NCBI GenBank assembly: GCA_902779165.1
Contig: CACZAN010000021.1
Coordinates: 1 to 51,861, forward strand
DNA from: an uncultured Bacteroidales bacterium
Lineage (GTDB): Bacteria > Bacteroidota > Bacteroidia > Bacteroidales > Bacteroidaceae
Direction: 5' to 3'
DNA length: 51,861 nucleotides
Below are positions 1 to 51,861 of the stretch, one piece after another (within the stretch, counting starts at the first letter, position 1; each line of letters starts with the position of its first letter). Below the pieces are notes generated by a model. It was not told the origin of the DNA. It ran no database searches and saw only the letters and a program-made list of their open reading frames with translations. Position numbers and translations under genes: made by a program.

Positions 1-119
1 ATCGCAGAAAAAACCGTGCTGTCTGTTTTGAAGCTCAGATTATATTCTTCAGAGCAAATGTTTAACATAAATGCCACTTTTTAAAGTGGACTCAGTTATA
101 ATAAAAAATACGAAATAAT

Positions 120-3100
120 ATGCAGAACCAATCTACACATGAAACCACTCCCTCCCCGACAGGGAGGGTGAGGGGTGGGTCTTCCGTTTGGCGCGAAGAT
201 GTGGTGATCCCGACCTATGAGGTGGGATCCGAAGAGAAGAATCCGATATTCCTGGAGAAGCGGGTGTATCAGGGTTCGAGTGGTGTGGTGTATCCGTACC
301 CCGTTATAGAATCCATAGCGAATGAGAAGACCGACCACACGTGGCACGCGGTGTGGTTAGAGAACGAATATATCAAGGTGATGATACTGCCGGAGCTGGG
401 CGGTCGAGTGCAGATGGCATACGACAAGGTGAAGCAGCGTCATTTCGTGTACTACAATCATGTGGTGAAACCCGCGCTGGTGGGGCTTGCCGGTCCGTGG
501 ATCAGCGGCGGCATAGAGTTCAACTGGCCGCAGCACCATCGTCCGAGTACGTATCTGCCCGTGGATTGTGATATCCAAACGGAGGCAGACGGCAGTGTGG
601 TGGTGTGGTGCTCAGAGATGGAGCGGATGTTCCATCAGAAATCCACCGTGGGTTTCCGGCTGCGCCCGGGTTGTGCATATCTGGAGATCCATGTGCGGTT
701 GTATAACCGTACGGAGTTGCCTCAGACGTTCCTCTGGTGGGCAAATCCTGCCGTGGAGGTGAACGATGCCTACCAGAGTGTGTTCCCGCCTGATGTGAAC
801 GCGGTGTTCGACCACGGGAAGCGCGCCGTGTCGTCGTTCCCCATTGCCACGGGCACCTACTACAAGATGGACTATTCGGCGGGCGTGGATATCTCTAACT
901 ATAGGAATATCAAGGTGCCGACGAGTTATATGGGCGTGAATTCGAAGTATGACTTCGAGGGCGGATATGAGAACGACACGCAGGCGGGTATGCTGCATGT
1001 GGCGAACCACCATGTGTCGCCCGGCAAGAAGCAGTGGACGTGGGGCAACGGTGATTTCGGTCGGGCGTGGGACAGGAATCTGACCGACGCCACAGAAAGT
1101 GGTTTCAGACCCTACATAGAACTGATGGCGGGAGTGTATACCGAGAATCAGCCTGACTTCTCGTGGATGATGCCGTATGAGGAGAAGGAATTCACCCAGT
1201 ATTTCATGCCCTACAGGGAACTTGGAGTGGTGAAGCAGGCATCGAAGGACCTGATCCTTAATATTGAAAAGGCCACCCCCAGCCCCTCCTTAGGGAGGGG
1301 AGATGAGGGGGAGACGGTGAGAATCAAAGTGCTGGCGACGAGCCGGCAGGAGGTGAGGGTAGAGCTGAAGGCGGACGACGGCACGATATTATATACTAAG
1401 GAGTGTACGCTGTCACCCGAGGAGGTGTTCGTCGAGGAGGCGAGCACCCAGGGAACGCCGTTCGACGAGCTGACGCTGACGGTGTATCAGAAGGGGCGCT
1501 ACGTGAGGCCGCTGTCGTGGCACGCAGAGCCCGACGAGGTGCGCCCGATTCCTGATGCCGCGGAGGCTGCATTGCCCGCTGCCGACTGCAAGACGGTGGA
1601 GCAACTCTATCTGACGGGTCTGCATCTGGAGCAATATCGCCATGCCACCTGGTCGCCGTTGGACTACTACGAGGAGGCGTTGCGCCGCGACCCGCTGGAT
1701 GTGCGATGCAACAACCAATTGGGGCTGTGGTATCTGCGTCGCGGTCGGTTCGAGAAAGCGGAACCGTATCTGCGCACTGCCGTAAAGGTTCTGATGAAAC
1801 GCAACCCGAATCCCTACTGGGGCGAGCCAATGTATAACCTCGGACTGTGTCTGAAATATCAGGGGCAGAGGCTGGAGGAGGCTTCTGCGTCGGGAGGTTG
1901 CGTAAACTGTAAGTTGAACGAAGCCTACGACTGGTTCTACAAGGCTACTTGGAACGGCGGCTGGCAGGGTGCAGCCTACTTCGCCTGTGCCCAAATTTCT
2001 TCGATGCAAGAGCGCTGGGAAGATGCTTTGTATGAGGTGGAACGCTCTCTCGTGGCCGGCTACCACAACCAGAAAGCGCGCGCGCTGAAGGCCGCCATTC
2101 TCCGCCAGACGGGGCGCACGGCAGAGCTGCCGCAACTCATTGCCGGGAGTCTGGAGCAGGACCGCTTCAACTATGGAATCCTCTACGAACGTTATCTGCA
2201 GACGAAGGACGAGCAGGAGCTGGAGCGGATGACGGAACTCATGCACGGCAACCCGCTCAACTACCACGAGCTGGCATTGGACTACGCACAGGCGGGAGAG
2301 CGTCGGTGTGCCGTCGCCGTGCTGGATCTCGCCATTCAGGAGGGTGCTGTGAACGCAATGACTTATTACTATAAGACATGGCTCAGCGGGGAGGTCTGTG
2401 CGCTGCCCGCAGCGCCGCTGCCCATCTGTTTCCCCAACCGGTTGGAAGACATCTTGGCGCTGGAGTGTGTGATGCAACTCGACAACACCGACGCGCAGGC
2501 TCCGTATCTGCTGGGGTGCCTGTACTACGACAAACGGCAGTACGATGAGGCCATGAGGCTTTGGGAGCGTTCGGCAGAGATCCGTCCGCAGTTCCCCACC
2601 GTCTGGCGCAACTTGGCACTGGGCTTGTTTAATAAAACGGAGAAACTGAAAATTGAAACATTGAAAGGCGCGGAGAAGGCTGTTGCCTTGATGGAGCGGG
2701 CATTCCACCTCGATGAGGGTGATGCCCGAGTGTTGATGGAGCTGGATCAGCTCTACAAGACCGTGCAGCGTCCTCATGCCGAACGTTTGGCCTTCCTGCA
2801 GCGCTATCCTGAACTCATCAGGCAGCGCGATGATCTGGTGCTGGAGGAAATCACCCTCCTGAACCAGGTGGGGCGCTATGAGGAGGCGAAGCAAAAGCTG
2901 GACAGCCATCAGTTCCACCCCTGGGAAGGCGGCGAAGGCAAAGTGCCCGCGCAGTATCAGTTCTGCAGGGTGGAGCTGGCGAAGAGGAGCTTGGGAGATA
3001 AAGAGAATATGGAAACAGGGACGGCCGCAGACAAAGCCATCAGCCTGCTGGCAGAGTGCCTGGAGTACCCGCACCACTTGGGCGAAGGCAAGTTGTATGG

Positions 3101-3599
3101 CGCTCAGGAGAATGACTTCTATTATTTACTCGGACTGGCCCATGAAGCCCGTGGGGAACAGGACGAGGCGCGCAAGTGTTGGGAACTGGCAACTGTGGGG
3201 CCTACGGAACCTGCCGCAGCCATGTATTACAACGACGCCAAGCCCGACAAGATTTTCTATGCAGCTCTCGCTTATCGCCGATTGGGCGACGACGCAAAGG
3301 CGAACGGCCTCTGCCACAAGCTCATAAACTACGGTCAGCAACACCTGTTTGATCGGGTGCGCATGGATTATTTTGCCGTATCGCTGCCCGATTTGCTCAT
3401 CTGGGAAGGTGACCTGCAGGCGAAGAACACCATTCACTGCAACCTCATGATGGCGCTGGGGCACTACGGTTTGGGCAACCGCCAGAGGGGCGACCGTTTC
3501 CTGGCTGCCGTGGAACAGATGGACATCAACCATCCGGTGCCGCCCGCTTTGCGCTCGCTGCTGACGCTGCTGGATTCACTGCCGGCGGCGGAAGATTAA
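120..3599 (+). CDS. DUF5107 domain and tetratricopeptide-repeat protein
   Basis: The 1,159-residue protein has an N-terminal beta-rich DUF5107 region (about residues 25-365, including a VWREDVVIPTYEVG start and GSSGVVYPYPVIE), a short linker, and a long helical C-terminal half with TPR-like repeats (about 490-1130). DUF5107 proteins in Bacteroidetes are usually linked to carbohydrate metabolism, with a galactose-mutarotase-like fold; the exact activity is unknown. No signal peptide is visible, so I infer a cytoplasmic location. The first 22 residues are odd: residues 9-22 are encoded by a GC-rich palindromic repeat, a related copy encodes residues 385-398, and a third repeat-like stretch encodes about residues 842-853. 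The native start may therefore lie near VWRE. No TAnnTTTG promoter was found upstream, so the gene may be transcribed from beyond the window edge. Confidence 0.85.
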   Translation: MQNQSTHETTPSPTGRVRGGSSVWREDVVIPTYEVGSEEKNPIFLEKRVYQGSSGVVYPYPVIESIANEKTDHTWHAVWLENEYIKVMILPELGGRVQMAYDKVKQRHFVYYNHVVKPALVGLAGPWISGGIEFNWPQHHRPSTYLPVDCDIQTEADGSVVVWCSEMERMFHQKSTVGFRLRPGCAYLEIHVRLYNRTELPQTFLWWANPAVEVNDAYQSVFPPDVNAVFDHGKRAVSSFPIATGTYYKMDYSAGVDISNYRNIKVPTSYMGVNSKYDFEGGYENDTQAGMLHVANHHVSPGKKQWTWGNGDFGRAWDRNLTDATESGFRPYIELMAGVYTENQPDFSWMMPYEEKEFTQYFMPYRELGVVKQASKDLILNIEKATPSPSLGRGDEGETVRIKVLATSRQEVRVELKADDGTILYTKECTLSPEEVFVEEASTQGTPFDELTLTVYQKGRYVRPLSWHAEPDEVRPIPDAAEAALPAADCKTVEQLYLTGLHLEQYRHATWSPLDYYEEALRRDPLDVRCNNQLGLWYLRRGRFEKAEPYLRTAVKVLMKRNPNPYWGEPMYNLGLCLKYQGQRLEEASASGGCVNCKLNEAYDWFYKATWNGGWQGAAYFACAQISSMQERWEDALYEVERSLVAGYHNQKARALKAAILRQTGRTAELPQLIAGSLEQDRFNYGILYERYLQTKDEQELERMTELMHGNPLNYHELALDYAQAGERRCAVAVLDLAIQEGAVNAMTYYYKTWLSGEVCALPAAPLPICFPNRLEDILALECVMQLDNTDAQAPYLLGCLYYDKRQYDEAMRLWERSAEIRPQFPTVWRNLALGLFNKTEKLKIETLKGAEKAVALMERAFHLDEGDARVLMELDQLYKTVQRPHAERLAFLQRYPELIRQRDDLVLEEITLLNQVGRYEEAKQKLDSHQFHPWEGGEGKVPAQYQFCRVELAKRSLGDKENMETGTAADKAISLLAECLEYPHHLGEGKLYGAQENDFYYLLGLAHEARGEQDEARKCWELATVGPTEPAAAMYYNDAKPDKIFYAALAYRRLGDDAKANGLCHKLINYGQQHLFDRVRMDYFAVSLPDLLIWEGDLQAKNTIHCNLMMALGHYGLGNRQRGDRFLAAVEQMDINHPVPPALRSLLTLLDSLPAAED
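145..180. repeat. GC-rich palindromic repeat inside a gene, copy 1
   Basis: A CCCTCCCC / GGGAGGG inverted repeat followed by a TGAGGGGTGGG tail lies in frame at the start of the DUF5107 gene and encodes TPSPTGRVRGGSS. It matches the copy at 1273-1312 in sequence, orientation and reading frame. Confidence 0.75.
1273..1312. repeat. GC-rich palindromic repeat inside a gene, copy 2
   Basis: A CCCCTCC / GGAGGGG inverted repeat with a GATGAGGGGG tail encodes ATPSPSLGRGDEGE (residues 385-398). It sits at the junction between the DUF5107 region and the next segment, where an insertion in a linker would be tolerated. Confidence 0.75.
2644..2680. repeat. ATTGAAA-type repeat segment inside the TPR region
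   Basis: The stretch CTGAAAATTGAAACATTG followed by AAAGGCGCGGAGAAGG resembles the intergenic element near 10817-10941, which holds TTGAAAATTGAAA and GGCGCGGAGAGG. It is translated in frame within the helical repeat region as KLKIETLKGAEKA. Confidence 0.45.
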
Positions 3600-3645
3600 C
3601 CCCTCAAATACTAATCTGGCATCAATTCCTAATGACCGATTTGGA

Positions 3646-4878
3646 TTAACCGAAGAAGAGCTGCGCAATGATGATGGCGGCCACCATGGATGCCAGATCG
3701 GCAAGCAGGCCGCAAGGTAGGGCATAGCGCGTGTTGCGGATGCCCACAGAGCCGAAATAGACGGCAAGAATGTAGAATGTGGTGTCGGTGCTGCCTTGGA
3801 AGATGCAACTGAGGCGTCCGGCGAAGCTGTCGGGGCCGCAATTCTGCATGCACTCGAGCATCAGGCCGCGGGCACCGCTGCCGCTGAGCGGTTTCATGAG
3901 TGCTGTGGGCAGTGCGTCGGCAATGCCGGCATTGCCTCCACAGGCTTCCACCACCCAGGCAATGCCCCCTATCAGCCAGTCCATGGCTCCCGAGGCACGG
4001 AAAACGCCGATTCCAACGAGAATGGCTACCAGATAAGGGATGATGCCAATGGCTGTCTGGAAACCGCCCTTGGCTCCTTCGATGAAGGCGTTGTACACAT
4101 TAATTTTCTTTCGCATGCCCGCGATCAGGAAGGCAACGATAATGCCCAAGAGCAGTATGTTGGCCAAGTTGGTAGAGAAAATGCCCATCTGAGTCTGCGA
4201 CAATGCCACGGAGGCCCAGCCCATTCCGGCCACGATGAGCGAGAACAGCGTCAGGGTGATGAGCACCGGACGGTTCCAGAGACTGATGCGTTGGATGGCA
4301 CCGGTGATGGACACTCCGATGACCATGGAGATGAGCGTGGCAAGTAGGATGGGAACGAAGACGTCGGTCGGTTGGGCGGCCCCCATGGACGCACGATAAG
4401 CAAGGATGCTCACGGGAACGATAGTCAGGCCGGCTGTGTTCATCACCAAGAACATGATCATCGCATTGGAGGCGGTGTCCTTCTTCGGATTCAACTCCTG
4501 CAGACCTTCCATCGCTTTCAGTCCTAAAGGAGTGGCGGCGTTGTCTAATCCGAGCATGTTGGCGCTGAGGTTCATGAAGATGTTGCCCACCACGGGGTGA
4601 CCCTTTGGAATTTCGGGAAACAGCCGGTGGAACAGAGGCGACAGCCAGTGGGCCAAACGCTCGACCATGCCGCCTTGCTCGCCGATTTTCATGATGCCCA
4701 TCCACAACGAGAGTACGCCCGTGAGGCCGAGAGAGATTTCGAAGCCGGTCTTTGACGACTCCATAGTGGCGTTCATAATGGCGGGGAAGACCTCCACGTC
4801 GCCGAAGAACACGAGTTTCACCACTGCCACACAGGCGGCGATGAGGAAAAATGCAATCCAGATATAATTGAGAGACAT
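3646..4878 (-). CDS. Fused spore maturation protein A/B (nucleoside recognition domains)
   Basis: The 410-residue integral membrane protein has two Gate/nucleoside-recognition domains. The N-terminal SpmA-like half runs to about residue 195 and includes NLSANMLGLDNAATPLG. The C-terminal SpmB-like half from about 230 includes GFQTAIGIIPYLVAILV and ends with the PLSGSGARGLM and FQGSTDTTFYILAVYFG signatures. In Bacillus these are two separate proteins needed for spore core dehydration. In non-sporulating Bacteroidetes the fusion is common and its substrate is unknown. The gene converges on the DUF5107 gene with a 46-bp gap and no clear terminator hairpin. Its leader contains a GAAATGTC tandem repeat and its likely promoter lies at 4995-5002. 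Confidence 0.9.
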   Translation of the reverse strand: MSLNYIWIAFFLIAACVAVVKLVFFGDVEVFPAIMNATMESSKTGFEISLGLTGVLSLWMGIMKIGEQGGMVERLAHWLSPLFHRLFPEIPKGHPVVGNIFMNLSANMLGLDNAATPLGLKAMEGLQELNPKKDTASNAMIMFLVMNTAGLTIVPVSILAYRASMGAAQPTDVFVPILLATLISMVIGVSITGAIQRISLWNRPVLITLTLFSLIVAGMGWASVALSQTQMGIFSTNLANILLLGIIVAFLIAGMRKKINVYNAFIEGAKGGFQTAIGIIPYLVAILVGIGVFRASGAMDWLIGGIAWVVEACGGNAGIADALPTALMKPLSGSGARGLMLECMQNCGPDSFAGRLSCIFQGSTDTTFYILAVYFGSVGIRNTRYALPCGLLADLASMVAAIIIAQLFFG

Positions 4879-4916
4879 GGGTGGATTTTATGATTTGAGG
4901 ATTATTTTAATTATGC

Positions 4917-4973
4917 GAAATGTCGAAATGTCGAAATGGCGAAATGACGATATGTCGAAATGTCGATTTGAGG
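4917..4973. repeat. GAAATGTC short tandem repeat in the leader
   Basis: GAAATGTC-like units of 8-9 bp repeat about six times with small changes (GAAATGGC, GAAATGACG, GATATGTC). The block is flanked by GATTTGAGG on both sides (from 4892 and from 4966), suggesting local slippage or insertion. It lies in the transcribed leader of the SpmA/B gene. Confidence 0.7.
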
Positions 4974-4994
4974 CTATTTGGCCTTTTTCGGGCG

Positions 4995-5002
4995 CAAAAA
5001 TA
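4995..5002 (-). promoter_or_regulatory. Promoter -7 element for the SpmA/B gene
   Basis: Reading the minus strand, TATTTTTG matches the Bacteroidetes TAnnTTTG consensus. The implied leader is about 110 nt and includes the GAAATGTC repeats. Confidence 0.5.
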
Positions 5003-5045
5003 AGAACTTTCTTTCAAAAAGCGAGGCAGAATCGAAAATAATTCA

Positions 5046-5053
5046 TATATTTG
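5046..5053 (+). promoter_or_regulatory. Promoter -7 element for the NfeD-flotillin operon
   Basis: TATATTTG matches the Bacteroidetes -7 consensus and would give a leader of about 94 nt before the ATG at 5151. No other such element is seen before the flotillin gene, supporting one operon. Confidence 0.55.
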
Positions 5054-5150
5054 TGCCGAAAAGAGGGTCACTTTGCTCCATAAGACCCATAAATGGCCAA
5101 AGAAAGAACGAGAAATCGTCTATTGTTAATCCTCAAAAGTATATTTTGTT

Positions 5151-5813
5151 ATGATAGCTTCACTCACCAACTGGTTTTCTTCGCTCGACTCGACGATGCA
5201 GTTCTTCTGGGCTTGTGCCATCGCTGCCAGCGTAGTTTTCGTCATTCAGAACGTCCTGATGCTGATGGGCCTGGGCGATATGGATTCTGATGTGGACGCA
5301 GACGTCAGTACAGACTTCGACGTCCACACGGACTTAGACGGCGATATGAGCGGCGAGACCGACATCTCTTCGGGCCACACGGGTCACGAAGGCACCCTGG
5401 GTTCTGCCGGCATCTTCTCGCTGTTCACCTTGCGCAACTTCATCAACTTCTTCCTGGGGTTCGGATGGGGCGGCATCAGCTTCGCTCCCGCCATTCAGAG
5501 CAAAGGTCTGCTCGTGCTGGTGGCTTTCATCTGCGGAATTATCTTTGTGGCCGTCTTCGTTGTCATGCTGCGTGCACTGCTGAGTCTGGAGAAGAGCGGC
5601 AACTTCCACATTCGCGAATGTGTGGGACAAACCGCTAATGTCTATCTGCGCATTCCGGGGCAACACACTGCTGCCGGCAAGATCCAAATCAGTATCAACG
5701 GCTCTGTCCATGAAATTAATGCCTTCACCGACGGTGATTTCCTGCCCACCGGCACCCGTGTGCGTGTGGTTAGTGTCATCGACAGCGGATCGCTCCTCGT
5801 CGAGAAGCTATAA
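5151..5813 (+). CDS. NfeD/YuaF-type membrane protein with OB-fold, flotillin partner
   Basis: The 220-residue protein has a first membrane segment (about 18-41), an unusually Asp-rich loop (about 42-75, many DxD motifs), two further membrane segments (about 90-113 and 118-142), and a C-terminal OB-fold-like domain (about 155-220, with ECVGQTANVYLRIPG and GTRVRVVSV). This is the architecture of the NfeD-like proteins that pair with flotillins and are thought to act in membrane microdomain organisation. The flotillin gene follows after about 200 bp, which supports the pairing. The acidic loop could bind divalent cations, which is inference only. Confidence 0.85.
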   Translation: MIASLTNWFSSLDSTMQFFWACAIAASVVFVIQNVLMLMGLGDMDSDVDADVSTDFDVHTDLDGDMSGETDISSGHTGHEGTLGSAGIFSLFTLRNFINFFLGFGWGGISFAPAIQSKGLLVLVAFICGIIFVAVFVVMLRALLSLEKSGNFHIRECVGQTANVYLRIPGQHTAAGKIQISINGSVHEINAFTDGDFLPTGTRVRVVSVIDSGSLLVEKL

Positions 5814-5851
5814 TTCATTATAAATTATACATTATAAATTATACATTTAAA
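5814..5851. repeat. ATTATAAATTATACATT direct repeat
   Basis: Two tandem copies of a roughly 15-bp ATTATAAATTATAC unit fill the gap between the NfeD gene and the micropeptide frame. Confidence 0.7.
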
Positions 5852-5852
5852 T

Positions 5853-5933
5853 ATGCTCTTCTCCATTCTCGCATTGCTTGTGATTGTCGTAGCCGTATGG
5901 CAGCACTTCCGCAATCGCAGACGTTATAAGTAA
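5853..5933 (+). CDS. Candidate 26-residue single-pass membrane micropeptide
   Basis: An ATG-initiated frame of 26 codons starts MLFSILALLVIVVAVW, a textbook membrane helix, and ends in a strongly basic tail HFRNRRRYK, giving an expected N-out/C-in orientation. It lies between the NfeD and flotillin genes, in the same direction, and is bracketed by two AT-rich repeats (5814-5851 and 5938-6002), so it is the only non-repetitive DNA in the gap. I do not recognise a family. The hydrophobic/basic design and position suggest a small subunit or regulator of the flotillin/NfeD complex, which is inference. A short open frame could also arise by chance. Confidence 0.5.
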   Translation: MLFSILALLVIVVAVWQHFRNRRRYK

Positions 5934-5937
5934 CGCT

Positions 5938-6002
5938 CATTAAACATTAAACATTAAACTTTAAACTCTAAACTTTAAACATTAAACTTTAAACTTTAAA
6001 CT
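5938..6002. repeat. TTAAACTTTAAAC-type tandem repeat
   Basis: Repeated ATTAAACATTAAACTTTAAAC units occupy the DNA just before the flotillin start. The same motif recurs near 22000-22055, 36376-36400, 36680-36706 and 43196-43228. Confidence 0.8.
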
Positions 6003-6012
6003 CAATAACCAC

Positions 6013-7392
6013 ATGGAACTCTACATCATTGTCGTGGCAGCCGTTGTTGCCTTCTTCCTGGTCGTAGCGATTTTCAACCGCTATCGCCGTTGTCCATCGG
6101 ACAAAATCCTCGTAATCTATGGAACCAGCGCCACCAAGGGCTCTGCCAAGTGTGTGCACGGAGGCGGCACCTTCGTCTGGCCTATTATTCAGGACTATGC
6201 CTACATGAGCCTGACGCCGATCTCCATCGATGCTAATCTGACCAACGCCCTCTCGCGTCAGAACATTCGTGTCGACGTGCCCTGCCGCTTCACCGTCGGT
6301 ATCAGCACAGAACCCGACTATATGCAGGCAGCAGCCGAGCGTCTGCTGGGTCAGACCCCTCAGCAGATTCAGGAACTCGCCCGCGATATCCTCTTCGGTC
6401 AGCTGCGTCTGGTGATTGCGACCATGAGTATCGAGGAGCTGAACTCCGACCGCGATAAGTTCCTGGAGGCCATCTCCACCAACGTCGAAGTCGAGCTGAA
6501 GAAAATCGGACTCCGACTCATCAACGTGAACGTGACGGATATCAAGGATGAGAGCGGTTATATCGAAGCACTCGGTCGCGAAGCTGCCGCCAAGGCCATC
6601 AACGAAGCTAAGGTGCGCGTGGCTGAGCAGGATAAGATTGGTGAAATCGGTAAGGCTGAGGCAGTCAGGGAAACCCGAGTACGGACTGCTGAGGCAAATG
6701 CACAGGCAGTGAAGGGAGAGAACGAAGCCAAAGTTGAAATCGCCAACTCCGAGGCTTACCGCCGTGAGAAGGAGGCTGAGGCTGCCCGCAAGGCCAACGC
6801 CGCCGAGAAGGTGCAGCAGGCTAAGGCCCTCGAGGAAGCTTACGCTGCAGAGCAACTTGCAGAAACAGCACGCGCAGAGCGCGAACGGGCTACCGAGACC
6901 GCTAACGTCATCGTGCAACAGGAAATCGAGAAGCAGCGACTCATCATCGCCGCTGAGGCTGAGGCCGAACAGAAACGAGCCATCGCACGAGGTGAGGCTG
7001 ATGCCGTATTCGCAAAGATGGAGGCTGAGGCTAAGGGACTCTTCGAAATCCTCACCCGTCAGGCACAGGGTTATGACAAGATGGTTCAGGCTGCTGGAGG
7101 CGACGCCACCGCCGCTTACTCACTCCTTCTGTTGGAGAAACTGCCCGAACTCGTTAAGACACAGGTAGAAGCAATCAAGGGAATCAGTATCGACAAGGTC
7201 ACTGTCTGGGACAGCGGTCAGGGCGGTGCCGACGGCAAGAGCTCTACTGCCGGTTTTCTCAGCGGACTGATGAAATCCATACCTCCCCTCAGCGACCTCT
7301 TCGAGCAAGCTGGTCTGAGTCTGCCTGAGTACCTGGCTAAGCGGAAGGCTGAAGCTGATGCTGATGGCGAAGCCGGCGAGGTGAAGGAATAA
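6013..7392 (+). CDS. Flotillin family protein (SPFH domain, YqiK/FloT-like)
   Basis: The 459-residue protein starts with a membrane hairpin segment (about 3-22, hydrophobic, followed by NRYRR), then an SPFH/band-7 domain (about 30-190) with RQNIRVDVPCRFTVGIST and LINVNVTDIKDESGYIEALG. A long Glu/Ala/Lys-rich coiled coil (about 190-340) follows and then the flotillin C-terminal region. Flotillins form oligomeric scaffolds on the inner face of the cytoplasmic membrane. The partner NfeD-like gene and a micropeptide frame lie directly upstream. A long imperfect hairpin follows the stop codon and probably terminates the transcript. Confidence 0.93.
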   Translation: MELYIIVVAAVVAFFLVVAIFNRYRRCPSDKILVIYGTSATKGSAKCVHGGGTFVWPIIQDYAYMSLTPISIDANLTNALSRQNIRVDVPCRFTVGISTEPDYMQAAAERLLGQTPQQIQELARDILFGQLRLVIATMSIEELNSDRDKFLEAISTNVEVELKKIGLRLINVNVTDIKDESGYIEALGREAAAKAINEAKVRVAEQDKIGEIGKAEAVRETRVRTAEANAQAVKGENEAKVEIANSEAYRREKEAEAARKANAAEKVQQAKALEEAYAAEQLAETARAERERATETANVIVQQEIEKQRLIIAAEAEAEQKRAIARGEADAVFAKMEAEAKGLFEILTRQAQGYDKMVQAAGGDATAAYSLLLLEKLPELVKTQVEAIKGISIDKVTVWDSGQGGADGKSSTAGFLSGLMKSIPPLSDLFEQAGLSLPEYLAKRKAEADADGEAGEVKE

Positions 7393-7419
7393 TCCCGCAC
7401 CAACGTTGTAAATAAAGAA

Positions 7420-7482
7420 CGGAATCTACCGCGAAGCAACGTCTTGTTTTCAACAAGCAACGTCGCTTTGCGGTAGATTCCG
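7420..7482. terminator. Long bidirectional hairpin between convergent genes
   Basis: A perfect 13-bp outer stem (CGGAATCTACCGC, 7420-7432, with its complement at 7470-7482) continues through an imperfect middle to a 6-bp inner stem CTTGTT/AACAAG with a 3-nt loop. It lies between the flotillin gene and the convergent esterase gene, so it can stop transcription from both sides. There is no strong T-tract. Confidence 0.65.
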
Positions 7483-7503
7483 TTTCGGCGTGTGACCGCT
7501 GGA

Positions 7504-8355
7504 TTATCGTGCAAAGTTGCGCGAGGCGAAGGGAAGAGAGAGGCGGAGAGAGGCACGCCAATACTCCCAGTTGTGGACACCGTTGCGTACGCGGAATTCT
7601 GTGTTGAGCCGGGCAAAGCGCATCTTCTTGTAGAGTTCAAAGGTGTTGCCGAGTAGGAAATCATCGTCGCCGCAGTCGAGGAACCACTTCAAGGTGCGCA
7701 ACTGTTCCTTGGTGGCATCGTCTGCTTTATCCATGAAAGACAGCGCTGAATGTTCGTGTACGCCCTCGGAAGTATAGTACATCTTCGTCTTTTCGCCGTT
7801 GGGGCCTTCGCGACCCGGTTCGCTGTCGAGCCAAGGACTCATCGCGTAGCAGGAAGAGAATTTGTCGGGATGAGCCTGGCAGTAGCCCACGCTACCGCCT
7901 CCCCCCATGGAGAGTCCCATGATGGCGCGATGCTGCTTGTCGCTGATGCAGCGGTACTTTCTCTCGGCGGTCGGCATCAGCTCGTTGAAGAAGAAGTCTT
8001 CGTACGACCAACCGGGCATGTTGAAGTAACCGTTCCAGATGTTGTTTACGTCAGGACCACCCGCGTTGGGCATGATGATGACCATAGGTGTGGCCTCGCC
8101 GCAACCGATAATTTCGTCGGCGATATCTTTCATGCCGCCTTTCTCTGCCCAGGCGGTGTAGGTGTCGGTGAGTCCGTGGAGAAGGTAGACCACAGGATAC
8201 AGGTCTTGGGACTGCTCGAAGCCAGAGGGAACATAGACGTTGAACTTCACGGTGGCACCCAGCACACTGCTGGAGATGCTGTCTGTAATGATGCGGCCTG
8301 CGTGGCACCAGGTGGTGCAGAGGAGCAGGCAGAGGAGAGAGAGAGTTTTTTTCAT
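7504..8355 (-). CDS. Secreted alpha/beta-hydrolase, esterase D/feruloyl esterase-like family
   Basis: The 283-residue protein has a signal peptide (MKKTLSLLCLLLCTTWCHA) and an alpha/beta-hydrolase fold of the putative esterase family. The nucleophile elbow is GLSMGGG (Ser149), and the likely acid and base are Asp near 230 (CGDDD) and His261 (NGVHNWEYW). The family includes S-formylglutathione hydrolase, mycolyltransferase and carbohydrate esterases; in Bacteroidales secreted members often deacylate polysaccharides. No polysaccharide-utilisation genes are adjacent, so the substrate cannot be stated. The leader is about 195 nt and contains a dispersed repeat element. Confidence 0.85.
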   Translation of the reverse strand: MKKTLSLLCLLLCTTWCHAGRIITDSISSSVLGATVKFNVYVPSGFEQSQDLYPVVYLLHGLTDTYTAWAEKGGMKDIADEIIGCGEATPMVIIMPNAGGPDVNNIWNGYFNMPGWSYEDFFFNELMPTAERKYRCISDKQHRAIMGLSMGGGGSVGYCQAHPDKFSSCYAMSPWLDSEPGREGPNGEKTKMYYTSEGVHEHSALSFMDKADDATKEQLRTLKWFLDCGDDDFLLGNTFELYKKMRFARLNTEFRVRNGVHNWEYWRASLRLSLPFASRNFAR

Positions 8356-8371
8356 TGGAAATGGGAATTTG

Positions 8372-8470
8372 AAAATTGGAATATTGAAAAATTGAAGTAT
8401 TCTTCAGACTCGCTTCGCTCGATAAAGTGTTGCAAGCGCCGAGCGGATAATTGAAATTGAAATATTGAAA
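8372..8470. repeat. Dispersed ATTGAAA/TTCTTCA/GAGCGG element, copy 1
   Basis: AATTGAAA runs flank a core with TATTCTTCAGACTCGC, CGCTCG and CCGAGCGGA. The same layout occurs near 10817-10941 and 21890-21985, always in non-coding DNA beside gene ends or starts. Confidence 0.65.
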
Positions 8471-8554
8471 ATAGAATATTAGGGGGCTGATAGGGCAAAG
8501 TGCCCAATAGGGATTTCAAGGGGAAAAAGGGGTACTTTTGATGGGTTTCGGATG

Positions 8555-8562
8555 CAAAGGTA
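8555..8562 (-). promoter_or_regulatory. Promoter -7 element for the esterase gene
   Basis: TACCTTTG on the minus strand matches the TAnnTTTG consensus and implies a leader of about 195 nt that includes the dispersed element. Confidence 0.5.
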
Positions 8563-8647
8563 ACGATTTTTTTATAATAATAAGGTGACGGGGTGCTTTT
8601 TCTTTCATCAAATTCCCAGAAAAGTAGGAAGATTGCCGTTTTTTGTG

Positions 8648-8655
8648 TATCTTTG
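8648..8655 (+). promoter_or_regulatory. Promoter -7 element for the AICAR transformylase gene
   Basis: TATCTTTG lies 40 bp before the ATG at 8696, implying a leader of about 37 nt. Confidence 0.6.
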
Positions 8656-8695
8656 CCACGTTTTTCAGCAATAGAGCATCGTAAATCAAAATAAA

Positions 8696-9880
8696 ATGAC
8701 CGAACTTCAACTCAAGTACGGGTGCAACCCGAATCAGAAGCCTTCACGTATCTTTATGTCTGACGGCAGCGAACTTCCTATCCAAGTGCTCAGTGGCCGA
8801 CCTGGCTACATCAACTTCCTTGATGCCTTCAACGCCTGGCAACTCGTCAGCGAACTGAAGGCCGCCACCGGTCTGCCTGCAGCAGCCAGCTTCAAGCATG
8901 TCTCGCCGGCAGGAGCTGCCGTGGGACTGCCCATGAGCGACACGCTGCGCAAGATTTACTGGGTGGATGATGTCCCCTTCGAGCTCACACCTATAGCTAC
9001 TGCTTACGCCCGCGCACGCGGAGCGGATCGCATGTCGTCCTATGGCGATTTTATCGCACTGAGTGATACCTGTGACCGAGCTACCGCCCTGCTCATCAAG
9101 CGTGAAGTTAGCGACGGCGTCATTGCTCCCGCCTACGACCCTGAGGCGCTGGCAATTCTCCAGGAGAAGCGCAACGGCACCTATAACGTCATTCAAATAG
9201 ACCCGGCCTATCGTCCGGAACCCATCGAGCGCAAGCAGGTATTCGGCATTACTTTCGAACAGGGCCGAAACGAGATTAGACTCGATGATCCCGCGCTCTT
9301 CGAGAACATCCCCACCCAGGCAAAAGACTTCCCAGCTGAGGCCCGCCGCGACCTGATGATTGCCCTCATTACCCTGAAGTACACGCAGTCGAACAGCGTT
9401 TGCTACACAAAGGACGGACAAGCTATTGGAATCGGAGCCGGGCAACAGAGCCGCATCCACTGCACGCGTCTGGCCGGACAGAAGGCAGATATCTGGTGGC
9501 TGCGTCAGCATCCGAAAGTGATGGCCTTGCCTTTCGTGCCGGGTATCCGCCGTGCTGACCGCGACAACACCATCGACATCTATATCTCCGACGATCATGA
9601 CGACGTGCTGGCCGAAGGTGCCTGGCAGCAGTTCTTCACAGAGCGTCCTGAGCCCCTGACACGCGAGGAGAAAGCTGCATGGGTTGCCCAGAACACGGAC
9701 GTGTGCCTGGGTTCCGATGCCTTCTTCCCCTTCGGCGACAACATCGAGCGCGCCCACAAGAGCGGCGTGCGCTATGTGGCACAGGCTGGCGGCAGCGTTC
9801 GCGACGACCATGTCATTGCCACCTGCGACAAGTATGGCATCGCCATGACATTCACGGGAGTGAGGTTGTTCCATCACTAA
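8696..9880 (+). CDS. Stand-alone phosphoribosylaminoimidazolecarboxamide formyltransferase
   Basis: The 394-residue protein corresponds to the AICAR transformylase half of PurH without the IMP cyclohydrolase (MGS-like) domain. Recognisable parts are the active-site Lys67-His68 in SFKHVSPAGAAVG, the YTQSNSVCY stretch, GIGAGQQSR, and the C-terminal GSDAFFPFGDNI and AQAGGSVRDD motifs. It transfers a formyl group from 10-formyl-THF to AICAR in the penultimate step of de novo IMP synthesis. Single-domain forms are known in Bacteroidetes and Clostridia, often alongside a full PurH elsewhere. Whether a cyclohydrolase or complete PurH is encoded elsewhere cannot be seen here. A small basic protein follows 20 bp downstream. 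Confidence 0.92.
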   Translation: MTELQLKYGCNPNQKPSRIFMSDGSELPIQVLSGRPGYINFLDAFNAWQLVSELKAATGLPAAASFKHVSPAGAAVGLPMSDTLRKIYWVDDVPFELTPIATAYARARGADRMSSYGDFIALSDTCDRATALLIKREVSDGVIAPAYDPEALAILQEKRNGTYNVIQIDPAYRPEPIERKQVFGITFEQGRNEIRLDDPALFENIPTQAKDFPAEARRDLMIALITLKYTQSNSVCYTKDGQAIGIGAGQQSRIHCTRLAGQKADIWWLRQHPKVMALPFVPGIRRADRDNTIDIYISDDHDDVLAEGAWQQFFTERPEPLTREEKAAWVAQNTDVCLGSDAFFPFGDNIERAHKSGVRYVAQAGGSVRDDHVIATCDKYGIAMTFTGVRLFHH

Positions 9881-9900
9881 AATTTCAATATATAAATCCT

Positions 9901-10116
9901 ATGAATAATCAATTTGGCGGCGACGATATCGATCAGGTCATCCTCGGAGGCATCACCTTCAAAGGAGGCCCGAAGAGTCCGAAGCGTGAGGACTCGGACA
10001 AGGTGCGCACAAAGGCCAAGAAGAAAGGCTACATCACGGGTGCACACGGCTCTGCGTCTGCTAAGAAGAAGGCCGACATCCGCCGGTCAAGGCAGAATCG
10101 TCACAAGAATAAGTGA
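9901..10116 (+). CDS. Small basic protein of unknown function
   Basis: The 71-residue frame starts at an ATG 20 bp after the AICAR transformylase stop. Its N-terminal part is acidic/neutral (MNNQFGGDDIDQVILGG) and its C-terminal half is very rich in Lys and Arg, ending RRSRQNRHKNK. Such a tail suggests RNA or ribosome binding, but I do not recognise the family. The larger open frame reaching back to 9679 overlaps the transformylase and is not a credible start. Confidence 0.6.
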   Translation: MNNQFGGDDIDQVILGGITFKGGPKSPKREDSDKVRTKAKKKGYITGAHGSASAKKKADIRRSRQNRHKNK

Positions 10117-10135
10117 CTGTTAACGAGTTGATTAG

Positions 10136-10816
10136 TTATCTCCAGTTCTTGCGGCAGATGAGCGCTGCGGAGATAAGGAGCTGCGAGGCAAAGTAGGTGG
10201 GCATCATCAGCGGATAGAGCGTGCCGTCGTGCAAGAAGCGCTTCTGGGCGATGAGCAGGTCGGAGAAAAGAAGGCTGGCGACGCCCGCGACAAATAGGAT
10301 TTTCCAAAGTTTAGAGGTCTTGGAGTGCGAAATGCATTCCAGGGCCTCTGCTTGTGTGGCGCAATCTGCACGGATTCCTGCAGCTGCCGCCAGCGAGAGG
10401 CAGAAAATGAGGATGTAGGCAAGGACGGCGCTGCTGGTGACCGCGTCGCTGATGGCGGGGCGAAGTAGAAAGACATAGTATGCTCCGAAGACCAGAGCCA
10501 GCAGCCAGAATAGCCAGTGCAGCAGGCGACCGTGGCAAAGGCTGTAGCCGACGTAACCAAGGTGTGCCAGCAGAAACAACCCGACTCCCGACACGAACCC
10601 CTCGAAGCTGCCACCCCAATGACCGAGAACGTAGTCGCCCAGAAACGACAAGGCAAAGGCGGCAACAACCCACCAGGCTGTCCGCTCCCGTCGTTGCACC
10701 ACGCAGATACAGAGCACAAGGGCCAAGCAGAGTAACGTGGTGGAGGAACGCAAGAAGAAGCTACCTGTGAGGAGGTAGCCAATCAGCGTAGCGAGGGGAA
10801 GGAGGAGGAAGGGCAA
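10136..10816 (-). CDS. YhhN family membrane protein (lysoplasmalogenase-like)
   Basis: The 226-residue protein has about eight hydrophobic helices. The YhhN/TMEM86 family pattern is visible in AFALSFLGDYVLG (about 54-66), FLLAHLGYVGY, and the C-terminal SLLFSDLLIAQ and YFASQLLI. Characterised members hydrolyse the vinyl ether bond of lysoplasmalogens. Plasmalogens occur in anaerobes, which would fit, but activity in Bacteroidetes is not established here. It converges on the small basic protein gene with a 19-bp gap. A dispersed repeat element lies immediately upstream of the start. Confidence 0.8.
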   Translation of the reverse strand: MPFLLLPLATLIGYLLTGSFFLRSSTTLLCLALVLCICVVQRRERTAWWVVAAFALSFLGDYVLGHWGGSFEGFVSGVGLFLLAHLGYVGYSLCHGRLLHWLFWLLALVFGAYYVFLLRPAISDAVTSSAVLAYILIFCLSLAAAAGIRADCATQAEALECISHSKTSKLWKILFVAGVASLLFSDLLIAQKRFLHDGTLYPLMMPTYFASQLLISAALICRKNWR

Positions 10817-10941
10817 GGAAATTGAAAATTGAAAATTGAAAATTCTTCAAGTGTGCGCTCGACCTTGTCGCTTGATACTTCAAGAAACTCGCAGGAGCCG
10901 AGCGGAAAATTGAAAGGCTTTACAGGCGCGGAGAGGTTGAA
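10817..10941. repeat. Dispersed ATTGAAA/TTCTTCA/GAGCGG element, copy 2
   Basis: Four runs of GAAAATT precede CTTCAAGTGTGCGCTCGAC, then GGAGCCGAGCGGAAAATTG and GGCGCGGAGAGG. It fills the space between the YhhN gene and the aldolase terminator. Confidence 0.65.
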
Positions 10942-10978
10942 AAGAAAAAAGTAGGGACCTACCGAAGTAAGTCCCTAC
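10942..10978 (-). terminator. Rho-independent terminator of the aldolase gene
   Basis: On the minus strand an 8-bp stem (GTAGGGAC at 10951-10958 pairing with GTCCCTAC at 10971-10978) is followed by a T-rich run corresponding to 10942-10950. Confidence 0.8.
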
Positions 10979-10989
10979 GTGATGGAGTT

Positions 10990-11988
10990 TTAGAGCTTGC
11001 CGTTGGAGCCGAGGACATCCACAATCTTGTGGATATACATCTTCTTCATGTTCTCGCGGGCGGGCTTCAGATACTGACGAGGATCGAAGTGGTCGGGGTG
11101 CTCAGCGAGGTGCTTGCGGATAGCGGCGGTCATTGCCAGGCGGCTGTCGCTGTCGATGTTGATCTTGCAGACAGCGCTCTTGCTGGCCTCGCGCAGCTGC
11201 TCCTCGGGGATGCCTACTGCATCAGGCAGCTTGCCACCGTAAGCGTTGATGGTATCTACCTCATCCTGAGGCACGGAGCTGGAGCCGTGGAGCACGATGG
11301 GGAAGCCGGGCAGCTTCTCCTCGATCTGGTGCAGGATATCGAAGGCGAGGGGAGGAGGCACGAGCTTGCCGGTCTTCGGGTCGCGGGTGCACTGTTCGGG
11401 AGTGAACTTGTAAGCTCCATGGCTGGTACCGATGGAGATTGCGAGGCTGTCGCAACCGCTGCGGGTGGAGAAGTCGATGACCTCTTCGGGCTTGGTGTAG
11501 TGGCTCTCAGCAGCAGACACTTCGTCTTCTACGCCAGCGAGCACGCCGAGCTCTGCTTCGACGGTGACGTCGTACTTGTGAGCATACTCCACAACCTGCT
11601 TGGTGATAGCAATGTTCTCCTCGTAGGGCAGGTGGCTGCCGTCGAACATCACGCTGGAGAAACCGTTGTCAATGCACTCCTTACAGATCTCGAAGCTGTC
11701 GCCGTGGTCGAGGTGCAGGGCAATCTGAGGATTGGGGCAGCCGAGTTCCTTGGCGTACTCCACAGCACCCTGTGCCATGTAGCGCAGAATGGTGCCGTTA
11801 GCGTAAGCGCGAGCGCCCTTGCTGACCTGCATAATAACGGGAGAGCTAGTCTCCACTGCAGCCTGCACGATAGCTTGCATCTGTTCCATGGTGTTGAAAT
11901 TGAAGGCAGGAATGGCGTAACCACCAGCAACAGCCTTCTTGAACATCTCGCGAGTGTTCACGAGACCCAGTTCTTTGTAGCTTGTCAT
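10990..11988 (-). CDS. fba: Class II fructose-1,6-bisphosphate aldolase
   Basis: The 332-residue protein shows the class II zinc aldolase signatures: HLDHGD (His92, Asp94, His95), VEAELG (Glu145), a metal-ligand His190 in TSHGAYK, and HGSSS (His234) for the second half of the site. It splits fructose-1,6-bisphosphate into glyceraldehyde-3-phosphate and dihydroxyacetone phosphate in glycolysis and runs in reverse in gluconeogenesis, in the cytoplasm. The length agrees with the 330-residue Bacteroidetes type. It has a clear terminator; no TAnnTTTG element was found between it and the upstream nuclease gene, whose own hairpin terminator sits in the 71-bp gap, so its promoter is unclear. Confidence 0.96.
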   Translation of the reverse strand: MTSYKELGLVNTREMFKKAVAGGYAIPAFNFNTMEQMQAIVQAAVETSSPVIMQVSKGARAYANGTILRYMAQGAVEYAKELGCPNPQIALHLDHGDSFEICKECIDNGFSSVMFDGSHLPYEENIAITKQVVEYAHKYDVTVEAELGVLAGVEDEVSAAESHYTKPEEVIDFSTRSGCDSLAISIGTSHGAYKFTPEQCTRDPKTGKLVPPPLAFDILHQIEEKLPGFPIVLHGSSSVPQDEVDTINAYGGKLPDAVGIPEEQLREASKSAVCKINIDSDSRLAMTAAIRKHLAEHPDHFDPRQYLKPARENMKKMYIHKIVDVLGSNGKL

Positions 11989-12041
11989 AATTACTTTTGT
12001 TTAATGAATTATAGGGTTATTTAATAGGGTTTATGGGTCTA

Positions 12042-12061
12042 AAAGGACTCTTAAGTCCTTT
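12042..12061 (-). terminator. Hairpin at the end of the EEP nuclease gene
   Basis: AAAGGACT and AGTCCTTT form a perfect 8-bp stem with a 4-nt loop, overlapping the stop codon of the minus-strand nuclease gene. The T-tract is weak. Confidence 0.5.
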
Positions 12062-13112
12062 ATCGTTTCCTGACGAAATAAGCAACGACGGGGAGGTGAT
12101 CGCTGTATCCGTCGAGCCACACTCCCGACGCGTGCGTGCGCTTGGGCGTTCCTTTGTATTTACCTTCGTTCTGGAGGAGGTAGGGGAAGCGTTGTATCTT
12201 TGCTTCGAAGAAGGTCAGGGTGCTATAGTCCTTCTGGCCTGTGATATCTAAGCAGTTGGGAGTCATTATGATCTGGTCGAAGAGGTTCCAGCCGCCCTGA
12301 TAGGAGAGGGTGCCGCGGCCATCAAGCAGGATCTGCCACCAGGGGTTATACATCTGTCCGTTAACGGCGTCTTCCATCTTACGTCGTGCTCCCAGACATT
12401 TGGCCAAAGAGGGGTCGAAGGGATCATCGTTCATATCTCCCATGACGATGATTTTCATCTGTGGGTTGGCGGCGAGGATGCTATCCTTCTCCTCACGCAC
12501 CATGTTGCCGGCAGCCTCGCGAGCGGGTGAGGTGGCACCACGGCTGGGCCAATGGCAGACGATGACGGTGATGCTGTCGCCGGCAAGCATCCCCTGTACG
12601 GTGAGGAATCCTCGGGTGGGACGAGTAATATGTTCGTTCAGGATATAAGGCTGCAGCCACGTCTTCGCCGGCTTGAAAAAGCGAGGATTGTAGAGCAGTG
12701 CGCAGTCCACGCCTCGACGGTCGGGACCTTCGATGTGTATGAACTGCATGCCGCGGTCGGCCAATGGCTTCTGTGCGCAGAGGTCGGTGAGGCAGTGAGC
12801 GTTCTCCACTTCGCTGACTCCGATGATGCAGCATCCCAGCCCCTTCAGACGTTCCGTTCCCATATCAGCCAAGACGCGCGACATGTTGGAGAGCTTGTGC
12901 TCATATTTCATCTGCGTCCAGTGGTTGTCGCCGTCAGGCAAGTACTCGTAATCGTTCTTGTCCTCGCCCGTTTCAGGGTTGAGGTCATGAGTGATATCAA
13001 AAAGGTTCTCGAGATTGTAGAATCCAATGCCGTAGAGTCCGAGCTGGCGGTTCTGTGCAAAGGATATTGTTGCGAAGAAAAACAACCAAGAGAGGAGAAT
13101 AGTCTTGCGCAT
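12060..13112 (-). CDS. Secreted endonuclease/exonuclease/phosphatase family protein
   Basis: The 350-residue protein begins with a signal peptide (MRKTILLSWLFFFATISFAQ). The EEP fold motifs are complete: FYNLENLFD (Asn33), GVSEVEN (Glu101), DRRGVDCALLY (Asp131, Asp136), VCHWPSR (His187), GDMND (Asp226, Asn228) and SDHLP near the C-terminus. Family members cut DNA, RNA, inositol phosphates or sphingomyelin with Mg2+. A secreted form lying divergently from an operon with a NUC1-type nuclease favours nucleic acid as the substrate; that is inference. Its promoter is likely the TATCTTTG at 13150-13157, about 100 bp from the promoter of the divergent operon. Confidence 0.88.
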   Translation of the reverse strand: MRKTILLSWLFFFATISFAQNRQLGLYGIGFYNLENLFDITHDLNPETGEDKNDYEYLPDGDNHWTQMKYEHKLSNMSRVLADMGTERLKGLGCCIIGVSEVENAHCLTDLCAQKPLADRGMQFIHIEGPDRRGVDCALLYNPRFFKPAKTWLQPYILNEHITRPTRGFLTVQGMLAGDSITVIVCHWPSRGATSPAREAAGNMVREEKDSILAANPQMKIIVMGDMNDDPFDPSLAKCLGARRKMEDAVNGQMYNPWWQILLDGRGTLSYQGGWNLFDQIIMTPNCLDITGQKDYSTLTFFEAKIQRFPYLLQNEGKYKGTPKRTHASGVWLDGYSDHLPVVAYFVRKR

Positions 13113-13149
13113 AGGGGTAATAGTGTTATAATATGTCTGATTTCGGCTG

Positions 13150-13157
13150 CAAAGATA
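13150..13157 (-). promoter_or_regulatory. Promoter -7 element for the EEP nuclease gene
   Basis: TATCTTTG on the minus strand implies a leader of about 34 nt. Together with the plus-strand element at 13253-13260 it forms a divergent promoter pair. Confidence 0.6.
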
Positions 13158-13232
13158 GTCCTTTTTTGTCGAAAGGAAAACATAATTGAAGAAAAACTTT
13201 CGTTAAAGAGAAAAAAATATGCATTACTTTAC

Positions 13233-13260
13233 TTTGTTTAGAGAATTTTGCATACCTTTG
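13233..13260 (+). promoter_or_regulatory. Promoter of the TonB receptor operon
   Basis: A TTTG at 13233-13236 (-33 region) and TACCTTTG at 13253-13260 (-7) match the Bacteroidetes sigma consensus. Transcription would start near 13264, which rules out the in-frame ATG at 13248 as the start codon. Confidence 0.65.
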
Positions 13261-13292
13261 TGGCGAAAATCATACATTTTCTGTTTTTACCA

Positions 13293-15857
13293 ATGAGAAA
13301 AAATCTTCTATTGACAGTCGCTTTGTTGGCGGTGGCCCTACACGGAGGGGCACAGACACCGACAACGAGTGAGAGAGACACCACGGAGGTGGATTGGGAA
13401 CCGGCCTTCGTGTTCGACGAGTCGGAACTCGACATGAACGAGGAGTCCGATGTTTCGCAGGATGTCATCCAGATTAATTCGGGCAGTAACATGTATCTGA
13501 GCAACATCAGTTATACGTTCAGTCCGATGTGGTTCAAGTTCCGCGCCTTGGATCAGCGTTACAATGACATCTATATGAACGGCGTGCTGGTGAACAGCGC
13601 CGAAACGGGCTCCTTTGCTTTCTCGAATAGTATTGGAGGACTGAATGATGCCTACAACCGTTCCGGCGACTTCGCGGCACCTTTTGAAACCAACACGTTC
13701 GGCCTGTCGGCATTTGCCGGAAGCACCAACTACAACTTCCGCGCCAACAATTATGCAGCCGGGCACAAGGTCACCCTTTCCGGTACGAACCGTAACTACC
13801 GTGCACGTGCCATTTATTCTTTCGGTACGGGAGTGTCGCAGAAAGGCTGGGCGTTCTTCGGAACCGTAGGCTACAGATGGGCCAACGAGGGATTTGCTGA
13901 AGGGACGTTCTACAACTCGCTAAGCTACTTCCTCACCCTGCAGAAGATTTTCAACAACCGCCATAGTCTCAGTCTCAGTACCTGGGGCACACCGACCGAG
14001 CGTGGACAGCAAGGCATTTCGACCGACGAGGCCTATTGGTTGGCAAACGATTATCAGTATAACCCCTATTGGGGCTATCAGAACGGCAAGAAGCGCAACT
14101 CGCGTGTCGTCAAGATCTTCGAGCCGTCGGCACTGCTGACGTGGGACTTCCAGATCAGGGATAACCTGAAACTGACCACATCGCTCTACGGCAAATATGG
14201 CATGGATTGCCGCACCCGTCTGCAATACAACAACTCGCTGAATCCGAAGCCCGACTACTGGAAGGCATTCCCCTCATATTTCTATGATGTATGGGGGCTC
14301 ACTGACGGCTCGAACAATGACATCGCTGCATGGCAGGACGCCTATGACTATTGGACGGCTGATAAGGCCAACCGGCAGATTCAGTGGGACAAGCTTTATT
14401 ATGCAAACTCGCAGATGAACGCCGTCGGCGGAGACGCTGCTTACTATATGCTGGCCCGCCACAGTAACCAGTTCGCCCTACATCTGGGTTCCACACTGAA
14501 CTGGGATATCAACCCCACAACGAAGTTCCAGGCTGGAGTGCAGCTGGCCAGCAATACGGGACAGCACTATCAGACCATCTCAGATATGATGGGCGCCGAA
14601 AAACTCCATAATGTCAACAACTACGCAATCGGAAAATACGTGGGAACCGACCCCCGCGTGCAGTACGACCTGAATAACCCTAATGCCAACGTTGGCGTGG
14701 GCGACCGCTTCGGTTATGATTATAATATCGTTGTTCAGAAGGCGACCGCTTGGGCTCAGTACTCGAAGGATATGGGTATCAGCCATAGTTTCATCTCCGC
14801 CAAGATCGGCGGCACGCAGATGTGGCGCGACGGCAAAATGCGCAACGGTCTCTTCGCAGACAACAGCTACGGCAAGAGCGGCACGGCCCGCTTCCTCGAC
14901 GGCGGATTCAAAATAGGTACGAACCTTAATTTCGGTAAAGTCCACGTCCTGGGATTTGGCGTCAGCTATATGATGAATGCACCTAATGCATCAGGCTTTG
15001 GCACCGGTGCCTTCCAGGCTCCTGAAATGAACAACAACTTCATCGATGGATTGAAGGTGGAGCACATGGCTGCTGCTGAAATCGGTTATGCCGTAAACCT
15101 CAACTGGCTGCGCGCAAACCTCAGCGCCTATTATATGCATGGCACCCGCCTCAATGAATGGCAGAACTACTACTACGACGACGTCAACAGCTTCACTTAT
15201 GTGAGCATGACAGGTGTCGAGAAAGACTACTACGGTGTGGAGCTCGGACTCCGCTTCAAGGTCACTTCAGCGTTCAGCATCGATGTACTTGGATCGATGG
15301 CTGATGCAAAGTACATGAAGAACACGGAAGTGAGCTACCTCCTCTCTACGGAAGGCACCGTCACGAACGATGTCTTATATAATAAAGGTATGCGCGAGGC
15401 GGCCACTCCGCTCACCGTGGCCAGTATAGGATTGAACTACAATATCCGCGGCTGGTGGTTCACCCTCAAGGGTAACTACTATGATCGCATCTACCTCAGC
15501 TACTCGCCTTCGCTGCGCTACCAGAGCACACTCATCCGCTCCGGAGCGGTGGATAACGATGGCTCGCTCATCGTGCCGGAACAGGCGAAAGGCAACGGAG
15601 GATTCATGCTTGATGGTAGCATTGGACATCAATTCCGAATCGCAAATCATCCGCTTAGCGTGAACCTGATGCTCACCAATATACTGAATAACCGTAAGTT
15701 GGTCAACCGTGGTTGGGAGCAGAGCCGCAGCAGCTACACCACCGACCAGACCACGGGTGAGAAGTCAACCATCCGCACCTACAACTTCCAAAAGAACCCG
15801 ATGAAGAGTTATGTACAGGGATTCAACTTCATGCTGAACCTCAACTATAGGTTCTAA
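13293..15857 (+). CDS. TonB-dependent receptor-like outer membrane protein
   Basis: The 854-residue protein starts with a signal peptide (MRKNLLLTVALLAVALHGGA), followed by a plug-like region (about 30-170) and many amphipathic aromatic beta-strands of an outer membrane barrel, ending FNFMLNLNYRF with the typical terminal Phe. There is no N-terminal carboxypeptidase-like domain of classic SusC proteins and no SusD gene beside it. The start at 13293 is chosen because the longer frame from 13248 begins upstream of the likely transcription start. It heads an operon with a DUF5689 lipoprotein, a repeat lipoprotein and a nuclease lipoprotein, so the imported ligand may be a nucleic-acid product. 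A TonB box could not be assigned. Confidence 0.85.
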   Translation: MRKNLLLTVALLAVALHGGAQTPTTSERDTTEVDWEPAFVFDESELDMNEESDVSQDVIQINSGSNMYLSNISYTFSPMWFKFRALDQRYNDIYMNGVLVNSAETGSFAFSNSIGGLNDAYNRSGDFAAPFETNTFGLSAFAGSTNYNFRANNYAAGHKVTLSGTNRNYRARAIYSFGTGVSQKGWAFFGTVGYRWANEGFAEGTFYNSLSYFLTLQKIFNNRHSLSLSTWGTPTERGQQGISTDEAYWLANDYQYNPYWGYQNGKKRNSRVVKIFEPSALLTWDFQIRDNLKLTTSLYGKYGMDCRTRLQYNNSLNPKPDYWKAFPSYFYDVWGLTDGSNNDIAAWQDAYDYWTADKANRQIQWDKLYYANSQMNAVGGDAAYYMLARHSNQFALHLGSTLNWDINPTTKFQAGVQLASNTGQHYQTISDMMGAEKLHNVNNYAIGKYVGTDPRVQYDLNNPNANVGVGDRFGYDYNIVVQKATAWAQYSKDMGISHSFISAKIGGTQMWRDGKMRNGLFADNSYGKSGTARFLDGGFKIGTNLNFGKVHVLGFGVSYMMNAPNASGFGTGAFQAPEMNNNFIDGLKVEHMAAAEIGYAVNLNWLRANLSAYYMHGTRLNEWQNYYYDDVNSFTYVSMTGVEKDYYGVELGLRFKVTSAFSIDVLGSMADAKYMKNTEVSYLLSTEGTVTNDVLYNKGMREAATPLTVASIGLNYNIRGWWFTLKGNYYDRIYLSYSPSLRYQSTLIRSGAVDNDGSLIVPEQAKGNGGFMLDGSIGHQFRIANHPLSVNLMLTNILNNRKLVNRGWEQSRSSYTTDQTTGEKSTIRTYNFQKNPMKSYVQGFNFMLNLNYRF

Positions 15858-15907
15858 GGAGAGAAAAGTGAAAATGAATAATGAAAAATATAAGTTACAA
15901 TAGACCA

Positions 15908-16759
15908 ATGAAAGCTAAACATATTTTTCTTACCATTATCTCAGTGATGATGCTTACGGCCTGTATGGATAAGGAGTGGGAGGCACCGGATATGACGGAG
16001 CCTGCTTACGGAAACAACTCCATACAGCAAGATGCCACCAAGCAGGTGACGATAGACCAACTCAAAACCGCCTATGCCAACGCAATCTCCGGTGGCGGCT
16101 TCCAGCGCATCACTGACGACCAGCAACTCCTCTGCACCGTTATCGGAAATGATATCGGCGGCAACATCTACAAGCAAATCATCGTGCAGGATTCCACGGG
16201 AGCGATGGTTGTGGGTATCAACGGAACGGGACTTTTCCCCTTCATCAGCGTAGGTCAGCAAATACTCATCAGCCTCAAAGATCTCTGCATCGGCGGTTAT
16301 GGCCAGCAAGCACAAATCGGCGATGAGTACAATGGCAGCATCGGCCGAATGAGTACCAAGAAGTGGGAAGAGCACGTGCGCATACTGCCTTCGCACGATA
16401 TGAGTCAGATCGACACGCTCGATTTCGACATCGCTATGGACAAGAACCGCTACGCAGGGCATCTCGTACGCCTAAAGGACGTGATGATTGGCGACGCCGA
16501 CGGAACAACGACCCTCGCTCCGGAGTACAAGGCGGGCACCACGCTCACGTATAACGGTTCGACCAACGGTTATGTGCACCACTCCCTCAATGGCGAGTCG
16601 ATGAATGCACTCGTGTTGCGCACCAGTACCTATGCAGACTTCGCATCACTCGTGATTCCTACGGAGCCGGTCACGCTTTATGGCATCGCGACGCGCTACA
16701 ACAGCACCTGGCAGATCCTCATTCGTGCAGCGGACGATATCAAGGTAAATGAAAAGTGA
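15908..16759 (+). CDS. DUF5689 domain lipoprotein
   Basis: The 283-residue protein has a lipoprotein signal (MKAKHIFLTIISVMMLTAC, lipobox LTAC) and a DUF5689 region (about 35-280) with an OB-fold-like pattern, for example IIVQDSTGAMVVGING and FPFISVGQQILISLKDL. I chose the ATG at 15908 because the signal sequence begins there; the frame extends to 15881. DUF5689 proteins are surface lipoproteins of Bacteroidetes found beside TonB receptors and nucleases; the function is not established. By position it could be the surface ligand-binding partner of the receptor, replacing SusD. It is 50 bp downstream of the receptor gene and 20 bp upstream of the repeat lipoprotein. Confidence 0.8.
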   Translation: MKAKHIFLTIISVMMLTACMDKEWEAPDMTEPAYGNNSIQQDATKQVTIDQLKTAYANAISGGGFQRITDDQQLLCTVIGNDIGGNIYKQIIVQDSTGAMVVGINGTGLFPFISVGQQILISLKDLCIGGYGQQAQIGDEYNGSIGRMSTKKWEEHVRILPSHDMSQIDTLDFDIAMDKNRYAGHLVRLKDVMIGDADGTTTLAPEYKAGTTLTYNGSTNGYVHHSLNGESMNALVLRTSTYADFASLVIPTEPVTLYGIATRYNSTWQILIRAADDIKVNEK

Positions 16760-16779
16760 AAAATAAAATATAACTCAAT

Positions 16780-19299
16780 ATGAACAAGTATTCTAAACTG
16801 CTGCTATGTGCAGCCTTAGGGCTTGCAACGTTCACGGCCTGCGAGGACGTGCCGGCACCTTACAACATTCCGTCTGACAACCCCACGCCTGTGGCTCCTA
16901 CGGCAGACTATGTCATCAACCAATCTTTCACTTCCAGTCTCGGTGACTTCCAGTCCCAAAGCGAGAGCGGTACGCTGGCGTGGGCGGCAAATTCCAAGTA
17001 CGGCGCCATCATCACGGGTTATAATGACTTTGATGGCGACGGGCAGAAAGAGAACAAGCCCGGTGTGACTTATCTCAATAGCCCGGAAATCGACCTGACA
17101 GGGGTCGACAGCGCATACGTCGTTATAGACCAGGCTATTAACTATGCAAAAGAGACGTTGGCCGATGACCACCATCTCCTTATCCGTGTGGGTGAGGGCG
17201 AATGGGTTGAGCTGCCTATGGATTTCGATGGTCTCGGAAATTCCTTTAATTACATCACTCAAAATATCCAGATTCCGCAGGAGTATATGGGCAAGAAGAT
17301 TCAACTTGCCCTGAAGCACGTAGCCCACGACAGCTATTCTTCCACCTGGGAGGTCAAGAGCCTGTCTGTCGCCAAGGGTACGGCACCGAGTACTGAAGCA
17401 CGTGTGATTGAAGGTGGAGTAGGTAGCGGAACGAAGGATGATCCGTATGACGTGGCAACCACCATCAAGCTGATAGCCGCTGGCGCACCTTCTGAGAAGA
17501 TATATACGAAGGGTATTGTCTGTGAGGTGGATGAATCGAGCTTCGATTCCAAATATGGAAGCCTTATTTATTACATCTCTGACGACGGTAGTCAGAAAGA
17601 TAAACTCGAAGTCTATCGCGGTTATGGGCTTGGTGGCGCTAAGTTCGGGGCCGCTGATGGCTTGAAGGTAGGCGATGAGGTCATCGTCTATGGTCAGGTG
17701 GTCTACTACAACAACAAGACGATGGAGTTCACTCAGGGCAGCGAACTGTACAGCCTCAATGGTGTGACTGCTGGTGGTGGCGTGAGCCCTGTCGGTATTG
17801 AAGTCACCTGCGCTGAAGCCGTGGAACTGACGAAAGCCTTGGCCGATGGTGCAACCTCTGAAGAGACTTATACAGTTACAGGCTATATCACTCAGGTCGT
17901 AGGCGCTGTCAGTCGCAACCAGCAAACTTTCTGGATGGCCGACACCAAGGATGGCGGCAAGGTCTTTGAGGCATACTACGCAAACCTTCCCGAAGGGGTC
18001 AGCGAGTTTAAGGTTGGTACCAAGGTGAAGATTACTGGTCAGCTCATTAAATATGTCAAAAACGATCAGATTACTCCTGAAATCAAGAATGCCACAGTGG
18101 AAATTCTTGAGGATGGCGGTGATATTCCTACACCTACAGGAATAGAGGTTACCTGCGCTCAAGCAGTGGAACTGACCAACGCTTTGGCTGATGGCGGCAC
18201 GTCCTCAGAAACTTACACCGTTACAGGCTATATCACCGAGGTGGTAGGTAACGTTAGCCGCAACCAGCAAACCTTCTGGATGGCCGACACCAAGGACGGC
18301 GGCAAACTATTCGAAGCATATTATGCTAACCTTCCCGAAGGTGTCAGCGAATTCAAGGTCGGCAGCAAGGTTAAGATTACCGGTCAGCTTATGAAGTATG
18401 TCAAGGATGGAAAGGTGACTCCCGAAATCAAGAATGCCACCGTGGAAATTCTTGAGAACGGCGGTGATACTCCTACACCTGCTGGAACAGAGGTCACCTG
18501 CGCTCAAGCTGTGGATTTGACTAAAGCCTTGGCTGATGGTGCAACATCCTCAGAGATTTACACCGTTAAAGGCTACATCACCGAGGTGGTAGGTAACGTT
18601 AGCCGCAGCCAGCAGACTTTCTGGATGGCCGACACCAAGGATGGCGGCAAGGTCTTCGAGGCATACTGGGCTAATCTTCCTGATGGCGTTAGCGCTTTCA
18701 CCGCAGGTTCGTTGGTTAAGATAACCGGCCAGCTTACGAAGTATGTGAAAGAAGGAAACGTTACACCAGAAATCAAGAACGCCACCGTCGAAATCCTTGA
18801 GGGAGGTGGTGATCCGCAACCCGGTGGTGATACTAAGACACTGTCTGACTTTGCTAATGGTAATTTCGAAACGTGGGCTGACGGTGTTCCTACAGGTTGG
18901 AAGAGCGCTTCCACTGCCGGCAACGCCACCCTCTCTCAGAGCACAGATGCTCATGGCGGCAGCTACTCTGTAAAAGTAGGAGGAGCCTCACAGAACAAGC
19001 GACTCGCTTACGAGGAGTTGCAGCTTGAGGCCGGAACCTACGCTGTCTCATTCTATGCCAAGGCGGCTACGGACGATGGCGGCAGTGTCAATCCTGGATA
19101 TGTTCCCATCAAGGATGACGGCTCTGCCGGCAGCTACGTGTATGGCGGATATGTTAATGACCTGAAGGCAAGCGAGTGGGTTAAAGTAGATTACGAATTC
19201 ACCCTGTCTGCTAAAACAACAATTTGCCTTGTCGTCATGAATTCCAAGAACCCGGGCAAGGATGTTCTCATTGATGACTACACCATTACAAAGAAATAA
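16780..19299 (+). CDS. Multidomain surface lipoprotein with three 115-residue OB-fold-like repeats
   Basis: The 839-residue lipoprotein (lipobox FTAC at about 18-21) has a jelly-roll 'choice-of-anchor' type domain (about 45-205, VINQSFTSSLGDF), one OB-fold-like domain (about 210-330, GTKDDPYDVATTIKL), three near-identical 115-residue repeats (about 340-684) each with EVTCAEAVELTKAL, YTVTGYI, QQTFWMADTKDGGK and KVKITGQL, and a C-terminal carbohydrate-binding-like beta-sandwich (about 690-839, FANGNFETWADGVPTGWK). The repeats resemble DUF6359/OB-fold modules. OB-folds often bind oligonucleotides, which fits the neighbouring nucleases, but carbohydrate binding by the terminal domain is equally possible. 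It likely sits on the outer face of the outer membrane. Confidence 0.82.
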   Translation: MNKYSKLLLCAALGLATFTACEDVPAPYNIPSDNPTPVAPTADYVINQSFTSSLGDFQSQSESGTLAWAANSKYGAIITGYNDFDGDGQKENKPGVTYLNSPEIDLTGVDSAYVVIDQAINYAKETLADDHHLLIRVGEGEWVELPMDFDGLGNSFNYITQNIQIPQEYMGKKIQLALKHVAHDSYSSTWEVKSLSVAKGTAPSTEARVIEGGVGSGTKDDPYDVATTIKLIAAGAPSEKIYTKGIVCEVDESSFDSKYGSLIYYISDDGSQKDKLEVYRGYGLGGAKFGAADGLKVGDEVIVYGQVVYYNNKTMEFTQGSELYSLNGVTAGGGVSPVGIEVTCAEAVELTKALADGATSEETYTVTGYITQVVGAVSRNQQTFWMADTKDGGKVFEAYYANLPEGVSEFKVGTKVKITGQLIKYVKNDQITPEIKNATVEILEDGGDIPTPTGIEVTCAQAVELTNALADGGTSSETYTVTGYITEVVGNVSRNQQTFWMADTKDGGKLFEAYYANLPEGVSEFKVGSKVKITGQLMKYVKDGKVTPEIKNATVEILENGGDTPTPAGTEVTCAQAVDLTKALADGATSSEIYTVKGYITEVVGNVSRSQQTFWMADTKDGGKVFEAYWANLPDGVSAFTAGSLVKITGQLTKYVKEGNVTPEIKNATVEILEGGGDPQPGGDTKTLSDFANGNFETWADGVPTGWKSASTAGNATLSQSTDAHGGSYSVKVGGASQNKRLAYEELQLEAGTYAVSFYAKAATDDGGSVNPGYVPIKDDGSAGSYVYGGYVNDLKASEWVKVDYEFTLSAKTTICLVVMNSKNPGKDVLIDDYTITKK
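17797..18831 (+). repeat. Three in-frame 345-bp tandem repeats
   Basis: Units start at 17797, 18142 and 18487, each exactly 345 bp (115 codons) long and very similar at DNA level, for example the shared CAAACTTTCTGGATGGCCGA-type segment. The exact period and high nucleotide similarity point to recent duplication and possible copy-number variation. Confidence 0.9.
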
Positions 19300-19308
19300 T
19301 AAGAACTG

Positions 19309-20199
19309 ATGAAATACCCAAAATTGCGTTGGGCATCCATACTTTTACTCTTGTGTGCAGCAGCTCCAATCTTTTGGAGCTGCTCTTCAGATGATAATGA
19401 GGAGGATAGCCCCACGGCCAACACAAATGCAAACTACATCACAGACGGCCCTGTGGCAGCTCGGCTTGAGATTCCGAAACTGAAGGGCGGCGTGGTGAAT
19501 ATGTTTCTGGTGAAGAAGCTGTCGACAGGCGCTGTAAACTTCTGCATTGAATGGGATATCTCGAAGAAAGCTCAGCGGTGGACCGCCTTCCGGTGGGATA
19601 ATACCAACAGCGGAGGCTACGTCAAGCGCGAGGATAACTTCATTGAGGATACAGATATCCCTGCCGAGTACCGTACCAACCAGAGTTTCTACAGTGGGTC
19701 AGGCTACACGCGTGGGCATATCATTGCCTCCGCCGACCGCTGGAACTCTGTGGAAGCCAACCGTCAGACATTCCTGTATTCGAATATGCAGCCGCAGCTC
19801 TACAGCTTCAACGGTGGCATCTGGGCGAACCTCGAAATGAAGGTGCGCTCGTGGAATACCGCCGATTTCCGCGATACGCTCTATGTGGTCAAAGGTGGGA
19901 CGATAGATCATAACTCAGATCTCATAGAGATTACGGACAAGGGACTGCGTGTGCCGAAGTATTTCTTCATGGCTATTCTCTGCAAGAATAAAAGTACGAT
20001 AAATGGAGGATACAAGGGCATAGGATTCTTCATGGAGCACCGCTCGTTTTACGAGGATCCCGAGAACATGAAGCCTTATATCAAGAGTATTGATGAACTG
20101 GAACAACTGACAGGCATCGATTTCTTCTGCAACCTGCCCGACCGCGTTGAAGAACAGGTGGAAAAGACGGTAACACCCACCGCTTGGGGCTTTCAGTGA
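19309..20199 (+). CDS. DNA/RNA non-specific endonuclease lipoprotein (NUC1/NucA family)
   Basis: The 296-residue protein has a lipoprotein signal (lipobox WSC at Cys25) and an NUC1 domain (about 70-270). The catalytic motif reads TRGH (His137) in place of the usual DRGH, followed by the conserved Asn and Gln of YSNMQPQ (Asn159), Asn168 and WANLE (Glu176). These His-Me finger enzymes cleave single- and double-stranded DNA and RNA with Mg2+. The gene follows the repeat lipoprotein by only 9 bp, so it closes the operon that begins with the TonB receptor. Lipid anchoring would keep the nuclease at the cell surface or in the periplasm. The D-to-T change at the first motif position is seen in some homologues and need not abolish activity. 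Confidence 0.88.
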   Translation: MKYPKLRWASILLLLCAAAPIFWSCSSDDNEEDSPTANTNANYITDGPVAARLEIPKLKGGVVNMFLVKKLSTGAVNFCIEWDISKKAQRWTAFRWDNTNSGGYVKREDNFIEDTDIPAEYRTNQSFYSGSGYTRGHIIASADRWNSVEANRQTFLYSNMQPQLYSFNGGIWANLEMKVRSWNTADFRDTLYVVKGGTIDHNSDLIEITDKGLRVPKYFFMAILCKNKSTINGGYKGIGFFMEHRSFYEDPENMKPYIKSIDELEQLTGIDFFCNLPDRVEEQVEKTVTPTAWGFQ

Positions 20200-20249
20200 A
20201 GAGAAATGTCTCTTTTTTAGCCCTTAGAACGCAGAAAGTTCCGAAAATC

Positions 20250-20281
20250 TTTGGTCACGTCGCAGAAAAGCAGTACTTTTG
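20250..20281 (+). promoter_or_regulatory. Promoter of the L31 gene
   Basis: TTTG at 20250-20253 and TACTTTTG at 20274-20281 are spaced as expected for -33 and -7 elements. The leader would be about 87 nt and holds a direct repeat. Confidence 0.6.
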
Positions 20282-20303
20282 CGCCGCAAAAATAACGAAC
20301 GCA

Positions 20304-20367
20304 GGTACACAAGCCCTGCCAATTACTCACTCGCCGGTACACAAGCCCGGCAAAACTACTCAAACAA
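20304..20367 (+). repeat. 32-bp direct repeat in the L31 leader
   Basis: GGTACACAAGCCC occurs at 20304-20316 and again at 20336-20348, and the following bases also resemble each other (ATTACTCACTC versus AACTACTCAAAC). The repeat lies between the promoter and the start codon. Confidence 0.6.
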
Positions 20368-20371
20368 AACA

Positions 20372-20623
20372 ATGAAACAAGGTATTCATCCCGACAACTA
20401 TCGTCCTGTTGTTTTCAAGGACATGAGTAACGGCGACATGTTCCTCAGCCGCTCCACTGCCAAGACCACCGAAACCGTGGAATTCGAAGGTGAGGAATAT
20501 CCCGTAGTTAAGCTCGAAATCTCCAGCAGCTCACACCCCTTCTACACGGGTAAGAGCAAGCTTGTAGACACCGCAGGTCGCGTCGACAAGTTCATGAGCC
20601 GCTACGCTCGCAGCCGCAAGTAA
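20372..20623 (+). CDS. rpmE2: 50S ribosomal protein L31 type B
   Basis: The 83-residue protein starts [19 protein letters not shown] and ends [11 protein letters not shown]. It has none of the Cys residues that bind zinc in type A L31, so it is the zinc-free type B form of the large ribosomal subunit. In organisms with both types, the zinc-free form replaces the other under zinc limitation; no second copy is visible here. The start at 20372 agrees with the family; the frame extends upstream into the leader, which contains a direct repeat that could have a regulatory role. A strong terminator follows. Confidence 0.96.
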
Positions 20624-20659
20624 TCCACAGAGGATACTGTCGGTCTAAACTACAAACAG

Positions 20660-20688
20660 AGGGCATCCTTTTTCAAGGGTGCCCTTTT
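20660..20688 (+). terminator. Rho-independent terminator of L31
   Basis: GGGCATCC (20661-20668) pairs with GGGTGCCC (20677-20684) across an 8-nt loop and is followed by TTTT. Confidence 0.85.
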
Positions 20689-20711
20689 CTATTGGCAAAT
20701 TTTTTTTCACC

Positions 20712-20750
20712 TTTATATAATAAACGTGCGCGCGTTGCGTTATTATAATA
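20712..20750. repeat. AT/GC-alternating palindromic repeat
   Basis: An imperfect palindrome with TATATAATAAACGTGCGCGC on one side and GCGTTATTATAATA on the other. The 14-bp end (20737-20750) recurs in inverted orientation at 34124-34137. Confidence 0.6.
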
Positions 20751-20765
20751 GAAAGACTTGAAAGC

Positions 20766-21875
20766 ATGGCGCCCAACAGCTTTTATATCTTTATATCATA
20801 CGGGATTGCGGCGGTCTGCACGTGCGTTACAATCCCTTTGATAATTGCCTTCTGCCGGAAGTTCGGGTTCTTCGACCAGCCCAACCAGCGGAAGTTGCAT
20901 CACGCGGCTATTCCCCGGCTGGGCGGACTGGCCTTTTTGCCTTCTCTGGCCATCAGTTTCCTGACGACTTTATTGCTTTATTCATCTATCACAGGTAATC
21001 TCAACAGTTTCCATATTTCAGCGGTGGTGATGGTGCTGGGTGCTTGTATCATCTACCTCGTGGGATTGCTCGATGATTTGCTGGACCTGCCAGCAACGAT
21101 GAAGTTTGTCATTATGTTTGTCGCATCGGCTTTCATGCCTTCTTGTAATCTGGTTATCACCAACCTGCATGGCCTCTTCGGTATCTATGAACTGCCTCTT
21201 TGGTTGGGCTACGGACTGACGGTGCTAATCATTATGACCATTGTGAACGCTCTGAACCTGATTGATGGCATCGATGGTCTTTCCTCTGGCATTTCGATAA
21301 TCGCTTTGGGCATTTTCCTCTATTGTTTCATTGATCTTCGTAATATTGTCTTCTCCGTGGCTGCTGCTGGCTTGTTGGGCGCTGTCAGCATCTTCTTCCT
21401 TTTCAACGTCTTCGGAAGGGTAGGGCGGCTGAAGATTTTCATGGGCGACTCGGGCAGTCTGATTCTCGGTTACGTACTCGCTTATCTAAGTATCAAATAC
21501 ACGCTGATGAGTGAGCGCGACATCTATTCTGCTGTCAACCCGCTGCTGATACCTTTCTCGGTATTTCTGGTTCCTGTACTGGACTTGGTGCGTGTTGCTC
21601 TGACCCGTCTGCTCTCTGGCGAACCGATGTTCAAAGCTGATAAGCGTCACATCCATCATGTGCTGATGGCCGCTGGATTGAACATGCACCAGACGCTGTG
21701 CGTCATCTTGGCGTTGGTGATAGGTTTCATTATGCTGAACATTTGGTTGGAGGCTGTGATGGTGCCCCTGACAGTCATTGTCCTCTTAGACATCTCCCTC
21801 TTCATTATCTTTTTTGTTGTCATTTATCTCGTCGTCCATCATCGCGAGTCGTTGGCCGAGATGATGGCAGAGTGA
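20766..21875 (+). CDS. Undecaprenyl-phosphate sugar-1-phosphate transferase (WecA/Rfe, GT4-MraY family)
   Basis: The 369-residue protein has about ten to eleven membrane helices. Family motifs are visible: PRLGG (about 50-54), the acidic GLLDDLLDLP (Asp103, Asp104), NALNLIDGIDGLSSG (161-175), MGDSGSLILGY, and the cytoplasmic KADKRHIHH motif near residue 300. These enzymes move a UDP-linked HexNAc-1-phosphate, commonly GlcNAc-1-P, onto undecaprenyl phosphate, the first step of O-antigen, capsule or exopolysaccharide assembly. RmlA, Wzc and Wza genes lie within 10 kb, consistent with surface polysaccharide synthesis, but no glycosyltransferase cluster is present. Confidence 0.92.
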   Translation: MAPNSFYIFISYGIAAVCTCVTIPLIIAFCRKFGFFDQPNQRKLHHAAIPRLGGLAFLPSLAISFLTTLLLYSSITGNLNSFHISAVVMVLGACIIYLVGLLDDLLDLPATMKFVIMFVASAFMPSCNLVITNLHGLFGIYELPLWLGYGLTVLIIMTIVNALNLIDGIDGLSSGISIIALGIFLYCFIDLRNIVFSVAAAGLLGAVSIFFLFNVFGRVGRLKIFMGDSGSLILGYVLAYLSIKYTLMSERDIYSAVNPLLIPFSVFLVPVLDLVRVALTRLLSGEPMFKADKRHIHHVLMAAGLNMHQTLCVILALVIGFIMLNIWLEAVMVPLTVIVLLDISLFIIFFVVIYLVVHHRESLAEMMAE

Positions 21876-21889
21876 GGACAATTAGAAAA

Positions 21890-21985
21890 ATAAAATATTG
21901 GATAATTGAAAGGTTCTTCAGGTATGAACCGACCAGAGGTCGAGCGGAAAGGTTCTTCGGATGGATAATTGATAGTCAAAAGGGA
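21890..21985. repeat. Dispersed ATTGAAA/TTCTTCA/GAGCGG element, copy 3
   Basis: GATAATTGAAAGGTTCTTCA, then GGTCGAGCGGAAAGGTTCTT and GGATAATTGATAG share the layout of the copies near 8372 and 10817. It lies directly after the transferase stop codon. Confidence 0.6.
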
Positions 21986-21995
21986 GAGAAATAAA

Positions 21996-22055
21996 ATAAG
22001 GTTTAAAGTTTAGTGGTGTTCCCGTAGGAAACAAGCCTTAAACTTTAAACCTTAT
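21996..22055. terminator. Long hairpin between transferase and RNase Y genes
   Basis: A perfect 17-bp stem (ATAAGGTTTAAAGTTTA at 21996-22012 with its complement at 22039-22055) encloses a loop with a smaller GTTCC/GGAAC stem. It can terminate both convergent genes and is built from the TTTAAAC repeat family. Confidence 0.75.
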
Positions 22056-22072
22056 TACTTTACTTAAGCTTA

Positions 22073-23632
22073 TTATTTCGCGTAGCTTACGGCTCTTGTC
22101 TCGCGAATGACGGTGATCTTCACCTGTCCCGGATACGTCATTTCGTTCTGGATCTTGACGGCGATGTCGTTGCTGAGTGTCTCGATTTGTTTGTCGTCGA
22201 TCTTGTCGGCTCCGACGATGACGCGCAGTTCGCGTCCAGCTTGGATGGCGTAGGTCTTGGTGACGCCTGGGTAGCTCATGGCGATGTTCTCAAGATCCTT
22301 CAGACGCTTGATATAAGCTTCGGCAATCTCGCGGCGGGCACCTGGACGTGCGCCACTGATGGCGTCGCAAACCTGCACGATAGGTGCGATGAGGCTTGTC
22401 ATTTCCATTTCCTCGTGGTGTGCGCCAATCGCATTGCAGATATCAGGTTTTTCCTTGTACTTCTCTGCCAGCTTGGCTCCATAGAGTGCGTGTGGCAGTT
22501 CGGGTTCCTCGTCGGGCACCTTACCTATATCGTGAAGTAGTCCGGCGCGCTTTGCTTTCTTGGCATTCAGTCCGAGTTCGCTGGCCATGACAGCACAGAG
22601 GTTTGCGGTTTCGCGTGCGTGCTGCAGCAAGTTCTGTCCGTAGCTGGAGCGGTACTTCATCTTACCTACGATGCGCACGAGTTCAGGATGCAGTCCGTGG
22701 ATACCCAAATCGATAGCGGTGCGCTTGCCGACCTCCATGATTTCCTCGTCCACCTGTTTTTTCACCTTCGCCACTACTTCTTCGATACGTGCGGGGTGGA
22801 TGCGGCCGTCGGCCACCAGCTGGTGCAAGGCCAGTCGAGCAATCTCGCGACGCACGGGGTCGAAGCCGCTGATGACGATACTCTCAGGTGTGTCGTCGAC
22901 GACGATTTCCACTCCGGCAGCAGCCTCCAACGCGCGGATATTGCGGCCTTCACGTCCGATGACACGACCTTTTACGTCGTCGTTCTCAATGTGGAAAACG
23001 GTGACACTGTTTTCAACGGCAGTTTCTGTGGCCACGCGCTGTATGGTCTGGATCACGATACGTTTTGCCTCCTTGTTGGCGGTCATCTTCGCATCGTCCA
23101 TGATTTCGTTGATGTAGCTGGCAGCGTCGGTTTTGGCCTCATCCTTCAGGGTTTCGATAAGGCGTTCCTTGGCTTCTTCGGCGGTCAGTCCGCTGATCTT
23201 CTCCAGCTGTGTGCGCTCCTGGTTGATGAGGTTCTCCAGCCGCTGGCTGAGTTCTTCCTCGCGCTTCTGCAGCAGTGCCTGCTGCTGTTCCATTCGTTTG
23301 CGCTCTGCTTCCTGCTCGTTCTTGCGGCGGTTGAGTTCGTCCTGACGCTGGTTCAGGCTTAGTTCGCGCTGCTTGAGCCGGTTCTCGTTCTGCTGAATCT
23401 GCTGGTTGCGCTGTTGCACTTCCTTCTCCAGCTCAGCTTTCTTGTTGAGGAATTTCTCCTTGACTTCAAGGAGCTTCTTCTGTTTGATGACTTCGGCCTC
23501 TTTCTGGGCCTCTTCGTGCAGCATTTTCATTCGCGCTGGGCGGATGCGCCGGTACCAGACGAACTGGTAGATGAGCACTGCCACGGCGATAACTGCTGAC
23601 ACAATGGTAATTATCAATCCTAATAGTGACAT
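22073..23632 (-). CDS. rny: Ribonuclease Y
   Basis: The 519-residue protein has an N-terminal membrane helix (about 4-27), a long Glu/Lys/Gln-rich coiled coil (about 35-200), a KH domain (about 205-275, [17 protein letters not shown]) and an HD domain with LLHDIGK (His367-Asp368). RNase Y is a membrane-anchored endoribonuclease that starts mRNA decay. The length is normal. It lies downstream of the coiled-coil gene and zapA on the same strand, with a 110-bp gap that contains a hairpin and no TAnnTTTG promoter, so it is probably cotranscribed with the two cell-division genes. Confidence 0.97.
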
Positions 23633-23668
23633 GGTTGTTGTTAAATGTTGTATTTAGATAATAGAACA

Positions 23669-23720
23669 ACGCACCGACCACTTCGCATCCCACGTTGGTG
23701 GGAGGCAAGGGAGGGTGCGT
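23669..23720 (-). promoter_or_regulatory. Nested hairpin in the RNase Y leader
   Basis: An outer 7-bp stem (ACGCACC at 23669-23675, GGTGCGT at 23714-23720) encloses an inner 6-bp stem (TCCCAC at 23688-23693, GTGGGA at 23698-23703). It has no T-tract. It lies between zapA and rny and could be an attenuator or an RNA processing site. Confidence 0.45.
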
Positions 23721-23742
23721 CGTAGAGAGGGTTCTCGGTTGT

Positions 23743-24033
23743 TTAATGCAGGGCTTCGTTGACCTCGCTGATGAGGTTGTTGAGCTGTCCCATAATGGGT
23801 TCCAGGTTGCCGCTGGCTCTGCACTTCTCATAGCGTACGGCAATGTCAATAAGCGTCATCAGTAGATAGACAGCGTGGTTCTGACCCGTATATGAATTGG
23901 CATAATAGGAGAACTGCTTGTTGATGAGCTTCTCGGCATCGCGGTAGTAAATCTCCTCATCGCGCTTGGCGTCGATGCTGAAATTTTGCCCACATAGCTT
24001 GAGTGTTATTTTTAGGGTATCGCTGACTTCCAT
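23743..24033 (-). CDS. zapA: Cell division protein ZapA
   Basis: The 96-residue protein matches ZapA: an N-terminal beta segment (ITLKLCGQNFSIDAKRDEEIYYRDAEKLIN) with the characteristic Arg/Glu-rich start, then a long helix ending in a coiled coil (LNNLISEVNEAL). ZapA tetramers crosslink FtsZ filaments at the Z-ring. It follows a coiled-coil gene after 63 bp, and the two share the promoter at 24449-24456. Confidence 0.88.
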   Translation of the reverse strand: MEVSDTLKITLKLCGQNFSIDAKRDEEIYYRDAEKLINKQFSYYANSYTGQNHAVYLLMTLIDIAVRYEKCRASGNLEPIMGQLNNLISEVNEALH

Positions 24034-24096
24034 TTATTGTTTTCTTCTGTTTTCGTTACTATTGCTCTCGGGTCTGGCTTCACCTTCATATTATAT

Positions 24097-24408
24097 TCAG
24101 GCGTTCTCAAGCCCCGAGCCCTTGAGCAGGGCGATACACTTGTCTACGTCTCGCACCAGTTTGGAAATCCGCTGTCGGGCGGCATTGATGTCTTTATCGC
24201 CGACTTCCAGCATCTTTGCCATTTTCAAGTTGGCATAGTTGGTTTCGAGCAGTTTATTTCGCTGCTTGACTTCCTGAAGCTCGGTGTCTTTCTTCACGAG
24301 TTCTTCGAGCAACTCTTCATGATCCTCTTTCATTTGTGTGAACTTGAGGATGAGTTGCCGAGTTCGAGTTTCCAATAGTCTTATTGTTTTCTCTTCTTCG
24401 GAGGTCAT
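24097..24408 (-). CDS. Coiled-coil protein upstream of zapA
   Basis: The 103-residue protein is predicted to be almost wholly helical, with a continuous heptad-rich coiled coil from about residue 10 to 65 (LILKFTQMKEDHEELLEELV, then LQEVKQRNKLLETNYANLK) and a second helix at the C-terminus. I do not assign a named family. By size, coiled-coil character and linkage to zapA it could play the part that ZapB plays in enterobacteria as a ZapA partner, which is inference from context. Confidence 0.75.
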   Translation of the reverse strand: MTSEEEKTIRLLETRTRQLILKFTQMKEDHEELLEELVKKDTELQEVKQRNKLLETNYANLKMAKMLEVGDKDINAARQRISKLVRDVDKCIALLKGSGLENA

Positions 24409-24448
24409 TTCGTTGCCAATTTATGCCACTTTTGTGGTTTTAACGGCA

Positions 24449-24456
24449 CAAAGGTA
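24449..24456 (-). promoter_or_regulatory. Promoter -7 element for the coiled-coil/zapA/rny genes
   Basis: TACCTTTG on the minus strand lies 41 bp before the coiled-coil gene start. Confidence 0.6.
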
Positions 24457-24496
24457 ATATTTAGTTTCCGTTTGTGCAAGTTTGGAGGTCGATTTT

Positions 24497-25129
24497 TTAC
24501 TTATCTTCCTCAATATTTGGTCGCTTTTCCTTCTTTGCTAGCATCACAGTGGTGTGAACATACTCGCTCATCCAGTTTTCGGAGAATCCAAGGAGCTGTT
24601 GATACTTGCGAATTCCAAAAACTGTACGACGTACGTTGTCGTCCTTCCATTCGTTCTTTGTAAGGATGTCATGGATGGTCTTTTCCGTCATGGTTTTCAA
24701 GGCTCCTCTCATGAACGAGGGGAGGCGGAATTTCCACTGCATCAGGTTGCCCATGACCATCATCAGGTCCTGGCTGAAGCCTTGGAACTGGAGCATATAG
24801 GGTTGCACGTCCTGCAGGCGCTTGCAGCGTTTCTTCACACTCTGCTCGATTTCGGTGGAGAAGGATTCGCTGACGCCATAGACTTCGGTCAGGATCTTTG
24901 CGCAGCGTTTCTTCTCGCCTAAGCCCAGCTTGTTGTTGACGGTGGGCACTTTCAGGGTCTGCTTGAACACGCGCAGATCGGGTAGGGCTGCCAGGTTCGT
25001 GATGCCTACTTGTGATGCCATGCTGGCTTGAAGATATACGCGGATGAGCGTCATGAAGTCTTCCATGCCGCCCACTTTGGTCGTTGTGTCGGCCGACTTG
25101 CGGCCAAAGAGTTTACTAAAAAATGACAT
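24497..25129 (-). CDS. Conserved hypothetical protein downstream of rmlA
   Basis: The 210-residue protein starts MSFFSKLFGRKSADTTTK and looks mostly helical, with basic patches (EKKRCAK, SVKKRCKRLQ) and a C-terminal charged tail. No signal peptide, membrane helix or catalytic motif is evident, and I do not recognise the family. It starts 14 bp after the rmlA stop codon, so the two are probably cotranscribed, but this does not reveal its function. Confidence 0.7.
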   Translation of the reverse strand: MSFFSKLFGRKSADTTTKVGGMEDFMTLIRVYLQASMASQVGITNLAALPDLRVFKQTLKVPTVNNKLGLGEKKRCAKILTEVYGVSESFSTEIEQSVKKRCKRLQDVQPYMLQFQGFSQDLMMVMGNLMQWKFRLPSFMRGALKTMTEKTIHDILTKNEWKDDNVRRTVFGIRKYQQLLGFSENWMSEYVHTTVMLAKKEKRPNIEEDK

Positions 25130-25143
25130 TGTTATTTATGGGT

Positions 25144-26049
25144 TTAATCAATCTTTGAAAATCCGGCTTCCTTCAGTTCATCCACTACCTTCAGGAGGTA
25201 TTGGCCGTATTGGTTCTTAATCATCGGCTGTGCCAGCTGTCGCATTTTTTCCTCGTCGATCCATCCATGACGGTAGGCGATGCCTTCGAGGCAGGCGATT
25301 TTCAGTCCTTGGCGCTTCTCGATAACTTCGATGAAGGTGGACGCTTCGCTGAGGCTGTCGTGAGTGCCGGTGTCTAACCAGGCGAATCCGCGTCCTAAGG
25401 TCTGTACTTTAAGTTCTCCGTCCTCCAGAAATCGCTGGTTGACGGTGGTAATTTCCAGTTCGCCGCGGGCAGAGGGCTTGATGTCGTGGGCCACTCGCAC
25501 GACCTTATTTGGATAGAAGTAGAGACCGACGACAGCGTAGTTGGACTTGGGTTTCGCGGGTTTCTCCTCGATACTCAGGCAGTTGCCGTTCTCATCGAAC
25601 TCTGCCACGCCGTAGCGCTCCGGGTCGTTGACCCAATAACCGAAGACGGTAGCTTTCTGCTCCTCTTCGGCTGTGCGCACAGCTTCTTTCAACATCGTTG
25701 TGAGGCCAGCGCCGTGGAAGATGTTGTCGCCCAGCACCAGACAGGCACAGTCATCACCGATAAACTCTTCGCCGATGAGAAAGGCTTGTGCCAGACCGTC
25801 GGGTGAAGGCTGCTCGGCATACTCGAAACGCACTCCGAAGTCCGAACCGTCGCCTAAAAGACGGCGGAAGGCCGGCAGGTCGTAGGGCGTGGAGATTATT
25901 AATATTTCACGAATGCCCGCATTCATCAACACCGAGATGGGGTAGTAGATCATCGGCTTGTCGAAGATGGGAAGCAGTTGTTTCGAGACCCCCTTTGTGA
26001 TGGGGTAAAGACGTGTGCCGGAACCGCCGGCAAGAACTATTCCTTTCAT
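25144..26049 (-). CDS. rfbA: Glucose-1-phosphate thymidylyltransferase
   Basis: The 301-residue protein has the nucleotidyltransferase signature [20 protein letters not shown] (about 8-27), the sugar-binding [14 protein letters not shown] and the LGDNIFHG motif. It makes dTDP-glucose from glucose-1-phosphate and dTTP, the first step to dTDP-rhamnose and related sugars. The usual partners RmlB, RmlC and RmlD are not in this window. It is transcribed divergently from the Wzc-like kinase, sharing a 162-bp promoter region with -7 elements on both strands, which suggests linked expression for surface polysaccharide synthesis. Confidence 0.96.
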
Positions 26050-26069
26050 GTTTTTTCACTTTAACGATG

Positions 26070-26077
26070 CAAAAGTA
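26070..26077 (-). promoter_or_regulatory. Promoter -7 element for rfbA
   Basis: TACTTTTG on the minus strand gives a leader of about 17 nt before the rfbA start. Confidence 0.6.
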
Positions 26078-26162
26078 CATCAAAAAGGTATTAAATCCAA
26101 AAAAGTAAGCCTCTTTTTTTGTTTTTAGCGACTAAAGTGCATGATTATTGAAAAACATTAAC

Positions 26163-26170
26163 TATCTTTG
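26163..26170 (+). promoter_or_regulatory. Promoter -7 element for the Wzc-like gene
   Basis: TATCTTTG lies 42 bp before the ATG at 26212 and forms a divergent pair with the rfbA element. Confidence 0.65.
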
Positions 26171-26211
26171 CACCCGCAATTGAGAAGAAAATCATACATT
26201 ATATAAATTAT

Positions 26212-28656
26212 ATGGCAGAATACATCGAAAAAGAAAAACTTGAAGTCGAAGAATCGACAGGTTTTGATTATCGCAAGTTATGGTCCATCGTTGTGCTGAA
26301 CTGGTATTGGATAATCCTCTCTGTTATTCTCTTTGTTTCGGCGGCATTTATTTACCTTCGTTACCAGACTCCCGTTTACCAGTCTTTCACTAAAGTACTG
26401 ATTAAGGATGACAAGGGAAAGAAGTCGGGCGGACAGGATATGGCTCTTGACCAGCTGGGACTCATCACGAACTCCAACGGCTTTGACAACGAGCTCGAAA
26501 TCCTTAGCTCTACGGCTGTGGCAACGCGTGCCGTGAAGGAACTGAAACTCTATGTCACCTACCATGTGCAGGGCCGCATCACCGAGGCCGAGCTTTACAA
26601 GACCTCTCCGTACATTGTTGACCTCGACGAAGCTCATCTGGAGTTGTTGGAAGTTCCCATCACTATCGAAATGACAAAGATTGACGGGGGCATTCATGTT
26701 CTTGTGGAATTGCCCATGAAGGAAGGTGTGTCGGAGTTCATAGAGCGCGACCTCACCGCAATGCCCTGTATGCTCACTACCAAGCTCGGCAAGATCCTGT
26801 TCACCCCGAATCCCGGCTTCGAGATGCCTGAGCGTCCGATCACCGTGGTTATTTATCCGCCTATTGTCATAGGTCGTTTTTATGCCGCAAGTCTCGATGT
26901 ATCGCCCACCAGCAAGACCACAACGGTTGCTCTGCTGTCGCTGAACGACACGCATCTGACGCGTGCTCGCGACTATCTCCTCCAGCTCGTACAATCCTAT
27001 AATGACGACGCAGACGAAGATAAGAACGAAGTGGCAAGGAAGACGGCAGAGTTCATCAACGAACGTATCGATGTTATCCGCGAGGAACTGGATATGACCG
27101 AAAGTCAGATCGAGGTCTTCAAGCGCGATAACTCGCTCATCAACCTGCCCACAGATGCATCGCAGGCCCTCACTCAGGCCACCGATTTCCAGAAACGTCA
27201 GGTCGAGATCCAGACGCAGATGGCACTCGTAAAGTCCCTCATAGACTTTGTCAATGTGCCTACGAACTGCAACAGCGTCATTCCCTCGAATATCGGCATT
27301 GCCAGTCAGGAAATCAATAAGATGATAGCTGATTACAACCAACTCGTGCTCAACCGCGACCGCCTCATCCGCAGTTCCAGCGAGAACTCGCCCTTAGTCA
27401 TCCAAAAGACAGAGGAGATCGCAACGATGTGGGAAGCAGTTGGTACTCAGCTGCGTGCCCTCTACAAGAATCTTGAGATTCAGAAGAAGAGCGTAGATCA
27501 GCAGTATGCACTCTTCACCGGCAAGGTCAGCAGCACTCCCAGACAGGAGCGCACGATGAACAACTACGGTCGTCAGCAGGAAGTGAAAGCTGGCCTCTAC
27601 CTCATGCTCCTGCAGAAGCGCGAGGAGAATGCCATCAACCTGAACTCCACCGCCAACAAGGCTCGTATCATCGACCAACCCCAGAAAGGTAAGAAAGTCA
27701 GCCCACGCACCAGCATCATCTTGCTGGCTTCGTTCCTCTTCGGACTGTTCTTCCCCATAGGACTCTTCTATCTGCGCGACATGATGCGCTTCCGCATTGA
27801 AGGACGCGACGACCTCGAGAAGCAGACCAAGATCAGCATCCTGGCAGATATCCCGCTCACCCGCGAGCTCGGCGAAGGCGAACGTGCTATCGTTGTGAAG
27901 GAGAATACCAACAACATGATGGAAGAGGCATTCCGCGGACTGCGAACGAACCTACGCTTCCTCCTCGGCCCAGGCGAGAAGGTCATTGCCACCACATCCT
28001 CAATGCCTGGTGAAGGTAAGACGTTTGTGGCCACGAACCTCGCGATGTCACTCGCACTCCTTGGCAAGAAGGTCATCATCATAGGTCTTGATATCCGTAA
28101 GCCGCGACTCGTGAAGTTGTTCGGTCTGCCTTCCAACAAGAAGGGTATCACCAACTTCCTCGTCGGCGAAAAGGCAGACTACGACCTCCTCGAAGAACAG
28201 ATCTTCCGCGGAGTGGCTAACGAGAACCTTGATGTTCTGCCTGCAGGTATCATTCCGCCGAACCCCGGTGAACTCATCACCCGCGACCTCCTCGATCAGG
28301 CTCTGGAGTACTTTAAGACGAAGTACGACTACATTATCATTGATACCCCTCCTGTGGGCCTCGTCAGCGATACCTTCGAACTCGGTCGTCTGTTCAACAT
28401 CACCTTCTTCGTCGTGCGTAGTGAGAAGACCACCCGTTCCGATGTGGATATGATCAACCGCATCAACGAAGAAGGCCGACTGCCTCGTATCAACCTCGTC
28501 TTCAACGGCGTGGACCTCAAGAAGAAGAAGTACGGATTCTACTATGGCTACGGCCGCTACGGCGGATACTCCAAGTACGGCACGTATTATGGCCGCTATG
28601 GTCACTACGGCTCCTACGGCCACTATGGCGACCGCTCGCAGCACGTGGAGAAGTAA
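26212..28656 (+). CDS. Polysaccharide co-polymerase with tyrosine autokinase domain (Wzc-like)
   Basis: The 814-residue protein has a first membrane helix (about 30-50), a large periplasmic Wzz domain with coiled coil (about 55-500), a second membrane helix (about 505-525) and a cytoplasmic BY-kinase domain. Kinase motifs are Walker A TSSMPGEGKT (about 595-604), Walker A' VIIIGLDIRKPR (621-632) and Walker B YDYIIIDTPP (705-714). The C-terminal tail (about 770-810) is extremely Tyr/Gly-rich, the usual site of autophosphorylation that controls chain length. It works with the outer-membrane Wza exporter encoded convergently at 29206-30042. A 20-bp perfect-stem terminator follows. Confidence 0.95.
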   Translation: MAEYIEKEKLEVEESTGFDYRKLWSIVVLNWYWIILSVILFVSAAFIYLRYQTPVYQSFTKVLIKDDKGKKSGGQDMALDQLGLITNSNGFDNELEILSSTAVATRAVKELKLYVTYHVQGRITEAELYKTSPYIVDLDEAHLELLEVPITIEMTKIDGGIHVLVELPMKEGVSEFIERDLTAMPCMLTTKLGKILFTPNPGFEMPERPITVVIYPPIVIGRFYAASLDVSPTSKTTTVALLSLNDTHLTRARDYLLQLVQSYNDDADEDKNEVARKTAEFINERIDVIREELDMTESQIEVFKRDNSLINLPTDASQALTQATDFQKRQVEIQTQMALVKSLIDFVNVPTNCNSVIPSNIGIASQEINKMIADYNQLVLNRDRLIRSSSENSPLVIQKTEEIATMWEAVGTQLRALYKNLEIQKKSVDQQYALFTGKVSSTPRQERTMNNYGRQQEVKAGLYLMLLQKREENAINLNSTANKARIIDQPQKGKKVSPRTSIILLASFLFGLFFPIGLFYLRDMMRFRIEGRDDLEKQTKISILADIPLTRELGEGERAIVVKENTNNMMEEAFRGLRTNLRFLLGPGEKVIATTSSMPGEGKTFVATNLAMSLALLGKKVIIIGLDIRKPRLVKLFGLPSNKKGITNFLVGEKADYDLLEEQIFRGVANENLDVLPAGIIPPNPGELITRDLLDQALEYFKTKYDYIIIDTPPVGLVSDTFELGRLFNITFFVVRSEKTTRSDVDMINRINEEGRLPRINLVFNGVDLKKKKYGFYYGYGRYGGYSKYGTYYGRYGHYGSYGHYGDRSQHVEK

Positions 28657-28680
28657 CGACCGAAAACGGAAAGTTTTTCA

Positions 28681-28735
28681 AAAACACTACACACTACACT
28701 CGGATGTCCTGTCCAGTGTAGTGTGTAGTGTTTTT
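28681..28735 (+). terminator. Terminator of the Wzc-like gene with a 20-bp perfect stem
   Basis: AAAACACTACACACTACACT (28681-28700) pairs perfectly with AGTGTAGTGTGTAGTGTTTT (28715-28734) around a 14-nt loop, and the 3' arm ends in a T run. The symmetric A/T ends would let it act in both directions. Confidence 0.85.
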
Positions 28736-28786
28736 GTGATTAATCTCCGAATAATCCCAGGCATCTGTCGTTAATCGAGGGAAGTA

Positions 28787-29146
28787 TAGTTCCAATTCGA
28801 AGTAACTATACTTCCACGTGCGTTGAACCATACTTCCACGTGCGTTGAACCATACTTCCAAGCCTTTGGAACTACTACTTCCACGCCCCTCGAAGTACTA
28901 CTTCCTCTTACATGGCCTGTCATCCCAACCTTGCCGCCCAGTCATCCCAACCTTGCCGCCCAGTCATCCCAACCTTGCCGCCCAGTCGTTCCGACTTTGA
29001 CGGCCTGTCATCCCAATCTTGCCGTCCAGTCGTTCCTGCTTGCGTGGATATACGTCTTTGCTTTTATGTATATACGTCTCCGCCTTTATGTATATACATC
29101 TCCGCCTTTACGTATATACGTCTCGGCGTTTACGTATATACATAAA
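28787..29146. repeat. Phased array of seventeen 22-bp units in three sequence families
   Basis: Anchor positions at 28787, 28809, 28831, 28853, 28876, 28899, 28920, 28942, 28964, 28986, 29008, 29030, 29051, 29073, 29095, 29117 and 29139 are spaced 21-23 bp, mostly exactly 22. Units 1-6 carry TACTTCC-type starts, 7-12 carry TCATCCC or TCGTTCC, and 13-17 carry TACGTCT or TACATCT. Neighbouring units within a block are almost identical (for example TCATCCCAACCTTGCCGCCC three times), but the blocks differ from one another. The phase is kept across block borders. It fills the gap between two convergent exopolysaccharide genes. Confidence 0.9.
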
Positions 29147-29180
29147 ACAGCCCGGCTCCTCTTGTGTGGAAGCGCCGGGC
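29139..29180 (-). terminator. Terminator of the Wza-like gene
   Basis: GCCCGGC (29150-29156) pairs with GCCGGGC (29174-29180); on the minus strand the stem is followed by TGTTTTATG. It overlaps the last unit of the 22-bp array. Confidence 0.7.
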
Positions 29181-29205
29181 GGTATGATAAAAACAGGATG
29201 TCTGT

Positions 29206-30042
29206 TTACTTGGCCAGGTTGACGATAGAGATAACGAGGGCGGTAACGGATGCGAGAGCACTGATAACACTGCCGCCGACACCGAGGAAGGTGCTGAAGG
29301 CAGAACTCCTCACGTTCTGGCTCTTGTTGGGCTCAATGTAGATGACATCGTTCTGCTGAACGTAGAAGGCGGGACTGGTGAAGATGTCGGTCGAGGTGAG
29401 GTCGAGCGTGTACATCTCGCGCTTGCCGTCGTTCTCGCGGAAGAGCCTGATGTTCCGGCGAAGACCTTGATCGCTGAGGTCAGAGCAGTTGGCAAGCACG
29501 TCCAAGATGGTATTGCGTTCAGAAGTAAGACCTACTACACGAGGACTCTTGACAGCACCGAGCACAGATACACGAGCATTGAGCAGACGCACCGTGACAT
29601 CTGGCTCTTTGATGAGATTCTTTTCAATAATGGTCTTTTCAATGACCTTAGCAGCCTCGTCAACGGTTAAGTGGGCTACTTTCACCTTACCCAGCTGGGG
29701 CAGATCCACGAAGCCATCGTTGTCAACCGTATAGCCGTAGGCGGAACCCATCGTTCCCGTTGCTGAGTTGCTATAGTAGGAACTGCTACCACGGCTGCCG
29801 CCACCAGCACCCATGGTTACATCGGAACTGAAGATTTCGAGCAGCTCTGGATTGTCGCAGGTCACCTTGATGAGGATCTGGTCAGCAGGCTTCAGACGCA
29901 TTTCATACTTCTGGAGGATTTCCTGTGCTTGGGCATACACGGAGTCGGCTCCCTGGAAATAGATAATCTTCTTGGAGCTCACGCAGGAGGAGAGGCATAG
30001 AATGGCAACGGCCATCAGGGCCAAAGTAGAGAGTTTCTTCAT
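29206..30042 (-). CDS. Polysaccharide export lipoprotein (Wza-like)
   Basis: The 278-residue protein starts MKKLSTLALMAVAILCLSSC (lipobox Cys20). It has a polysaccharide export (Poly_export) domain (about 50-165, LKPADQILIKVTCDNPELLEIF and GFVDLPQLGKVKVAHLTVDEA), a SLBB-like domain (about 170-240, VSVLGAVKSPRVVGLTSERNT) and a C-terminal hydrophobic segment (about 255-275). It would form the outer-membrane export channel for the polysaccharide handled by the Wzc-like kinase. I chose the ATG at 30042, because the longer frame to 30183 starts upstream of the -7 element and would bury the signal peptide. Confidence 0.93.
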   Translation of the reverse strand: MKKLSTLALMAVAILCLSSCVSSKKIIYFQGADSVYAQAQEILQKYEMRLKPADQILIKVTCDNPELLEIFSSDVTMGAGGGSRGSSSYYSNSATGTMGSAYGYTVDNDGFVDLPQLGKVKVAHLTVDEAAKVIEKTIIEKNLIKEPDVTVRLLNARVSVLGAVKSPRVVGLTSERNTILDVLANCSDLSDQGLRRNIRLFRENDGKREMYTLDLTSTDIFTSPAFYVQQNDVIYIEPNKSQNVRSSAFSTFLGVGGSVISALASVTALVISIVNLAK

Positions 30043-30075
30043 GCTGTTTCTTGAGAATTTTATTCTTTGTGGGTG

Positions 30076-30083
30076 CAAAATTA
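30076..30083 (-). promoter_or_regulatory. Promoter -7 element for the Wza-like gene
   Basis: TAATTTTG on the minus strand lies 34 bp before the ATG and fits TAnnTTTG. Confidence 0.55.
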
Positions 30084-30144
30084 CGCACTTTCTCTCAAAC
30101 GACCAAAGAAAATCGCAAGAAAAAGCCCCGCGGGTGCATTTATA

Positions 30145-30186
30145 GGCAAAAAACAATCGTGCCACGCCTCTCGGACGTGGCACGAT
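30145..30186 (-). terminator. Terminator of the large secreted protein gene
   Basis: An 11-bp perfect stem (ATCGTGCCACG at 30156-30166 with CGTGGCACGAT at 30176-30186) is followed on the minus strand by TGTTTTTTGCC. Confidence 0.85.
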
Positions 30187-30234
30187 AACCTATTTCTGAT
30201 GCGCCAAAGCGCAATAGAATGAACTAAATTGCTC

Positions 30235-33200
30235 TTACTTAACCATCACCTTACGGTAGGTGCCGTCGCTCATACGAACGATGTTCATACCGCGGCTGAG
30301 GCGAGACATCTGACGGCCGTCGAGGCTGAAGAACTGAGTAGCCTTAGCGTTAGCGTCAACAAGGCTTTCGACAGCATCGAGTTCGTCCTCGAAGTTCTTG
30401 CCAGTCTTGCCGAGGTAGTAGAGACCCCAGTTCGTGAAGATGGTCCAGTCGCCCTCGATGTGAGCGGTCTTCTTCACGGAGATGGTCATCTTACCATCCT
30501 CACCCACCTGAACCTTGAGGCTGTTGTTGTAGAGGCCTTGCTCGAAGTAGCTCTGAGCAGCTTCCATGTTGTTGGGGATGTAGAAGGTTAAGGGCTCTTC
30601 TTCGATAGTAACCTTGATCTCGGACTCAGAACCAAAGCCAATCTGGATTTCCTGAGCGTCGGCAGCTGCGTTCATGATAGGAGCAGCAATGGTGCCGATA
30701 GCCGTGGTAGCTTCAAGGCGGGCGTTCTGAACAGAAGCGATAGAATCGTTGTAGTCGCCGGGGAAGCCTGCACGATAGTAACCCTGAACGGTGATCTCGT
30801 AGAAGCCGGGCTTCAGACCTTCGATAGCCTGATAGACGTTGATGGTGTCGTTGTTGTAGCATTCCATCTCGCTGAAGTCAACAGCGTAGTTGTTGCCACC
30901 AATGTTCTCAATCGTCCAACCAGCAGCGGAGTAACCTTCCTGGAGGTTGTAGTTCTGATAGTCGCGGTTGTAGATGATGTGGCTTGCGTCGAACTTCTTG
31001 GTGGGTTCTTCGCCAGCGTCGAAGAGCACGTATGCGGGCCAAGCCTTCTTGATACCAGCGATGATATCATCGACAGCTTCGTTGCTTTCGATCTTGCCAG
31101 GATTCTCGTACTTCTCGTTAGCAGCAGTCAGTACGTTCGGGAATGCAGTGTCGCCGGAAGGAACATTGTTGCTTAGGTCAGTGTAGAGGCTGATGCAGTC
31201 TTCGAGTTCGCGACCCTTCTTGGCACCGCCCTTGATGTACTCGGTAGCCTCCTGGATCTCCTTCATCAGAGCCAGAGCCTCGTCGCCGGTGGTCAGTTCT
31301 TCCATCTTAGCGCAACGTGCGTTGAGAGCATTGTACTTGTCCTCCGAAGCCTTGGTGATGAATGCGCCTTCAGCTTCGTAAGCATTCTGCATCTTCAACT
31401 GTTCGTCTTCGATCATGCTGTAGTATCCGGTGATGTCATTACCAGCGTATGTGATTTTTATGTTATCCCAGAGTACCCATTCGTGAGTGCTGTTGCTGCG
31501 AACGCCAATGCGGAGGTCGCCAGCTTCCTGAAGGTTAATCTTAACGGTACGCTGGTAGAAGGGCTGGCCGGTGAGAGGATTCTCAGTAGCAAAGTAAACC
31601 ACAGCGCCTGCCATGCCGTTGGGCACGTAAACGGTAGTACCATCATACATGGTCAACTCGGTGTCGCCGAAGCTTTCAGCGTCGTACAGCTTTTCGAGGC
31701 TGTACTCATCCGGACCTTCGCCGGCAACGATGCTGATGCTCGGGAAGCGGACAGTGCTGTTGCCTGCATAGAGCTCAATGGTAGGCTCTTCCAGACCGTC
31801 GTCCAGACGGGCGAAGCCCTGAACGGAAATCTCATAGATACCAACGGGCATATTGGGAATCACCTGATAAAGGTCGAAGTTCTGGTGCCAGGACTCTACT
31901 TCGTGATAGTCCACACCATCGAATACGGTCCAAGCGTCGCCGCGGCCTAAGGTCCAGCCTTTCAGGCCATTGTCGAAGCCGGGGTTCTCAAGCAGGAATG
32001 TGAGGTTGTCGCCTTTCTGAATCTTGTCGCCCTGGATGAAGGCAAAGATCAGATCATGAACCTGTCCCTCAGCAGCGGTAGCCTCTTCGGTGGTCAGAGT
32101 GCGAGCGTCGAACTTGCCGAGCAGGTCGTCCTTCAGATTTTCGAGCTGATCAACCAGACCACCCCAGGTGTCATTCTTAATGATCTCATCAATAATGTTT
32201 GCAAGTTCACCATTGTCATTGATGAAGTAGTTGTCGAAATCAGCATAAGCCTTCACAGAAGCTTCGAAAGCAGCCTGGGCAGCACTCAGATTATCAGCAG
32301 CGAGACCACATGCATTATCGTCACCCTTGTCGTCGAGAACCTTCTGAGCATCTTCAATAGCTTTTTCGAAAGCCGTAAGCTCGTTAGCGTTTGCGGGAAC
32401 GTCGGTGTCAATAGCTTCTGCCTTCTTGATGGCTTCCTGGAGGTTTGCCTGAGAAGGAGTAAGTTCTGTCTTACCGTAGAATGTAATCTTAAAGTTATCA
32501 GCAGCAATCCAGTTGGCGGTAGCGCTCACGGTCTTCAAACCGAAGGTGAGCACGTCGGAACCGTCGTGGATATAAGTAACGCTGAAGTGTTCGGGCTGTC
32601 CGTTGCCAGTAGCAAGAGTTGTAGTGGCTTCGTACTGACCGGCCTGGATGAAGAGGAATACGCCTTCTGCGGGGTTCTTACCGATACCGCCTTCTCCGCT
32701 GTGGTCGGCCCATTGATAGGTAGAGACGGCGTCTGCTTCGAGTACATACTTACCTGCGGGCAGGCCATAGACGGTCTGCTGGAGGTAGCCGTCGCCGATG
32801 GTCCAAGGATTGCCATCGCTCTTCCAAGCTTCGATGAACTGGCTGATAGTTACATCGCCGTTTGTATAGGACTGATTGGACTGATAACCAATGTTATTAG
32901 CCTGCTGACCACTTACGTAGTTGGTGGTCCATCCACTGATGTCGCCAGTCGAGAAATCGGGGTTCTGAAGCACGTATTCAGTGGCCTCGATGGGCTCGTC
33001 CTCACTGGCCCCTCCGAGAATAGATTCGAAGTAAGCACGGTTGATGGCAGCCTGGAGAGCAGCAGTAGCAGCTTCCAGTTCAGCCTTTGTTGCACTGGGG
33101 TTGTTGTAAACCTGAGTAGCGGCGTTGGTGTCTACAGAATAAGACAGTTCCTTAGTGCTCATGAGCACGTCATAGAGACCCTTGCGAGCCTCATAACCTT

Positions 33201-33903
33201 CGAGTTGGATGACGTAGGTGGTGGGATCGATGAAAATCCAGTCAATGCTGTAAGTGGGATCTTCGTCCTCGCAGTTGAATTTCACAACGGTAGATGGCTC
33301 AAGACCTGTCTCGGGATCTGCAATGAGGTTGCCTTCTTCGTCAACAACGATGGGACCGTTGGTGCTGTCCCAACCTGCGAACTGAGTAGCTGCATCGGGG
33401 TAGGCGGGATCGCCATCGGCGGTCTGGATGCGATAGTAACCGTTATCGGTCTTCGAAATCTTCCAGATGTAACCCTTGTCCTGAGATCCGTGATCCATGA
33501 AACCTTGAGCTTCATCGTCGCGGAACAGGTAAGTGTTGGTGAAGCTGCGCTTGCCGCTGGCGCCATTGACGGTGAAAGTACCGTCCAGACGCATGGATAC
33601 GCCCTTAACCTGGGTGCTGGCGATAGTAGCCGTAGAGTCAGCCACATAAATCAACAGTGCGGGCGAGTAGGTGTCGCTGATGCCTGCACGGGTGAGGCTG
33701 ATCTGAGTTGACCAAGAATTGCTACCAGTAATGAACTGACCAGCACCTACATTCTTAATGTAGTAGCTCTTGCCAGACTCTACGGTAGAAACGTTGGTCT
33801 CATCGAGAACCGGTGCGGTCGGCTCAGTCCACTGAGCGTAGGCACTTGTACTCATGAACATTGCGCCTGCAAGCGCAATCAGAGAGAGTAACTTTTGTTT
33901 CAT
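30235..33903 (-). CDS. Large secreted multidomain protein with C-terminal sorting domain
   Basis: The 1,222-residue protein has a signal peptide (MKQKLLSLIALAGAMFMSTS), a beta-trefoil-like N-terminal region (about 30-240, SYYIKNVGAGQFITG), helical FIVAR-like linkers (about 275-310 and 500-560), several carbohydrate-binding-like beta-sandwiches introduced by NPDFSTGDISGWTT, NPGFDNGLKGWTLG and similar phrases, and a C-terminal FFSLDGRQMSRLSRGMNIV segment. The last piece resembles the short sorting domain of type IX secretion cargo in Prevotella. No catalytic domain is recognisable, so it may be an adhesin or glycan-binding surface protein. A T9SS plug gene lies at 43246-44493. The start at 33903 is downstream of the promoter at 34004-34011; the longer frame to 34014 is not. 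Confidence 0.85.
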   Translation of the reverse strand: MKQKLLSLIALAGAMFMSTSAYAQWTEPTAPVLDETNVSTVESGKSYYIKNVGAGQFITGSNSWSTQISLTRAGISDTYSPALLIYVADSTATIASTQVKGVSMRLDGTFTVNGASGKRSFTNTYLFRDDEAQGFMDHGSQDKGYIWKISKTDNGYYRIQTADGDPAYPDAATQFAGWDSTNGPIVVDEEGNLIADPETGLEPSTVVKFNCEDEDPTYSIDWIFIDPTTYVIQLEGYEARKGLYDVLMSTKELSYSVDTNAATQVYNNPSATKAELEAATAALQAAINRAYFESILGGASEDEPIEATEYVLQNPDFSTGDISGWTTNYVSGQQANNIGYQSNQSYTNGDVTISQFIEAWKSDGNPWTIGDGYLQQTVYGLPAGKYVLEADAVSTYQWADHSGEGGIGKNPAEGVFLFIQAGQYEATTTLATGNGQPEHFSVTYIHDGSDVLTFGLKTVSATANWIAADNFKITFYGKTELTPSQANLQEAIKKAEAIDTDVPANANELTAFEKAIEDAQKVLDDKGDDNACGLAADNLSAAQAAFEASVKAYADFDNYFINDNGELANIIDEIIKNDTWGGLVDQLENLKDDLLGKFDARTLTTEEATAAEGQVHDLIFAFIQGDKIQKGDNLTFLLENPGFDNGLKGWTLGRGDAWTVFDGVDYHEVESWHQNFDLYQVIPNMPVGIYEISVQGFARLDDGLEEPTIELYAGNSTVRFPSISIVAGEGPDEYSLEKLYDAESFGDTELTMYDGTTVYVPNGMAGAVVYFATENPLTGQPFYQRTVKINLQEAGDLRIGVRSNSTHEWVLWDNIKITYAGNDITGYYSMIEDEQLKMQNAYEAEGAFITKASEDKYNALNARCAKMEELTTGDEALALMKEIQEATEYIKGGAKKGRELEDCISLYTDLSNNVPSGDTAFPNVLTAANEKYENPGKIESNEAVDDIIAGIKKAWPAYVLFDAGEEPTKKFDASHIIYNRDYQNYNLQEGYSAAGWTIENIGGNNYAVDFSEMECYNNDTINVYQAIEGLKPGFYEITVQGYYRAGFPGDYNDSIASVQNARLEATTAIGTIAAPIMNAAADAQEIQIGFGSESEIKVTIEEEPLTFYIPNNMEAAQSYFEQGLYNNSLKVQVGEDGKMTISVKKTAHIEGDWTIFTNWGLYYLGKTGKNFEDELDAVESLVDANAKATQFFSLDGRQMSRLSRGMNIVRMSDGTYRKVMVK

Positions 33904-34003
33904 AATGTAGTTAATTAAAAATAAAATAGTTAGTGAATGAATAATTGTTTGTTTTCTCGTCAGTTTTTGCCTATAATTAAGCGTTTTCGAGACTTTTAAT
34001 GGG

Positions 34004-34011
34004 CAAATGTA
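34004..34011 (-). promoter_or_regulatory. Promoter -7 element for the large secreted protein
   Basis: TACATTTG on the minus strand; transcription would start near 34000, giving a leader of about 97 nt. Confidence 0.5.
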
Positions 34012-34122
34012 CACTTATTTGAGATAGCTTGTATCAGGAATCGTGTTAAATCTTTGTTTTGTTAAACATTATTAACAAATGAATTGGCGGCCTCCGTTCA
34101 GGAAACTGTCGCAGGCTACACC

Positions 34123-34140
34123 TTATTATAATAACGCGCG
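34123..34140. repeat. TTATTATAATAACGCGCG repeat
   Basis: Fourteen bases (34124-34137) match 20737-20750 in inverted orientation. Both are in non-coding DNA upstream of a gene. Confidence 0.55.
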
Positions 34141-34249
34141 CCCGCCCGCATACGCAATAAGCATAGTACACAGGCAGGAAAGCATCCGAAAAGAAGGCCT
34201 GTTAAGAGTTTTTAACTGCAATCCTTCGTCAGAACGCCCAAAAACGTTG

Positions 34250-34257
34250 TAACTTCG
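34250..34257 (+). promoter_or_regulatory. Degenerate promoter element for the HAD gene
   Basis: TAACTTCG differs from TAnnTTTG at one base and lies 30 bp before the ATG at 34287. Confidence 0.35.
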
Positions 34258-34286
34258 CGCCCGAAAACATCAAAAGGACTCGTATA

Positions 34287-34712
34287 ATGACTATTGCAGT
34301 AGACTTCGACGGCACAATCGTCCGTCATCGTTATCCCGAAATTGGCGAGGAGATACCCTTTGCCACGCAAACACTGAAGATGCTCATAGAGGAGCGTCAT
34401 AGACTGATACTCTGGAGCGTTCGCGAAGGAGAATTGCTGGATGCCGCCGTGGAGTGGTGTCGCGAACGAGGTGTAGAGTTCTACGCTGTTAACAAGGATT
34501 TCCCGGAAGAGGATATCACCAAGAACCAACATTTCTCACGTAAGCTGAAAGTGGATATGTGGATTGATGACCGCAACGTAGGTGGTCTGCCCGACTGGGG
34601 AACCATCTATGACATGATTCACAATAACAAGACTTATGAAGAGGTGATGACCGAGCAGTTGAATCCGCTGGCTATAGAACAGAAGCCCCGTAAGAAGTGG
34701 TGGCAGTTCTAA
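34287..34712 (+). CDS. HAD-superfamily hydrolase-like protein (BT0820 type)
   Basis: The 141-residue protein begins MTIAVDFDGTIVRHRYPEIG with the HAD motif I (Asp6, Asp8). ILWSVREG supplies motif II-like Ser, and VDMWIDDRNVGG a C-terminal acidic motif. It is shorter than capped HAD phosphatases and resembles the small cap-less Bacteroides group; a substrate cannot be named. The stop codon overlaps that of the convergent BrkB-family gene by 4 bp. Confidence 0.8.
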   Translation: MTIAVDFDGTIVRHRYPEIGEEIPFATQTLKMLIEERHRLILWSVREGELLDAAVEWCRERGVEFYAVNKDFPEEDITKNQHFSRKLKVDMWIDDRNVGGLPDWGTIYDMIHNNKTYEEVMTEQLNPLAIEQKPRKKWWQF

Positions 34713-35917
34713 TGGAGGTCGTCGCCTAAATGATAGAAATAGTCCAATACGGTTTGCTCGTTGATTTGTGATGTGGGACGGGCAGGCTGGAAGAACGGCG
34801 TCTGTCGATGGCCGCGCAGCACTTCGCTCACGAGCGGATGTTCTGTGTCGGTCGTCAGTTCGTAAAGGAGGGTGTTGACGAGCGAGAGGGGGAGGGCGGT
34901 GATGCGGGAGATGTCCTGTGCGGAAAGCGCCTCGCCGCGGTCAAAAGCCTTGCACAGTTGCTGCATCACTTGCACTCCGGCGCGGTCGTGTGAAGCGTGG
35001 CTCAGGCGGGGCACCACCTTCTCGAAGGCAAAGTCCGCCTCCATCTGATTGGCATAAGACAGTTGGGCTCCGAAGAGACAGATAGTCCACGACAACTGCA
35101 CCCACAGCAAGAACAGCGGGATAGCAGCGAAGGAACCATAGATGGCATTGTAGGAGGATATCCACAATTGAGAGTGGATGTAGAACCACTGCAGAAGCAT
35201 AAAGGAGACACCGGCGAACAGCCCGGGAAGGAACGTGGCCCGCCAGTGAACGAGCGTGTTGGGCATCATCTTATAAAGAAGGATAAAGGCCAATACAGCC
35301 AGAACGTATGGCGATAGCTGTACCAGGACCTCAACGGCGGTATTGAAGAAGGTGAAGTCTGGGAGAAAACTGCCGATTCCGAGCAGGAAAATCTGAAGAC
35401 CGGAGGTGACAACAATGACCACGGGCAGGAGGAAGAATACACTGATGTAGTCCACCGTGCGACGATAGATATTGCGTGAGTTCTTCACCTGCCAAATGGT
35501 GTTGAACGCTGTCTCGATATTGGAAGTCAGGTTGATAAGGGTGTAGAACAACATCACCAGTCCTACCCCGATAAAGACACCTCCTTTAGCGCGTTCAAGG
35601 TAGGAGTTGACGAAATCCATGATAGATTGTGTCATCTCAGGCGTAAAGCGAACGTTCGCTTTCAGCTTCTCCTCAATGAGCTGGTTGAAGCCGAAGCCGC
35701 GCGAGATAGCGAAGATGATAGCCAGAATAGGTACGGCACTGAGGACGCTGGAGTAGGTGAGGGCGGCTGCATGGGCCGAGAGGTTGCGTGAGAGAAACAG
35801 TTCTACGGACATCACAGACCGGCGCATAGCATGAAGAGCCCATCGCCGCAGTCGAGGCAGTTGGCTGGCATCGATGGTCCAGAGCAATCCCTGGCGGAAG
35901 AATTCTACGAGCTTCAT
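34709..35917 (-). CDS. YihY/BrkB family inner membrane protein
   Basis: The 402-residue protein has about six membrane helices (residues about 55-300) and the YihY/UPF0761 features: AAALTYSSVLSAVPILAIIFA, KGGVFIGVGLVMLFYTLI, PNTLVHWRATFLPGLFAG, and SYNAIYGSFAAIPLFLLWVQLSW. A C-terminal extension (about 310-402) looks like a winged-helix-type domain (GEALSAQDISRITALPLSLV). The family was once mistaken for RNase BN; its transport or membrane role is undefined. It is next to rnpB on the same strand, with its start about 14 bp from the mature 3' end of the RNase P RNA. Confidence 0.88.
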   Translation of the reverse strand: MKLVEFFRQGLLWTIDASQLPRLRRWALHAMRRSVMSVELFLSRNLSAHAAALTYSSVLSAVPILAIIFAISRGFGFNQLIEEKLKANVRFTPEMTQSIMDFVNSYLERAKGGVFIGVGLVMLFYTLINLTSNIETAFNTIWQVKNSRNIYRRTVDYISVFFLLPVVIVVTSGLQIFLLGIGSFLPDFTFFNTAVEVLVQLSPYVLAVLAFILLYKMMPNTLVHWRATFLPGLFAGVSFMLLQWFYIHSQLWISSYNAIYGSFAAIPLFLLWVQLSWTICLFGAQLSYANQMEADFAFEKVVPRLSHASHDRAGVQVMQQLCKAFDRGEALSAQDISRITALPLSLVNTLLYELTTDTEHPLVSEVLRGHRQTPFFQPARPTSQINEQTVLDYFYHLGDDLH

Positions 35918-35930
35918 GATCTTTCTAATT

Positions 35931-36359
35931 AAAAAAGCAGTGGGCCTGTAAGCCGGGTTCTGTGCCCGCCGAGGCGGGTGCTTGCCATTTATCTAGGACG
36001 CAGCTCTCACTGCGCCTCTATCGTTCTACCCTCCGGCTCGGACGGGCCGCCCTCTCTCACCCTTGCGTCCTCGAAAGAACGTAGTCGGTGCGTTGCCGGT
36101 ATACGCGAACTTTCAACCTCCGGTGTGCACAGCACGTATGTCGCCATACGCCTGGTGGGCTCTTACCCCACCTTCTCACCCTTACCCTCGCAGCATCATA
36201 AGCATGAAAGACTGCGGTGGCGGTTGTTTTCTTCTGCACATGCAAACCCTCGCGGACTTCTACCCGTTAGGTAGCGGAGTGCCCTGTGTTGCCCGGACTT
36301 TCCTCTCGCTCTTCCCCGAAGAGATTCGCCAGCGGCAAGCCGTCCCACTGCTTTTCGGG
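35931..36359 (-). ncRNA. rnpB: RNase P RNA, bacterial type A
   Basis: Read on the minus strand the segment contains the conserved GAGGAAAGTCCGGGC near the 5' side and the matching 3' core ACAGAACCCGGCTTACAGGC. The ends form the P1 helix (AAAAGCAGTGGG pairing with CCCACTGCTTTTTT), which also serves as the terminator. RNase P RNA is the catalytic component that removes tRNA 5' leaders. The 5' end is set from the TACCTTTG promoter at 36363-36370. Length is about 429 nt, slightly above usual, with an expanded middle region. Protein-like open frames across it are spurious. Confidence 0.97.
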
Positions 36360-36362
36360 CTG

Positions 36363-36370
36363 CAAAGGTA
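36363..36370 (-). promoter_or_regulatory. Promoter -7 element for rnpB
   Basis: TACCTTTG on the minus strand lies immediately upstream of the RNase P RNA 5' end. Confidence 0.75.
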
Positions 36371-36714
36371 CGAAAAAGTTTAAAGTTTAAGGTTTAAAGT
36401 TCCAAGTTTTTGTGGTCAGGCGCCTTTTGAAGTGGCTTTTTTGCATCTTTCTTGATAGATTTTTGCACTCGCAGGCCTCTATAATGACAAAATCCGCTTC
36501 TTGACAAAAGAAATGTAAAAATGTCAGTCTGTGGGTTTAACTGCTGTTAACCTCGGCGCAAAGTCGTTAAAAGAAAGAAAAAAAGCGCGACAAATAGTCA
36601 GAATGCTAAACTTTTGCACTACTTTTGTGTCCGAAATCACGAGGGGCGACCTTCAATCGAATAAACTCGCCCTCCATCCTTAAACTTTAATCATTAATCA
36701 TTAAACTCATTTAT
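36371..36714. other. 344-bp intergenic region before htrA
   Basis: It contains TTTAAAC-type repeats at both ends (36376-36400, 36680-36706), the htrA promoter element at 36620-36627, and in the implied 5' leader a hairpin with GAGGGGCGA (36641-36649) against TCGCCCTC (36667-36674) with one bulged G. No coding frame is convincing. Confidence 0.55.
36620..36627 (+). promoter_or_regulatory. Promoter -7 element for the HtrA gene
   Basis: TACTTTTG implies a leader of about 84 nt containing a GC-rich hairpin. Confidence 0.55.
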
Positions 36715-38268
36715 ATGACACAAAACACCAAGAAATGGCTCGGCGCAGCAGCGCTGGTGCTGAGCAGCAGTTTACTGACAGGCGCTGTGATGCGCTCAGG
36801 TTTCAATCGTTCCAGTGATGCTGTCGCTGACGAAGGCTTCTTCGGCGCACAGCCTGCCACTATTCAGATGCCCAACGGGGCTCAGGCTTCCGCTTTGGCC
36901 GCACCCGCAGGTCTTGTGGACTTGACGACGGCAGCAGAACGTTCAGTGAACAGCGTTGTATATATAAAGGTGACGCAGAATGCCGTGCGCCAACGTGTGC
37001 GTGTACGCGATCCTTTCGAGGATTTCTTCGGCGAATTCTTCGGCTATGGCAACCGCGGTCAGGGTGGTCGCGAACAGGAAGTGGAGACTCAACCACGCAG
37101 GCAGGGTGCAGGCTCGGGTGTCATCATCACTACAGACGGCTACATCGTCACGAACAATCACGTAGTGGCCGGCGCCGACGAGATACTTGTCAAACTCAAT
37201 GACAATACTGAGTACAAGGCTCGTATCATCGGACTCGACGAAACCACCGACTTGGCGCTCATCAAGGTGGAAGCCAAGGGGCTGCCCGCAATCACTATCG
37301 GCAACTCCGACGCCCTGAAGATTGGCGAATGGGTGCTGGCCGTAGGCAATCCTTTCAACCTCACTTCCACCGTCACTGCCGGTATCGTTTCTGCCAAGGC
37401 GCGTTCGCTGGGAGCCAATGGCGTAGAGAGCTTTATCCAGACAGATGCAGCCATCAATGCCGGGAACTCTGGCGGTGCACTGGTCAATGAGCGCGGAGAA
37501 CTGGTGGGTATCAATGCCATGCTTTATAGCCAGACAGGCAGCTATGCCGGCTACGGTTTTGCCATTCCGACCTCTATCATGAACAAGGTCGTCAAGGACC
37601 TGAAGGAATTCGGTATTGTGCAGCGCGCCCTGTTAGGTGTGCGTGGTATGGATGTCACGAATTATATTGATCGCGAGAAAGCCGAAGGCAGAGAAGTGGA
37701 CCTCGGAACCAACTCGGGTATCTATATCCAGGAAGTGGAAGAAAAGAGCACGGCTTCTGAGATCGGATTGCAGCAAGGCGACGTCGTTACAGCTGTCGAC
37801 GGACGAACTGTCACGAAGATGGCCGAGTTGCAGGAAGCTCTCAGTCAGCGTCGTCCGGGCGACCGCATCAGCGTGACTTACCTTCGTGCCAAGAAGAGCC
37901 ACACCTCCACCGCAACACTCCGCAACGCACAAGGCGGCACGGAAGTTATTGAGGAAATGGATATGGATCTCTTCGGAGCCCAACTGAAGCCCATCAGCGA
38001 AGAGCTGAAGACTCAGCTTGCACTTTCCAACGGTCTGGAAGTTGCTGCTATCAAGAACGGTAAGATGAAGGATGCCGGTATCACTAAGGGTATGATTCTG
38101 CAGAAGGCTAATGACAAGGAATTGCGCACTGTGGAAGACTTCGAGGAAGCTGTTCGTGCAGCCAACCAGAGTCGCGACCGTACGCTGTGGATCCAGGCCG
38201 TGACACAGAGCGGACGTCGTGTGGCAGCCGTCATCGACCTCTCCGACGGCAGTGGCTCGAAGAAGTAA
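36715..38268 (+). CDS. Periplasmic serine endoprotease, Do/HtrA family
   Basis: The 517-residue protein has an N-terminal signal/anchor helix (about 8-26), a trypsin-like domain with the triad His149 (VTNNHVV), Asp179 (TTDLALIKV) and Ser252 (GNSGGAL), and two PDZ domains (about 285-390 and 410-510). HtrA proteases degrade or refold misfolded envelope proteins. A Gly-rich loop LA-like region lies at about 108-132 (GYGNRGQGGREQEVE). The length is normal for DegP/DegQ-type enzymes. It has its own promoter and terminator and stands alone upstream of the sigma factor gene. Confidence 0.95.
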   Translation: MTQNTKKWLGAAALVLSSSLLTGAVMRSGFNRSSDAVADEGFFGAQPATIQMPNGAQASALAAPAGLVDLTTAAERSVNSVVYIKVTQNAVRQRVRVRDPFEDFFGEFFGYGNRGQGGREQEVETQPRRQGAGSGVIITTDGYIVTNNHVVAGADEILVKLNDNTEYKARIIGLDETTDLALIKVEAKGLPAITIGNSDALKIGEWVLAVGNPFNLTSTVTAGIVSAKARSLGANGVESFIQTDAAINAGNSGGALVNERGELVGINAMLYSQTGSYAGYGFAIPTSIMNKVVKDLKEFGIVQRALLGVRGMDVTNYIDREKAEGREVDLGTNSGIYIQEVEEKSTASEIGLQQGDVVTAVDGRTVTKMAELQEALSQRRPGDRISVTYLRAKKSHTSTATLRNAQGGTEVIEEMDMDLFGAQLKPISEELKTQLALSNGLEVAAIKNGKMKDAGITKGMILQKANDKELRTVEDFEEAVRAANQSRDRTLWIQAVTQSGRRVAAVIDLSDGSGSKK

Positions 38269-38312
38269 TTGCGGACGATAGCAAACTTTGTGCCAAAACT
38301 TCATAAAAGCGT

Positions 38313-38358
38313 GCAGGGATGCAAAGAAAGTGGAAAAACTTTGCATCCTTGCATTTTT
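38313..38358 (+). terminator. Terminator of the HtrA gene
   Basis: GGATGCAAAG (38317-38326) pairs with CTTTGCATCC (38339-38348), extended by GCA/TGC, followed by ATTTTTCT. Confidence 0.8.
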
Positions 38359-38404
38359 CTCGCTTTTTCTTTAAATTTTTCTTGCATAAGTGCTATATAT
38401 ATTG

Positions 38405-38412
38405 TACCTTTG
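38405..38412 (+). promoter_or_regulatory. Promoter -7 element for rpoD
   Basis: TACCTTTG gives a leader of about 21 nt before the ATG at 38437. Confidence 0.65.
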
Positions 38413-38436
38413 CACGCTTAAAAACGCATTTCAGAA

Positions 38437-39297
38437 ATGAGACAATTAAAGATTACCAAAAGTATCACCAATCGTGAGAGTGCTTCCCTCGACAAATACC
38501 TTCAGGAAATCGGTCGCGAAGACTTGATTACGGTGGAGGAAGAGGTGGAACTGGCCCAGCGCATCCGCAAGGGTGACCGCGGCGCTTTGGAGAAGCTGAC
38601 GCGCGCTAATCTGCGCTTTGTCGTCAGTGTCGCCAAGCAGTATCAGAACCAAGGCCTCTCGCTGCCCGACCTCATCAACGAAGGCAACCTCGGCCTCATT
38701 AAGGCTGCAGAGAAGTTCGACGAGACGCGCGGTTTCAAATTTATCTCCTATGCCGTGTGGTGGATTCGTCAGAGCATCCTGCAGGCACTGGCCGAACAAA
38801 GCCGTATCGTTCGTCTGCCCCTGAATCAGGTGGGCTCGTTGAACAAGATCAGCAAGGCCTACAGCAAGTTTGAGCAGGAGAACGAGCGCAAGCCCAGCCC
38901 CGATGAATTGGCAGAAGAACTGGATATTCCCGTAGATAAGATCAGCGACACGCTGAAAGTCAGCGGACGTCATATCTCCGTGGATGCTCCCTTCGTTGAA
39001 GGCGAAGACAATACCTTGCTTGATGTCATCGTGAACGATGATAGTCCTATGGCCGACAAGAGTTTGGTGAACGAAAGTCTGAGTCGCGAGATTGACCGCG
39101 CATTGAGCACTCTCAGCGAGCGTGAGAAGCAAATCGTGGAGATGTTCTTTGGCATCAATCATCAGGAAATGACGTTGGAAGAGATTGGCGACCGTTTTAA
39201 CCTCACTCGTGAGCGTGTGCGCCAAATCAAGGAGAAAGCCATTCGCCGTCTGCGCAACAATTCCAAAAGCAAACTCCTCAAATCTTATTTAGGATGA
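38437..39297 (+). CDS. rpoD: Primary RNA polymerase sigma factor (sigma-70, Bacteroidetes sigma-ABfr type)
   Basis: The 286-residue protein has regions 1.2 ([20 protein letters not shown]), 2 ([35 protein letters not shown]), 3 and 4 ([15 protein letters not shown] and [20 protein letters not shown]). It lacks region 1.1 and the long non-conserved insert, as expected for the housekeeping sigma of Bacteroidetes, which reads the TAnnTTTG/TTTG promoters seen in this window. The stop codon overlaps the next start by 4 bp, so the downstream genes to the transglycosylase at 42207 may be cotranscribed. Confidence 0.96.
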
Positions 39298-39779
39298 TGA
39301 GAAGAGTCCTTTCGATATTGTTTTTAGTTTGTACCGTAGGGTGTCTGGTCGAGCTTCACGCCCAGAAAAAGCCTGAGATGCGACGGATTTATATCTTTGG
39401 GTTTGGGGCATCGTTCACAGATTCCATTGCGTGCCAGACAGATATTCAGGTTCTGGATAGCGCATGGATAGATCCTTCGCACAAGTTCTTGATCGACCGC
39501 TCGCTTTACAGCCTTCAGCTGCAGAACCACATGGAGAATGTGGAGAAGTGTAAGAATTCCGTATGTACGGTGTTCTTCGATCAGAACCAACGTCGCCTGC
39601 AGCGCACTTGGAACAAAATCAAGAAACGTTACTCCAAGGCTGATGCCCTGCGATTCTCGGTAGTTCCCGAAGGCCGTTTTCACTTCAAGGCAGAAGAGTA
39701 CAGGCCGATAGTGATGCAGGAAGCTGCGTCAACACCGACGCCTCCCAAAGGTAATAAGCCACCTCAACGTAAGAAGTAA
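39294..39779 (+). CDS. Secreted protein of unknown function in the rpoD operon
   Basis: The 161-residue frame overlaps the rpoD stop by 4 bp and begins [20 protein letters not shown], a signal peptide ending near ELHA. The mature part is basic, with two Cys pairs, [19 protein letters not shown], and a Pro/Lys-rich tail ending [13 protein letters not shown] do not recognise the family. The stop codon overlaps the following kinase-like gene by one base (TAATG), which points to translational coupling. An ATG at 39297 is an equally possible start. Confidence 0.72.
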
Positions 39780-40672
39780 TGAATACTTATCGTTACAAGG
39801 TAGCACTCCACTGCCTGCAGATTTCTTTGCCCGCATCCTTGCAGGCATCTGATGTCATCCCCTCTTTCTCACCCTTTGTATGTGACGAAGAGGGCGATGT
39901 TCTTTTATCTATGGATGTCGCTGTTGGCGCGGCTCCAGACTTCAGTAGCATGGAGGAGATTGGTCAGTTCGACTGCGGCGGTGCTAACCACGGAGTCTAT
40001 CGTGATGCCGATGGCAGCTATGGATTTGAAATCAGCCTGCCAGCCTGCGATGGAGGGCTGCTTAGTTGTTGTATGCAGGCGACTGCCGATTTTCGTAAGT
40101 GCCATGCTGTGCTGACGGGTGAAAGTATGCGGCAGCATCAGTTTGGCCTTAACAACGCACTCATGATGGCCTATGCTTTCGCCTCTGCTGAACAGGATAC
40201 GTTGCTTGTTCATGCTTCTGTGATACGGAATGCGGGTTATGGCTACCTCTTTACTGCGCCCAGCGGAACGGGTAAGAGCACTCATACTCACCTCTGGTAC
40301 AAGCATATACCTGGCAGTGACCTGATGAATGACGACAATCCGGTGGTGCGCATTGTGGATGGCGAAGTACGTATCTATGGTTCACCCTGGAGTGGCAAGA
40401 CGCCCTGTTACCGTAATATATGGGCACCTGTGGGAGCTATCACGCGTATTGAACAGAAACCAGAGAATACCATCCGGAAGATGGCACCTGTGGAGGCCTT
40501 TGCCACGTTGCTGCCAGCCGTGAGTTCCATGAAGTGGGATGCCCGCGTCTACAAGGGGGTATGCATGTGCATTTCCCGTCTGCTGACCACCACTCCTATC
40601 TTTCTGCTTGGATGCAGGCCTGATGAAGAAGCGGCGCGAGTGTGCTATGAAGCGATAGCTGTTAGAAATTGA
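39779..40672 (+). CDS. HPr kinase-like (PEPCK-fold) ATP-binding protein
   Basis: The 297-residue protein has a C-terminal HprK-type kinase fold with a catalytic-type His in LLVHASV (His145), a P-loop TAPSGTGKST (159-168), the acidic LMNDDNPVV (Asp185, Asp186) and GSPWSGK (201-207). The N-terminal half (1-130) is unlike the DRTGG domain of true HprK. Such kinases occur in RiPP gene clusters, including some lasso-peptide clusters, where they modify the peptide, and beside PqqD-like proteins. Here an S26-like protease and a PqqD-like gene follow directly. No PTS HPr gene is nearby, so a role in sugar regulation is less likely. Confidence 0.8.
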   Translation: MNTYRYKVALHCLQISLPASLQASDVIPSFSPFVCDEEGDVLLSMDVAVGAAPDFSSMEEIGQFDCGGANHGVYRDADGSYGFEISLPACDGGLLSCCMQATADFRKCHAVLTGESMRQHQFGLNNALMMAYAFASAEQDTLLVHASVIRNAGYGYLFTAPSGTGKSTHTHLWYKHIPGSDLMNDDNPVVRIVDGEVRIYGSPWSGKTPCYRNIWAPVGAITRIEQKPENTIRKMAPVEAFATLLPAVSSMKWDARVYKGVCMCISRLLTTTPIFLLGCRPDEEAARVCYEAIAVRN

Positions 40673-40690
40673 ATTGTAGAGAACTGAAAG

Positions 40691-41230
40691 TTGAAGCGAT
40701 TCCTGTCCTATATAACACACTTGATGGCTACCCCTTGGCGGCGTGCCAAGCGTCTGAAATATGCCGACCCAGAGGCGGGAACGTTGCAACACAAGGAGTT
40801 CCCAAACGAGGGGCTGCTGTCTGTCATCAGTCAGTATGTGGCTGGAGGTGAGGCGGCTGTGTTATCTGTGAAAGGATATAGTATGCGGCCCTTTCTCGAA
40901 CATTTGAGGGACAAGGTAGAGCTTTCGCCATTTACTGAGCTTCAGGTGGGCGACGCTGTGCTGGCTGAGATATCCCCTGGTCACTACGTGCTTCATCGCA
41001 TTATTGTTCGTGAGGATCATCAGTTGACGCTGAAGGGTGACGGTAATCTGCAGGGAGTCGAACACTGTACTATTGATGATGTGCGAGGTGTCGTTACGAA
41101 ATACATTCGGCCAGGCGGACACGTCCTGATGGCTGATGACCCAAAACTCAAACGGAAGATTAAACTATGGGGTAAGCTGCCGACCTTTGTGCGGCGTGTG
41201 TGCCTCTTTATCTACAGACAAACAATATGA
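40691..41230 (+). CDS. S24/S26 family protease with Sec11-like Ser-His motif
   Basis: The 179-residue protein has the signal-peptidase-like core VKGYSMRPF (Ser64), LHRI (His102), LKGDGN (Asp117) and DDVRG (Asp129, Asp130). The Ser plus HRI plus KGD plus DD arrangement resembles the eukaryotic/archaeal Sec11 branch of S26, which uses His where bacterial signal peptidase I uses Lys. No N-terminal membrane helix is visible, so it may act in the cytoplasm or bind the membrane through its hydrophobic C-terminus. The frame from 40691 uses TTG; an in-frame ATG lies at 40724. It overlaps the next gene by 4 bp. Confidence 0.75.
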   Translation: MKRFLSYITHLMATPWRRAKRLKYADPEAGTLQHKEFPNEGLLSVISQYVAGGEAAVLSVKGYSMRPFLEHLRDKVELSPFTELQVGDAVLAEISPGHYVLHRIIVREDHQLTLKGDGNLQGVEHCTIDDVRGVVTKYIRPGGHVLMADDPKLKRKIKLWGKLPTFVRRVCLFIYRQTI

Positions 41231-41493
41231 AAATCAAAGAAGGATTAGAACTGATGGTAATCTGCGGCGAAGCAATCGTCGTGGGGCACGGGAAGGCTAA
41301 TATGGACTTCTCGAAAGTCATAAACCTCAACGAGAGTGCAGCCTACCTGTTCCGAGCTGTAGTGGGTCGCGAGTTCGATGCTGCCGAGTTGGCTCGCCTG
41401 CTCTGTGAGGAATATGAAGTGGAAGAGGCTGTCGCCCTGGAGGATGCGCAGAAGATTATGAAGGAGTGGCAGGAGGCTGGACTAACAGAATAG
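41227..41493 (+). CDS. PqqD family peptide-chaperone-like protein
   Basis: The 88-residue protein fits PqqD/RRE proteins: an N-terminal beta part (LELMVICGEAIVVGHG), then the signature INLNESAAYLFRAV, and a helical C-terminus with LARLLCEEYEV and ALEDAQKIMKEWQEAGL. PqqD domains recognise the leader of a ribosomal peptide and bring it to modifying enzymes. The ATG at 41227 overlaps the protease stop (ATGA); an upstream in-frame start at 41200 would overlap the protease gene more. Neither a radical SAM enzyme nor an asparagine synthetase homologue is present. Confidence 0.82.
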   Translation: MKIKEGLELMVICGEAIVVGHGKANMDFSKVINLNESAAYLFRAVVGREFDAAELARLLCEEYEVEEAVALEDAQKIMKEWQEAGLTE

Positions 41494-41520
41494 TAGTGCA
41501 GCTTCGGCTAACGACGTAAG

Positions 41521-42207
41521 ATGAAGTTCCTCAAGACCTTGCAAAAGGTACTGCAGTGGGCGGTCATTCTTTTCTTTGCCACTTCCATACTTGCGGTAGT
41601 GGCCTATAAGTGGTTGCCTGTTCCCGTTACTCCCCTGATGCTTATTCGCAGCGTCCAGCAGATGAGTCATGGAGAACATATCCGCATGCGTCATCATTGG
41701 GTTCCGATAGAGGAGATGTCGAAGCACCTCCCAGTGGCAGTTATTGCTTCGGAAGACCAGCGCTTTCTGGAACATCATGGTTTCGACTTCAATGCCATTG
41801 AGCAAGCGTTGGATGAACGGCGTTCAGGCAAGCGGAAACGTGGCGGCAGCACCATCAGTCAGCAGACCGCAAAGAATGTCTTTCTCTGGCCGCGCTCATC
41901 GTGGGTGCGCAAAGGCTTGGAGGCTTACTTCACCGTTCTCATCGAGCTTTGTTGGAGCAAGGAACGTATCATGGAGGTCTACTTGAATTCTATTGAGATG
42001 GGTGATGGGATTTATGGGGCAGAGGCGGTCGCCCAACTGAACTTCGGCCGGCCGGCTTCAGAACTTACTCGTGCCAACTGCGCCCTTATCGCAGCAACGC
42101 TTCCTAATCCCTTGAAGTTCAGTAGCAAGAATCCTTCAAATTATATGCTTAAGCGACAGACGTGGATTATGCGGCAGATGAAATACATCAAGCCAATTGG
42201 CGATTAG
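41521..42207 (+). CDS. mtgA: Monofunctional biosynthetic peptidoglycan transglycosylase
   Basis: The 228-residue protein has one membrane anchor (about 12-30) and a GT51 transglycosylase domain with the catalytic Glu78 in [26 protein letters not shown], and [23 protein letters not shown]. It polymerises lipid II into glycan strands at the outer face of the cytoplasmic membrane, without a transpeptidase domain. It lies 27 bp after the PqqD-like gene and converges on the DUF1460 amidase gene with a 24-bp gap. Confidence 0.95.
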
Positions 42208-42231
42208 CATGAACAGATAGCTATATTCATC

Positions 42232-43131
42232 TTATCTGTCAGCTTTTATCCGTATCACCCGTACACCCAACTGCGAAGGATGCTTTTTCATGTATTCTTC
42301 CAACGTCATGGGCTCCAAAATCACTTTCTTATGTATCTGACTGGCATTCAGTAGGTGTAGCTTTCCATCGGTACCCCAAACGGCGAAGCCTAAATGCGAA
42401 ACATCCAGTCCTTCTTTCTTTGTGACTATAGCCAGAATGTCGCCATCATGCACCATGGCAAGTTCTTTCCTCGATTTACCCAGCAGACGTCGTGGTATGT
42501 AGTGGATGGTGCGGCCGTTTATAAGTCGTTCGTTTCCTTTGATGAGCTGAAGCGCCTCAACATCCCCTTTCAGCATGGGGTAACGGTCGGGATGGGAACT
42601 CATATAGATACAATTCAGCCGCTGAGCATCGACGAAGGGGTAATAGTTGCCTCGGCTGTGGCCTTCCTTCCCCTGGATTTCTGTCACGAAGCCTTGCCGC
42701 TCGTTGCTTAGAATCCATTCGCTGAAATAATGGTTACGCGAGGCGTAGCCGTTCAGCCTCCCGTCGCGATAACGCACACGTTCGAGATTCCTGCAGAAAT
42801 CGTTGAAGCGGGTACTGTGCTGACGGGTTGTCAGCACCAATGCCAGCACGTTCTCTACCAGTGTCGTACAGTCCAGCTCTCTCAGGTTCACTGCTAACTC
42901 CTCTTTGGGATTCACTTCCAGCGTCTTGCCGACATAAGGCTTTTCCAGCAGTTCGTGGGCATAAAAAAGGGTGAGATTCTCGCTTGCGGGCTGGAGTTTG
43001 CCTTTAGTGAGCAGGCGGACAACAGCGAGGCTGTCGGATTGCTGGTAGGTGAGGGCCGAGGCTTCTGGGACGATGATGAGTGATGCCGATAGCGTCAGGA
43101 ATGTGATGTTCAATAAGAATTTCATAGTCAT
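42232..43131 (-). CDS. DUF1460 secreted NlpC/P60-like amidase
   Basis: The 299-residue protein has a signal peptide (MTMKFLLNITFLTLSASLII...) and the DUF1460 region with the likely catalytic Cys in LRELDCTTLVENV (Cys88), a WILSNERQGFV stretch and HDGDILAIVTKKEGLDVSH toward the C-terminus. Characterised Bacteroides homologues are N-acetylmuramoyl-L-alanine amidases that act on muropeptides. AAGGAG precedes the ATG at 43131 by 4 nt; an alternative ATG is at 43125. The longer frame to 43173 starts upstream of the promoter at 43151-43158. Pairing with mtgA and the AmpG-like transporter downstream suggests a cell-wall theme, which is inference. Confidence 0.85.
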   Translation of the reverse strand: MTMKFLLNITFLTLSASLIIVPEASALTYQQSDSLAVVRLLTKGKLQPASENLTLFYAHELLEKPYVGKTLEVNPKEELAVNLRELDCTTLVENVLALVLTTRQHSTRFNDFCRNLERVRYRDGRLNGYASRNHYFSEWILSNERQGFVTEIQGKEGHSRGNYYPFVDAQRLNCIYMSSHPDRYPMLKGDVEALQLIKGNERLINGRTIHYIPRRLLGKSRKELAMVHDGDILAIVTKKEGLDVSHLGFAVWGTDGKLHLLNASQIHKKVILEPMTLEEYMKKHPSQLGVRVIRIKADR

Positions 43132-43150
43132 ATTGCTCCTTATTTTGGCG

Positions 43151-43158
43151 CAAAAGTA
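43151..43158 (-). promoter_or_regulatory. Promoter -7 element for the DUF1460 gene
   Basis: TACTTTTG on the minus strand gives a leader of about 16 nt before the ATG at 43131. Confidence 0.6.
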
Positions 43159-43232
43159 CAAAAAAATCCTCACAAAGGACGATGAAGACTCAAAAACTTT
43201 AAACTTTAAACCTTAAACTATAAACTTTTATG

Positions 43233-43240
43233 TACCTTTG
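43233..43240 (+). promoter_or_regulatory. Promoter -7 element for the T9SS plug gene, next to its ATG
   Basis: TACCTTTG ends only 5 bp before the ATG at 43246, which implies an mRNA with almost no leader. Confidence 0.6.
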
Positions 43241-43245
43241 CGGCC

Positions 43246-44493
43246 ATGAAACACCATTTTCTGCTTCTATTCTTCCTTTGTGTCTGCACTTATGGCTTGC
43301 GGGCTCAGTTGACCCGTTCGCTCAGCGAACAGATAAAGACCGTTCGAGTTGTTGTCAACAACGACCCTCTGCAACCTCCGGTGGCCCGTTTGGGTGCGCC
43401 TGTTGAGATTAGTTTCGATGAACTCTCGCACGACTACACGCGTTATATATATAAGGTGGAGTTCTGTAATGCCGATTGGACTCCAGCCACAGAAGTCTTC
43501 GAGAGCGATTTCCTGGCAGGTTTCAATGGTCAGCCGATAGAGGATTATGAGAAGAGCTTCAATACTTCGGTGCTCTACACTCACTATCGCTTCGGCTTCC
43601 CGAATGAGGATGCACGTCTGCTGTTGCCCGGCAACTACCGCATACGTGTATATAGTGATGAGCGTGATGCCAGAGAAGAGCCTGTTCTTGAAGCTTGCTT
43701 CTCGCTGCTAAAGCCGGAAATGTCTGTGTCTGTCAATGTGAGTTCCAACACGGACATCGATTTCAACCAGACCCACCAGCAGGTGTCTTATGCCGTCAAC
43801 TATGGTCAGAGCCGCGTTGTGGATCCACATCGTGAGTTGAAGACTGTTGTTTTCCAGAATCGCAGGTGGGACAATGCTGTCATCAACCTGCCTGCTAATA
43901 TTCAGAAGACAACGGGGCTGGAATGGGATCATCGTCGCGAACTGATCTTTTCTGCGGGTGCCGAGTTCCATAAGTTCGAGATTCTCAACGTGCAACTGAA
44001 TGGAATGGGCGTGGATCGCATGCTCTGGGTGGAGCCTCATCGCCATGCCGTCCTGTTCCCTGTGCAGCCACAGCATAACTACACTTATGATCAGGATGCC
44101 AACGGCTCATACATCATTCGTGCCTACGACGATGAGTCACCAGAGACCCAGGCCGAATATCTCTTTGTCCACTTCCTGCTCCACACTCCACGTTTAGCAG
44201 GCGGCGATGTGTATGTGACGGGCCTTTGGGATGACAGTTTCCCGAATCCGCAGTGCTTGATGACCTATGACGAGTCCGTGGGGTGCTATGAGTGCAGCGT
44301 ACTGTTGAAGCAAGGGTACTATAACTACCAGTTCCGTCAGCTCGACGGCAATGGGGTGGGGCAGACCGCCCGCACGGAGGGAGACTTCTATCAGACAGAA
44401 AATGAATATATAGTACTTGTGTATCATCGTCCTCAAGGTGCTCGCTACGATGCACTCGTAGGTTATTCTGTGGTTCATACTTCCAATAAATAA
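43246..44493 (+). CDS. Type IX secretion system plug protein (DUF5103)
   Basis: The 415-residue protein has a signal peptide (MKHHFLLLFFLCVCTYGLRA) and an all-beta DUF5103 domain across most of its length, with YIYKVEFCNADWTPA, NTSVLYTHYRFGFPNED and DVYVTGLWDDSF as family-like stretches. In Flavobacterium the corresponding plug protein closes the SprA translocon of the type IX secretion system. The 1,222-residue protein at 30235-33903 carries a sorting-domain-like C-terminus and is a candidate cargo. The only start consistent with the signal peptide is 43246, directly after the promoter. Confidence 0.9.
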   Translation: MKHHFLLLFFLCVCTYGLRAQLTRSLSEQIKTVRVVVNNDPLQPPVARLGAPVEISFDELSHDYTRYIYKVEFCNADWTPATEVFESDFLAGFNGQPIEDYEKSFNTSVLYTHYRFGFPNEDARLLLPGNYRIRVYSDERDAREEPVLEACFSLLKPEMSVSVNVSSNTDIDFNQTHQQVSYAVNYGQSRVVDPHRELKTVVFQNRRWDNAVINLPANIQKTTGLEWDHRRELIFSAGAEFHKFEILNVQLNGMGVDRMLWVEPHRHAVLFPVQPQHNYTYDQDANGSYIIRAYDDESPETQAEYLFVHFLLHTPRLAGGDVYVTGLWDDSFPNPQCLMTYDESVGCYECSVLLKQGYYNYQFRQLDGNGVGQTARTEGDFYQTENEYIVLVYHRPQGARYDALVGYSVVHTSNK

Positions 44494-44537
44494 ACGATCA
44501 ATCATTAAGTCTTAATCCATAAATCTTCACACAACCC

Positions 44538-45197
44538 GTGGAAATCTTAAAGCATTTCTTTCAACAATTGGGCGACCTACTCAGTATCCCCTGGTTTTTT
44601 GTCATTCTTGAATTGGTTGGAACCTTGGCAGGTGCCGTCTCTGGTGCACGCCTGTCAGCCGCGAAGCAGTTCGACCTTTTTGGTGCATTCATTGTAGGAA
44701 CAGCTACCGCTTGTGGAGGCGGTACCATCCGCGACTTGCTTATTGGCAAGACTCCTTTCTGGCTCGAAGATCCTATCTTCCTGCTGACATGTCTCTTCGG
44801 ACTCTTATGGGTTATCATCTTCCGTAAGTGGCTTGTACGTCAGAATAATACTTGGTTCATCTTCGACTGCATAGGCTTCTCGCTCTTCAATGTCATCGGT
44901 ATCGAGAAGGCGCTGGGATTGGGAATGCCCACGTGGGCAGCGATCTGTCTGGGCGTCATCACAGGTGCCGGAGGCGGTGTGCTGCGCGATATACTCATCA
45001 ACGAGGAGCCCCTCATTTTCCGTAAGGAGATCTACGCCACCTGCTGCCTTGCCGGAGGGCTTGTGTATGTAGGCTGTCTTCACGGTCTCGGTTGGGCAGC
45101 CGAGGGCAGTGCAGTGCTCTCCTGTATGGTGGCCATTGCGATTAGAATGCTGGCTGTGAAGTATAGCTGGAGCCTGCCGACCCTGAAGGCAGAATAA
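44538..45197 (+). CDS. TRIC family cation channel (YicG/YadS, UPF0126)
   Basis: The 219-residue protein has seven membrane helices in two homologous three-helix halves plus one, each with a Gly-rich kink: TATACGGGTIRDLLIG and GVITGAGGGVLRDIL. Bacterial TRIC proteins form trimeric cation channels in the cytoplasmic membrane. The start is GTG at 44538. A 16-bp-stem terminator follows. Confidence 0.92.
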   Translation: MEILKHFFQQLGDLLSIPWFFVILELVGTLAGAVSGARLSAAKQFDLFGAFIVGTATACGGGTIRDLLIGKTPFWLEDPIFLLTCLFGLLWVIIFRKWLVRQNNTWFIFDCIGFSLFNVIGIEKALGLGMPTWAAICLGVITGAGGGVLRDILINEEPLIFRKEIYATCCLAGGLVYVGCLHGLGWAAEGSAVLSCMVAIAIRMLAVKYSWSLPTLKAE

Positions 45198-45214
45198 GGA
45201 CTTCTTAAAAACTT

Positions 45215-45250
45215 GTAAGCGCGCTCACGAAAGATCGTGGGCGCGCTTAC
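45215..45250. terminator. Bidirectional hairpin terminator
   Basis: GTAAGCGCGCTCACGA (45215-45230) pairs with TCGTGGGCGCGCTTAC (45235-45250) with one G-T pair and a 4-nt loop. It separates the convergent TRIC and OmpA-like genes. Confidence 0.8.
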
Positions 45251-45282
45251 TGTTAGGATGTGTAATTCTGTTGAACCGACGA

Positions 45283-46014
45283 TTAGTTTGTTCCTTCAGT
45301 AGCCTTGGCGGCATCGATCATTTCCTGGCTTGCATAGAGATAAACTTCCACGCGGCGGTTCTGCTGCTTGCCGGCTGCTGTGCTGTTGTCGGCTACAGGG
45401 TTGTCTTCTCCGAGACCGGCAACTTCCTTAATCTGTGTGGCTGCGGCACCATGACTCTGGAGGAAGCTGCTGACAGCCTGTGCGCGCTGCAGCGACAGGG
45501 CCTGGTTCTTCTGCTTGCTCTGCTCGGCAGTGGAGTTCTTGAAGGGAGTGTTGTCTGTGTAGCCAACGATGCCAACATTCATATCGGCATTAGCCTTCAG
45601 CACGTTCTGTGCGAACTGGTTCAGAGAGCTCTGGGCAGCAGCACCGAGGGTAGAAGAACCTGTGGGGAACAGGATTCCGCTCTCGAAGGTGACCTTCACA
45701 GCCTGATAACCGTTCTGGTCGACAGCGTCTTCAACCTTAGCGTTAGCGATGGCTTCTGCCTGCTTCTTGGCGTTGTCCATCTTCTTGCCGATAGCGAGAC
45801 CAACAGCCGTTCCGGCAACAGCACCGATACCTCCGGCGATTCCTGCCCACTTACCTTTACTACCATCCTTAGCGATGAGTGCTCCGAGAGCAGCTCCGAG
45901 AGCTGCGCCGCTGGCACCTCCGATCGTTCCGCCTTTAGCGGTATTGCTCCAAGAGCATGAGTTCAGCATCAAAGCGGCAGCGAGGCCGAGAGCATAAAAT
46001 TTTAAGCCTTTCAT
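45283..46014 (-). CDS. OmpA-family lipoprotein with glycine zipper
   Basis: The 243-residue protein has a lipoprotein signal (lipobox LNSC, Cys20), a glycine-zipper region (about 28-75, GGTIGGASGAALGAALGALI) and an OmpA C-terminal peptidoglycan-binding domain (about 105-225) with VGYTDNTPF, ALSLQRAQAVSSFL, GLGEDNPVADN and QQNRRVEVYL. It would anchor the outer membrane to peptidoglycan. The promoter at 46067-46074 is divergent from that of proS. Confidence 0.94.
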   Translation of the reverse strand: MKGLKFYALGLAAALMLNSCSWSNTAKGGTIGGASGAALGAALGALIAKDGSKGKWAGIAGGIGAVAGTAVGLAIGKKMDNAKKQAEAIANAKVEDAVDQNGYQAVKVTFESGILFPTGSSTLGAAAQSSLNQFAQNVLKANADMNVGIVGYTDNTPFKNSTAEQSKQKNQALSLQRAQAVSSFLQSHGAAATQIKEVAGLGEDNPVADNSTAAGKQQNRRVEVYLYASQEMIDAAKATEGTN

Positions 46015-46066
46015 TTTTGTGTGGGTTAAAGTGAGTAAATAATGTTATTAAAATTGCATTTCGGTG

Positions 46067-46074
46067 CAAAAGTA
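46067..46074 (-). promoter_or_regulatory. Promoter -7 element for the OmpA-like gene
   Basis: TACTTTTG on the minus strand, 52 bp before the start codon. Confidence 0.6.
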
Positions 46075-46139
46075 CACATTTTCTGTGGAACAACATATCA
46101 AATCCGCAAGAATTATGCTTTTCTTTCACGATATTTAGC

Positions 46140-46147
46140 TAACTTTG
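46140..46147 (+). promoter_or_regulatory. Promoter -7 element for proS
   Basis: TAACTTTG gives a leader of about 27 nt before the ATG at 46178. Confidence 0.65.
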
Positions 46148-46177
46148 CGCCCAAATTAGGATAAACAAGCATAGAAT

Positions 46178-47659
46178 ATGGCAAAAGAACTTAAAAATTT
46201 GACAAAAAGAAGCGAGAATTACTCGCAGTGGTACAATGAACTGGTCGTGAAGGCTGACCTCGCTGAACAAAGTGATGTCCGCGGCTGTATGGTCATCAAA
46301 CCTTATGGTTATGCCATTTGGGAGAAGATGCAGGCAAAGCTGGATGCAATGTTCAAGGAGACGGGTGTGCAGAATGCATACTTCCCCCTGCTCATCCCCA
46401 AAAGTTTTCTCTCCCGCGAGGCAGAGCATGTCGAAGGATTCGCCAAGGAGTGTGCGGTTGTCACTCACTACCGTCTGAAGACAAATGAGACGCATGATGG
46501 TGTGGTCGTGGACCCCGAAGCCAAGCTCGAAGAGGAGCTCATCATCCGCCCGACCTCTGAGACCATTATCTGGAACACCTATAAGAACTGGATTCACTCC
46601 TATCGTGACCTGCCACTGCTTATCAATCAGTGGGCTAATGTGATGCGTTGGGAAATGCGCACCCGCCTGTTCCTTCGCACCAGCGAGTTCCTCTGGCAGG
46701 AAGGTCACACCGCTCACGCCACGCGTGAAGAAGCCGAGGAGCGTGCACGGCTGATGTTGAAAGTGTATGCCGACTTCGCCGAGAAAGTGATGGCAGTACC
46801 TGTCATGCAGGGCGTGAAGAGCGAGACCGAACGCTTTGCCGGTGCGCTCGACACCTACACCATCGAGGCTATGATGCAGGACGGCAAGGCCCTGCAGAGC
46901 GGCACCAGCCACTTCCTCGGACAGAACTTCGGTCGTGCCTTTGATGTCCAGTTCCTCAACAAGGACAACCAACCGGAGTATGCTTGGGCTACTTCGTGGG
47001 GTGTTTCTACCCGACTGATGGGAGCGCTCATCATGACGCACTCGGATGACAATGGCCTCGTGCTACCACCCGCTCTGGCTCCCATTCAGGTGGTACTCAT
47101 TCCAATTTATAAGACTGAGGAACAACTGGATGCCATTCGCATCAAACTCGCAGCAATTGCTGATGAACTGAAGGCAATGGGCCTCAGCGTCAAGTTGGAT
47201 GACAACGATCAGAAGCGCCCGGGCTTCAAGTTTGCAGACTACGAACTGAAAGGTGTGCCCGTGCGCCTCGTGATGGGTGGTCGCGATCTGGAGAACGGCA
47301 CCATCGAGGTGATGCGCCGCGACACCTTGGAGAAGGAAGAGCGCAGCGTTGACAACATCGCCGCCTACGTCAAGAGCCTCCTTGATGACATCCAGCAGAA
47401 TATCTTCCAGAAAGCGCTCACCTTCCGCGATGACCACATCTTCGAATGTGAGGATTATGAGGAGTTCAAGCAGCGCGTGAAGGATGGCGGTTTCTTCCTC
47501 TGCCACTGGGACGGCACACCCGAAACCGAGGCCCGCATAAAGGAAGAGACGCAGGCTACTATCCGCTGTGTGCCATTCGCCTTCGAGCAGACTCCAGGCA
47601 CGGATATGGTTAGCGGCAAGCCCGCCAAGTACCGCGTCCTCATAGCAAGATCTTATTAA
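46178..47659 (+). CDS. proS: Prolyl-tRNA synthetase, archaeal/eukaryotic-like short type
   Basis: The 493-residue class II synthetase has motif 1 ([11 protein letters not shown]), the TXE loop RPTSETIIW, motif 2 ([20 protein letters not shown]) and motif 3 ([20 protein letters not shown]), then the anticodon-binding domain and a C-terminal domain ending [10 protein letters not shown]. The terminal Tyr and absence of the editing (INS) domain mark the short type. It charges tRNA-Pro. The stop overlaps the next start by one base (TAATG), coupling it to an MFS gene. Confidence 0.97.
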
Positions 47660-48996
47660 TGCACTGGCTCCCATCCCTTTTTGCCGCCGAGGCCATTCCC
47701 AGTGCCATGATCACTTTCGTGGCCTTGCTCATGTTTGTGCAATTGGGGGTAGGGTGGGAGCAGAGTACCCTGTTGTGCGGGTTGCTTACCTTGCCTTGGG
47801 TGCTGAAGTCCTTTGTGAGAGCCCGACTTCGTCAGATGGAACATTATGCCTTGCAGCTGAAAGTGTACGAGGCGATTATCTGGTGTCTGTTAGTCGGTCT
47901 CGCCTTTTGCTTCACAGATCGTCCGGCCACTCGTTGGCTCGTCTTTGCATGTCTCTTCATCCTGTGCCTGTTCTGTGCTTCGCATGAATTGGTGGCACGA
48001 ATGTACTACGAACGCAAATTGCGTCCGCGCTGGCAGCGATACTACAACAGCTGGAAGATGTTTATCTCGCAGTCCACTGTAGTTCTCACCTATGGTGTGA
48101 TGATTGTCGCTGTCGGTTTCTTGGAAGTCTTTTATCACACCCGCCGTACTGCAATCCCCCTTTCCTGGAGTATGGCGGTGTATACGTTGGCGGGCCTCTA
48201 TTTATTGTTGGTCGTCTATAACTTCTTCGTGTTGCGCGAACCTTCGTTCACCGACCGCAGAGAGCATCGCTTCCGAAATCCTCAATCTCCTCATGGTTTC
48301 GCACTCATCGAAACCGTGAAGGCGGAGGTGCGGATTATAGACCGCATAGCCCACAAACGCCACTGGCTGGCAGTGATTATCGCTTTGGCAGTATTGCTGT
48401 TGCCCCAGGCGCTGATGTTTCATGCGCGCGTGTTATTCTTTATAGGTTCGCGCGCGCAGGGTGGATTGGGCGTTTCGTTGCAGTGGATAGGTCTTGCTCA
48501 AGGCACTGTGGGCGTTATCGCTTTCTCCGCAGGACTGGCTATAGGTCACTTGCTCCTCTCCCGTCAGCATCGCCATCCGACGCGTCTGCTGGCCTCGATG
48601 GCATTTCTCTTATGCCTCTCTCCTGTGGTCTATCTGCTCTTGGCCACATCTGCAGAGGGGTCAGGTATGATATCGTTCTTATCCATGCAGTTCTCCCTCT
48701 TTGCCGATCTGCTTCCTCTGTGTGTGGCCGCCTTTATTGCTCAGTTCTGTTTCGGCTACGGACTGAACTGCACAATGCCCTTCATCCGTTTTATCTCAGG
48801 CGAACGCTACCGCAGCACCATCAATTACCTCTACATCCCTCTTATTTCTTTAGTGATGCTGCTTCCTATGGCCGCCTCTGGTTGGCTCGTCACCCGTCTC
48901 GGCTTCCCCACGTTCTTCCTCCTCGATTCCCTCCTTGCCCTCCCAGCCTGGCTCGCCGCCTACCTCGGATGGCATTTAATCAGCAATTCTCAATAA
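47659..48996 (+). CDS. MFS-like membrane protein, divergent AmpG relative
   Basis: The 445-residue protein has about twelve membrane helices and starts [20 protein letters not shown], a pattern shared with the following transporter (PSLYLAEALPYVAVMV). It overlaps proS by one base and is followed by the paralogue after 12 bp. Conserved transport motifs are weaker than in the neighbour and the loops are Arg/His-rich, so its substrate cannot be assigned and a scaffold role is possible. Confidence 0.78.
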   Translation: MHWLPSLFAAEAIPSAMITFVALLMFVQLGVGWEQSTLLCGLLTLPWVLKSFVRARLRQMEHYALQLKVYEAIIWCLLVGLAFCFTDRPATRWLVFACLFILCLFCASHELVARMYYERKLRPRWQRYYNSWKMFISQSTVVLTYGVMIVAVGFLEVFYHTRRTAIPLSWSMAVYTLAGLYLLLVVYNFFVLREPSFTDRREHRFRNPQSPHGFALIETVKAEVRIIDRIAHKRHWLAVIIALAVLLLPQALMFHARVLFFIGSRAQGGLGVSLQWIGLAQGTVGVIAFSAGLAIGHLLLSRQHRHPTRLLASMAFLLCLSPVVYLLLATSAEGSGMISFLSMQFSLFADLLPLCVAAFIAQFCFGYGLNCTMPFIRFISGERYRSTINYLYIPLISLVMLLPMAASGWLVTRLGFPTFFLLDSLLALPAWLAAYLGWHLISNSQ

Positions 48997-49008
48997 ACCA
49001 TTTTCACG

Positions 49009-50283
49009 ATGAATAAAGAATCCATTTCCTCTAAACCCTATGCATGGGTGCCTTCCCTCTATCTGGCCGAGGCGCTGCCTTACGTTGCTGTCATGGTCAT
49101 TGCTACTACGATGTACAAGCGCCTTGGACTTTCGAATACAGACCTTGCGCTTTATACTTCGTGGCTCTATCTCCCCTGGGTCATCAAACCCCTGTGGAGT
49201 CCTTTCATCGCGGCTGTCAAGACTGAGCGGTGGTGGGTGCTCTTGATGCAACTTCTCATAGGTGCCGGCTTTGCAGGTATCGCTTTCACGCTGCCTACCG
49301 CCTTCTGGCTCCAGGGTTCTTTGGCTTTCTTCTGGATTCTGGCCTTTGCCAGCGCCACTCACGACATTGCAGCCGACGGCCTCTACATCCTTGGGCTCTC
49401 CACTCACGACCAGAGCCTCTATGTGGGCATCCGCAGCACATTCTATCGTATTGGCAACATCGTGGGCCAGGGTCTCCTCGTCATGCTTGCTGGTTGGTTA
49501 GAGAAGTCGCAGACCATTTCCTTGGCCTGGAGCATAAGCTTCTTTGTCCTGGCAGGAACTTTCATCGCCCTTTGGATGTGGCATAATGTGGCATTGCCAA
49601 GGCCCACCTCCAGTACCACCCGTGAGGAAGGAGTCTCCTCTAACTTATTGAATGATTTCTGGCTTGCCCTGAAGACGTTCTTCACCAAGCCTCATATCTT
49701 CACCGCCTTGCTCTTCATGCTCCTCTTCCGTTTCCCCGAGGGACAGCTGGTGAAGATTGCAAATCCCTTCCTTCTTGATACCGCAGAGGCGGGCGGCCTT
49801 GCCCTGAGCACAGAAGCCGTAGGCTTCGTCTATGGAACGATAGGCATCATCGGCCTCACCATTGGCGGTCTGCTCGGAGGCTGGTGTGTGTCGCGCCACG
49901 GACTGAAGCGGTGGCTCTGGCCTATGGTGCTCAGCATCTCCCTTCCCGACCTCGTATATGTCTATCTGGCGAGTGCGGGTCAAGCCAGTTTCCTCATTGT
50001 CAACATCTGTGTCTTCATCGAGCAGTTCGGCTATGGCTTTGGCTTCACGGCCTATATGCTTTACCTCGTCTATTTCTCTCAGGGAGAACGCAGTACCGCT
50101 GTTTTCAGTATCTGTACGGCTATGCAGGCACTGGGTATGATGCTGCCAGGTATGATTGCCGGTTGGATGGCCGACACCCTTGGCTACCTCAACTTCTTCT
50201 GGTGGGTCGTTGGCTGCTGCCTCGTCACCTTCGTCGTTTCCGCCCTCATCAAGATAGACCCCTCCTACGGCAAGAAGCAGTAA
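49009..50283 (+). CDS. MFS transporter, AmpG-like (muropeptide permease family)
   Basis: The 424-residue protein has twelve membrane helices and AmpG family features: PSLYLAEALPYVAVMV, LYTSWLYLPWVIKPLWSPF, ATHDIAADGLYI and FGYGFGFTAYMLYLVYFSQG. AmpG brings anhydro-muropeptides into the cytoplasm for recycling; many Bacteroidetes relatives have unknown substrates. It is the last gene of the proS transcript and has a strong terminator. A transglycosylase and an amidase gene lie 7 kb upstream. Confidence 0.88.
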   Translation: MNKESISSKPYAWVPSLYLAEALPYVAVMVIATTMYKRLGLSNTDLALYTSWLYLPWVIKPLWSPFIAAVKTERWWVLLMQLLIGAGFAGIAFTLPTAFWLQGSLAFFWILAFASATHDIAADGLYILGLSTHDQSLYVGIRSTFYRIGNIVGQGLLVMLAGWLEKSQTISLAWSISFFVLAGTFIALWMWHNVALPRPTSSTTREEGVSSNLLNDFWLALKTFFTKPHIFTALLFMLLFRFPEGQLVKIANPFLLDTAEAGGLALSTEAVGFVYGTIGIIGLTIGGLLGGWCVSRHGLKRWLWPMVLSISLPDLVYVYLASAGQASFLIVNICVFIEQFGYGFGFTAYMLYLVYFSQGERSTAVFSICTAMQALGMMLPGMIAGWMADTLGYLNFFWWVVGCCLVTFVVSALIKIDPSYGKKQ

Positions 50284-50307
50284 CACACTTAATAGCCATT
50301 CAAACAG

Positions 50308-50339
50308 AAGCCCTGCACACCTATATGCAGGGCTTTTTT
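50308..50339 (+). terminator. Rho-independent terminator of the proS-MFS operon
   Basis: AAGCCCTGCA (50308-50317) pairs with TGCAGGGCTT (50326-50335) and is followed by a T-run. Confidence 0.9.
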
Positions 50340-50393
50340 GTGCCTGATAGTAAAAAAGTTGGAAATTTCTTTGGCTGAATCGCCAAACTTTCC

Positions 50394-50401
50394 TATCTTT
50401 G
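50394..50401 (+). promoter_or_regulatory. Promoter -7 element for the DUF4160/DUF2442 pair
   Basis: TATCTTTG with a TTTGG at about 50370 in the -33 region. It makes the GTG at 50406 a poor start and favours the ATG at 50427. Confidence 0.6.
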
Positions 50402-50426
50402 CAGCGTGATTAATAAAAAATCATCC

Positions 50427-50678
50427 ATGAGTCCTGTATTCCATCGCGAAAGTAGTTATACCTTCAAGATTTTCTCCAATGAGGAATTGCGGATGCATAT
50501 TCATGTTTTTCGTGATGACTTGGAAGCCAAGTTTTGGTTGGAGCCAGAAGTGGAACTGGCAGAGAATTACGGATTCAAGGCCCATGAATTAAAGAGGATA
50601 CAAAATATCGTAGAAAAGTATGCAACAAGTCTCAAAGAGCAATACCGCCAACACATCGGCAAGCGTATTGATGATTAA
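50427..50678 (+). CDS. DUF4160 family protein, possible toxin-antitoxin component
   Basis: The 83-residue protein carries the DUF4160 signature: FKIFSNEELRMHIHVFRDDLEAKFWLEPEVELAEN with HIHVF, then a helical C-terminus with KAHELKRIQNIVEKY. DUF4160 genes are typically coupled to a DUF2442 gene as here, and the pair has been listed among predicted toxin-antitoxin-like modules without confirmed activity. The ATG at 50427 lies about 22 nt after the expected transcription start. Confidence 0.82.
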   Translation: MSPVFHRESSYTFKIFSNEELRMHIHVFRDDLEAKFWLEPEVELAENYGFKAHELKRIQNIVEKYATSLKEQYRQHIGKRIDD

Positions 50679-50913
50679 TGGTGATGGCATCATGCTTAGC
50701 GTCTGTGGTCAGGATTATTTCCTGTCCTACAACCGTGTACCTTGGATGCGTGACGCCAGCATCAGTCACGTACTGGATGTCCGCATGAGTGGACGCAATG
50801 CCATCGAATGGCCTGCATTGGACGTGGACCTTGAGATTGAAAGCCTGAAACACCCTGAACGCTATCCGCTTATCATTAAGCGTGATCCTGTAGATATGGT
50901 TGCTACGGTGTAA
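50620..50913 (+). CDS. DUF2442 family protein, partner of DUF4160
   Basis: The frame from 50620 gives 97 residues and overlaps the DUF4160 gene by 59 bp; an alternative ATG at 50671 (80 residues) overlaps by 8 bp in an ATGATTAA arrangement. The core LSVCGQDYFLSYNRVPWMRDA and IEWPALDVDLEIESL fits short DUF2442 proteins. The longer start keeps more of the first beta-strand, so I prefer it weakly. Function unknown; linked translation with DUF4160 is likely. Confidence 0.75.
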   Translation: MQQVSKSNTANTSASVLMINGDGIMLSVCGQDYFLSYNRVPWMRDASISHVLDVRMSGRNAIEWPALDVDLEIESLKHPERYPLIIKRDPVDMVATV

Positions 50914-50928
50914 ATTTGGTATAGAAGT

Positions 50929-51000
50929 ATGGACAACGAAACTCTTTCAAAAGCATTTATTGATGTCGTAGAGAATCTGCTGAATCAAATAGAAGATTAA
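50929..51000 (+). CDS. Candidate 23-residue acidic peptide after DUF2442
   Basis: An ATG-initiated frame of 23 codons (MDNETLSKAFIDVVENLLNQ plus IED) begins 15 bp after the DUF2442 stop. It is acidic and could form one amphipathic helix. No family is recognised. It may be a third member of the operon or a chance frame. Confidence 0.25.
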   Translation: MDNETLSKAFIDVVENLLNQIED

Positions 51001-51050
51001 TTATCCATTATCAATTATCCATTATCCATTATCAATTATACATTAAACCA
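50998..51050. repeat. TTATCCATTATCAATTATCC tandem repeat
   Basis: AATTATCCATTATC units repeat about four times and end in ATTATACATTAAACC, like other AT-rich intergenic repeats in the window. Confidence 0.75.
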
Positions 51051-51313
51051 ATGATGCCTATGGGCTAATCCTCATTCAATAGACATATAGACAGAAGCGT
51101 CCGCTTAGATTCTTGTTCTTCCATATTCGCCAAATAATAAGAACAATCAAGAGTAAAAACTCGGATGCTCACGCCCATTGGCGTGGGCTTTTACTTGAAT
51201 ATGCTGCAATGGTGTTTGGCGATGCCTGGAAGAACGTAGACGAAGTAAGTAGTCCACGTTTTCTTTTTGTAGTGTTTTACTCAAATCGATAGACACATAA
51301 AAATCTTAAGGAT
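51001..51313. other. 313-bp region before the leucine-rich-repeat gene
   Basis: It contains the AT-rich repeat, the rod-like inverted repeats and two similar stretches, CTCATTCAATAGACATATAG (51071-51090) and CTCAAATCGATAGACACATA (51280-51299), that flank the rod. No coding frame is convincing. Confidence 0.5.
51104..51249. ncRNA. Candidate rod-like structured RNA (or MITE-like inverted repeat)
   Basis: Nested complementary segments form one long rod: GTTCTTCCA (51115-51123) with TGGAAGAAC (51227-51235), TCGCCAAA (51127-51134) with TTTGGCGA (51215-51222), AGTAAAA (51152-51158) with TTTTACT (51189-51195), and GCTCACGCC (51167-51175) with GGCGTGGGC (51180-51188), capped by a 4-nt loop. Internal loops separate the helices. 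The two outer helices have uninterrupted pairing of 9 and 8 bp. A 6S-like RNA, a leader of the gene at 51314, or a small inverted-repeat element are all possible; no promoter was found. Confidence 0.4.
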
Positions 51314-51658
51314 ATGAAAACAATATTTCAAACAATTATGTTCACCGTGCTCATGTGCATGGTGTGTACAAAAAGCATCGCCCACGACATTGAAGCGAAG
51401 AATGACGATGGCGTAACCATTTATTATGTCTGGATTAACAACAACACAGAATTGGCGGTCAGTTTTAAGGGAAGCGAGGTTTATGGTTCCAATGCATACT
51501 CAGGCAATGTTGTCATCCCGTCGTCTGTAACCTATAATGGTAGCACATATAGTGTGACGAAAATAGGAGGCGGTGCATTCTTTGGCTGCAGATGGTTAAC
51601 CTCCGTCACTATTCCCAACAGCGTGAAGAGAATAGAAAATAACACGTTCTATTTCTGA
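51314..51658 (+). pseudogene. Truncated BspA-like leucine-rich-repeat surface protein
   Basis: The 114-residue frame begins with a signal peptide (MKTIFQTIMFTVLMCMVCTKSIA) and one LRR_5/BspA-type segment (IPSSVTYNGSTYSVTKIGGGAFFGC, SVTIPNSVKRIENNTF) and then stops. BspA-like proteins normally have many such repeats and a C-terminal domain, so this looks like the 5' remnant of a longer gene. An unrelated Gly-rich frame starts immediately after the break. It could also be a real short protein. Confidence 0.55.
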
Positions 51659-51791
51659 ATCTTGTGGCGGAGGTGGCGGTAATAACGAACTGCCCAAGAA
51701 GAAAGACAATGAGGACGAACTGTTTTTCGCCCTCAGATGTCATCAGATGGCCAAGACTATGCATGCACCAAAGTATAGGCTCAGGAGATAA
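51639..51791 (+). pseudogene. Start-less open frame fused to the truncated LRR gene
   Basis: In the +1 frame relative to the LRR gene, an open stretch without start codon reads SISESCGGGGGNNELPKKKD, continues acidic/basic and ends APKYRLRR before a stop. The SCGGGGG piece resembles Gly-rich segments of lipoproteins or ATPase-associated tails, but no family is recognised. It may be the 3' remnant of another gene joined by deletion. Confidence 0.3.
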
Positions 51792-51861
51792 CAGAACTAA
51801 TGTAGCTATCGAATTCAGGATCAGATGTCTTTGGATGTTGGGAGAATAATAATAGGGATTT

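Follow-up and report, generated by a model that had tools for sequence, protein, structure and literature searches.

A candidate TonB-energised DNA importer with DUF5689 lipoprotein and EEP nuclease partners in class Bacteroidia

The locus described here probably encodes a TonB-energised outer-membrane DNA importer that is old in Bacteroidia and independent of type IV pili. It lies in a 51,861-nucleotide stretch of DNA from an uncultured Bacteroidales bacterium, the whole of which is referred to as the window. What is new is that the pair of receptor and DUF5689 protein, together with a previously unrecognised partner, the EEP (endonuclease/exonuclease/phosphatase) nuclease, is placed across class Bacteroidia, Bacteroides finegoldii included. 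The locus offers a testable answer to how DNA may pass the Bacteroidota outer membrane without a pilus; the findings point to genes for deletion, offer a likely role for DUF5689 and bear on how Bacteroidales might exchange genes apart from conjugation. In the region 12060..20199 the EEP nuclease gene is divergent from a four-gene operon that encodes, in order, a TonB-type receptor, a DUF5689 lipoprotein, a multi-OB lipoprotein and a NUC1 nuclease lipoprotein. All five genes had been described in an earlier note on this DNA, and each was recovered with the same or nearly the same boundaries. The features are as follows.

12060..13112, minus strand: EEP family nuclease, core component (PF19580, E 2.4e-84)
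13113..13292, no strand: intergenic region between the EEP and receptor genes, with one TAnnTTTG site per strand (13253, plus; 13150, minus)
13293..15857, plus strand: outer-membrane receptor of TonB-dependent-transporter fold, 854 aa (fold match E 1e-21; tree and synteny with R. anatipestifer)
15881..16759, plus strand: DUF5689 lipoprotein, which corresponds to RA0C_RS04920 and may bind DNA at the cell surface (PF18942, E 5e-58)
16780..19299, plus strand: multi-domain lipoprotein with a choice-of-anchor-J-like (CAJ-like) domain, a divergent OB domain, three OB repeats and a C-terminal CBM_4_9-like domain
17794..18825, plus strand: the three tandem OB repeats (17794-18138, 18139-18483 and 18484-18825), 78-86% identical
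19309..20199, plus strand: NUC1-type (Endonuclease_NS) nuclease lipoprotein, lineage-restricted (PF01223, E 1.8e-44)

The function of the locus is best approached through Riemerella anatipestifer, a bacterium of ducks, in which markerless deletion of RA0C_RS04915 and RA0C_RS04920 abolishes natural transformation, a loss that the available text of the study reports for this species only (PMC8459023). In R. anatipestifer L183, the ComEC gene is at position -4 relative to the receptor gene (position 0), the EEP gene is at -1, and a gene for DUF5689 (PF18942, E 1.7e-56) fused to a CAJ domain is at +1. This spacing matches that of the published locus tags RS04895, RS04915 and RS04920, and because the gene order in L183 reproduces it, RA0C_RS04910 is, judged by position, the EEP nuclease. 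The window shares with the Riemerella locus the receptor clade, DUF5689, the gene order and the divergent upstream EEP gene. The receptors of the window and of two R. anatipestifer genomes (L156 and L183, 93% identical to each other) form one clade with an SH-aLRT support of 100 relative to 10 other TonB receptors; the window and L183 proteins are 26% identical, and the homologue from Prevotella sp. oral taxon 299 is 51.7% identical to the window receptor. The placement of the genome in Bacteroidales rests on this last match and on RfbA, for which the best six plasmid records are all from Bacteroidales (82-86%) and E. coli follows at 68%; matches in a search for fimbrillin families stayed below the cut-off. 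Distant receptors from the first search (L053-L063, 25-29% identity) were set aside, the two that were scanned, L054 and L062, having a Plug domain, and the ten distant receptors placed in the tree form its outgroup.

The two loci differ as follows. (i) The N-terminal CarboxypepD_reg domain of the Riemerella receptor is absent from the window receptor. (ii) DUF5689 and the CAJ domain are fused in Riemerella, whereas in the window they are on separate proteins, the CAJ-like domain belonging to the multi-OB lipoprotein encoded directly downstream. (iii) The window adds the triple OB repeats and the NUC1 nuclease. (iv) ComEC (PF03772, E 2.6e-57 in L156) is encoded near the receptor in Riemerella, but in the genome of the window organism its gene is not adjacent (contig C4). 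The domain fused to DUF5689 was found in L183 with our own CAJ model and not as DUF5017 in Pfam, and in L156 the DUF5017 match is below the cut-off. Locus L047, from the window's order, has both CarboxypepD_reg on the receptor and DUF5017/CAJ fused to DUF5689. As for energisation, R. anatipestifer requires TonBA to reach the full level of transformation, and the tonBA mutant is not iron-defective, according to the available text of PMC8383284. In that of PMC8459023, RA0C_RS04910 is absent from the hits of a small screen of 3,000 mutants, and Flavobacterium johnsoniae carries homologues yet was untransformable under the conditions tried. The same 2021 study, as far as its available text extends, found receptor homologues only in Flavobacteriaceae.

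The present searches place the family well outside that group. At least 89 of 395 class genomes have a match at E<1e-100, a lower bound because scoring was limited to two candidates per genome, and family searches around G044 and G037 gave matches at E<=1e-60 in 24 and 37 of 59 genomes, respectively. Neighbourhoods were examined for 20 loci of the receptor family and for 40 of the 89 genomes, approximately one per genus, in addition to Weeksellaceae and other named loci, the named tally omitting L244, in which the receptor is partial. Upstream of the receptor, an EEP gene is no more than two genes away in 18/20 relatives' loci, 34/40 class loci, 7/8 Weeksellaceae loci and 61/63 other named loci; the corresponding values for DUF5689 within two genes downstream are 18/20, 39/40, 8/8 and 63/63. 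NUC1 is present in 11 of the 20 relatives' loci and in both named Bacteroidales loci, but in only 4/40 class loci and in none of the 8 Weeksellaceae or 63 other named loci. Of the genes named in the earlier note, EEP, receptor and DUF5689 form the core conserved across the class, whereas NUC1 is restricted to a lineage. In Bacteroides finegoldii, genes for NUC1, the CAJ protein, the receptor, DUF5689 and EEP are consecutive and on the same strand; the 16.8-kb locus of Prevotella sp. oral taxon 299 contains no EEP gene.

These loci recurrently recruit further nucleases at positions +/-2. The scan covered 87 of 170 candidate proteins, drawn from positions +/-2 and +/-3 of 48 loci, and left out proteins shorter than 120 or longer than 900 aa and those matching the EEP or receptor models. 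Among the 87 proteins, PLDc_2 and Exo_endo_phos were each matched by four, and Endonuclease_NS and Endonuclease_1 by three each; at the control positions, +/-5/6, none of these families reaches two of 83 proteins. The controls include a single NUC1 gene, at +6 (L095), and among the 25 of 204 control families listed, those with two or more members that come nearest to being nuclease-like are HD (3) and Lactamase_B (2).

Such nucleases might also serve nutrition, the importer taking up DNA or RNA fragments only as a source of phosphate, nucleosides or carbon and playing no part in the transformation of Bacteroidales. Two exported nucleases, one of them a surface-type lipoprotein, would shred DNA, and NUC1 is the lineage-restricted one. 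In Flavobacterium, phosphate-inducible Pus systems are described, with induced extracellular nucleases that carry PF04231 and PF00932 (PMC8115612, available text); three of the 87 neighbour proteins at +/-2 are PF04231 nucleases, and a gene with a Gate domain (nucleoside recognition) is at 3646-4878, approximately 7 kb from the locus. However, in R. anatipestifer, where the two core genes have been tested, transformation requires both (PMC8459023), and the 25 of 116 families listed at +/-2 include no distinct family of phosphatases, nucleotidases or nucleoside transporters. Purely nutritional scavenging is on balance unlikely, with an appreciable residual probability.

Sequence families do not identify the receptor as a TonB receptor, as the earlier note had called it, because no Pfam or NCBIfam match, and no Pfam Plug match, was found at E<=0.001; the designation is favoured instead by the predicted fold. 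The AlphaFold2 model, with a pLDDT of 68.6, matches Fiu, FhuA, FecA and BtuB, with a best E of 1e-21, and the matches span approximately 730-940 gapped columns among the 50 rows listed. It is the barrel and the global fold that are matched, most of the plug region (residues 1-89 and 123-144) having pLDDT below 50. The open reading frame as listed, 13248-15857, begins at TTG, but the likelier start, to judge from the signal-peptide-like stretch that follows it, is the ATG at 13293. Sequence searches of the PDB gave no match for the receptor, DUF5689 or EEP proteins. Of the 64 named receptors, 21 entered the fold alignments, as did 18 named DUF5689 proteins.

The hits of the DUF5689 model (pLDDT 82) comprise HIN domains, telomere-end-binding proteins and RPA, and the predicted fold is closest to the HIN-200 domains of IFI16 and AIM2, which consist of two tandem OB folds; the HIN rows listed have TM-scores of 0.15-0.41 and identities of 7-12%. 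From this model, a similar use of OB tandems appears likelier than homology. The lipobox cysteine, Cys28, is invariant across 19 rows, and in all three lipoproteins of the operon the lipobox cysteine is followed, by eye, by acidic residues. The proposal that DUF5689 takes the place of SusD is reasonable as an analogy, but among characterised systems the closest relative functions in DNA uptake for transformation and not as a SusCD nutrient system.

In an alignment of 125 EEP homologues and the window protein, the columns conserved at >=93% include N33, E103, H187, D226, N228, D338 and H339, presumably catalytic residues, so that the Asn, Glu, Asp-x-Asn and Asp-His motifs claimed for this enzyme are confirmed. 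Its N terminus resembles, by eye, a signal peptide without a lipobox. The export or lipoprotein signals seen by eye on the nuclease and OB proteins would also suit a system for remodelling extracellular DNA, in a biofilm matrix or in escape from DNA traps, in which DNA is held and cut at the surface by the nucleases and OB lipoproteins, with import through the receptor limited to small products or signals. This reading leaves unexplained both why transformation is lost when the receptor is absent and the recurrent association of receptor, EEP and DUF5689, and we regard it as improbable.

The three repeats of approximately 115 residues reported earlier in the multi-OB lipoprotein are indeed present (115, 115 and 114 aa, with identities of 99/115, 94/115 and 90/115), and PF01336 is matched at E 5.2e-12. 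Domains that had been missed are the CAJ-like domain (aa 53-197), a divergent fourth OB domain (aa 215-330) and the C-terminal CBM_4_9-like domain (E 7.1e-9). A PDB sequence search gave just three weak matches for this protein, at E 0.14-0.46. The NUC1-type assignment of the last gene is borne out by its Pfam match and by RGH 135-137, N168 and E176, conserved at >=90% in 15 homologues and the window protein; Thr occupies the first position of the motif, giving TRGH versus DRGH. The closest solved relatives are Nuclease 2o3b (E 1.1e-24) and mitochondrial EXOG, and EndoG is also among the PDB relatives. Feeding would account equally well for surface nucleases and for a CBM_4_9-like domain.

A CBM_4_9-like domain is not considered proof of a glycan ligand. 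A SusCD-like system for polysaccharides or glycoproteins, with incidental nucleases, would accommodate the fold of the receptor, the CBM_4_9-like domain and the CBM-model matches in a downstream gene in 7/40 class loci (L107-L110, L112, L121 and L124), and the window locus has in common with polysaccharide utilisation loci a receptor and a downstream lipoprotein in one operon, but this reading was rejected as highly improbable because the operon lacks SusD and glycoside hydrolases, which, as the earlier note had observed, have no Pfam match in the eight genes scanned from 10136 to 20623 and are also absent from the 25 of 116 families listed at +/-2. Genes of the glucoamylase family and bglX near the Bacteroides finegoldii locus count against this rejection; they touch on the pairing with glycan enzymes that the earlier note named as contrary evidence, but they are on the opposite strand, beyond another outer-membrane protein, and the locus retains both NUC1 and EEP.

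The preferred reading, a TonB-energised DNA importer, would operate as follows. OB-fold surface lipoproteins (DUF5689, aided here by the multi-OB protein) would capture extracellular DNA, and in the lineage of the window the surface NUC1 nuclease may first cut long DNA. The receptor would then move DNA to the periplasm, powered by TonB, where the exported EEP nuclease may trim or process it; from there one strand could reach the cytoplasm by way of ComEC, DprA and a periplasmic HhH protein, whose genes are elsewhere in the genome. Transformation, and not feeding alone, would be the use of such a pathway. As to the ligand, the earlier description of a nucleic-acid acquisition locus is sustained by the synteny and homology with Riemerella, the linkage of EEP, the recruitment of nucleases and the tandem-OB fold of DUF5689, but nothing points to RNA in particular. 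We know of no DNA-uptake phenotype in the genus of the window organism.

ComEC, DprA and a triple-HhH protein are present in the genome of the window organism. Their presence proves little, because ComEC and DprA also match in 10/14 and 11/14 control genomes, respectively, and the HhH protein (RA0C_RS02645 type) matches in 362/395 class genomes, with the receptor or without it, by a crude two-sequence profile, the comparison of its occurrence with that of the receptor being null. The inner-membrane and cytoplasmic half, with ComEC, DprA and HhH/ComEA-like proteins, is shared with the type IV pilus-dependent uptake of other Gram-negative bacteria; in place of the retracting pilus and secretin, the proposed counterpart in the window, from the genes of the uptake locus alone, is the TonB-type receptor with OB lipoproteins. 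EndA of Streptococcus pneumoniae and NucA of Bacillus are competence nucleases, and the placement of a surface nuclease with DNA uptake resembles them by functional analogy only. In Porphyromonas gingivalis, a competent member of Bacteroidales, the import of DNA into the periplasm is described as unclear, and a pilus-like conjugation apparatus is not involved (PMC11532111, available text). A broader proposal, which we advance tentatively and consider rather doubtful, is that Bacteroidia share an ancestral pilus-independent transformation machine, a TonB-powered translocon of transporter, HIN-like tandem-OB receptors and EEP, the last supplying the DNA-processing enzyme that the Riemerella model lacks, and that gut Bacteroidales carriers are naturally competent under conditions yet to be found.

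An anti-phage defence system was rejected, since the sole match to PADLOC defence models is a stretch of 30 residues within the OB repeats (E 7.5e-6, oligonucleotide cyclase model). Scans for promoters and terminators gave matches not above those in shuffled sequence. In the intergenic region, where a divergent promoter pair had been proposed, TAnnTTTG, which we take to be the Bacteroidetes -7 promoter consensus, occurs once on each strand versus 0.27 sites expected (P(>=2) 0.03, mononucleotide shuffles), an arrangement that is suggestive of such a pair.

The locus at 12060–20199 comprises an exported EEP-family nuclease gene and, divergent from it, an operon of four genes, all of which are present as the earlier note had described:

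12060–13112, minus strand, exported EEP nuclease
13293–15857, opposite strand, receptor with a TonB-dependent-transporter fold
15881–16759, same operon, DUF5689 lipoprotein
16780–19299, same operon, multi-OB lipoprotein
19309–20199, same operon, NUC1-type nuclease lipoprotein

The three 115-residue repeats claimed for the multi-OB protein are 78–86% identical and match an OB-fold family (PF01336). The protein further contains a domain resembling choice-of-anchor J, one more OB domain (the fourth), and a domain resembling CBM_4_9, none of them listed in that note. No Pfam or NCBIfam family matches the receptor, and its identification as a putative TonB receptor rests on the predicted fold, which matches Fiu, FhuA, FecA, and BtuB and has a poorly modelled plug region. 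The genome is assigned to Bacteroidales by its RfbA, with 82–86% identity to plasmid records of that order against 68% to E. coli, and by the receptor.

The receptor-DUF5689 pair has been described in a single species, Riemerella anatipestifer, where RA0C_RS04915 (carboxypeptidase-regulatory-like, outer membrane) and RA0C_RS04920 (DUF5689 and DUF5017, choice-of-anchor J) were found in a transposon screen for natural transformation. The two genes make up a predicted operon, and transformation was abolished in markerless deletion mutants of either one (PMC8459023). In that paper, ComEC is RA0C_RS04895, RA0C_RS04910 is named as the upstream gene, and RA0C_RS04915 homologues are reported from Flavobacteriaceae only (PMC8459023). 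The locus of R. anatipestifer CCUG25054 (L183) and that of the Weeksellaceae genome G503 (L156; single contig, 2,164,087 bases) have receptors that are 93% identical and the same gene order: ComEC at position −4 relative to the receptor, a divergent EEP gene at −1, the receptor at 0, and a DUF5689 protein with a choice-of-anchor-J (CAJ) domain at +1. If the locus tags rise by five per gene, this order fits RS04895, RS04910, RS04915, and RS04920 exactly, and RA0C_RS04910 would therefore be, by position, the EEP nuclease. Beside the uptake locus of L183, at 15664–21106, are a putative Cas9-like gene of 1400 aa and then 299- and 112-aa genes that resemble Cas1 and Cas2.

A tree was built from 46 selected members of the receptor clade and 10 ordinary TonB receptors; it places the window and Riemerella together in a single clade (SH-aLRT 100, without bootstrap). 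The branches broadly track host groups, with Weeksellaceae and Flavobacterium together (99) and the window's order together (96), as expected of an old locus passed on mostly by vertical descent. A search with the window receptor matched 26 of 37 genomes of its genus (its own included) at E<1e-100 and 9 of 24 genomes from the order's other families at E<1e-40. A 12-row profile matched at least 89 of the 395 genomes of the class at E<1e-100, including 7/7 of the window's family, and the receptor is present in 56/60 Weeksellaceae, the family of genome G081. Named records of Flammeovirga and Aureibacter also match both the receptor and DUF5689.

Conservation was counted in 131 loci whose receptor is complete, namely 20 relatives, 40 class loci (about one per genus), 8 unnamed Weeksellaceae, and 63 named loci; the sets share taxa and do not amount to 131 independent observations, and a 64th named locus (L244, partial receptor) was left out. 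In these sets, respectively, an EEP gene lies at most two genes upstream of the receptor in 18/20, 34/40, 7/8, and 61/63, and a DUF5689 gene at most two genes downstream in 18/20, 39/40, 8/8, and 63/63; NUC1 occurs anywhere in the locus in 11/20, 4/40, 0/8, and 0/63. The upstream EEP gene is missing in 11 loci, three of which (L044, L097, and L226) have one elsewhere. A second EEP-family gene lies at +3 in two genomes that belong to family f82 (L129:5429–6397 and L133:12963–13937). Prevotella sp. oral taxon 299 has the receptor (51.7% identical to that of the window), DUF5689, OB protein, and NUC1, with no EEP gene in the 16.8 kb of its locus that was analysed. In Bacteroides finegoldii (L258), NUC1, a CAJ protein, the receptor, DUF5689, and EEP are consecutive on one strand of a 27-kb circular record labelled plasmid (NZ_OY725948.1), followed by an outer-membrane β-barrel gene.

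Other nucleases occupy variable positions. The 87 proteins scanned at ±2 include PLDc_2 (4), Exo_endo_phos (4), Endonuclease_NS (3), and Endonuclease_1 (3) matches; type IX secretion tails (18) and additional DUF5689 proteins (9) recur there as well. At ±5/6 of these loci, where 83 proteins were scanned, each of the four nuclease families has fewer than two matches. L115:12621–14834 encodes a fusion of DUF5689 with a PLD-type nuclease and carries a type IX secretion tail. Genes at +2 in L101 and L120 are similar to this fusion in both placement and size, and the DUF5689 model matches them too. The recurrence of several unrelated nuclease folds at one locus type points to a nucleic-acid ligand.

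For the window DUF5689 protein, an AlphaFold2 model (19 sequences, pLDDT 82, pTM 0.77) matches best, among solved structures, the HIN-200 domains of IFI16 and related proteins (TM-scores 0.15–0.41), and telomere end-binding, POT1, and RPA proteins are further rows among the matches listed; the 50 listed rows have E values of 1e-4 to 2e-2, with E≤0.001 in 15. HIN-200 domains hold DNA by a pair of OB folds in tandem, and we interpret the DUF5689 model as an OB tandem of the DNA-binding type, with no claim of homology to HIN-200. The window's own genome has a second, weaker DUF5689 match (E 2.2e-7; L064, G000:C1:68226–68675) inside a 1569-aa open frame. Among control genomes, Bacillus subtilis also has DUF5689 matches, probably in the nuclease YhcR.

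In the most likely mechanism, DNA uptake, the OB lipoproteins would capture surface DNA, the receptor, energised by TonB, would let it in, and the EEP nuclease would process it; in the window lineage, NUC1 would cut the DNA beforehand. Competence nucleases elsewhere precut DNA. The Riemerella model names no enzyme for making single strands (PMC8459023), for which the EEP gene is the obvious candidate. TonBA contributes to R. anatipestifer transformation; the tonBA mutant was not iron-deficient in the medium used, and the authors suspected a nutrient effect (PMC8383284). The window genome (86% complete) has ComEC (E 4.3e-54), DprA (E 4.0e-67), and a short triple-HhH protein that is hydrophobic near its N-terminus and 20–24% identical to a Riemerella protein that, from its three HhH motifs, is probably RA0C_RS02645. 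The HhH protein occurs in 362/395 class genomes and is thus uninformative about the receptor.

The two nucleases could equally serve feeding, and phosphate starvation induces extracellular nucleases in Flavobacterium (PMC8115612). Counted against DNA uptake are the glucoamylase-family gene and bglX beyond the B. finegoldii locus, on the other strand, and ComEC and DprA matches in 10/14 and 11/14 control genomes. F. johnsoniae has the homologues yet was not transformable under the conditions used, and RA0C_RS04910 was not among the genes found in the 3,000-mutant screen (PMC8459023). The literature search found no experiment on the window's genus. The receptor is unlikely to be the sole DNA route because its distribution is patchy.

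What is new is the presence of the pair across Bacteroidia, named Bacteroidales included, the EEP nuclease as a third partner conserved with it, the repeated recruitment of nucleases, and the tandem-OB prediction for DUF5689. These links were absent from the titles and abstract openings of the papers listed in the literature searched, which mostly excluded subscription journals and preprints. If gut Bacteroidales prove competent, this would be a plausible route to something larger.

Elsewhere in the window, a protein with a Gate domain (nucleoside recognition), encoded about 7 kb left of the locus (3646–4878), may or may not be related to it. A 1259-aa protein that matches no Pfam family at E≤0.001 (30235–34014, minus strand) lies beside a polysaccharide export gene, and the window's only Rfam match at the gathering threshold is a bacterial class A RNase P RNA (35933–36351, minus strand).
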